Virus record (IMG/VR): IMGVR_UViG_3300017989_000373 | Span: 1 to 27,536 of that record | Source of the DNA: a virus | Direction: 5' to 3' (one strand) | DNA: 27,536 nt | Shown here: positions 1 to 27,536 of the stretch, piece after piece | Numbering within the stretch: the first letter of the stretch is position 1 | How the letters are laid out: every line of letters begins with the position of its first letter | The notes under the pieces: model-generated | Databases searched by the model: none | What the model saw: only the letters and a program-made list of their open reading frames with translations | What the model was told of the DNA's origin: nothing | Program-made: the position numbers and the translations under genes

Positions 1-168
1 CAATTACAAATTGAGGAGGTTGACTGGGCAGGTTTTTTAGACTATAAAGAAGCCATGAAGAGAACCATGAAATCCCAATTACCTTTAATAAATAATCTTG
101 TGAGTAAAGGGTTATTGGAAAATAACTCACATATTTTAAACTTTAAGAGGTTTGGAGATAGGTTATAA
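1..168 (+). CDS. 3' end of a gene of unknown function (partial)
   Basis: An open frame enters from the left edge in frame 1 and stops at 166-168 after 55 residues. The visible part is hydrophilic and has no recognised motif. The text in frame 2 that follows the stop (about 167-244, starting NKLLGRDP and ending with TGA at 242-244) also looks like coding sequence. The protein may therefore continue through a +1 shift at the TTA-TAA near 163-168, or the original gene may have been broken there. I do not recognise the family. Real coding is likely, but the true 3' end is uncertain. Confidence 0.5.
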   Translation, partial: QLQIEEVDWAGFLDYKEAMKRTMKSQLPLINNLVSKGLLENNSHILNFKRFGDRL

Positions 169-245
169 TAAGCTACTTGGTAGAGATCCTATTACTACCG
201 ATTTAGATTCTATTCAGAATTACATAAAAGGTAAATTCCAATGAA

Positions 246-258
246 TATATAATAAAAC
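246..258 (+). promoter_or_regulatory. Promoter-like AT element before the H1-like gene
   Basis: TATATAATAAAAC lies 18 bases before the ATG at 276. It belongs to a family of closely similar elements (core TATATAATAATAAA) found just upstream of gp45, uvsX, gene 41, gene 55 and the sugar operon. No separate -35 box is evident. It is called from recurrence and position only. Confidence 0.45.
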
Positions 259-275
259 AACAAAAAATAACTATT

Positions 276-452
276 ATGGAAAAATTTGAAGAAATCAAAG
301 CACTTATTGAAGCAGTAGGCGAAGACGTTGAAAAGTTTTACGTTAAAGGAAATAAAGCTGCTGCTGTAAGAATTCGTAAGTCTATGCAAGAAGTTAAAAA
401 TCTTGCACAAGAATTAAGAGTTCACGTACAAGAGACTAAGAATAACATGTAA
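276..452 (+). CDS. Small histone H1-like (Hc1-type) DNA-binding protein
   Basis: This 58-residue protein is rich in Lys, Glu and Ala. It begins MEKFEEIKALIEAVGED and carries the segment KGNKAAAVRIRKSMQEV followed by LAQELR. That layout matches my memory of the short histone H1-like (Hc1) proteins of Bacteroidetes, which have an N-terminal acidic helix, a K-G-N-K/S-A-A-G-x-R-x-R-K turn and a second helix. Such proteins are thought to bind and condense DNA. The ATG at 276 follows an A-rich leader with no Shine-Dalgarno sequence. A promoter-like element lies just upstream and a strong terminator just downstream, so it is probably a monocistronic unit. It points to a Bacteroidetes host, either as a captured host gene or a phage version. 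Family assignment is from memory. Confidence 0.75.
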   Translation: MEKFEEIKALIEAVGEDVEKFYVKGNKAAAVRIRKSMQEVKNLAQELRVHVQETKNNM

Positions 453-482
453 GATAACACGCCCCCAGACGCTCCTATAAAG

Positions 483-508
483 AGGGCCACTGAAAAGTGG
501 TCCTTTTT
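483..508 (+). terminator. Rho-independent terminator after the H1-like gene
   Basis: AGGGCCACT (483-491) and AGTGGTCCT (496-504) form a 9-bp stem with one G-U pair, closed by a GAAA tetraloop and followed by a run of five T. It isolates the H1-like gene from the sugar operon. Confidence 0.9.
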
Positions 509-552
509 AGTTTAATAAAGTCCTATTTACTTGAAACCTTTTTAAAAACCTC

Positions 553-566
553 TATATAATAATAAA
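553..566 (+). promoter_or_regulatory. Promoter-like element of the sugar/modification operon
   Basis: TATATAATAATAAA is an exact copy of the element that precedes uvsX at 11207-11220. It lies between the terminator at 483-508 and the first ATG at 581, so it is the only obvious place for transcription of the seven-gene run to begin. Confidence 0.55.
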
Positions 567-580
567 TCAGCTTGGTTTAT

Positions 581-1132
581 ATGGAAAGGTGCTTAATATT
601 AGATTTTGATGATACATTAGTTTCTACTATAGATACTCATGCAGATTCTTGGAGGCGAGCATTGGAAAGAGTCCTAAATAGAGAAATTCCAATAGAAACT
701 ATTATGTCCGATATTAACTATGGAATGGATGTTCTATTGCAAAAATATCAATTAACCGAAAATGAATCTCAATTAGCTCAGAAATATAAAAGGCAAATTT
801 TTTCCAAGAACCTTCATAAAACAAATGTTAATCAATTACTTCTGTGGATAATTGAAAACTCAAACTTTGAAAAGGTTATAATTGCATCTAATTCATCTAG
901 AGAAAATGTGGACAGAATTATGTCGTATCATAACATTAGCCCAATCCTATTTGATCTTATTGTAACCAGAGATGATGTTAAAAATAAGAAGCCTCATTCT
1001 GATATGGCAGATCTTATCTATAAAACATTTCCTGAATATACCCCCACTGATTTTCTTATGATTGGTGATTCTGAAGTAGATTCAACATTCGCACTTAAAA
1101 ATAATATGAAATGCATTCTGGTAAAGTTTTAG
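581..1132 (+). CDS. HAD-superfamily phosphatase
   Basis: This 183-residue protein shows all four haloacid-dehalogenase motifs. Motif I is DFDDT with nucleophile D8 and acid/base D10, motif II is IIASNSS, the motif III lysine is in KNKKPHSD, and motif IV is IGDSEVD near the C-terminus. The family mostly removes phosphate from small metabolites. The length and the helical cap between motifs I and II suggest a phosphoglycolate-phosphatase or beta-phosphoglucomutase-like member. Substrate is unknown. The frame also allows a TTG three codons upstream (572), but the ATG at 581 puts motif I at its usual distance from the N-terminus. It starts a run with a kinase, a sugar nucleotidyltransferase, an epimerase and glycosyltransferases, so a sugar phosphate is a reasonable substrate. 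The 3' end overlaps the next gene by 22 bases. Confidence 0.85.
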   Translation: MERCLILDFDDTLVSTIDTHADSWRRALERVLNREIPIETIMSDINYGMDVLLQKYQLTENESQLAQKYKRQIFSKNLHKTNVNQLLLWIIENSNFEKVIIASNSSRENVDRIMSYHNISPILFDLIVTRDDVKNKKPHSDMADLIYKTFPEYTPTDFLMIGDSEVDSTFALKNNMKCILVKF

Positions 1133-1857
1133 TAGGAAATAGTGGAGACCGCGTTTATCTCCAAGATAATAAAGTTATTAAAGAAGCAGGGGTTTATCCT
1201 ATAAAGTTTAAACAACAAATGGATTGGTTGGCAAATTGCAGTCATCCTAACTTTATTAAGATTAATCCAATTTCGGATACTTCATTTGAAATGAATAGGT
1301 ATCCTACTTGGTATGAAAAGATTTGCGATCAACCTTTGATTAAATCATTAGATCAATTAGATAGGCTCATACATATTGTAAATGACTTTGATGGTTATGG
1401 TACTGATGTAGATACAAGATCATATTTAGATAAACTTGAAACTAGGACAGGTTATAAGTATGATGGTAAATTTGATGCTGCATCAAAATGGGGTTTTGTA
1501 CATGGCGATCTTACTGTAAGTAATATCTTATATGATAAAGATTTTATTTTTATTGATCCTCGCGGTACCGAAGAGCAGAGCTATTATGATCATGGTAAAT
1601 TAATGCAATCATTTACTATGAAATATGAGTCCCATATATACAATGAAAGGAATCCTAAATACCTTAAGTTCTGTAGAGAAGCTGAAAAGATTATGTATCA
1701 ATGGTATGATGAATATCAATTAAAGTTTTTCTTGGCAGTTCATTTATTAGGAGCAGTTCCATTTTTTGAATTAAACGAAAGATATGAATTGGCAGGCATG
1801 TTCCTTAAGAAAGGGCATCAGTTATTTGACGAATTAGAAATTAAGTATACTAAATGA
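1111..1857 (+). CDS. Kinase-like phosphotransferase (APH/choline-kinase fold)
   Basis: This 248-residue protein has a protein-kinase-like small-molecule kinase signature. The catalytic loop is HGDLTVSNIL (H131, D133, N138), followed by FIDPRG with metal-binding D149. This is the Brenner motif pattern of the aminoglycoside phosphotransferase and choline kinase group. The N-terminal region (GNSGDRVYLQDNKVIKEA) resembles the glycine-rich strand and ATP-lysine region, in reduced form. Related proteins occur in bacterial capsule and surface-sugar loci next to nucleotidyltransferases. Substrate is unknown. It overlaps the HAD gene upstream by 22 bases and the nucleotidyltransferase downstream by 4, which indicates translational coupling. 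Confidence 0.75.
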   Translation: MHSGKVLVGNSGDRVYLQDNKVIKEAGVYPIKFKQQMDWLANCSHPNFIKINPISDTSFEMNRYPTWYEKICDQPLIKSLDQLDRLIHIVNDFDGYGTDVDTRSYLDKLETRTGYKYDGKFDAASKWGFVHGDLTVSNILYDKDFIFIDPRGTEEQSYYDHGKLMQSFTMKYESHIYNERNPKYLKFCREAEKIMYQWYDEYQLKFFLAVHLLGAVPFFELNERYELAGMFLKKGHQLFDELEIKYTK

Positions 1858-2561
1858 GTAGAGTAAGAAAGGCAATTATTTTGGCGGCTGGTAAGTCAAC
1901 AAGATACGGATCAAATAAACTCATTGATCCAATTTTAGGTAAATCAACAATTCAGTACTGTATTGAATTTTGTATTGAAAATGGCATAGAGGACGCATAT
2001 GTTACAATTAGTAAATCTGACTTCTTCTTTAAGAATAGGAATACTAAACTATCTCATCCTATTATTGAAAGTTTATCAAAGTATAAGGAAAAGATAAATA
2101 TTTACTATGAGTTCCAAAAAGATGATGAATATGGACCAGGCGCTGCTATTAAAGCATGGGAAGGTAAATTCTATGAACCGTTCTTATGTCTATTTGGAGA
2201 CAATTATTACCAAGGAAATATCGGTTTAGAATACCATGATCCTAATATATCAGTTGCTACATACAAAGATTATGATACTCGTGCAAGGAATTTACAACTT
2301 GCAACTATCTTAGAAGATGTGGTTATTGAAAAACCTCATGGCGTTGTAAACGGTAGATATTTTTGTGGATATATGATTTTTGCAAAAGAAGCATTTGATA
2401 ATTTAAGTAGCATTAAGTTATCAAACCGTAATGAATATGAAATCACTCATCTTATAAACTCTATGGAAAATTTAAAGTTTGAGGAATTAGGAATATGTTG
2501 GTATGATTTAACATACGAACAGGATAAACAAGTTATAGAAGACATCATCCAAAACTGTTAA
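1854..2561 (+). CDS. Sugar-1-phosphate nucleotidyltransferase
   Basis: This 235-residue protein begins with the nucleotidyltransferase signature LAAGKSTRYGSNKL (residues 10-23), the G-x-G-x-R/T-x-x-P-K-like loop that binds the NTP. It then has GPGAAIKAW (94-102) and a metal-binding LFGDN (D116), as in glucose-1-phosphate thymidylyl- or uridylyltransferases. The expected reaction is NTP + sugar-1-phosphate to NDP-sugar + PPi. It is shorter than RmlA (about 290 residues) and lacks any acyltransferase tail. It starts inside the end of the kinase gene (ATGA overlap) and ends one base before the next ORF. It would supply an activated sugar to the glycosyltransferases of the cluster. The exact sugar cannot be read from the sequence. 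Confidence 0.82.
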   Translation: MSRVRKAIILAAGKSTRYGSNKLIDPILGKSTIQYCIEFCIENGIEDAYVTISKSDFFFKNRNTKLSHPIIESLSKYKEKINIYYEFQKDDEYGPGAAIKAWEGKFYEPFLCLFGDNYYQGNIGLEYHDPNISVATYKDYDTRARNLQLATILEDVVIEKPHGVVNGRYFCGYMIFAKEAFDNLSSIKLSNRNEYEITHLINSMENLKFEELGICWYDLTYEQDKQVIEDIIQNC

Positions 2562-2562
2562 T

Positions 2563-3828
2563 ATGAAAGATAACGTAAAAAAGGTCGGCTTTTTTAAATT
2601 AGGTAAAGCCATTAAGTTTAATGAAAACAGTTGGAGCGCAATCGGTGGTGATTGTGAACCTAAACAACTTATCTGCTCAATTGCAAATCGTAACCCAGAT
2701 ATTGAGTATTGGTTACTTAGTCCTAATGATTTAGGTAAGTTTAGAGCAAAGCAAAAACCAAAAGTAAATTCACTCTTTGGCCCACCACCAGAAAAAGAAT
2801 CTGTAGTCCCTTCTAATATTAAAGAATTTCACTCTACTATGAAAGAGAGAAAATCTGCTGATGAAACTGTTGAAATCATTAAGAGTTTAGATTTAGATTT
2901 TATCTTTTTCTACACAGGTCCTACTAGTACTGTTAATATTGAAAACTATATTAATAAGAAGGATGGTACCGGTAGAGTTAAATCATTAGACTTCTTTAAG
3001 TATTATGCTGCTCCAATTATTCGTGCAATGAATGAATTGGAAAAGAAAGTACCTATTGTAGGTTTATTGGTTGATAACCGTTATGTTCTTTCATGTAAAG
3101 ATTGGGGTAATAATAACCGCCCTACATATTATCTTGCACAAAATAACTTTGAATTAGATGAAGAGTATTTTTGTAACCCTCCTACTAGAGAAACTGCAAA
3201 GATACATTCGGTGTTCGAATATTCAGGTATTGAAACAGTATTCTTATTAGACAAAAAACGATATGACATAGATGAACTCTTTGCAATGAAAAAGGATAAT
3301 TCATTTATGATGTTACAAAATCAAGGAAAGGGCTCGGGCGGAATGGACCGCTGGCACCCTGTAAAAGAGTATATTGTAGATCAAGATATTGAAACTGACA
3401 TCTATGGTAAATGGGATGATGAGATTAAAGAAAAGTATCCTAAATGGTTTAAGGGAGAAACGCGTATTGAAACAATGACCGATGAACTTCTTAAAACTAA
3501 ATACACATTCTGTGTTCCTATTAAAGAAGGTATGGTCACTTCTAAGTATGCCGAAATGCTACACTATGGTATTATACCTTTCCTCCATCCATCTTATGAT
3601 ACCGAATTTAATGTATTTCCAGAAGGTCATTTCATTAGATGTAAATCGCCAGAAGATCTTAAAAAGAAAATTGAATTCTTAAATGCAAACCCAGAGCATT
3701 ATAAGAAATTGTTCTATAACCTCCAAGAAAAGTATCTTAAAGATTCTTATTATACTGGAGAACATGTAGATACTAAAATCTGGGAAGCTTATGAACGAGT
3801 AACTAAAACTGAAAACATAAATGTATAA
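2563..3828 (+). CDS. Putative GT-B glycosyltransferase, layout like phage DNA glucosyltransferase
   Basis: This 421-residue protein has no strict motif, but its C-terminal half has GT-B character: a glycine-rich turn (QGKGSGG), DIYGKW, YPKWFKG, then FCVPIKEGMVTSKYAEML and a closing segment like RCKSPEDLKKKIEFL. By eye the order resembles that of T4 DNA beta-glucosyltransferase (Gly/Ser-rich turn, 'FFGN', 'YPW..', an E-containing acceptor helix, and a final 'R..EL..RV..L' helix). This is a visual fold-level comparison, not an alignment. It sits between the nucleotidyltransferase and an epimerase, two genes before a cytosine methyltransferase. Acting on modified phage DNA is possible. Acting on a surface glycan is the alternative. 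Confidence 0.55.
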   Translation: MKDNVKKVGFFKLGKAIKFNENSWSAIGGDCEPKQLICSIANRNPDIEYWLLSPNDLGKFRAKQKPKVNSLFGPPPEKESVVPSNIKEFHSTMKERKSADETVEIIKSLDLDFIFFYTGPTSTVNIENYINKKDGTGRVKSLDFFKYYAAPIIRAMNELEKKVPIVGLLVDNRYVLSCKDWGNNNRPTYYLAQNNFELDEEYFCNPPTRETAKIHSVFEYSGIETVFLLDKKRYDIDELFAMKKDNSFMMLQNQGKGSGGMDRWHPVKEYIVDQDIETDIYGKWDDEIKEKYPKWFKGETRIETMTDELLKTKYTFCVPIKEGMVTSKYAEMLHYGIIPFLHPSYDTEFNVFPEGHFIRCKSPEDLKKKIEFLNANPEHYKKLFYNLQEKYLKDSYYTGEHVDTKIWEAYERVTKTENINV

Positions 3829-4843
3829 TTCTGAAACTAAAATCCTGGTCACCGGTGGAGCTGGGTTCGTTGGAACAAACTTTATCAACGATTTGCTAAA
3901 TAGAGGTCATAATCCTAACTGTATTGCTGTAATTGATAACTTATCTCACGGTACTTATATTCCTAAGGTTCATGATCAAATTGAACATTTCTATAAAGAG
4001 GATATCAGAAATCAATATGTAGAAAACATTATCCAAGAATTTAAACCTGAGTATGTCTATCACTTTGCTGGTCTAGTTTCAATCTATGACTGTAATGAAG
4101 ATCCTTATGAAGCGGTTGACAATAATATTTTAGGTAGTATTAATATAATGAACGGTTGTGTTAAGGCAGGTGTTAAGAGAATCATATTTAGTGAAACTTC
4201 TGCTGTATATGAAAACTGTGAAATGCCAGATGCTGGGTTTAATGAAACACAATCTGATCCTACTACCATCTATTCTACATCTAAAGCATGTCTCGCATTA
4301 TTAGCAGAATCATACCAGAGAACTAAAGGTCTTAATTATACTGCATTGAGATATTTTAATGTAGCTGGGCCATTACAAGATTATAATAGAACAATACCTC
4401 CAGTATTTGCAGGATTTATTCTAAGAATTAAAGGTGGTCATAATCCTATCGTATTTGGAGATTATATGAAAGCTCGCGATTACATTGATGTATCTGATGT
4501 TAATGCATTCCATATTCTTTGTATGGAAAATGAAAATACTGCAAATCAAACGTTCAACTTAGGTACAGGTAAAATGACCAATCTAATGGAACTTAAAAAT
4601 ATGATCGGTGATATTATGGGAGTTGGCGAAGTTCCCTTTGATCACTATGATCCTATTGCAGGTGAAGCATTAAATATTCGCGGTGATATTTCTAAAGCCA
4701 AATCAATGGGATGGGAACCTAAAAAGGATATTAGAGATACTATTAAGGAAACTATTGTATATCTTGAAAATGAAATAGCTGAAGGAACAATTGATCCTTT
4801 AACATTCATGGAAGATTTAGAAATTGAAAAAGTTAAGATATGA
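3821..4843 (+). CDS. NAD-dependent sugar epimerase/dehydratase (extended SDR, GalE-like)
   Basis: This 340-residue protein has the complete extended-SDR signature. The Rossmann loop is TGGAGFVG (11-18), the acidic cofactor-ribose position is in VIDNLSHG (38-45), and HFAGLVS lies near 81-87. The catalytic Ser is in SETSAVY, and Y151-x3-K155 is the catalytic pair in IYSTSK. RYFNVAGP and a DYIDVSDV segment follow, typical of UDP-glucose 4-epimerase and related enzymes. It would convert one NDP-sugar to another using bound NAD. It overlaps the preceding gene by 8 bases and the methyltransferase by 4. 4-epimerase is the best guess, but dehydratase or other SDR chemistry is not excluded. Confidence 0.85.
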   Translation: MYNSETKILVTGGAGFVGTNFINDLLNRGHNPNCIAVIDNLSHGTYIPKVHDQIEHFYKEDIRNQYVENIIQEFKPEYVYHFAGLVSIYDCNEDPYEAVDNNILGSINIMNGCVKAGVKRIIFSETSAVYENCEMPDAGFNETQSDPTTIYSTSKACLALLAESYQRTKGLNYTALRYFNVAGPLQDYNRTIPPVFAGFILRIKGGHNPIVFGDYMKARDYIDVSDVNAFHILCMENENTANQTFNLGTGKMTNLMELKNMIGDIMGVGEVPFDHYDPIAGEALNIRGDISKAKSMGWEPKKDIRDTIKETIVYLENEIAEGTIDPLTFMEDLEIEKVKI

Positions 4844-6102
4844 GTAAAGAATTAAAATGGGGTACTATTATACCTCTTATTGGAGGTAGTGCCATAGGTT
4901 GTAAAAAATCCGCAGGTAATGAACCGGCATTCCACTTAAGCTATGATGCATTTGCTGCAAACGAAAGTCATATTGAAAGATATTGGCCAGATGTACCAAT
5001 GTATAGACTGGATCATGAAGAATTAGAAATACCTAACCAAACATTTGAAGAGGTAGATTATGTAAATTCGGTTTGTCCATGTGCAGGATTATCCTTATTG
5101 AATTCTGCTAGCGGATCTGCCGCGTCACGTGGATCTGATGCTGTTCAAAATAAATGGATGTATGAATCATCTGAATACATTTTAGAACATGTAAAACCTA
5201 AAGTTCTTTGGGGTGAAAACGCGCCAGGACTATTTACTAAGATGGGTGAAGGTGTTGTACAAAGACTAAGAGAGATTGCAGAAAAACATGGTTATAGTTT
5301 TTCTCTTATTAAAACTAACACTGAGCTTCATGGAATTCCACAAAGAAGAATGCGAACCTTTTACTTCTTTTGGAATACTCCTACGGTACCGATGCTTAAT
5401 TGGAAATTCAGAGAAAAGAAAAATTTGCTGGAATACTTAAACGATATACCAGAAGATGCCACATTACAGGATATGTTTATGGTTGAAGGTAAAGTCACTG
5501 AACACTTCAGACCTTATGAATATGTTTTGGAAAAGGAAGGCTTAACGCATGCTGAATTTTCTAAGAAGTTTAAGAAAGGTACAATTTCTCAGTATTTAGA
5601 AAAGAACGATCTTATTGATGACTGTATTTCTTGGCTAGAAAAGAATTATCCAAAAGAAGGTTTTTCAAATAAGAAAAGTACTAAGACTTTCATTGATATG
5701 TTGGAGCATCAAAAGAATAAAGTTAGCCAAGGTCTTGGGTATTGGGACGCTTCCCCGCACTTCTTTTATGAATCTTTTTCTGCATTGATTGGTAGAAATA
5801 TGTTTAATGGCGTACACCCAGTAGAAAATCGGTATCTTAATGTTCGTGAAATGCTTCACTTAATGGGAATGCCTCATGATTTTGAAATTGCAGAATCTCG
5901 TCATATTAACCACATCGCACAAAATGTACCAGTTAGAACTGCACAGGACATGGCTGATGAGGTTCGTAAATTCTGTGAAGGAAATCTTAAGATGACTCCT
6001 TATAAGTTTATGAAACAAGATAACACAAATCAGAAGATTGTTTCATTTGATGAACTAAGCAGTAAGCCAAAGAAAAAGTATAAATCTCAAAGCGTTATTT
6101 AA
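4840..6102 (+). CDS. DNA (cytosine-5)-methyltransferase
   Basis: This 420-residue protein shows the ordered C5-methyltransferase motifs. Motif I is a divergent SAM loop, IIPLIGGSAIGC (10-21). Motif IV is SVCPCAGLS with catalytic Cys81, motif VI is WGENAP (E126, N127), and motif VIII is IPQRRMR (167-172). Near the C-terminus are RYLNVREMLHLMGMP (motif IX) and HIAQNVPVRTAQDMA (motif X). It transfers methyl from SAM to C5 of cytosine in DNA. The length fits a complete monospecific enzyme. There is no restriction endonuclease beside it, so a stand-alone phage modification enzyme is likely. Its place inside a sugar operon is unusual and invites a role in making a substituted, perhaps glycosylated, cytosine. 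The motif I sequence departs from the usual DLFAGxGG. Confidence 0.88.
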   Translation: MSKELKWGTIIPLIGGSAIGCKKSAGNEPAFHLSYDAFAANESHIERYWPDVPMYRLDHEELEIPNQTFEEVDYVNSVCPCAGLSLLNSASGSAASRGSDAVQNKWMYESSEYILEHVKPKVLWGENAPGLFTKMGEGVVQRLREIAEKHGYSFSLIKTNTELHGIPQRRMRTFYFFWNTPTVPMLNWKFREKKNLLEYLNDIPEDATLQDMFMVEGKVTEHFRPYEYVLEKEGLTHAEFSKKFKKGTISQYLEKNDLIDDCISWLEKNYPKEGFSNKKSTKTFIDMLEHQKNKVSQGLGYWDASPHFFYESFSALIGRNMFNGVHPVENRYLNVREMLHLMGMPHDFEIAESRHINHIAQNVPVRTAQDMADEVRKFCEGNLKMTPYKFMKQDNTNQKIVSFDELSSKPKKKYKSQSVI

Positions 6103-7094
6103 TGAAAGATAATGTATTGGCTATAGGTGTATCTCACCGAGATCACTTTAGCATTATGATGGAATATTATCCTAAGGATATATCAGAAAATTTTGATATA
6201 GTATTATTTGTTGACAATAGGAATAATATTTTGCCAGATATTAAGAGCTTAATTAATGAATACGATGTACCAATTTTTAAGAATGCAAAAATTGTTATCA
6301 ACTCGGATCTTATAGAGCACTATTCCAATTCATTAAACTTGTCTGATAATGCAAGGAGATTTGCAAAAGAATACTCTGCATGCTTTAAGTTATTCGTTCC
6401 TATCTATCTTAGAGAAATATTTAATGTTAAAAAGGTATTTGCTATAGATGATGATATTTTCATTCTTAGGGATTTAAGTCCTATCTTTGATAAGTATAAA
6501 GGATGGGCATTCAAAAAAGAAAATCTATTTTACATTAAGAATAAAAATAAGCACAGAGTAATACAAGAATTTAATTCTATTTTTGATACAGACTTTAAGC
6601 TTGATGAATTAAATGCCTTATCTTTAAATAGTGGTACTATTATCTATGATGTTGATGAAAAGTATACAACTTATGTTAATAGGTTTGTTGAAAACTCATA
6701 TGTTCAGTCAATGTTCTTTGAACATTCTGGGTACAGTGCCTGGACGGTTGAACAAAGATTCCAACATTTTAATATGCATAGGTTACTCAAAGAGCGAGAT
6801 GACATTAGGCTATTTGAAGGTAAAGATGTTAGATTAATTACCAGTTTAGGTAAAGAAGAACAGGGTGTTAAATTTTTAAAGCAAGTAGTACCATATCTTA
6901 TTCATTACACAGTTGGAGTAAAGAAGCCATTGTGGCTTAGAAAATTTATACCAGGAATTTCATGGAGATATGAGGATCGTGAATTTGTTCCTAAGTTTGA
7001 ACTTAAAGATATTTTATACAACGAAAACTGGGTACCTGAGCCCTTTAAATTGGTTCATAAGAAAAGGAAGGATAAATTCAAATCTTTATTCTAA
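6102..7094 (+). CDS. Glycosyltransferase, GT-A fold, GT8-like
   Basis: This 330-residue protein has a DDD motif (116-118) in VFAIDDDIFILRDLSPIF, the metal- and nucleotide-sugar-binding DxD with the following 'D..L..L' seen in GT8 and related GT-A enzymes. LNSGTIIYDVDE is in the position of the usual (F/L)N(A/S)G acceptor-site motif. The basic C-terminus (HKKRKDKFKSLF) resembles a membrane- or nucleic-acid-contacting tail. The start codon overlaps the methyltransferase stop by one base. It closes the operon, and the promoter-like element of gp45 follows. Donor and acceptor are unknown. Confidence 0.72.
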   Translation: MKDNVLAIGVSHRDHFSIMMEYYPKDISENFDIVLFVDNRNNILPDIKSLINEYDVPIFKNAKIVINSDLIEHYSNSLNLSDNARRFAKEYSACFKLFVPIYLREIFNVKKVFAIDDDIFILRDLSPIFDKYKGWAFKKENLFYIKNKNKHRVIQEFNSIFDTDFKLDELNALSLNSGTIIYDVDEKYTTYVNRFVENSYVQSMFFEHSGYSAWTVEQRFQHFNMHRLLKERDDIRLFEGKDVRLITSLGKEEQGVKFLKQVVPYLIHYTVGVKKPLWLRKFIPGISWRYEDREFVPKFELKDILYNENWVPEPFKLVHKKRKDKFKSLF

Positions 7095-7120
7095 ATCATA
7101 AAACCATTCAATAATTATCA

Positions 7121-7134
7121 ATATAATAATAAAC
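7121..7134 (+). promoter_or_regulatory. Promoter-like element before gene 45
   Basis: ATATAATAATAAAC lies 14 bases upstream of the gp45 ATG and matches the recurrent TATATAATAATAAA element at 13 of 14 positions. The gap between the sugar operon and gp45 (7095-7148) is otherwise featureless AT-rich sequence. Confidence 0.5.
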
Positions 7135-7148
7135 AAAATTTATTTTCA

Positions 7149-7898
7149 ATGGAAACAACAATTAACAGAATTGACGGTTATGAATTAAGTTCATTCGTCC
7201 GCAAACTACTTCCAATTGACAAGTTTATCTTTATGAAGATTGCAAAAGAAGGAACTGTTTCTTCTGTCTATTTTCCTGAACGAGATGCTGTTAAATTGGT
7301 TAACACGCCAACTAAAGATATCTTTGAAGCGGATATTGATAATCCAGTAAAGGTAAGCTTCTATAACGGTACTAAAGTTATTGATGCATTAAGTCATTTT
7401 AATGGTGATGTAAAAGGTCGTATTAAGTATACTGAATATGACGGAGAATACATGGCAAGTGATTTTATTCTAGAGAATGATGATCTTCAAATTAATCTTG
7501 CATGTACCGATCCATCATTATCATTTATGGAAATGAGTAAAGAAGAAACTGACCGAGCATTTGGAACTGAATCTAAGATGTTTGAATTTGATCTTCTTAC
7601 TACTCATGTAGATAAAATGAAATCGTTGTTTAACCTTGATAAAGAAGAGGATATCTTTACTCTTTATATTGGAGAAAGGGGTATTAACATTAAAGGTACT
7701 TCATACGATGCTACACTTTGTCACTCATATGACTCATCTGTTGAAAAAGGTGCAAAGGTTGTTATCTATAAGAAATACATAAACCTTTTAGATAAGGAAA
7801 ATTATAAAGTGAGTGTATGTGAAAATAAAGTTGTTTTCAAATCGTTGGATACTAACACTCATCTTACTGTGGCTGTTGCCATTACAGACGAAGACTAA
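7149..7898 (+). CDS. gp45: DNA polymerase sliding clamp (T4 gp45-like)
   Basis: This 249-residue protein is a trimeric-clamp subunit by its length (T4 gp45 is 228) and by the character of its sequence: two clamp-like halves with alternating strands, an acidic overall composition, and segments such as DKFIFMKIAKEGTVSS and FNGDVKGRIKY. It would encircle DNA and tether the polymerase, and in T4 it also activates gp55-dependent late transcription. A gp55-like protein is encoded later in this window. It has its own promoter-like element and a strong terminator just after the stop. Clamps diverge strongly, so the call rests partly on its place beside a polymerase fragment. Confidence 0.82.
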   Translation: METTINRIDGYELSSFVRKLLPIDKFIFMKIAKEGTVSSVYFPERDAVKLVNTPTKDIFEADIDNPVKVSFYNGTKVIDALSHFNGDVKGRIKYTEYDGEYMASDFILENDDLQINLACTDPSLSFMEMSKEETDRAFGTESKMFEFDLLTTHVDKMKSLFNLDKEEDIFTLYIGERGINIKGTSYDATLCHSYDSSVEKGAKVVIYKKYINLLDKENYKVSVCENKVVFKSLDTNTHLTVAVAITDED

Positions 7899-7914
7899 CA
7901 TATATCCTTACATT

Positions 7915-7948
7915 AGGCCTGGCTTCTTCGGATAGCTGGGCCTTTTTT
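7915..7948 (+). terminator. Rho-independent terminator after gene 45
   Basis: AGGCCTGGCT (7915-7924) pairs with AGCTGGGCCT (7934-7943) to give 10 bp including two G-U pairs, with a nine-base loop and a T6 run. It separates gp45 from the polymerase fragment, so the latter needs its own promoter. A TATAAATT element at 7957-7964 is a candidate. Confidence 0.85.
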
Positions 7949-7970
7949 ATATATTATATAAATTTAACAC

Positions 7971-9113
7971 ATGACGAATAAAGAACGTGAAGATTATTTG
8001 GCTAAAATAGCACAGGTTAAATACGAAGCCTCTATGTACACAAATATGGAACAAGGCGTCAAGCTCATGCTTAACTCTATTTACGGTGCATTTGGTAATC
8101 CTTATTTCTATTTCTTTAATGTTGATATTGCTGAAACAATTACCCTTCAGGGTAAGGATGCTATTCTATACACTGAAAAACTTGTCAATAAATACTTTAA
8201 AGAATTTTGGCATAAAGATATTCCTGCTCATACCGCAATGGGTATATCTGTTACCGGTAAAATTGAAAAGCCCGTAGGTATCTATATTGATACAGATTCG
8301 GTATATGTTAAGTTTGATGAAGTCATTAAAAAAGCCGAAGGTTGGGAAGGTGATGAAAAGGAATTCATTCTTAAGTTATATGAAGTAAGACTTAAGGATT
8401 ATATTGAAAAGATTCTACAGAAATATGCTGATGATAATAATGCAGAGAATTTCTTAAGCTTTGAATTGGAGAGTATTGCTAAAAATGCAATATGGCTTGC
8501 CAAGAAAAAGTATATGCAAAATATTGTATGGAAAGATCCAGGTATTCATTATGATGATCTTTCAAAAATCAGTGCCAAAGGTTTTGAAATTATTCAATCG
8601 TCAACACCTCTTTTTGCTAGAGAAAAACTAAAAGATCTTCTTACATATATCTTTTCTGTTAAAGAATTAGATATGGGTAAATTTGCAAGTCAACTTAAAG
8701 ACATTAAAAGACAGTTCAGATTAGCAAACACTGACCACATTAGTTTCTCTAAGAAGGTTAATAACTATCAACGATATATAGTAAACGATTATGATACATT
8801 TGAAATTGCATCAAAATGTCCAATAGGTGTAAGATCTGCAGGTTATCATAATTACCTATTAAATAACTCCAGTGTGAAAGGGAAATATCAGCCGCTAGGA
8901 AACGGCGAAAAACTAAAAATGTACTTTTCTGTAGATCCATCTTGTGATGTATTTGCATATGCACCTGGTGATTATCCTTATGAATTTGCCCCTAAGGTAG
9001 ATTATGATAAACAATTTGAAAAGACAATATTGGATCCAATAAATCGGGTTGTAACTGCAATGGGATTTAAGGCCTTTAATAGAAATCTAATTTATACAAC
9101 CAATCTTTTCTAA
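7971..9113 (+). CDS. gp43: C-terminal half of family B DNA polymerase (T4 gp43-like)
   Basis: This 380-residue protein starts about 30 residues before motif B (KLMLNSIYGAFGN, fingers). It continues with palm motif C (YIDTDSVYV, catalytic DTD), the FELESIAKNAIWLAKKKYM segment and the thumb, matching roughly the last 40% of T4 gp43 in order. The exonuclease domain and motif A are absent. They are not upstream either, since gp45 and a terminator lie there. The N-terminal half must be encoded elsewhere. The N-terminus (MTNKEREDYLAK) has none of the C-intein motifs, so this is best read as a non-spliced two-subunit polymerase, as in some Aeromonas T4-like phages with 43A/43B. The intact motifs argue against a pseudogene. 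Confidence 0.9.
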   Translation: MTNKEREDYLAKIAQVKYEASMYTNMEQGVKLMLNSIYGAFGNPYFYFFNVDIAETITLQGKDAILYTEKLVNKYFKEFWHKDIPAHTAMGISVTGKIEKPVGIYIDTDSVYVKFDEVIKKAEGWEGDEKEFILKLYEVRLKDYIEKILQKYADDNNAENFLSFELESIAKNAIWLAKKKYMQNIVWKDPGIHYDDLSKISAKGFEIIQSSTPLFAREKLKDLLTYIFSVKELDMGKFASQLKDIKRQFRLANTDHISFSKKVNNYQRYIVNDYDTFEIASKCPIGVRSAGYHNYLLNNSSVKGKYQPLGNGEKLKMYFSVDPSCDVFAYAPGDYPYEFAPKVDYDKQFEKTILDPINRVVTAMGFKAFNRNLIYTTNLF

Positions 9114-9120
9114 CATAAAT

Positions 9121-10275
9121 ATGAAAAAGAGTTTTAGAATTCACGTACTAGGTCTTCCACATACCATAACCAATGAAGACTTTGTAGCATGCGCCTATAC
9201 ACAAAAGGCCTGGAAATTTTGTAAGATGATGGCTGGCAGAGGCCATACAATTTATCATTATGGTCATGAAGATTCTGATACAATGGCAGATGAAGATGTG
9301 ACAGTCATTACTAATGAAGTATGGAAAGAGGTTTACGGTACTCATGATTATAAGAGTAAATGGTTTAAGTATGATATGAATGATAAGGCATATCAGACTT
9401 TTTATAAAAATGCAATTAGAGAAATTGATAAAAGAAAACAACCCGGAGACATTATTCTTCCATTCTGGGGCGCCGGTGTAAGACCGATTTGTGATGCTCA
9501 CCCAGACCTTTTAACAATAGAACCTGGTATCGGATATGCAGGTGGTCATTGGGCACCTTATAAAATATTTGAATCTTATGCAATTTATCATGCATATTGC
9601 GGACTTCATAATGTTGGGACATGTGCGCAAAGTAACTATGATATAGTAATTCCTAATTATTTTGATTTAGACCAATTTGAATATCAAGAAGAAAAAGAAG
9701 ATTACTTTCTTTTCTTAGGAAGAGTTTATACTGGTAAAGGAGTTCATATTGCTCAACAGGTATGTGAAGCTACTGGTGTAAAGCTTAAAGTTGCTGGGCA
9801 ATTAGATCCTTCATATGAAAACTATGAATGGCCAGACCATGTAGAATTTGTAGGGTATGCAGGGGTTGAAGAAAGAAAGGAGTTAATGAAAAATGCAAAA
9901 GGTTCTTTTTTGCCATCACAATATCTTGAACCTTTTGGTGGTGTACAGATTGAAAATCTTTTAGCAGGGACTCCCACTATCTCATCTGATTGGGGAGCCT
10001 TTACTGAAAATAATATCGAAGGCATAACAGGCTACCGCTGTAGAACATTTGAAGACTATGTAAGAGCAGTTAAAAATATACAGGAAGGTAAAATAAAGTC
10101 TGCAGATTGTAGAGCTCATGGTGAAAAGTTTTCATTAGAAGCAATAGCCCCAATGTATGAAGACTTCTTTAGAAAAGTTTCTGATATACATACTGGTCGT
10201 GGATGGTATGAAATATGGGATGAATCATTATATACACCTGAATGGAAAGAAAAACAAAATCGTAAAAATGATTAA
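9121..10275 (+). CDS. Glycosyltransferase family 4-like (GT-B)
   Basis: This 384-residue protein has typical GT4 features in the C-terminal domain. FLFLGRVYTGKGV (197-209) opens the second Rossmann domain. The donor-binding motif LEPFGGVQIENLLAGTP has E270 and E278 spaced as in the EX7E motif. SDWGAFTENN follows. Retaining transfer from an NDP-sugar is expected. The N-terminal acceptor domain carries no recognised feature. It starts 8 bases after the polymerase fragment and overlaps the next glycosyltransferase by 8, so the three may be co-transcribed. The acceptor (phage DNA, host glycan or virion) is unknown. Confidence 0.85.
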   Translation: MKKSFRIHVLGLPHTITNEDFVACAYTQKAWKFCKMMAGRGHTIYHYGHEDSDTMADEDVTVITNEVWKEVYGTHDYKSKWFKYDMNDKAYQTFYKNAIREIDKRKQPGDIILPFWGAGVRPICDAHPDLLTIEPGIGYAGGHWAPYKIFESYAIYHAYCGLHNVGTCAQSNYDIVIPNYFDLDQFEYQEEKEDYFLFLGRVYTGKGVHIAQQVCEATGVKLKVAGQLDPSYENYEWPDHVEFVGYAGVEERKELMKNAKGSFLPSQYLEPFGGVQIENLLAGTPTISSDWGAFTENNIEGITGYRCRTFEDYVRAVKNIQEGKIKSADCRAHGEKFSLEAIAPMYEDFFRKVSDIHTGRGWYEIWDESLYTPEWKEKQNRKND

Positions 10276-11188
10276 AGTTTTATATTTTGGGGATTGCACC
10301 GGTGGTGCAATGGGAATAATCCACCGTGATATTAAATCTATCATTGATGAAAAATACCCAGATATTCGATTTGAGCTAATGGACTGGGCAGAAAAATATA
10401 ATTATGTTTATCTTTTTAATCAAAAAGCTTGGAAGAATTGGGATCTTATTATAGTTGATCCTTACATTGCCAAAGTCCTAGATAGCGGCTGGCTTTTTAA
10501 AGATTTACCCACAGAAGAACAAAATGAACTTAAAGATAAATTTATTCCAGTCTATCATACTGAAGTAGATATACCTGCTGACCATTTTAATCATGGGTGG
10601 TATGAAGGTTGGTTTACTACTCCAATATGTAGCATTAATCCTTATATAGTAAATCAACTTAAATCTAAAGGTGTTGAAAGTTATCTCTTACCTATCGGTG
10701 TAAATAGAAAGAAATTTTATCCATTTAAACAAATTACCCAAATACGGAAGGTTGGGTTTGTAGGATCTTCGCCTAAAGAAGATTGGCAGTCTATTAAGAG
10801 GCCTAATATGTTTCAAGAAATATGTAATAAGGCTGAGGTAGAATCTGTTGTAATTACCAACAGACCTAATGACAAAAGTATGTACCATGATGTGGACATG
10901 ATTATTTGTACATCAACAGCTGAAGGACTACCTACATACTTTGCTGAAGCTACTGCATGTAAAATACCTTTTATTTCAACTGATGTAGGAATCGTTAGGT
11001 ATCATAATACTGTCAAGAAGTTTAAAACTGTTGATGAAGCTGTTCAAATTATCAATGAATTTAAAGATAACCCAATACTTATTAATGAATATGCATCTAA
11101 TGTTTATGATGAAATGTTCCCTGATAGAGACTGGGAATCCATCATAGAAAAGTATTGGGTACCTTATTTTAAAGAAATGAGTAATTAA
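10268..11188 (+). CDS. Putative GT-B glycosyltransferase
   Basis: This 306-residue protein begins MIKVLYFGDCTGGAMG, the first strand and glycine turn of a GT-B Rossmann domain. The C-terminal half has KVGFVGSSPKEDW, then ICTSTAEGLPTYFAEATACKIPFISTDVG, which is the E-G-x-P-x-x-x-x-E-A-x-A-x-x-x-P pattern of GT4-type donor sites. The frame is open back to 10157, but the ATG at 10268 overlaps the previous stop by 8 bases and places the first strand at the N-terminus, so it is preferred. It probably works with the GT4-like protein upstream. Donor and acceptor are not known. Confidence 0.75.
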   Translation: MIKVLYFGDCTGGAMGIIHRDIKSIIDEKYPDIRFELMDWAEKYNYVYLFNQKAWKNWDLIIVDPYIAKVLDSGWLFKDLPTEEQNELKDKFIPVYHTEVDIPADHFNHGWYEGWFTTPICSINPYIVNQLKSKGVESYLLPIGVNRKKFYPFKQITQIRKVGFVGSSPKEDWQSIKRPNMFQEICNKAEVESVVITNRPNDKSMYHDVDMIICTSTAEGLPTYFAEATACKIPFISTDVGIVRYHNTVKKFKTVDEAVQIINEFKDNPILINEYASNVYDEMFPDRDWESIIEKYWVPYFKEMSN

Positions 11189-11206
11189 AACAACTTATCA
11201 TTTTTC

Positions 11207-11220
11207 TATATAATAATAAA
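11207..11220 (+). promoter_or_regulatory. Promoter-like element before uvsX
   Basis: TATATAATAATAAA is identical to the element at 553-566. It is followed by an A-rich leader (AATAAAACAAAAC) directly before the uvsX ATG at 11233, with no Shine-Dalgarno sequence. Confidence 0.55.
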
Positions 11221-11232
11221 ATAAAACAAAAC

Positions 11233-12183
11233 ATGGGTAAAGAATTTTCATTCGCAGATTTAAACAAGGAAATGTCAAAACACTCTACATACGGAGAGAC
11301 ATTAGATAAATCAAGCATTTCAGAAATTGATCACTTTATACCTACTGGAAATTACCACCTTAATGCATGTTTAACAGGATCCTTATTTGGAGGTTATCCT
11401 AATAACAGAGCAGTTGCATTGGCTGGTCCTTCTGGTACAGGTAAAACTTATCTTATTCTTAATGCTGTTAAACAAGCACAGGAAATGGGATATAGTATTG
11501 TATTCTATGATTCTGAAAATGCAGTAGATAAAAAATTAGTTGAAAAATTTGGAATAGATCCTAAAAAATTCCGTTATGAACCTTGTAATACGGTTCAAGA
11601 ATTCAGAAGTTCTGTTACCGCATTAACTGATCTTTTAATTGAACAAAAGAATAAGGGTGCTGAATTACCTAAAGTTTTGATTGTATTAGATTCTGCAGGT
11701 AACCTTGCAACACAAAAAGAAATTGATGATGCCAAGAGTGGTAGTGATAAGGCTGATATGACACGAGCTAAATTGCTTAAATCTACGTTCCGTATCCTTA
11801 TGACTAAATTAGGTATTGTAAAGGTACCTTTCTTATTTACAAATCATACATACCAGACACAAGACCTATTTTCTCGCCAGGTAGGAGGAGGTGGTTGTTT
11901 AGCACCAGGTTCATTGGTATTAATGGCCGATGGAACTTATAAGGAAATTGAGAATATAGTAGAAGGTGATAAAGTAAGAACATTAATGGGTGATAAAGAT
12001 ATCGAACAAACATGGGAGTTTGATAAACCTACTTACAAGGTAGAGTTTAAAGATGGTTCTGAATTGGTATGCTCTGAAGATCACCGATTCTTTATTGGAG
12101 ATTCTACCGATGATCCGTTAGATGATGACAATTGGGTATATGCAAAAGACCTAGTCGAGGGAGATACTGTATCAAAAGTTTAA
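11233..12183 (+). CDS. uvsX: UvsX recombinase N-terminal part fused to N-intein
   Basis: The protein has 316 residues. Residues 1-221 are the N-terminal part of a RecA/UvsX strand-exchange protein. Walker A is GPSGTGKT (65-72), the Walker B strand is KVLIVLDSAGN, and LFTNHTYQTQ is followed by the GGGG of the ssDNA-binding L2 loop. At Cys222 the reading changes to an N-intein of 95 residues with block A (CLAPGSLVLMADG) and block B (GSELVCSEDHRFF). The frame stops at 12183 with no endonuclease or C-intein. The partner is 13195-13848. After trans-splicing the mature UvsX would be 221 + 177 = 398 residues (T4 UvsX has 391). It has its own promoter-like element. Without splicing the ATPase core lacks the rest of L2 and the C-terminal domain. 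Confidence 0.93.
   Translation: MGKEFSFADLNKEMSKHSTYGETLDKSSISEIDHFIPTGNYHLNACLTGSLFGGYPNNRAVALAGPSGTGKTYLILNAVKQAQEMGYSIVFYDSENAVDKKLVEKFGIDPKKFRYEPCNTVQEFRSSVTALTDLLIEQKNKGAELPKVLIVLDSAGNLATQKEIDDAKSGSDKADMTRAKLLKSTFRILMTKLGIVKVPFLFTNHTYQTQDLFSRQVGGGGCLAPGSLVLMADGTYKEIENIVEGDKVRTLMGDKDIEQTWEFDKPTYKVEFKDGSELVCSEDHRFFIGDSTDDPLDDDNWVYAKDLVEGDTVSKV
11896..12180 (+). other. Split N-intein of UvsX (95 residues, classical split site)
   Basis: It begins with the nucleophile Cys (TGT at 11896) right after the run of Gly codons in UvsX. Both splicing blocks A and B are in this fragment, so the split lies at the usual endonuclease insertion position, after block B. The +1 extein residue supplied by the partner is Thr. 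Confidence 0.92.
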
Positions 12184-12190
12184 AATTAGT

Positions 12191-12219
12191 TGTGGTGGTT
12201 AATAGGTTTTCCCGCCACA
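12191..12219 (+). other. Stem-loop between UvsX N-intein and endonuclease gene
   Basis: TGTGGTGG (12191-12198) pairs with CCGCCACA (12212-12219), giving 8 bp with one T-G pair and a 13-base loop. No T run follows; instead the TCTAAATA element begins at once. It could be a weak terminator, an mRNA 3' end stabiliser or a block to read-through translation of the endonuclease. Confidence 0.5.
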
Positions 12220-12240
12220 TCTAAATATATAAAATAAAAA
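12220..12240 (+). promoter_or_regulatory. Late-promoter-like element of the uvsX-locus endonuclease
   Basis: TCTAAATA (12220-12227) matches the T4 late -10 TATAAATA at 7 of 8 positions. The 20 bases 12221-12240 (CTAAATATATAAAATAAAAA) occur again, identical, at 19004-19023 before the gene-46 endonuclease. Confidence 0.5.
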
Positions 12241-12242
12241 CC

Positions 12243-13247
12243 ATGAGAAGTTCGCCTAAAGCATATACTAATTTAAAAACTGATTTTAATAAATTTAAAG
12301 AATTACTAATTGAACACTTCCCTGCATTTAATATCTCAAACACTGATTATTTGAATACTGTGTATTCTTATATATGTGGTATAAAAATTAAAGGGAAGGT
12401 ATCTTTTATAAGAGAATGTAGTAAATTTTTTAAATTGCAACGAAACGGAAAGGGCGGTTCAAGAACATCTAAAGATTACTGGGTATCAATTGGGTGGTCT
12501 GAAGATGAAGCAATAAAAAAAGTATCTGAGCTACAATCGGCTAGATCAATTTTAACTGTGGGATATTGGACAAACCGAGGTTATAGCGAAAGTGAGGCGA
12601 AGAAGATGGTTGCCGAAAGACAGTCATATAATTCAAAGAAAAGATATGAAAAGTATACCGCAGATGAAATCTCAAGTCAATCAGTATGGAGTAAGTCTTA
12701 TTGGATGGCAAAAGGATATACCGAGGAAGAGGCAGAATATGAAATTGCTAAAAGAAATTATGGAAAGAGAGAATTTTGGAACTCGGATAAAGAGTATGCT
12801 GAGATTAAAAAAATCATAGGTAAGAAAACCTCTAACTTTATAAAGAATAATCCAGAAAAATATAAATCCTTTTTTGGAAGTGTTTCTAAAGAAGAGACTG
12901 TATTTTTTGAAGACTTGTGTAGCAGTATTCCTGGTGTTAATCATAAGCCATTCATTGTTAATGTTAAAGCAAGTGAGTCACTAAACCAAGGGATAGTAAA
13001 ATACGATGGTTACTTAAAGACTGATGGGGGGATAATATTAATTGAATATGATGGCTTATACTGGCATAACCAATCATATGATGAAATAAAAGATACGGTA
13101 ACACTTGATATTAGAAATAATATTTTAGGTATAATAAGAGTTTCTTGTGAACACTATAAAACAAAACCTATAAAAACAATAAAAATAATAAATCATGCAA
13201 TTAAAGAAATTAAAAGTAAAAAAAGTAACAGAGTTAAAATCTACTAA
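12243..13247 (+). CDS. Free-standing Vsr/EDxHD-type homing endonuclease in the uvsX intein locus
   Basis: This 334-residue protein has three copies of a YWxxxGYxxxEAxxxVxxxQ repeat (about residues 79-98, 108-127 and 153-171), probably DNA-binding. A C-terminal nuclease core follows with D255 in KYDGY, then LIEYDGLYWHNQ (E268, D270, H275), resembling the DG.FWH core of Vsr mismatch endonucleases. Endonucleases of this Vsr-like (EDxHD) family are known between halves of split inteins in phage and metagenomic sequences, where they cut intein-free alleles and spread the locus. The 3' end overlaps the C-intein gene by 53 bases in another frame. It is more divergent than the other two endonucleases of this window. 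The catalytic assignment is by eye. Confidence 0.85.
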   Translation: MRSSPKAYTNLKTDFNKFKELLIEHFPAFNISNTDYLNTVYSYICGIKIKGKVSFIRECSKFFKLQRNGKGGSRTSKDYWVSIGWSEDEAIKKVSELQSARSILTVGYWTNRGYSESEAKKMVAERQSYNSKKRYEKYTADEISSQSVWSKSYWMAKGYTEEEAEYEIAKRNYGKREFWNSDKEYAEIKKIIGKKTSNFIKNNPEKYKSFFGSVSKEETVFFEDLCSSIPGVNHKPFIVNVKASESLNQGIVKYDGYLKTDGGIILIEYDGLYWHNQSYDEIKDTVTLDIRNNILGIIRVSCEHYKTKPIKTIKIINHAIKEIKSKKSNRVKIY

Positions 13248-13314
13248 GGTTCACGATTTAACTGTTGTTGATGCACAACACTATATAACCGACAACGGTG
13301 TTATTAATCATAAT
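13195..13314 (+). other. Split C-intein of UvsX (40 residues)
   Basis: It encodes Met1 to the terminal Asn40 of the C-intein (…DNGVINHN), followed by Thr as +1 nucleophile at 13315. The length fits classical split C-inteins of about 35-40 residues that carry only blocks F and G. Confidence 0.92.
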
Positions 13315-13848
13315 ACAGGCCCAGAGTATGCTGCTTCTATTATTCTTTTCTTAGGTAAGGCAAAACTCAAAGAAGGTATTGAACAGACGGGTATTATTGT
13401 AACTGCAAAACCTAATAAGAATCGTTTTGCTAAACCTATACCAATTAAATTCCACATTTCATTTAACAAAGGTATGAATCCTTATATTGGATTAGAAGAG
13501 TATATCAGCTGGGATACTTGTGGTGTTGAACGTGGAAGGTTTATTAATAAAAATGCATACAATAAACTTAACGAGGCAGGTAAAGCAGAATGCCGAGAAC
13601 ATACATATGAAAAAGATGGTAAAGAAGTAACTGTTTATTTCCAACCTGCAGCAACTGCTCGTAAGATCTGTGTAGCTCACCTTAATAAGACTGTTGATCT
13701 TAATCAATTATTTACACCATTGGTTATGACACCAGAAGTTTTACAAAAACTTGAACCGGTAGTTGCCGAGAAGTTTAAATATGGTGAAGAAGTTGATGTA
13801 GAGAATTTAACTGAAATGCTTGAAGGAAATGCTGAAGAAAACGATTGA
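13195..13848 (+). CDS. uvsX: C-intein fused to UvsX C-terminal part
   Basis: The protein has 217 residues. Residues 1-40 are a C-intein: block F VHDLTVVDAQHYITDNG and block G ending VINHN. UvsX resumes at Thr41 (TGPEYAASIILFLGK), the sequence that should follow the L2 glycine run, and extends 177 residues to the C-terminal domain. The start is fixed by the single Met of the C-intein and follows an A-rich stretch, although it lies inside the 3' end of the endonuclease gene. Trans-splicing with 11233-12183 ligates Gly221 to Thr. The acidic C-terminus (ENLTEMLEGNAEEND) is usual for RecA-type proteins. It overlaps the next small gene by 29 bases. Confidence 0.93.
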   Translation: MQLKKLKVKKVTELKSTKVHDLTVVDAQHYITDNGVINHNTGPEYAASIILFLGKAKLKEGIEQTGIIVTAKPNKNRFAKPIPIKFHISFNKGMNPYIGLEEYISWDTCGVERGRFINKNAYNKLNEAGKAECREHTYEKDGKEVTVYFQPAATARKICVAHLNKTVDLNQLFTPLVMTPEVLQKLEPVVAEKFKYGEEVDVENLTEMLEGNAEEND

Positions 13849-14128
13849 TACTGCTAAACTTAAAGTTAAGCACGTATTAGGAAATCATACAGCATTATCA
13901 ACATACCCTGATTCTGAAGATGTTATTTTTGAATTAATACGTGATTACTGTGGTAAGGTAGCAAAAGAGATAAAGTTTACTAATGTATCTTTGCAGAAAA
14001 AGTATAACCTAACCGATGAAAGAACAAATGAAATAATCATGAGTCTTAGGAGAGATAAGATTATTGATATATCACTTTCCAATGCTGCCTATACTACATA
14101 CGAGGTTATTAAGAATCCGTATGAATAA
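13820..14128 (+). CDS. Small protein of unknown function, possible winged-helix
   Basis: This 102-residue protein overlaps the uvsX stop by 29 bases. A second ATG three codons in (13829) is also possible. I do not recognise a family. The C-terminal half (SLQKKYNLTDERTNEIIMSLRRDKIIDI followed by a strand-rich end) has the spacing of a helix-turn-helix and wing: a short helix, a turn at NLTDER, a recognition-like helix, then beta. A DNA-binding or regulatory role is therefore conceivable but only inferred. Coding is supported by the intact frame and the operon position between uvsX and gene 41. Confidence 0.6.
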   Translation: MKEMLKKTIDTAKLKVKHVLGNHTALSTYPDSEDVIFELIRDYCGKVAKEIKFTNVSLQKKYNLTDERTNEIIMSLRRDKIIDISLSNAAYTTYEVIKNPYE

Positions 14129-14146
14129 ACTAAATATAGTTTCCAC

Positions 14147-14161
14147 TATATAAAAATAAAC
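14147..14161 (+). promoter_or_regulatory. Promoter-like element before gene 41
   Basis: TATATAAAAATAAAC lies 5 bases before the gene-41 ATG at 14166 and is a variant of the TATATAATAATAAA element. Just upstream, AAACTA/TAGTTT (14127-14142) forms a 6-bp hairpin with loop AATA and contains a CTAAATA string. The spacing is very short if the element is a -10 box, so initiation could be nearly leaderless or the element may instead be the A-rich leader. Confidence 0.35.
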
Positions 14162-14165
14162 AAAG

Positions 14166-14858
14166 ATGAAATCAAGTACAGATCACGAAAAAATATTCTT
14201 TAACTATTTTCTTAAGAAACCGCATTATCTAAAAAGCACAGGCCCAGGTTTCTTTTCTAACAGTGATCTGGATCATATTGCAAAATTAGCCAAGAATTTT
14301 TATACTAACTTTGGCGAAAGCCCTTCACGAGAACAAATGAAGGCTTTGGTTAAAGATGATCCTAATGAAATTCCTGATGATATTGTAACGAGTATTTATG
14401 ACATTAACATTAATGAATATGATCAGGATTGGTTAAAGAGAACCGGTGAGTCTTGGGTTAAATGGAAACATTTTGATAAACAGTTGGTAAGAACTATTGA
14501 GTATGTAAAAACTCAAGATGTTACACCAGAAAATGTTGAAGATGTAGTAACTCGTGCAATTGGTATGATCTCTACAGAAGGATCATTAAACTTTGATACT
14601 GATATTGGATTAGACTTCTTCAATCCCGAGCACCACATACAGAGAACATCCAAGAAGATTGAAACAGGTTGGACTTTCGTAGATAATGTTTCAGGTGGCG
14701 GTTATGATACAAAATCTCTTATTGTATATGCCGGTGAACAAAATATTGGTAAGTGTGCTCATTATGATACCTTAATTAATATTAGAAACAAGAAAACTGG
14801 AAAAATCCAAAGTATTAAAGTTGGTGACTTTTTTAATCTTATTAAAGAAAATTCTTAA
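14166..14858 (+). CDS. gp41: Replicative helicase gp41 N-terminal part fused to short N-intein
   Basis: The protein has 230 residues. Residues 1-196 are the helicase N-terminal domain and the start of the RecA-type ATPase domain (TGWTFVDNVSGGGYDTKS, then VYAGEQNIGK). Walker A is cut directly after its Lys. Cys197 opens a 34-residue N-intein containing only block A (CAHYDTLINI … KVGDFF). The frame stops there. T4 gp41 is the 5'-3' hexameric helicase of the replisome, DnaB family. The N-part alone has an incomplete P-loop and cannot bind ATP. The partner is 16033-17142. The mature product would be 196 + 231 = 427 residues (T4 gp41 has 475). Confidence 0.92.
   Translation: MKSSTDHEKIFFNYFLKKPHYLKSTGPGFFSNSDLDHIAKLAKNFYTNFGESPSREQMKALVKDDPNEIPDDIVTSIYDININEYDQDWLKRTGESWVKWKHFDKQLVRTIEYVKTQDVTPENVEDVVTRAIGMISTEGSLNFDTDIGLDFFNPEHHIQRTSKKIETGWTFVDNVSGGGYDTKSLIVYAGEQNIGKCAHYDTLINIRNKKTGKIQSIKVGDFFNLIKENS
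14754..14855 (+). other. Atypical short N-intein of gp41 (34 residues, block A only)
   Basis: It begins with Cys (TGT at 14754) right after the Walker A Lys. Block B is not here; it is in the partner (GGKSLKCADDHILF). The split therefore falls between blocks A and B, the rare arrangement known for AceL-TerL-type inteins. Confidence 0.88.
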
Positions 14859-14910
14859 GTTCCTATGTTTTGTTCACCTAAGAAGAATAAATAAAATAAA
14901 ACATGGAAAC
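14859..14910 (+). promoter_or_regulatory. Hairpin hiding an endonuclease start codon, with late-promoter-like loop
   Basis: The left arm (14859-14871, GTTCCTATGTTTT) pairs with the right arm (14898-14910, AAAACATGGAAAC) in a 13-bp stem with one C-A mismatch and one T-G pair. The endonuclease ATG (14903-14905) is in the right arm. The 26-base loop holds AATAAATA (14886-14893), 7 of 8 to the T4 late -10. A transcript from upstream would fold and hide the start. One that begins in the loop would lack the left arm. Confidence 0.65.
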
Positions 14911-16033
14911 CTGCAAAATATGCAATAAAGAATTTAAGTCACGAAAGTCTTTACAAATGCATTTAAGAAAGACTCATGAATTTTCAGATATTCAACTTAA
15001 AGAATATTATGATTCTTATTTAAAGTCCGATGCTGAAGGTAAAGATCCTTTCACCGGTAATAAAACTAATTTTATAGGATTTACAAAGGGATATTCAATG
15101 TTTGATGGTAGTGAAGAATCTAATAAGAAAAAGATTGCATCATCAACAGTTGAATATTGGGTTAAGGTAAAAGGTTACTCTGAGGCAGAAGCAATTAAGT
15201 ATCTTAAAGATAAACATGAGAGATCAACTAAAAATGCAAATGAAACTAAAAAGAAGCTTATGGATGAAAACCCAGAGCGCAGATTTTTAGGTGGATACGG
15301 TAAAAGAAAATGGGAATTGATGGGATATTCTCCAGAAGAGGCGCAAAGAAAATATGAAGAGATAAGGGATACAAGAGAGCCAAAATTAAAAGAGAGTTTA
15401 TCTAAAGTAGATTGGTCAGGTAAAAGAAAGGGGCAGATTGAATATTGGTTAAATAAAGGGTATACTAGGGAAGAGGCTAAAGTTAAAGTTAAAGAATCAC
15501 AATCAACCTTTACCTTAGAGAAATGTATTAAAAAATACGGTAAAGAAAAAGGTACCAAAATCTTTAGAGAAAGACAAATACAATGGTCCACGTTAATTGA
15601 AGAAAAATATCAGAATGGAGAATTTACTAGATTCTGTAAAAATAATTGGTCAAAAACAGAAGAAGATTTTATTAAAGAGTTGGTAAAAAGTTTAGAATTA
15701 AAAGAATCTGAATATAATTCATCTGTTAATGGAAAACAGTTCTTTAGAAATTTTAAAGAAGTAGGAAAGACCCTTGCATATGATTTTAGATATAAGAAAA
15801 AGATTATAGAATTTAATGGTGACTATTGGCACTGTAATCCTGCTCTTTATGAAGCAGATTATTTTAACAAATCTTTACAATGTACCGCAAAAGAAAAATG
15901 GGAATTTGATGAATGGAAAATCTCACTAGTAGAAAATGAAGGTTACCAAGTTCTTACTGTTTGGGAAAGTGATTGGAATGAGAATCCTAAACAAACCGTA
16001 CAAAAATGCATAAAATTTATAAATAAAGATTAA
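14903..16033 (+). CDS. Free-standing Vsr/EDxHD-type homing endonuclease in the gene 41 intein locus
   Basis: This 376-residue protein starts with a C2H2 zinc finger (C4, C7, H20, H25). Copies of the YW..GYS..EA repeat follow at about 85-105, 137-155 (degenerate) and 181-200, then a TFTLEKCIKKYG segment. The C-terminal nuclease core has D294 (AYDF), E303 and H310 (KIIEFNGDYWHCNP) and ends with a VLTVWESDW strand. The core resembles Vsr endonucleases. It is closely similar to the gene-46 endonuclease (19033-20160), with the core residues at identical positions. The last codon overlaps the C-intein ATG by one base. Its start codon is within a stem. It should cut intein-less gene 41 alleles; the target is inferred, not shown. 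Confidence 0.88.
   Translation: METCKICNKEFKSRKSLQMHLRKTHEFSDIQLKEYYDSYLKSDAEGKDPFTGNKTNFIGFTKGYSMFDGSEESNKKKIASSTVEYWVKVKGYSEAEAIKYLKDKHERSTKNANETKKKLMDENPERRFLGGYGKRKWELMGYSPEEAQRKYEEIRDTREPKLKESLSKVDWSGKRKGQIEYWLNKGYTREEAKVKVKESQSTFTLEKCIKKYGKEKGTKIFRERQIQWSTLIEEKYQNGEFTRFCKNNWSKTEEDFIKELVKSLELKESEYNSSVNGKQFFRNFKEVGKTLAYDFRYKKKIIEFNGDYWHCNPALYEADYFNKSLQCTAKEKWEFDEWKISLVENEGYQVLTVWESDWNENPKQTVQKCIKFINKD
15980..16025 (+). repeat. Endonuclease 3'-end repeat, copy 1
   Basis: These 46 bases match 20110-20155 at 41 positions without gaps, including the identical string ATGCATAAAATTTATAAATA. Identity at synonymous sites points to recent common origin of the two endonuclease genes. Confidence 0.85.
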
Positions 16034-16446
16034 TGGAATTAACATTAGACAATCTTACTGATCTTAAACATATTGATTTAAGCCAAGGTATTAAAAGAAA
16101 ATTTGAAGAAACTTTTAATGTATCTGACTGGGAAGTTGAAACTGATTTAGGTTGGTCTCCCATTAAAAGGATAGGAAAAACTATTCCATATGAAGTATGG
16201 GAAGTTAAGACAAGTGGCGGTAAATCTCTTAAGTGTGCAGATGATCATATTCTTTTTGATGATACATATGATCAAATTTTTGCCAAGAATTTAAATAAAG
16301 ATACTAGACCTGATAAAATTATTACAAAGGATGGAGCAGAATTAGTAGAGTATTCAAAGCCGTTGGGGTATACAGAGAATATGTTTGATTTAGAAGTAGA
16401 TGATACAAATCATAGATATTTTACAAATGATATACTTTCCCATAAT
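16033..16446 (+). other. Atypical long C-intein of gp41 (138 residues, blocks B, F, G)
   Basis: It ends SHN, and the +1 residue is Ser (TCT at 16447). At 138 residues it is far longer than a classical C-intein because it carries most of the HINT fold. Confidence 0.88.
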
Positions 16447-17142
16447 TCTATTTGGTTGGCCAATGATGCTGCTAACTTCGTTAGAATGGGTCATAATGTA
16501 GTATTCATTTCGGCTGAGATGTCTGCACAAAAGGTACTTAAAAGGATAGGTTCTAATCTGTTAGATATTTCCATGATGGAATATGATAATAAAACAGGCA
16601 ATCGTGAATTTATGAAAAGGAAATTGGAAAGAATCTCTAGAGGATTACTTCCACCAGGAAAACTCTTCGTAAAAGAATTTCCAACATCTCAAGGTACTGT
16701 TCTTGATATTGAATCCTATCTTAAAGACTTAGAAGAAAGCCAAGATCATAAAGTAAATGTTTTGGTGGTTGACTATATTAATATTCTTGCAAATTATAGA
16801 AATCCTAATACTGAAAATACTTATATGAAGATTAAGCAAATTGCCGAAGATCTTCGCGCTCTTGCTGTTAAGAGAGATATGTTAGTAATTTCAGCAACGC
16901 AGATTAACCGTGGTGCATGGGATGCAACTGAAGTAAGAATGGAAAACATTGCAGAATCTGCAGGTCTTGCGCATACCGCCGATGTTATGTATGCATTGAT
17001 TCAAGATTCAATGATGCACGCAAATAGAGAATATTGGTTAAAGGTACTGAAGATTAGAGATGGGCAAGGGAAAGGGTCAAGATGTAGATTTAATATCGAT
17101 TATGATCATATGAGATTAACCGAAACCGATGACATAAATTAA
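16033..17142 (+). CDS. gp41: Long C-intein fused to gp41 helicase C-terminal part
   Basis: The protein has 369 residues. Residues 1-138 form a long C-intein with block B (GGKSLKCADDHILF, about 62-75), block F (NMFDLEVDDTNHRYFTNDI) and block G (ILSHN). gp41 resumes at Ser139 (SIWLANDAANFVRMGHNVVFISAE), restoring Walker A as GEQNIGK-S. Walker B is VNVLVVDYINI, followed by EDLRALAVKRDMLVISATQIN and IAESAGLAHTADVMYAL, characteristic of T4-type DnaB helicases. It is the trans-splicing partner of 14166-14858. The start codon overlaps the endonuclease stop (TAATG), so it may be translationally coupled to it. Confidence 0.93.
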   Translation: MELTLDNLTDLKHIDLSQGIKRKFEETFNVSDWEVETDLGWSPIKRIGKTIPYEVWEVKTSGGKSLKCADDHILFDDTYDQIFAKNLNKDTRPDKIITKDGAELVEYSKPLGYTENMFDLEVDDTNHRYFTNDILSHNSIWLANDAANFVRMGHNVVFISAEMSAQKVLKRIGSNLLDISMMEYDNKTGNREFMKRKLERISRGLLPPGKLFVKEFPTSQGTVLDIESYLKDLEESQDHKVNVLVVDYINILANYRNPNTENTYMKIKQIAEDLRALAVKRDMLVISATQINRGAWDATEVRMENIAESAGLAHTADVMYALIQDSMMHANREYWLKVLKIRDGQGKGSRCRFNIDYDHMRLTETDDIN

Positions 17143-17149
17143 ACACAAT

Positions 17150-17647
17150 ATGTGGGGAAAAAAGAAAAAACCAAAATTAGATGAAAATGGCAAAGAAATA
17201 AAGCCATCATTAGCAGATAAAGACAAGATCTTTAACAACACTTACGGTGAACAAGATATAACCGAAAATCATGTAAACTTTACAGTTTCTTCTACTTACC
17301 TGGATGATACGGATCCAGATGATAAGATGCATTATGAACAATTAATTAAAAAGATTGATGCCTTAATTAAAGGTAGTGAATATGAGCATCTCAATGAAGC
17401 CACCCCTGATGGTGTTATTAAGAAACTAAATAAAGTACAAATCAATAAAGTATATACTTATGTAATTGAACATATTGGTGACTATTATACAAGAGTAGAT
17501 TTATTTAGTGTTATATCAGATTACTTTGATGTATTTCCTAACAAATTTTATAACTCTCTTTCTAATAAATTTAAAGATGAACTTATTAAAGAATTAGATG
17601 ATAAGTATAATATCCTAGAGAAAAGAAAAATACGAAAACTATTTTAA
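17150..17647 (+). CDS. Conserved-looking protein of unknown function between genes 41 and 47
   Basis: This 165-residue protein has a Lys-rich start (MWGKKKKPKLDENGKE), an acidic middle (TYLDDTDPDDKMHYEQ) and a helical C-terminal half ending in basic EKRKIRKLF. I recognise no domain. It lies 7 bases after gene 41 and 1 base before gene 47, so it is part of the same operon and probably serves replication or recombination. A role beside the helicase (loader or mediator, as T4 gp59 or UvsY) is a guess from position only. I see no sequence similarity that supports it. Confidence 0.7.
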   Translation: MWGKKKKPKLDENGKEIKPSLADKDKIFNNTYGEQDITENHVNFTVSSTYLDDTDPDDKMHYEQLIKKIDALIKGSEYEHLNEATPDGVIKKLNKVQINKVYTYVIEHIGDYYTRVDLFSVISDYFDVFPNKFYNSLSNKFKDELIKELDDKYNILEKRKIRKLF

Positions 17648-17648
17648 C

Positions 17649-18734
17649 ATGGCAAGAATTTTTATGATTAGTGATTCTCACCTTGGGTGTAGATCAAATT
17701 CAGTTTTATGGCTTAACATCATTGAAGATTACTTCTTTAACTTTTTCATACCATTAGTTAAAAAGGAATACAAAGAAGGGGATGTCCTCTATCATTTAGG
17801 GGATGTGTTTGATAATCGCCAAAGTATTAACTTGGCTGCGCAAGATTTAGGAATTAGAGTTTTTGAAGAATTAGGAAAGATATTTCCAGACATTCATATC
17901 ATTGTAGGTAATCATGATATAATGAGAAAGAACTCCAATGATATTGCATCAGTAGACTGCCTTAAGTATATTCCTAATGTTACAGTTCATAAAGAACCTA
18001 AGATCTTACAGTATGGAGATACTAAATGTTTACTTATGCCATGGCGAAGAGATCATAAACATGAAAAAGAAACATTAGATTCTATTACAGAAAATATTGA
18101 CTATATGTTTTGTCATACTGAAACGCGCGGTGTTCAAACGAGTCCTAGTACAAAATATTTACACGAAGGTGGTAATGATGTTTCAACCTTTAAGAGATTT
18201 AAGAGAGTTTATTCAGGTCATATTCATTATAGGCAAGATAAACAGAATTTTGTACTTGTAGGAAATCCTTACCAGATGACAAGATCTGATCGCGATAATC
18301 AAAAAGGTATCTATCTATTGGATTTAGATACTGGAAAGCACCAGTTCTTTATGAACAAGAGGAGTCCAGTATTTATACGGTATTATATTAATGATATCTT
18401 AGAGATGAGAATGGAGGATATAAAGAGAGAAATAAAGGATAATTTTGTGGATGTGTTTGTGCCATCAAATATCTTAGGTAAGTATAATATTAATAGATTC
18501 ATGGATTACCTAGATGGTGTTGCCAGAAAATTAGAACCAAGAATTTACGATGAAGATAACCCATATGATAGAGAAGATGGGGAAATGTCAGATTTTAATG
18601 GAGAATTGAATTTAATGAATATTGCCGCAGAGTATATCAATTCATTAGATTATGAACAGGATTTAAAGGAAAGACTAAAACAGTCGGTCCAAGAACTATA
18701 TAAAACAACACTATCACCTAACTATGAAGATTAA
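17649..18734 (+). CDS. gp47: Recombination nuclease subunit gp47 (SbcD/Mre11-like)
   Basis: This 361-residue protein has the ordered metallophosphoesterase motifs: ISDSHLG (D9, H11), LGDVFDNR (50-57), GNHD (87-90), CH at 155-156 and SGHIH (189-193). With gp46 it forms the Mre11/Rad50-type complex that resects DNA ends for recombination-dependent replication. The length is near T4 gp47 (339). The C-terminal third lacks further motifs and should contain the gp46-binding region. It starts one base after the upstream gene. The gene-46 N-part follows at 18783 after a 48-base gap, keeping the T4 order 47-46. Confidence 0.94.
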   Translation: MARIFMISDSHLGCRSNSVLWLNIIEDYFFNFFIPLVKKEYKEGDVLYHLGDVFDNRQSINLAAQDLGIRVFEELGKIFPDIHIIVGNHDIMRKNSNDIASVDCLKYIPNVTVHKEPKILQYGDTKCLLMPWRRDHKHEKETLDSITENIDYMFCHTETRGVQTSPSTKYLHEGGNDVSTFKRFKRVYSGHIHYRQDKQNFVLVGNPYQMTRSDRDNQKGIYLLDLDTGKHQFFMNKRSPVFIRYYINDILEMRMEDIKREIKDNFVDVFVPSNILGKYNINRFMDYLDGVARKLEPRIYDEDNPYDREDGEMSDFNGELNLMNIAAEYINSLDYEQDLKERLKQSVQELYKTTLSPNYED

Positions 18735-18782
18735 CAAATGCTATGTATAGATGGCATTTCAATAATTGTAATAAAAAATAAC

Positions 18783-19007
18783 ATGAAAATAAATCGCGTA
18801 GAGTTTAAGAATTTTGCAAGTTACGGTAACCGAAAGCAAGTAATAGAATTTGACAAAAATAAAAGTGACCTATACTTGGTATTAGGTGGAAATGGTGCAG
18901 GTAAATGTCTCGCAAAAGAAACTAAGATCTCGGTTGAAATTGAAGATGAGAAATTAAAAGAAGAATTCAAGGAATTCTTAAAAACAAGAAAATCCGTTAC
19001 GCCCTAA
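18783..19007 (+). CDS. gp46: gp46 (Rad50/SbcC-like) N-terminal part fused to short N-intein
   Basis: The protein has 74 residues. Residues 1-41 (MKINRVEFKNFASYGNRKQV … LVLGGNGAGK) are the first strands of a Rad50-type ATPase ending exactly at the Walker A Lys. Cys42 starts a 33-residue N-intein (CLAKETKISVEIEDEK…), and the frame stops at 19007. An earlier ATG at 18738 is in frame, but gp46 proteins begin at the MKI…NRVEFKNF strand, so 18783 is preferred; it also follows an A-rich leader. The partner is 20164-22083. This is a very small gene fragment, easily missed in automatic annotation. The mature protein would be 41 + 515 = 556 residues (T4 gp46 has 560). Confidence 0.92.
   Translation: MKINRVEFKNFASYGNRKQVIEFDKNKSDLYLVLGGNGAGKCLAKETKISVEIEDEKLKEEFKEFLKTRKSVTP
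18906..19004 (+). other. Atypical short N-intein of gp46 (33 residues)
   Basis: Cys (TGT at 18906) follows the Walker A Lys. The fragment has block A character (CLAKETKISVEI) and ends before any block B, which is in the partner (GEEIICSPDHLFF). Confidence 0.87.
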
Positions 19008-19038
19008 ATATATAAAATAAAAATAGGACGTAATGGAT
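18992..19038 (+). promoter_or_regulatory. Hairpin hiding the gene-46 endonuclease start codon, with late-promoter-like loop
   Basis: The left arm (18992-19005, ATCCGTTACGCCCT) pairs with the right arm (19025-19038, AGGACGTAATGGAT): 14 positions with one G-T pair and one C-A mismatch. The stem contains the endonuclease ATG (19033-19035). The 19-base AT-only loop plus the end of the left arm contains CCTAAATATATAAAA, like a T4 late -10. The left arm also carries the last codons of the N-intein. Confidence 0.7.
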
Positions 19039-20160
19039 AAAATTGATATTATTAAGAATAGGATAGATAAAAGTTCAACTAATAAAGCTTTAATTCATTT
19101 TAAAGATCATGTATTAGAGAAAGTATATGAAAATATTTCAGTAGATGATGCATTGACTTATTCATTGACTAAATTAATTGGTATTAAAAATTCTTATATA
19201 AAGAATATTACTACAAAACAGTTGCGTGTATATTCTTTAGATTATTATTTAATACGAGGATGGGATATCAATGATGCAAAAGATAGAATATCTAAATTAC
19301 AAAGAAATAATTCATTAAAATTTGCTAAAAAGAGAAAGTCTAATCCAGAACTATATAGTCACATGAAGAGTCCAATGACTCTTGAATTTTGGTTAGATAA
19401 GGGGTTTTCAGAATCTGAGGCAAATGATATTATTCAATCACAACGGCCAAGTTCGATTAAATACTGGCTAAATAAAGGATATTCTGAAACGGATGCAAAA
19501 AAATTAGCAACAGATCACCAAAAAAATGCTGGTCTGTCTTTTTCTAAAAAATATAAAGAAAATACTAAAAAATATGAAGGATTTTCTAATACACAATTAA
19601 AATATTGGTTAAACAAAGGTTATAGTAAAGAAGAAGCTAAGGAAAAATTAAAAGAAAGACAGTCTACATTTACATTAGAAAAATGTATTAAAAAATACGG
19701 TGAAAAGGAAGGCACTCATGTCTTTAACGAAAGACAAGAAATGTGGAAAAAATCTTTACAAGAAAATTTTGAAAGAGAAGGTGACGGTCGTAGCCCATCA
19801 AGTAAATTTGCAAATTCTATTATTAGAGAACTTTGTGATTACTTAAACATAGAAATTCCACAAAAAGAAAAATGGATTAAAAATAAAGAAACTGGAAAAG
19901 CATACTCATATGATTTTACTTACAATGGAAAGATCATAGAATTTAACGGTGACTATTGGCATTGTAATCCAGAGATTTATGAGGTAAATTATTTTAATAA
20001 AAATAAAGAAATGACTGCTAAAGAAATTTGGGAGTATGATAAAGAAAAAATTAAAACTGCAGAAAAGTATGATTACCAGGTCCTAACTATATGGGAATCT
20101 GAGTGGGTAGAGAATCCTAAACAAATAATAGATAAATGCATAAAATTTATAAATAATTGA
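19033..20160 (+). CDS. Free-standing Vsr/EDxHD-type homing endonuclease in the gene 46 intein locus
   Basis: This 375-residue protein has four copies of the YWLNKGYSxxEA repeat (about 71-90, 119-137, 144-163 and 191-210), then TFTLEKCIKKYG. The nuclease core has D294 (SYDFTY), E303 and H310 (KIIEFNGDYWHCNP), followed by YDYQVLTIWESEW. Sequence and core positions match the gene-41 endonuclease, which however has an N-terminal zinc finger that this one lacks. The start codon is inside a 14-bp stem. The stop is 3 bases before the C-intein gene. The expected role is homing of the fractured locus into intact gene 46 alleles; cut site and activity are not visible here. Confidence 0.88.
   Translation: MDKIDIIKNRIDKSSTNKALIHFKDHVLEKVYENISVDDALTYSLTKLIGIKNSYIKNITTKQLRVYSLDYYLIRGWDINDAKDRISKLQRNNSLKFAKKRKSNPELYSHMKSPMTLEFWLDKGFSESEANDIIQSQRPSSIKYWLNKGYSETDAKKLATDHQKNAGLSFSKKYKENTKKYEGFSNTQLKYWLNKGYSKEEAKEKLKERQSTFTLEKCIKKYGEKEGTHVFNERQEMWKKSLQENFEREGDGRSPSSKFANSIIRELCDYLNIEIPQKEKWIKNKETGKAYSYDFTYNGKIIEFNGDYWHCNPEIYEVNYFNKNKEMTAKEIWEYDKEKIKTAEKYDYQVLTIWESEWVENPKQIIDKCIKFINN
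20110..20155 (+). repeat. Endonuclease 3'-end repeat, copy 2
   Basis: These 46 bases are the ungapped partner of 15980-16025 with five mismatches, in the last codons of the gene-46 endonuclease. Confidence 0.85.
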
Positions 20161-20163
20161 ATT

Positions 20164-20535
20164 ATGATAGAATGCACTTTAGAAGATTTATATGAATTTA
20201 ATAAATTAAATAAATCCGTAGATAGTGGTAAATTCAAAACTAATACTAGAAAAGGACTCAAAAATATAAATGGAATTGGTGTCACTGCTAAAAATAGCAT
20301 ACAGCATAAATTAATATTAGATTCTGGCGAAGAAATTATATGCTCACCAGATCATCTTTTCTTTGCAAACGATTGGAAAAAGGCAAAACATTTTAAGATT
20401 GGTGATATTATAGAAACAGAAAAAGGATTGTCATATATTTCTAGTAATTCGATCTTAAAAGAAAGATCTGATTTGTACGACATAGAAGTAGATGAAGTAC
20501 ATGAATTTTATGCTAACGGTATTGTTTCTCATAAT
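20164..20535 (+). other. Atypical long C-intein of gp46 (124 residues, blocks B, F, G)
   Basis: It ends SHN with Ser as +1 (AGT at 20536). Like the gp41 C-intein it carries block B, so nearly the whole HINT fold sits on this half. Confidence 0.88.
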
Positions 20536-22083
20536 AGTACTTTAGCAAAAGTGATAACCTATCTTTGTTATGGTAAAGTAGAAGGTGCTAATCTTAAAGA
20601 CTTGCCTAACAGAGTAAACGGGGAGCTTTGGGGTAAAATCTGGTTAGAGTCAAAAAATAATTCTATTGAGATTGAAAGAGGTATTAATCCTGGGGTATTT
20701 AATGTAAAGATTAATGGTTCCGATTATGATGTTGCAGGTAAATCAAATCTTCAAGACTTTTTAGAAACTGAAATTTTTGAAATCCCTTATCATGTATTTA
20801 AGAATGTAATTATTCTATCGGTTAATGACTTTAAGTCTTTTATTACAATGTCCCCTTATGATAAGAAAAGAATCATTGATAAGATCTTTGGTTTTTCAAT
20901 TATTAATGAAATGGCAGAAGCTGTTAAAGAAAAGAGGAGGATCATAATTGAGGAAATCAGAACTTATGAAGATGAAATCCGAACACTTAATGATTCAATA
21001 GATTCTGTTTTAGAAAAGATTGAACATTTTGAAAAGATAAGTAAAGATAAGGATGCCGAAAAGGTTAAAGGTCTTAAAGAAAATCTAGTTACTCTAAACA
21101 GCCAAAGAAAAAAGTTATTGGAGATAGCACAATCAACTAAAGAAAAACTAGAAGAATTAGATACACATTCTCGCAAAAAGAATAATGAAAAATCAAATCT
21201 TAATTCTAAGATCAATACAGTAAAGAAAGAACTTAAGCTTTATGAAAATAATACATGCCCAACATGTACAGCCCCTCTTAATTCAGATTTTCATTTAGAT
21301 ATTAAAAAGGAAAAGGAAGAAAAATTAGATTCCTTATTTTCCCAATGGAATGGCATTAAAGCAGAAGCTGAAAAGGCTGAAGCCGATCTCACGGCCCTTC
21401 GCCAAAAAGGAAGAAAGATCCATGTAAAGGTTGGTCAGTTAGAAACCCAAATGGAATCTATTAAAGATAAGCTAATTGAACTTGCTGATAAGGATGAGTC
21501 TGAATCGTCTTCTCACCTAAAACAACTGGTAAAAGAATTTACTGATAAAAAATCAGATAAAAATGAAGGTAAGTTAAAGAGTGAAGGTGAAGATTATTAT
21601 TTGACTATCTTAGAAAATATTATGGGAGAAGATGGAATTAAGAATTTGGCTGTAAGATCTATTCTTCCATCATTTAATAATAATATCCTGTTAATGGGAA
21701 GGGAAATGGGAATTCCATTTGGTATTAGATTTAATGAAAAGTTTCACTGTTCTCTCCACCATCTAGGTACAGAAATCAGCCCTAAGACTTTAAGTACAGG
21801 TGAAAGAAAGAAAGTTGACTTTGTAATTATTATGGCTTTAATAAAAATGATAAAAGTTAGATTCCCATCTCTTAACATTCTATTCTTGGATGAAATCTTT
21901 TCTTCTATTGACAGTGACGGTGTACACCATATCATAAACATACTTCATAATACTATTCAAGATATAGGATTAAATACATTCGTGATTAACCATACTGTTT
22001 TACCTAGTGAATACTTTGATAAGAAAATTGAAATTACGAAAGATGCAGGCTTTAGCGAATTTAACATTGAATCTATTGGATAA
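20164..22083 (+). CDS. gp46: Long C-intein fused to gp46 (Rad50/SbcC-like) C-terminal part
   Basis: The protein has 639 residues. Residues 1-124 are a C-intein with block B (GEEIICSPDHLFF, about 55-67), block F (LYDIEVDEVHEFYANG) and block G (IVSHN). gp46 resumes at Ser125 (STLAKVITYLCYGK), completing Walker A as GGNGAGK-S. The body then has a Q-loop region (FKNVIILSVNDFKSF), a first coiled coil, a zinc hook (CPTC in NTCPTCTAPL), a second coiled coil, the ABC signature LSTGERKKVDF and Walker B LNILFLDEIFSSID. It is the partner of 18783-19007 by trans-splicing and works with gp47 on DNA ends. Its C-terminal end is complete. Confidence 0.94.
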   Translation: MIECTLEDLYEFNKLNKSVDSGKFKTNTRKGLKNINGIGVTAKNSIQHKLILDSGEEIICSPDHLFFANDWKKAKHFKIGDIIETEKGLSYISSNSILKERSDLYDIEVDEVHEFYANGIVSHNSTLAKVITYLCYGKVEGANLKDLPNRVNGELWGKIWLESKNNSIEIERGINPGVFNVKINGSDYDVAGKSNLQDFLETEIFEIPYHVFKNVIILSVNDFKSFITMSPYDKKRIIDKIFGFSIINEMAEAVKEKRRIIIEEIRTYEDEIRTLNDSIDSVLEKIEHFEKISKDKDAEKVKGLKENLVTLNSQRKKLLEIAQSTKEKLEELDTHSRKKNNEKSNLNSKINTVKKELKLYENNTCPTCTAPLNSDFHLDIKKEKEEKLDSLFSQWNGIKAEAEKAEADLTALRQKGRKIHVKVGQLETQMESIKDKLIELADKDESESSSHLKQLVKEFTDKKSDKNEGKLKSEGEDYYLTILENIMGEDGIKNLAVRSILPSFNNNILLMGREMGIPFGIRFNEKFHCSLHHLGTEISPKTLSTGERKKVDFVIIMALIKMIKVRFPSLNILFLDEIFSSIDSDGVHHIINILHNTIQDIGLNTFVINHTVLPSEYFDKKIEITKDAGFSEFNIESIG

Positions 22084-22086
22084 ATA
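22079..22086 (+). promoter_or_regulatory. Late-promoter-like element before the gp15-like gene
   Basis: GATAAATA matches the T4 late -10 (TATAAATA) at 7 of 8 positions. It overlaps the gp46 stop and lies 22 bases before the ATG of the first structural-type gene, a sensible place for a gp55-dependent start. Confidence 0.45.
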
Positions 22087-22108
22087 GAATATAAAATAGA
22101 TCTAATGA

Positions 22109-23098
22109 ATGTCTGCCTATAATCAAGAGTACAATAAGGATAATACTATATTAAGATACCTAGTCGTATCTATGTTAGCTGAGTTGAGTAAAAAAGTCTA
22201 TTACTATAATCAGGTAGATGAAGATACTTTAAAGAAAATAGAAGTTCCTTTCTTTTATTCAATTTCTGGTAATGAAAGATTCTTGTTAGACAATTTTATG
22301 TACGATGCTGAAGCCGCAGGTAAAGCAATCGGTGACTATGAAGTTGTTCCTAGAGGAATCGTTCAGATGAATTCTATGGCAATTGATTCTTCTGCCCAAA
22401 CTAATAAATTTACAAGAGCTGAGTTTGTAAGAGAATGGGACGGAATACTTAAAACTTTTTCATTAGAAACAAATTTTCTACCAATAACTATGGGATTTGG
22501 TGTAACTCTTATTTGTTCAAATAACCTGGAGATGCTAAAGGTTACTGAGTCCGTAATGAATAAGTTATATAAAGGTACCTTGTTTAGCTGTGATTTAGGT
22601 ATGATGAGAGTCCAGGCAAGTATGTCTGTACCTGAGGACTATTCACAAGATAGGTTATTTGAATGGGGCTTAAATGACAAGAAAGAGTTCCAGGTAACTT
22701 TTGATATTGAATTGAAATCATTTATGCCTGTTTTTGAGAGTGGTATACTTTTTTCAGAAATAGACTTTTTAACCAAGGAAGCAATTAAGACCAATCCTAC
22801 TGCATCTGGTGTAGGACAATTAAGATCTAATGCAGAAGGTGAAATAGGAATCTATTTCGGTGGAGTATTCCAAAAACTATTAACTAGTCAAGATAATATA
22901 CTTAAAGCACCAGCTAAGGATGTTCAAAGAAATCTTTCATACTTTGATCCTAACAGTGTTATGACTGGAGGTCCTTATGTTGAAGGTGAAATTGATAGTT
23001 CTAAACCTGATCCGGAGACAGAAGAAAGTAGGAGCTATAGAAATGCTAATGCAGAAGGGGGTCCAGAAAATTCAGGCTTAGGAACAGCAGATAATTAA
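22109..23098 (+). CDS. Probable virion protein, T4 gp15-like (tail sheath terminator) candidate
   Basis: This 329-residue protein has no catalytic motif. In layout it resembles T4 gp15, the tail-completion and sheath-stabiliser protein: an N-terminal 'RYLVVSMLAELSKKV' helix, an IEVPFFYS strand, VPRGIVQMNSMAID, then FGVTLICSNNLEMLKVTESVMNKLY, comparable to the gp15 'ELSIFTRYEDDMFQIVEQILPYF' region, and a closing EFQVTFDIELKSFMPV strand. The last 60 residues are Pro/Glu/Ser-rich and likely disordered. The comparison is from memory and by eye. It follows a TAAATA late-promoter-like element and begins the late module. The alternative is another neck or tail protein. Confidence 0.5.
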   Translation: MSAYNQEYNKDNTILRYLVVSMLAELSKKVYYYNQVDEDTLKKIEVPFFYSISGNERFLLDNFMYDAEAAGKAIGDYEVVPRGIVQMNSMAIDSSAQTNKFTRAEFVREWDGILKTFSLETNFLPITMGFGVTLICSNNLEMLKVTESVMNKLYKGTLFSCDLGMMRVQASMSVPEDYSQDRLFEWGLNDKKEFQVTFDIELKSFMPVFESGILFSEIDFLTKEAIKTNPTASGVGQLRSNAEGEIGIYFGGVFQKLLTSQDNILKAPAKDVQRNLSYFDPNSVMTGGPYVEGEIDSSKPDPETEESRSYRNANAEGGPENSGLGTADN

Positions 23099-23114
23099 CT
23101 CAAAGATCTTAGAA

Positions 23115-23124
23115 TATATAAAAC
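23115..23124 (+). promoter_or_regulatory. Promoter-like AT element before the 625-residue protein
   Basis: TATATAAAAC in the 43-base gap before the ATG at 23142 is a short form of the recurrent element. An A-rich leader follows. Confidence 0.35.
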
Positions 23125-23141
23125 AAATCAAATTCAATAAT

Positions 23142-25019
23142 ATGGATAAAGTTATTAAAGAAGGGCAGACACAGGTTTATATGAACGGTGGAATTGATCC
23201 GCAATTTGGTGTAAATACCGATGCTCCTTATCTTAATGCACCATCTAAGCAATTATTAGAAATAGTTGCTACTCTCTTTTCACAAAGTGGGAAGACTAAA
23301 TTAGATGCCAAAAACGGTAAGGTAATTGAAGAAGGTGGAATGAAAGAATCTCAAGTTCTTTCCATTTTAGTAGGAATGGGAATTCCTCAACAATTAGCAA
23401 TGTCTGCAATAGCAACCTTTAAAGGAAACCAAGGAATTATTGAAAACAATAATAAACAAAAAAATCATAACAAAATGAAATTTACAATTGCTGAACTGTA
23501 TGAAAATGTTATGAAGAGTATTGAGGCCTTAAATGAAATGAATTCTGATAACTCCAGAGTTTCTTATACTGCTAAAAATGCCCTTAACATTTTAGAAGAA
23601 TCTCTTAAGGCATTCCCAATGAGATTTAAAAATGAAAAAGCTGAGGTAATCAGTGAAGAAGTAGAAAACAGTGTTAACCCAATACTTAAGTTTAACATTG
23701 CAAAACAACTCCATAGAGACCTTGCATCTTCTGATTGGTTAACCCCAATTAAAGAATTAAGATCTTATATTGAAGGCGCTTATACTGACACTAAATGGTC
23801 TTTCAGAATTTCTGAAGCTATCCAAAGAGTAAAAGGACAGAGAGGTAAAATGTATGAAGGTTTAGTAAATGATTTGGAAGGTCTTTTGACAGAGTCTTCT
23901 GATTCTATTAAAACTAAATTTGCTACTTTTTCTGCTAAGAACCCATGGTATTTGGAAGGTAAGTCAATTGTAAATGAAATGAAAGCAGAAGATAATAAAG
24001 CTACCGCAAATGGTGGTGGAACTATTTCTACTACGCTTTCACCAGTATTGGAATCTGCTGAAGGTTTAACTTTCCACTTGCACGGTAAAAATTATATCTT
24101 TAACGGTAAAACTATTACTGAAGCTGAGGTTAAAGATTCAAGATTCTTCGATGTATTAGAAGGATTAGGAATGTTTAAGAACATTAACAATACTTTAGTT
24201 ACATTTGGTGAAAGCGGTAAGACTTTAGAATACAGCTTAACTGAAGGTACTCTTAAGCTTGGTAATGCTGATTTATCAAATTCAAGTATCATTGAATTAA
24301 AAGAAGCTCTCTTAGCAAATAACTTTTTTGGTTACAGAAACCAATGGAAGATTGATAGTGTATGTAAATTCTTTGAATCAATTGATCTTCTTGCTGAAAT
24401 GGATAATTTCACTACAATTACTTCAAATGAGTTTACTAACTTATTCTTAACTATGATCGCTGTTGAAGAAGGAATTTATGTTAATACCGTAAATTCTGCA
24501 ATGCATTTAAATGAAATGAAACTTGTTTCTTCTGCAACTGAAACAGTTAAATTGGTTAAAGAATTTATCAACTATGATGCTTCTCTAATTCTTTCAGAAA
24601 GATTGATTGCTGAAAATGATAAAGCCGCTAAAGCTGAAAAGGTAAGAGCTACCATTTCTGACCGAATTTCTTTCTTGGAAGAAAAGAAGGCTAAAGTAAA
24701 GGATGCTATTAACAAACTTGGAGAAACTGAAGAACTTGCTGAAGCTATGAATCTTTTAGATGAAGAGATCTCTAAGTTTGAAAAAGAACTTCAAGAAAGC
24801 TATGTAGTTGAAAAAAAAAGCCGTAACGAGTTGCTAGACGACGGATACGTTGAGGCAGAAGTTAACAAAAACGGAAATGGTCTCAGAAAAGGTCAAGAAG
24901 TTTATGTAAAGGCCGAAGACTATACTTCTCTAGGTAATAATGATCAATTAGAATGTATTGACTACAAAACCGGTAAATCTACAATCTGCCCAAAAGGACA
25001 ACTTAATGTAAAGATCTAA
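23142..25019 (+). CDS. Large protein of unknown function, probably virion-associated
   Basis: This 625-residue protein is not recognised as a family. The N-terminal ~105 residues include NGGIDPQFGVNTDAPYLNAPS and a small helical domain. A low-complexity Asn/Lys linker (about 102-111) follows, and Met112 begins what looks like a second protein (MKFTIAELYENVMKSIEAL…), preceded by DNA like the A-rich leaders of this phage. The middle is helical. About residues 490-570 are strongly charged and likely coiled coil (EEKKAKVKDAINKLGE … EEISKFEKELQ). The C-terminal ~60 residues are a small beta-rich unit (NGNGLRKGQEVYVKAEDY). Size, promoter and the following terminator suggest an abundant late product, but no function can be assigned. 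Confidence 0.75.
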   Translation: MDKVIKEGQTQVYMNGGIDPQFGVNTDAPYLNAPSKQLLEIVATLFSQSGKTKLDAKNGKVIEEGGMKESQVLSILVGMGIPQQLAMSAIATFKGNQGIIENNNKQKNHNKMKFTIAELYENVMKSIEALNEMNSDNSRVSYTAKNALNILEESLKAFPMRFKNEKAEVISEEVENSVNPILKFNIAKQLHRDLASSDWLTPIKELRSYIEGAYTDTKWSFRISEAIQRVKGQRGKMYEGLVNDLEGLLTESSDSIKTKFATFSAKNPWYLEGKSIVNEMKAEDNKATANGGGTISTTLSPVLESAEGLTFHLHGKNYIFNGKTITEAEVKDSRFFDVLEGLGMFKNINNTLVTFGESGKTLEYSLTEGTLKLGNADLSNSSIIELKEALLANNFFGYRNQWKIDSVCKFFESIDLLAEMDNFTTITSNEFTNLFLTMIAVEEGIYVNTVNSAMHLNEMKLVSSATETVKLVKEFINYDASLILSERLIAENDKAAKAEKVRATISDRISFLEEKKAKVKDAINKLGETEELAEAMNLLDEEISKFEKELQESYVVEKKSRNELLDDGYVEAEVNKNGNGLRKGQEVYVKAEDYTSLGNNDQLECIDYKTGKSTICPKGQLNVKI

Positions 25020-25036
25020 CCACCTACATATTTAAG

Positions 25037-25070
25037 AGCCGATAGTAATAATAAACTATCGGCTTTTTTT
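25037..25070 (+). terminator. Rho-independent terminator
   Basis: AGCCGATAGT (25037-25046) pairs perfectly with ACTATCGGCT (25055-25064), a 10-bp stem with loop AATAATAA, followed by T7. It ends the transcript of the 625-residue protein. Confidence 0.93.
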
Positions 25071-25073
25071 GTG

Positions 25074-25091
25074 TATAATAATAAAATAAAC
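25074..25091 (+). promoter_or_regulatory. Promoter-like element before gene 55
   Basis: TATAATAATAAAATAAAC lies directly after the terminator T run and 7 bases before the gp55 ATG. It closely matches the uvsX copy (TATAATAATAAAATAAAAC). Confidence 0.5.
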
Positions 25092-25098
25092 CTAAGGT

Positions 25099-25464
25099 AT
25101 GGCTAGAAAGAGAAACTACTTAAATAATAGAGATTTGCTTGATGAGATTATTAAGTCTCAAGAGCAAGATGAATTAACACCAAAGGCATTAGAATTCTTA
25201 ATGCTATTAGCAGATAAATGTTCAAGAAAATTATCATATGCAAACCCAGACGACAGAGATGATTGTATAGCTTATGCTTATATGGATCTTTATCGCTATT
25301 GGAGAAACTTTAATCCAGAGAAGAGTACTAATGCGTTTGCTTACTTTACTGAAATTGCAAAAAGAGGGTTCGCTAAAGGATGGAATAAATTACATCCAAA
25401 GAAATATGCAGGAACTGTATCAATTAATGGAAGTAAGGACAGTGATGGCATTTACACTATCTAA
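25099..25464 (+). CDS. gp55: Late sigma factor, T4 gp55-like (short form)
   Basis: This 121-residue protein resembles T4 gp55 in order: an N-terminal YLNNRDLLDEI (T4 'YVNNKELLQAI'), then the sigma region 2-like core DDCIAYAYMDLYRYWRNFNPEKSTNAFAYF and TEIAKRGFAKGWNKLHP (T4 '[36 protein letters not shown]'). It would direct RNA polymerase to late promoters with a TATAAATA-like -10, in T4 with gp33 and the gp45 clamp. It is clearly shorter than T4 gp55 (185 residues). The C-terminal clamp-binding tail of T4 gp55 is not evident, but the last residues (DSDGIYTI) are compatible with a reduced one. It has its own promoter-like element after a terminator, and gene 4 follows after 5 bases. Confidence 0.78.
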   Translation: MARKRNYLNNRDLLDEIIKSQEQDELTPKALEFLMLLADKCSRKLSYANPDDRDDCIAYAYMDLYRYWRNFNPEKSTNAFAYFTEIAKRGFAKGWNKLHPKKYAGTVSINGSKDSDGIYTI

Positions 25465-25469
25465 GATAC

Positions 25470-25946
25470 ATGAGTATAAAGAAGGTAAAACCAACAGTAA
25501 AATCAGGATTTAAACAAGGATATTACAAACCTCATAATCCTAAAAAGTATATGGGGCCAGGTCCTATCATATACCGTAGTAGCTGGGAAAGAAAGTTTTG
25601 CCATTGGTGTGATCACAATGAAGATGTTATACATTGGATCTCTGAACCTTTTTCTATAAAGTATTTTAATATCTTAGACAAAAAGTTTCATAATTATTAT
25701 CCAGATTTTTATATTAAGATGGATAAGGGTGGTGTAATCGAAGAATATGTTGTTGAAATAAAACCAAAGGCCCAGTTACAAAAACCTAAACCACCTAAAA
25801 GAAAGACCGCAAAGGCTATGAAAAATTTTCAGCATGGATATGAAACCTATGTTAGAAACCTTTGCAAAACTGAAGCATTAAATAAAGCAGCCGAATTGAG
25901 AAACTTTAAAGTAATGCTTTTAACTGAAGATTCAAAATTATTCTAA
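25470..25946 (+). CDS. gp4: Head completion protein, T4 gp4-like (nuclease fold)
   Basis: This 158-residue protein matches the T4 gp4 family layout: YYKPHNPKKYMG, IIYRSSWERKFCHWCDHNEDVIHW, then YYPDFYIK and EYVVEIKPKAQ, which form a PD-(D/E)xK-like nuclease core (PDF … EIK). A Lys-rich segment follows, and it ends with KVMLLTEDSKLF. In T4, gp4 acts late in head assembly, after DNA packaging and before tail joining. The catalytic-type residues are present. It starts 5 bases after gene 55, and its stop overlaps the next gene by one base. Confidence 0.87.
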   Translation: MSIKKVKPTVKSGFKQGYYKPHNPKKYMGPGPIIYRSSWERKFCHWCDHNEDVIHWISEPFSIKYFNILDKKFHNYYPDFYIKMDKGGVIEEYVVEIKPKAQLQKPKPPKRKTAKAMKNFQHGYETYVRNLCKTEALNKAAELRNFKVMLLTEDSKLF

Positions 25947-26521
25947 TGGCAATAATAGGATCATTTACCGAAGATTTAGATATTTACCTCGCAGAAAATA
26001 GAGGTCGTACTGGTGCATCTAAAGCATCTGCAAACGATTTATATAAAGTAGGTGTAAAAGATACCGGTGTTTTGGAAAATGGAAAAATGTATTGCTTTGA
26101 ATATTTTACACCTGACGAAACCTTTTATGATACTAATCCAATTGTATTAGGTTTAGGTAAGAGTATAGACAACCACCAGCTTGGAATAAATTTACATTAC
26201 ATCCCTTATGAAGCAAGAATACCATTTCTTACTGATGTAGTTAGATCATTTCAGAGCGTTATAGTTCAACAATTAAAGGGCGCAACCGGAAATCCTAAAT
26301 CGCAAGGTAGTCTTAAGGAATTTACTTATGATAATTTAAAGTCTTCATTGGCAAGAAAATACAATCTTAAGTATGCAATAAGACAATACAGATTAGATAG
26401 AATTAGAAAACCTAAAGTATTAGGTTATGAAGATTGGTACATTGGTGCTGTTAATAACCAAAACAAATTTTTTGGAGGAAACATTAACGAGGCACAAGCA
26501 TTATATTACAAGAATATATAA
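25946..26521 (+). CDS. Unknown protein of the T4-like structural module
   Basis: This 191-residue protein has YCFEYFTPDETFYDTNPIVLGLG followed by LGINLHYIPYEARIPFL and a basic C-terminal domain (AIRQYRLDRIRKPKVLGY). A 'PL/IVL … G.NLHYIP..R' pattern with a basic tail is familiar to me from unassigned proteins near head and baseplate genes of marine T4-like phages, but I cannot name a function. It is tightly linked to gene 4 (one-base overlap), and the portal gene follows 20 bases later. A virion or assembly role is likely from context only. Confidence 0.72.
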   Translation: MAIIGSFTEDLDIYLAENRGRTGASKASANDLYKVGVKDTGVLENGKMYCFEYFTPDETFYDTNPIVLGLGKSIDNHQLGINLHYIPYEARIPFLTDVVRSFQSVIVQQLKGATGNPKSQGSLKEFTYDNLKSSLARKYNLKYAIRQYRLDRIRKPKVLGYEDWYIGAVNNQNKFFGGNINEAQALYYKNI

Positions 26522-26541
26522 ACAATAAAGGATAAAACAAT

Positions 26542-27536
26542 ATGGCAGGATTTACTGATAGAAGAGGACCATTAAGTACAGGTAATCCAGTAAGAAAAAT
26601 ATTAAAAGATCTTTCTAACTTAGGAATGGCCTATGATGATATGATCATCCGCAATTCCCGTGCAGTAGGTTTTACTGAAAATCAGATGGGTTATACATTT
26701 AATCCAATGGGATCTGATTCTGATGACATCTATGGTGCTTTTGCTGCCCTTTCATTAACCGATACATCTCTTAAGAAAAATATTTCTATCTTTGATAGTG
26801 ATTATCAAAGAAAGAGAGATGAACTAAGAACATATGCAGTACAGGATGAAATTGAAGATATCCTTGATGTAATTACAGATGAGGCTATTGTATTTGATGA
26901 ATCTAATTTTATGGCATATGCTCATTTCAATGGCCATATTGCAAATTCAATAGAAGATGAAATCGGTGATGTTTACAATAACATCTATAACTATTTTGGA
27001 TTTAACGATTCTATTCAACCTTGGAATTACTTTAGGAAATGGTTGGTTGATGGATATCTTGCATTTGAAATAGTTTATAATGATAAGCAAACAGAAATAA
27101 TAGGATTTAAAGAATTAGATCCAATTTCTCTAATGCCTGGTATTGATACTGATACTGGTAAAAAGCAATGGGTTCAATATAAAGCTCAAGGCCCCAAAGA
27201 AAGAAAGCTTTGGGATTCTCAAATTATTTACATATCGTATTCTCAGGTAAATTCACCAATGAGAATATCATATGTTGAAAGACTTATCCGATCTTTTAAC
27301 CTTTTAAGAATTATGGAAACGACTAGAATTATCTGGGCCGTTTCTAATGCTTCATTTAAAACTCAATTTATTATTCCTGTTGGTGGTAAATCTAAAACTA
27401 GGGCAAAACAATCATTGGCTCAGTTAATGAATTCTTATCGTGAAGTAGTAGACTTTAATTACGAAAGTGGTGAAATCCAAACTAACGGTAAACCAATGAT
27501 GCCATTTAATAAAGAATATTGGTTACCATCCAAAGA
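26542..27536 (+). CDS. gp20: Portal vertex protein gp20 (5' part, runs off the window)
   Basis: The open frame from the ATG at 26542 runs to the window end, 331 complete codons, without a stop. The order of segments agrees with T4 gp20: YAVQDEIEDILDVITDEAIV (T4 'YEVDNAVSEIVSDAIVYED'), PWNYFRKWLVDGYLAFEIVY, FKELDPISLMPG, then SYVERLIRSFNLLRIMETTRII and SLAQLMNSYREVVDFNYESGEI, ending NKEYWLPSK just before the T4 'EDYWLQRRDG' region would finish. The dodecameric portal sits at the head vertex for packaging and tail attachment. The leader AATAAAGGATAAAACAAT is A-rich; the AAGG in it is 12 bases before ATG, so it is at most a weak ribosome site. About 40% of the protein is missing at the right. 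Confidence 0.93.
   Translation, partial: MAGFTDRRGPLSTGNPVRKILKDLSNLGMAYDDMIIRNSRAVGFTENQMGYTFNPMGSDSDDIYGAFAALSLTDTSLKKNISIFDSDYQRKRDELRTYAVQDEIEDILDVITDEAIVFDESNFMAYAHFNGHIANSIEDEIGDVYNNIYNYFGFNDSIQPWNYFRKWLVDGYLAFEIVYNDKQTEIIGFKELDPISLMPGIDTDTGKKQWVQYKAQGPKERKLWDSQIIYISYSQVNSPMRISYVERLIRSFNLLRIMETTRIIWAVSNASFKTQFIIPVGGKSKTRAKQSLAQLMNSYREVVDFNYESGEIQTNGKPMMPFNKEYWLPSK

What the first reader, a model, noticed from the sequence alone, without database searches (positions are those of the whole stretch)
11233..22083. Three fractured replication/recombination genes joined by split inteins in one 11-kb block
Seen: uvsX, gene 41 and gene 46 are each in two ORFs. In every case the first ends in an N-intein starting with Cys, the second begins with a C-intein ending in HN followed by Thr or Ser, and a separate Vsr-like endonuclease ORF lies between. 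The extein parts add up to near-T4 lengths (398, 427 and 556 residues). Known: such 'fractured genes' with split inteins and a new endonuclease family were described from marine metagenomes. Inference: this phage needs three separate protein trans-splicing reactions to build its recombinase, helicase and Rad50-like subunit, so splicing may act as a control point over replication.
Basis: partly seen in the sequence, partly recalled or inferred. Interest (0 to 1): 0.92.

Follow-up and report, generated by a model that had tools for sequence, protein, structure and literature searches.

The report
Three phage genes stitched by inteins
In this virus of bacteria, three essential DNA-copying and repair genes are each cut in two by a selfish element, so the virus can probably make those enzymes only if the protein halves find each other and splice; this arrangement is known, but relatives found here carry up to seven such breaks and one gene in three pieces.

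Summary
uvsX, gene 41 and gene 46 are each split into an N-extein+N-intein ORF, a separate endonuclease ORF and a C-intein+C-extein ORF. Viruses 94-96% identical in the flanks carry all three genes intact, with insertions of 1,419, 1,693 and 1,630 bp missing exactly at the predicted splice points. A second contig, 99.8% identical, repeats two of the insertions, so assembly error is unlikely. The endonucleases belong to the Vsr-like/EDxHD homing family: the predicted fold is closest to I-Bth0305I, then Vsr. uvsX is split conventionally (95+40 residues). Genes 41 and 46 carry atypically split inteins (34+138, 33+124) between Lys and Ser of the Walker A loop, so ATPase function should need ligation. 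This is the 'fractured gene' arrangement of Dassa et al. 2009, also seen in isolated T4-like phages. The 'control point' idea is not supported: over 90% of close relatives lack each insertion. The wider picture is more interesting. One related contig (94 kb) has seven fractured genes and another (70 kb) six, uvsX occurs in three pieces, many split inteins persist without an endonuclease between the halves, and nucleases appear to have moved between sites. Splicing is inferred, not shown.

The parts
11233..11895 (+). UvsX N-extein (221 aa, ends QVGGGG)
   Evidence: PHROG UvsX-like E 6.6e-51; exact empty site in L006-L008
11896..12183 (+). uvsX N-intein, 95 aa, Cys1, block B CSEDHRF, acidic (net -14), plus stop
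12243..13247 (+). free-standing Vsr-like homing endonuclease of the uvsX site (334 aa)
   Evidence: in a uvsX-site-only clade with support 100
13195..13314 (+). uvsX C-intein, 40 aa, basic (net +3), ends INHN; overlaps the endonuclease end by 53 bp
13315..13848 (+). UvsX C-extein (177 aa, starts TGPEYA)
14166..14753 (+). gp41 helicase N-extein (196 aa, ends Walker A GEQNIGK)
14754..14858 (+). gp41 N-intein, short atypical type (34 aa), Cys1, plus stop
14903..16033 (+). Vsr-like homing endonuclease of the gp41 site (376 aa, N-terminal C2H2-like zinc finger)
16033..16446 (+). gp41 C-intein (138 aa, block B CADDH, block F, ends LSHN)
   Evidence: best solved-structure hit VidaL intein E 2.2e-5
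16447..17142 (+). gp41 helicase C-extein (231 aa, starts SIWLAND)
18783..18905 (+). gp46 (SbcC/Rad50-like) N-extein (41 aa from inner Met; 56 aa from ATG at 18738), ends GGNGAGK
18906..19007 (+). gp46 N-intein, short atypical type (33 aa), Cys1, plus stop
19033..20160 (+). Vsr-like homing endonuclease of the gp46 site (375 aa); catalytic domain about residues 257-375
   Evidence: AF2 model pLDDT 86, nearest solved folds I-Bth0305I and Vsr; conserved D294, E303, G306, H310
20164..20535 (+). gp46 C-intein (124 aa, block B SPDH, ends VSHN)
   Evidence: modelled homologue L073:13382-13882 folds as an intein, top hit VidaL
20536..22083 (+). gp46 C-extein (515 aa, starts STLAKV)

Best explanation
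Three independent selfish elements, each a split intein with a free-standing Vsr-like (EDxHD-type) homing endonuclease gene between its halves, have invaded uvsX, 41 and 46 of a T4-like phage. The two halves of each host protein are translated from separate ORFs of one gene block. The intein halves associate, splice in trans and ligate the exteins (C1 attack, then +1 Thr/Ser, then Asn cyclisation), leaving a full-length recombinase, helicase and SbcC/Rad50-like protein. The endonuclease presumably cuts intein-free copies in co-infecting phages, and repair copies the whole cassette in. Shown here: anatomy, exact empty sites, catalytic residues, conservation across divergent carriers, nuclease fold and clustering by target site. 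Inferred: splicing, cleavage and homing.
For: Precise empty sites between codons in three relatives at all three genes. A second contig with 41 and 46 insertions, 99.77% identical over 13,391 bp. Complete intein signature residues in window and carriers. Intein fold of the gp46-site homologue, top hit VidaL E 1.2e-7. Endonuclease fold nearest I-Bth0305I then Vsr. Endonucleases cluster by target site, 11 label changes against 29.6 shuffled; C-inteins likewise, 9 against 34.3. No second copy of the genes in the window or in the 69.9- and 94-kb carriers. Synonymous far exceeds nonsynonymous divergence in inteins, nuclease and exteins. Splits between Lys and Ser of Walker A leave neither half with a complete P-loop. 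A phage split intein of the same arrangement (Aes123 PolB1, PMC11923092) splices in vitro.
Against: No splicing or cleavage experiment. The window is a 27.5-kb fragment, so an intact copy elsewhere in this genome cannot be excluded. dS is near saturation, so purifying selection is only roughly shown. Foldseek E-values for the endonuclease are weak (0.067 and 0.42), although its probability for I-Bth0305I is 0.99.
Confidence: 0.88

Rival explanations
1. Splicing is a deliberate control point: the phage keeps its recombinase, helicase and gp46 in inactive halves and uses trans-splicing to time replication.
For: All three targets are replication/recombination enzymes in one block; the split state is kept in carriers that lost the nuclease, such as L005.
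Against: Sporadic: gp41 site 4/79, gp46 6/79, uvsX 4/71 relatives; viruses 94-96% identical in the flanks lack all three; targets are simply conserved essential sites, the usual preference of homing elements.
Confidence: 0.07
2. The halves are not spliced and work as two-subunit enzymes, as reported for the Aeh1 ribonucleotide reductase; the inteins are relics.
For: Genes-in-pieces are known in phages; the polymerase in this window is itself only a gp43B-like half without an intein.
Against: Intein active-site residues conserved in all carriers; the uvsX C-intein is more conserved than its extein (dN 0.054 against 0.220); the P-loop is cut between K and S in 41 and 46.
Confidence: 0.04
3. Assembly or annotation artefact.
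For: Metagenomic contig.
Against: The 41 and 46 insertions recur in a second contig from another IMG dataset (L130); precise empty sites for all three; same arrangement in divergent contigs and isolated phages.
Confidence: 0.01

Closest known systems
'Fractured genes' (Dassa et al. 2009, NAR 37:2560; cited through PMC6892783 and PMC10448857, the paper itself is not held)
   Same: Gene split by a split intein with a free-standing endonuclease gene between the halves; aquatic metagenomes; phage replication enzymes among the targets (from memory).
   Different: Three in one contig; two at the Walker A loop with short N-inteins. Whether these exact sites were in the 2009 list could not be checked.
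Aeromonas phage Aes123 PolB1 split intein with VSR endonuclease (JN377899)
   Same: Isolated T4-like phage, N-intein / VSR endonuclease / C-intein order; intein shown to splice in trans (PMC11923092).
   Different: Different gene (polB), Ser1 cysteine-less intein, one fractured gene known from that short record.
Yersinia phage TG1 uvsX (KP202158)
   Same: uvsX split at the same GGG|TG site by an N-intein and C-intein in separate ORFs.
   Different: A GIY-YIG endonuclease, not a Vsr-like one, lies between; annotated only as two RecA-like proteins.
VidaL, an atypically split viral intein (PDB 6VGV)
   Same: Closest solved intein to the gp41 C-intein by profile and to the gp46-site intein by fold.
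   Different: Low sequence identity (18% in the fold alignment).
I-Bth0305I (EDxHD homing endonuclease, PDB 3R3P)
   Same: Closest solved fold to the catalytic domain; multi-domain layout with repeated N-terminal modules that may bind DNA.
   Different: About 20% identity; from memory, I-Bth0305I is not encoded between intein halves.

Membership tests
Split inteins (class 1) | N- and C-terminal splicing blocks on separate ORFs, Cys1, block B His, C-terminal His-Asn, +1 Ser/Thr/Cys | tested here: met
Split inteins (class 1) | Excision leaves a full-length host protein; empty homologues lack exactly the insert | tested here: met
Split inteins (class 1) | HINT horseshoe fold | tested here: met
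   gp46-site homologue from L073 modelled, pLDDT 72, 45 hits at E below 1e-3, nearly all inteins or HINT domains; uvsX and gp41 inteins not modelled
Split inteins (class 1) | Protein trans-splicing activity | not testable with these tools
   needs co-expression
Atypically split inteins (gp41 and gp46 sites) | Short N-intein (15-25 aa per PMC11923092) with a long C-intein | tested here: met
   34+138 and 33+124; N-part slightly longer than the quoted range
Fractured genes | Free-standing endonuclease gene between the intein halves | tested here: met
   three of three sites; nuclease family found upstream of C-inteins at about 60 other distinct places
EDxHD / Vsr-like homing endonucleases | Vsr-like catalytic fold with conserved acidic and His residues | tested here: met
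   Foldseek I-Bth0305I prob 0.99, Vsr prob 0.82, with weak E-values; D294, E303, G306, H310 over 90% conserved in 39 proteins; sequence profile alone found no PDB hit
EDxHD / Vsr-like homing endonucleases | Cuts the intein-free allele and promotes homing | not testable with these tools
   only the site-clustered tree and closely related empty alleles support it

The most novel reading that the evidence does not exclude
A lineage of aquatic T4-like phages, probably infecting Bacteroidota, has had its replication core repeatedly fractured. Individual genomes need 3 to 7 mutually orthogonal protein trans-splicing reactions, including a UvsX assembled from three polypeptides with a 13-residue middle extein. 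The split state outlives the endonuclease and can apparently re-fuse into a contiguous intein, so trans-splicing has become a stable mode of gene expression rather than a transient parasite stage.
Probability: 0.5. Interest if true: 0.75.

Novelty: new member of a known kind. Interest (0 to 1): 0.55.

Why it matters
It gives three sequence-complete fractured genes with matched empty sites in closely related viruses, which makes homing directly testable. It also shows that stacked fracturing (up to seven genes) and three-piece genes occur in nature. The co-resident intein pairs should be mutually orthogonal, so they are a natural source of orthogonal ligation tools. The widespread short-N inteins at the Walker A loops of gp41, gp46, terminase and clamp-loader-like genes suggest one mobile family specialised on P-loop coding DNA.

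Tried and rejected
Control-point role: rejected as the main reading because insertions are sporadic. Assembly error: rejected. Group I/II intron: Rfam finds no RNA family in the window. Clear co-conversion footprint beside the insertions: only a weak rise in divergence next to the uvsX and gp41 sites, not convincing. Bacterial genome relatives of the gp46 C-fragment: none. Sequence profile of the endonucleases against the PDB: no hit, so the fold was predicted instead. SD-like ribosome sites before the nine ORFs: essentially none. Dassa et al. 2009 could not be read in the library, so whether these exact sites were listed there is unknown.

Full report
WHAT IS THERE. The window is a 27,536-bp linear virus record of a T4-like phage: clamp-like gene, C-terminal polymerase half, uvsX, 41, 47-like, 46, gp55-like late sigma factor, head closure protein and portal protein. 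Splitting at the intein borders gives exteins of 398, 427 and 571 residues. The last becomes 556 when the start used by relatives (18783) is taken. Intact relatives in L007 are 398, 427 and 556 residues.

THE INSERTIONS ARE PRECISE. Contigs L006, L007 and L008 are 94-96% identical to the window around the block and carry uvsX, 41 and 46 uninterrupted. The inserts of 1,419, 1,693 and 1,630 bp are missing exactly between the codons at the predicted splice points. Contig L130 (the L004 contig, another IMG dataset) has the 41 and 46 insertions and is 99.77% identical over 13,391 bp. Among 80 relatives found by the gp41 C-fragment, the gp41 site is occupied in 4 of 79, gp46 in 6 of 79, and uvsX (sites b/c) in 4 of 71 informative loci. 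All four gp41 carriers also carry the gp46 insertion, so occupancy is clumped, though these are only about three independent lineages.

TWO KINDS OF SPLIT INTEIN. The uvsX intein is split at the common endonuclease position (95+40 residues, acidic N-part, basic C-part). The 41 and 46 inteins have short N-parts (34 and 33 residues) and long C-parts (138 and 124) and sit between Lys and Ser of the Walker A motif (GEQNIGK|S, GGNGAGK|S). Neither half then holds a complete P-loop, so ligation should be needed for ATPase activity (inference). Signature residues are kept in divergent carriers. The gp41 C-intein profile hits the VidaL split intein best (E 2.2e-5). A predicted structure of the contiguous gp46-site homologue from L073 (pLDDT 72) matches VidaL (E 1.2e-7) and many other inteins. 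The window's gp41 and gp46 C-inteins are only 28% identical, which fits but does not prove orthogonality.

THE ENDONUCLEASES. An AlphaFold model of the gp46-site protein, built on 39 homologues, is confident (pLDDT 86). Its C-terminal domain is closest to I-Bth0305I (probability 0.99, E 0.067), then Vsr (0.82, E 0.42). These are weak E-values but the two expected families. D294, E303, G306 and H310 are over 90% conserved. A tree of 56 endonucleases groups them by target site (11 changes against 29.6 for shuffled labels, 0 of 200 as low), as expected for site-specific homing. C-inteins do the same (9 against 34.3). One clear discordance: in the 70-kb contig the terminase intein groups with terminase inteins, but its endonuclease groups with gp46-site endonucleases (52% identical to the window's). 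This suggests nucleases move between P-loop sites.

BEYOND THE WINDOW. A C-intein profile over the fetched loci found 112 distinct C-inteins, roughly 100 of split type and at least 8 contiguous (L137 proved contiguous on inspection); the sample is biased because loci were fetched by intein sequence. Contig 3300036715_002448 (94 kb) has seven split: polB, uvsX (Walker A), 41, 46, terminase, a gp52-like topoisomerase subunit and a KxDG ligase-like gene (the last two gene names are my reading of motifs). Contig 3300036670_000250 (70 kb) has six: polB, uvsX twice, 41, 46, terminase. There uvsX is in three pieces and the middle ORF carries a 13-residue extein, TQDLFSKQVGGGG, between a C-intein and an N-intein. 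A second three-piece uvsX, at a partly different pair of sites, is in L077. Some 27 split-type inteins had no large ORF directly upstream of the C-part (this count includes L137), so many remain split without an adjacent nuclease. At the gp46 site L073 is contiguous but nested among split relatives, suggesting re-fusion; L137, also contiguous on another branch, makes the direction less certain. Neither long carrier has a second copy of these genes.

KNOWN OR NEW. The arrangement is that of 'fractured genes' (Dassa et al. 2009; I could not read the paper). Isolated T4-like phages show it too: Aes123 polB with a VSR endonuclease, whose intein splices in vitro (PMC11923092), and Yersinia phage TG1 uvsX at the same site with a GIY-YIG nuclease. 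Caulobacter phage Cr30 carries a related nuclease beside an intact terminase gene. I found no open paper on uvsX inteins or natural three-piece phage genes, but the library is partial. The window's three loci are therefore new members of a known kind; the stacking is the less familiar part.

HOW IT WORKS. Most likely three selfish elements spread by homing, with the phage paying by needing three trans-splicing reactions. Shown: anatomy, empty sites, conservation, folds, site clustering. Inferred: splicing, cutting, homing. A regulatory role is possible but unsupported, since close relatives lack the insertions.

Noticed in passing
window 7971-9113: The polymerase ORF is only the C-terminal (gp43B-like) half of a B-family polymerase with an uninterrupted YIDTDS motif; the N-half is not in the window. 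Relatives L005, L072 and L077 have a split intein at YIDTD|S, while L073 has a contiguous one there.
   Followed up: partly
L005:6356-8807: uvsX in three ORFs joined by two split inteins, middle extein only 13 residues; endonuclease lost except a remnant at 7992-8132.
   Followed up: yes
L072, L118, L119, L120 (one 94-kb contig): Seven split inteins in one incomplete phage contig, including a gp52-like topoisomerase subunit and a KxDG ligase-like gene.
   Followed up: partly
L073:13262-15427, L234:5136-6785, L137:4757-6898: Contiguous mini-inteins at sites that are split in relatives (gp46, uvsX, gp46).
   Followed up: partly
L239:3599-4621 (Caulobacter phage Cr30): A relative of these endonucleases sits directly upstream of an intact, intein-free terminase large subunit gene: nuclease without intein.
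   Followed up: partly
window starts of all nine ORFs; L073:5854-6417: Starts have A/T-rich leaders with almost no Shine-Dalgarno motif, and relative L073 encodes a CHU_C type IX secretion domain (Pfam E 8.8e-15): both point to Bacteroidota hosts.
   Followed up: partly
window 572-6102 and 9121-11188: Block of HAD hydrolase, nucleotidyltransferase, NAD-epimerase, cytosine methyltransferase and glycosyltransferase genes beside the replication block.
   Followed up: no

What the first reader, a model, noticed from the sequence alone, without database searches (positions are those of the whole stretch)
18906..20535. gp46 carries a second atypically split intein (33 + 124 residues)
Seen: the N-intein is 33 residues, and block B (GEEIICSPDHLFF) is in the 124-residue C-intein, which ends SHN-S. 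Its layout parallels the gp41 intein though the sequences differ. Two atypical split inteins in one genome, only about 2.5 kb apart (16446 to 18906), suggest either a local duplication or repeated selection for this split point.
Basis: partly seen in the sequence, partly recalled or inferred. Interest (0 to 1): 0.82.

Follow-up and report, generated by a model that had tools for sequence, protein, structure and literature searches.

The report
Split intein cassette in gp46
A phage DNA-repair gene (gp46) is cut in two by a split self-splicing protein element with a gene for a DNA-cutting enzyme between the halves; it is a recent, separately acquired invader, not a copy of the similar element in the neighbouring helicase gene, and its DNA-cutting enzyme appears to be assembled from exchangeable halves.

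Summary
A 375-residue VSR-type homing endonuclease gene (19033-20160), which the finding did not mention, sits between them. This is a 'fractured gene'.

The duplication idea fails. A tree of 56 C-inteins puts the gp46 intein in a gp46-only clade, far from the gp41 intein (AU test, p = 3e-5). The split points also differ: gp46 is split between blocks A and N2, gp41 between N2 and B. The nearest relative (95% identical DNA) has empty sites in gp46, gp41 and uvsX, so all three cassettes are recent acquisitions. Where the endonuclease has decayed (L071, L079), both intein halves stay intact with dN/dS about 0.07-0.17, so splicing is probably functional.

The most unexpected result is in the endonucleases. 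Their N-halves follow the insertion site (best hit at the same site, 36 of 36). Their VSR-like catalytic C-halves do not (18 of 36); for example, those of gp46 and TerL on one contig are sisters. I call it a new member of a known kind carrying a chimeric endonuclease. Splicing and homing are inferred.

The parts
18783..18905 (+). gp46 N-extein, 41 aa, ends at the Walker A lysine (GGNGAGK)
   Evidence: phrog_77 match 1-41; aligned base for base with uninterrupted gp46 in L002
18906..19007 (+). gp46 N-intein, 33 aa (block A), and stop codon
   Evidence: relatives of 28-33 aa at the same site in L071, L072, L079, L099, L112, L119, L120
19033..20160 (+). VSR-type homing endonuclease ORF, 375 aa; N-half (about 19033-19566) follows the insertion site, catalytic C-half (about 19567-20157) is exchanged between cassettes
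   Evidence: model pLDDT 85, residues 254-375 match Vsr 1cw0 Z 11.3 and I-Bth0305I 3r3p Z 10.2
20164..20535 (+). gp46 C-intein, 124 aa, with blocks N2 (TLEDLYEF), B (SPDH), F and G (SHN)
   Evidence: CatC 6dsl, E 4.6e-11; model pLDDT 82, Hint fold, VidaL 6vgv Z 13.2
20536..22083 (+). gp46 C-extein, 515 aa, starting Ser+1 Thr (second half of Walker A)
   Evidence: (phrog_77, 3.8e-61)
18737..18780 (+). remnant of the 3' end of a GIY-YIG endonuclease gene that is whole at this place in L071; absent from the intein-free relatives
   Evidence: 44-base local alignment; only L001 among the relatives scanned shares it
14754..14858 (+). comparator: gp41 N-intein, 34 aa, with block N2 (IKVGDFFN), and stop codon
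14903..16033 (+). comparator: VSR-type endonuclease ORF in gp41 (C-half 54% aa identity to the gp46 one)
16033..16446 (+). comparator: gp41 C-intein, 138 aa, followed by Ser+1

Best explanation
gp46 (the SbcC/Rad50-like recombination nuclease subunit) was recently invaded by a mobile split-intein cassette. Shown by sequence: gp46 is made as two precursors, gp46N(41)-IntN(33) and IntC(124)-gp46C(515), with a VSR-type homing endonuclease gene between them. Inferred: the halves associate, Cys1 and Ser+1 carry out trans-splicing helped by block B SPDH, the terminal His-Asn releases the intein, and the 556-residue gp46 regains its Walker A motif GGNGAGKST. Also inferred: the endonuclease cuts empty gp46 alleles during co-infection and the cassette is copied in (homing). 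Shown by comparison: the cassette is unrelated by recent descent to the gp41 cassette. Its endonuclease is a chimera of a site-following N-half (probably target recognition) and a VSR-like catalytic C-half of the kind otherwise found in TerL cassettes.
For: Exact junctions, block B and intein profiles. Hint fold with VidaL, gp41-1 and Cat among the matches. Empty gp46 site in about 45 relatives with base-exact junctions; in the nearest one, L002, gp41 and uvsX are empty too, with flanks 94-96% identical. HEG decay series: intact in the window and L072, N-half deleted in L071, mere remnants in L079, while the intein halves stay open with dN/dS 0.075-0.17, also between the two HEG-dead copies. 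C-intein identity to L072 (62%) exceeds extein identity (46%), as expected for horizontal movement. HEG C-domain has the Vsr / I-Bth0305I fold. N-half best hit at the same site 36/36 against 18/36 for C-halves. AU test rejects one clade for the C-halves of gp46-type HEGs, p = 1.6e-4. The gp46 and TerL HEGs of one contig (L072/L123) are sister C-halves (100/100).
Against: No splicing or cleavage was measured. The window is a 27.5 kb fragment, so whether the same genome has a TerL cassette (the likely donor of the C-half) is unknown. The co-conversion signal is weak: 13/123 mismatches on the left flank against 47/1083 in gp47 (Fisher p = 0.007), but p = 0.09 against the gp46 C-extein. Rows in the N/C-half test are partly close relatives, so 36/36 overstates the number of independent cases. 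Profile alignment alone did not fix the place of N2; the split-point claim rests on motif, model and the CatN sequence.
Confidence: 0.88

Rival explanations
1. Local duplication: the gp46 cassette is a copy of the gp41 cassette 2.5 kb upstream (or the reverse), diverged since.
For: Same overall layout, both after a Walker A lysine; HEG C-halves 54% aa identical, with 75% nt identity over 250 bases.
Against: AU test rejects sister inteins, p = 2.9e-5; different split points relative to block N2; HEG C-halves each nearer to a different TerL HEG; HEG N-halves each follow their own site; both sites empty in the 95%-identical relative, so a duplication would have to be too young for this divergence.
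Confidence: 0.02
2. Broken gene: gp46 is simply disrupted, the intein halves are relics and gp46 is not made.
For: No direct evidence of splicing; some related HEGs are decayed.
Against: All catalytic residues present; both intein halves and both exteins open and under purifying selection even where the HEG is dead; the same split kept across divergent phages.
Confidence: 0.05
3. RNA-level repair: the HEG ORF is removed by an intron or bypassed, joining the N- and C-intein into one contiguous intein.
For: N- and C-intein ORFs are in the same operon and orientation.
Against: No Rfam match, including introns, in the window; the C-intein has its own ATG 3 bases after the HEG stop; start and stop positions conserved in L072, L099, L112.
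Confidence: 0.03
4. The shared C-halves of gp46 and TerL HEGs reflect ancient common descent plus uneven rates, not exchange of halves.
For: All belong to one family; trees have open forks.
Against: N-half and C-half trees conflict with strong support (3 against 9 site changes, starred branches forcing 8 for TerL); window gp46 C-half 73% to TerL (L076/L098) but 56% to its own-site relative L072.
Confidence: 0.1

Closest known systems
Fractured genes (Dassa et al. 2009, doi 10.1093/nar/gkp095; cited in PMC10448857 and PMC7090010, not readable here)
   Same: Host gene split within an intein, with a free-standing VSR-like homing endonuclease ORF between the two halves.
   Different: From my own knowledge, those cases (gp41, Nrd, IMPDH and others) are mostly split at the canonical endonuclease position (N-part about 90-100 aa). 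Here the host is gp46 and block B is in the C-part. Whether gp46 was in that paper could not be checked.
Atypically split TerL inteins AceL-TerL (25/104), GOS-TerL (37/115) and consensus Cat (PMC11766414; PDB 6dsl)
   Same: Short N-intein, long C-intein with block B; CatC is the best solved match to the gp46 C-intein (E 4.6e-11).
   Different: CatN ends with the N2 helix (SMEDLYQRLA); in gp46 the equivalent TLEDLYEF is at the start of the C-intein, so gp46 is split one block earlier. Host gene differs.
VidaL intein (PDB 6vgv)
   Same: Best structural match of the gp46 C-intein model (Z 13.2, 117 residues).
   Different: 22-23% identity; the model starts at VidaL residue 22. VidaL's own split site was not checked here.
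Aeromonas phage Aes123 PolB split intein with 'putative VSR endonuclease' (JN377899)
   Same: Same gene order: N-part, VSR endonuclease, C-part; related endonuclease.
   Different: Split at the typical position (block B in the N-part, short C-part), in DNA polymerase.
Domain swapping in T5orf172 homing endonucleases of phages (PMC10448857)
   Same: DNA-binding and nuclease parts of phage homing endonucleases recombine.
   Different: A different nuclease family, free-standing rather than between split-intein halves; no site-by-half test of the kind made here.

Membership tests
Intein (class 1, Hint fold) | Cys/Ser at position 1, block B T/S-x-x-H, C-terminal His-Asn and Cys/Ser/Thr at +1 | tested here: met
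   Cys1, SPDH, SHN, Ser+1 read from sequence; Pfam PF14890 1.1e-6 and TIGR01443 above its cut-off
Intein (class 1, Hint fold) | Hint fold | tested here: met
   AlphaFold model of the C-intein, pLDDT 82; 37 PDB hits at E<=0.001, nearly all inteins; VidaL Z 13.2
Intein (class 1, Hint fold) | Catalyses protein splicing | not testable with these tools
   Needs a bench test; only indirect support from dN/dS 0.07-0.17
Naturally split intein with atypical split (AceL-TerL-like) | N-part short (tens of residues), block B in the C-part, halves encoded by separate ORFs | tested here: met
   33 + 124 residues, separate ORFs, block B in the C-part
Naturally split intein with atypical split (AceL-TerL-like) | Same split point as AceL-TerL/Cat (after block N2) | tested here: not met
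   Block N2 TLEDLYEF is in the C-part, helix 6-16 of the model, which starts at residue 12-22 of whole inteins; CatN holds N2
Fractured gene (split intein with HEG between the halves) | Free-standing VSR-like homing endonuclease ORF between the intein halves | tested here: met
   ORF 19033-20160; C-domain 254-375 matches Vsr (Z 11.3) and I-Bth0305I (Z 10.2); phrog_22677 2.9e-14
Fractured gene (split intein with HEG between the halves) | Empty alleles in close relatives (mobility) | tested here: met
   About 45 relatives with uninterrupted gp46, base-exact junction
Homing endonuclease (active) | Cuts the empty allele and promotes its own copying | not testable with these tools
   Inferred only; catalytic motif IIEFNGDYWH conserved
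Local duplicate of the gp41 cassette | Sister relation of the two inteins | tested here: not met
   AU p = 2.9e-5

The most novel reading that the evidence does not exclude
In these phages, split-intein cassettes form a modular homing network over Walker A motifs (gp46, gp41, TerL, gp44, Clp-like ATPases). Each site keeps its own endonuclease target-recognition half, while VSR-type catalytic halves are repeatedly exchanged between cassettes, sometimes within one genome. One site can be occupied by unrelated inteins with different split points but related recognition halves (gp46: window type versus L149/L152/L168 type). New homing specificities would then be made by recombining halves rather than by point mutation.
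Probability: 0.55. Interest if true: 0.75.

Novelty: new member of a known kind. Interest (0 to 1): 0.6.

Why it matters
It adds gp46/SbcC as a host for naturally split inteins and gives at least seven related natural pairs with N-parts of 28-33 residues, a size useful for attaching synthetic peptides to proteins. It shows that 'atypical' splits are at least two different split points, each held by its own intein lineage. The half-by-half pattern in the endonucleases makes an open question directly testable: how homing endonucleases gain new target sites. The natural pairs needed (same N-half with different C-halves, and the reverse) exist in public contigs.

Tried and rejected
Local duplication of the gp41 cassette: rejected by AU test and split-point mapping. 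Intron or RNA-level joining: no Rfam hit. Origin of the gp46 cassette by transfer from L071 itself: both share a GIY-YIG remnant or gene upstream, but the window's gp46 5' end is nearer to L002 (89%) than to L071 (80%), so the donor is not L071. Co-conversion tract: weak, left side only. Profile-profile alignment to place block N2: inconclusive, replaced by structure ranges and the CatN sequence. 'All gp46 inteins one clade' was not rejected by AU (p = 0.115), although all 200 bootstrap trees had two origins. Count of GK before Cys1: my search pattern required GK or AK, so it is no independent evidence for Walker A preference. Whole-genome search for other cassettes: the record is only the 27.5 kb window. 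Bacterial genome scan: three weak hits, none with the gp46 cassette. Structure of the assembled N+C intein could not be predicted (only unchanged window sequences accepted). The HEG N-half has no assigned fold.

Full report
OBSERVATION. The window is a 27.5 kb fragment of a T4-like phage record. gp46 is encoded in two ORFs. The first gives 41 extein residues ending at the Walker A lysine and a 33-residue N-intein beginning with Cys at 18906; the second begins at 20164 with a 124-residue C-intein ending SHN, followed by Ser+1. Family profiles support intein and gp46/SbcC identity. An independent contig (L001) is 99.8% identical over 13.4 kb.

WHAT LIES BETWEEN. ORF 19033-20160 (375 aa) matches phrog_22677 and 'putative VSR endonuclease' genes of Aeromonas phages, where it sits between halves of a split-intein DNA polymerase. 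Its AlphaFold model (pLDDT 85) has a C-terminal domain (254-375) that matches E. coli Vsr (Z 11.3, 2.8 A over 110 residues) and the homing endonuclease I-Bth0305I (Z 10.2). The arrangement is therefore the 'fractured gene' layout: N-intein, VSR-type HEG, C-intein. gp41 and uvsX in the same window have the same layout.

RECENT GAIN. A scan of viral contigs with the gp46 C-part gave 66 loci; about 45 cover the site and are uninterrupted, the two exteins abutting base for base. L002, 94-96% identical in DNA, lacks the cassettes in gp46, gp41 and uvsX. The simplest reading is gain in the window's lineage. The left flank shows a slight excess of differences and a GIY-YIG gene remnant that L071 has whole, suggesting that some flanking DNA came along; this is weak evidence.

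RELATIVES AT THE SAME SITE. The same gp46 intein, with 28-33 residue N-parts and 121-124 residue C-parts, occurs in L071, L072/L073, L079 (= L092), L099/L109, L112, L119 and L120. The HEG is whole in L072, has lost its N-half in L071 and survives only as fragments in L079; the intein halves remain open in all. dN/dS is 0.075-0.17 for N- and C-inteins, also between L071 and L079, which both lack a working HEG. This is what a host that depends on splicing would show after the HEG has died. C-intein identity to L072 (62%) exceeds extein identity (46%), which fits horizontal movement.

SPLIT POINT. The modelled C-intein has the Hint fold; its residue 1 lies at residue 12-22 of whole inteins (gp41-1 12, NpuDnaB 14, NrdJ-1 16, VidaL 22), and residues 6-16 (LEDLYEFNKLN) form a helix. 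This is block N2: compare 'TIEELFNV' named N2 in PMC6892783 and 'SMEDLYQRLA' at the end of CatN. So gp46 is split between blocks A and N2. The gp41 N-intein (34 aa) contains N2 (IKVGDFFN) and aligns throughout with residues 1-31 of contiguous TerL inteins (E 2e-9), so gp41 is split between N2 and B. By pattern, N2 is at the start of the C-part in the gp46-type cassettes and in the N-part in the others that could be classified; 18 pairs were left unclear by the pattern.

NOT A DUPLICATION. In a tree of 56 C-inteins the window's gp46 intein falls in a clade of eight gp46 inteins (99/96). The gp41 intein falls among gp41 inteins of other phages, in a set that also holds TerL inteins and a second kind of gp46 intein (L149, L152, L168) (98/86). 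Forcing the two window inteins together is rejected (p = 2.9e-5). The gp46 site appears to have been taken by two intein lineages (two origins in all 200 bootstrap trees, though AU did not reject one origin, p = 0.115).

CHIMERIC ENDONUCLEASES. The HEG family search returned 78 loci, most with the HEG between the halves of a split intein in TerL, gp41, gp44, gp46 or Clp-like ATPases, at a Walker A GK|S/T in those examined (the N-intein search pattern required GK or AK). For 36 HEGs split at a fixed distance before the catalytic motif, the best N-half hit is at the same site in 36 of 36 (shuffle mean 13.5, 0 of 2000 as high). For C-halves it is 18 of 36 (223 of 2000 as high). The N-half tree needs the minimum of 3 site changes, the C-half tree 9. 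The window's gp46 HEG C-half is 73% aa (82% nt over 568 bases) identical to the HEG of the TerL cassette in L076/L098 but 56% to that of gp46 in L072; its N-half is 36% to L072 and 23% to the TerL one. L072's gp46 HEG pairs with the TerL HEG of the same contig (L123; 71%, support 100/100). One clade for the C-halves of gp46-type HEGs is rejected (p = 1.6e-4). N-halves of the two kinds of gp46 cassette are related to each other (E about 1e-12) although their inteins are not close. Exchange of catalytic halves between cassettes, with recognition halves staying at their site, explains this; the direction and the donor are not known. A comparable exchange is described for T5orf172 HEGs (PMC10448857).

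MECHANISM AND LIMITS. Shown: anatomy, empty sites, purifying selection, independent origin, HEG fold and chimerism. Inferred from established intein and homing knowledge: trans-splicing by Cys1, Ser+1 and the terminal Asn to restore GGNGAGKST; cleavage of empty alleles by the HEG and copying by recombination in mixed infection. gp46 takes part in the recombination on which homing relies, which may make it a tolerated host; this is speculation. The original fractured-gene paper is not held in the library, so whether gp46 was listed there is unchecked; a text search for gp46 with intein returned five papers, and the two opened report no gp46 intein.

VERDICT. A real, well-supported atypically split intein in gp46, a new member of a known kind. 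The endonuclease modularity is the part worth following.

Noticed in passing
window 11233-13845: uvsX is a third fractured gene: typical split (N-intein 95 aa with block B, C-intein about 40 aa), HEG ORF 12243-13247 overlapping the start of the C-intein ORF (13195). Uninterrupted in L002.
   Followed up: partly
L079 (IMGVR 3300036670_000250): A relative with split inteins in gp41, gp46 and two places in uvsX, where nearly all endonuclease genes are gone or reduced to fragments: an end stage of the homing cycle.
   Followed up: partly
L149, L152, L168: A second, distantly related intein type occupies the same gp46 Walker A site, split after block N2, with endonuclease N-halves related to those of the window type.
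   Followed up: yes
L098, L100, L101, L110 and other TerL loci: TerL cassettes have unusually long N-inteins (44-76 aa) whose ends, and the starts of their C-inteins, carry extra hydrophobic helix-like stretches (e.g. KIKWSLWKAYTWLDSF / MINLLKGIILILIGFIETIEY), perhaps an added association element.
   Followed up: no
L102, L104, L133, L144, L162: The same endonuclease family sits in split inteins of the clamp loader (gp44) and of Clp-like ATPases, also at Walker A.
   Followed up: partly
window 7971-9113: The DNA polymerase ORF starts in mid-gene (PF00136 from position 137); the N-terminal part is not in the window, so gp43 may be split too.
   Followed up: no
L071 651-1262 and 3811-4026: A whole GIY-YIG endonuclease gene between gp47 and gp46 and an HNH-like ORF after gp46; the window keeps 44 bases of the former's 3' end.
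   Followed up: partly
L074 3-2293: UvsX-like gene with a very short N-intein (about 20 aa) and N2 in the C-part, next to a helicase with a split intein and an RNR gene with another intein: several inteins in 7 kb.
   Followed up: no
L080 1304-2545: A gp41 C-intein ORF stands directly after a dUTPase-like gene, so its N-half must lie elsewhere in that genome.
   Followed up: no
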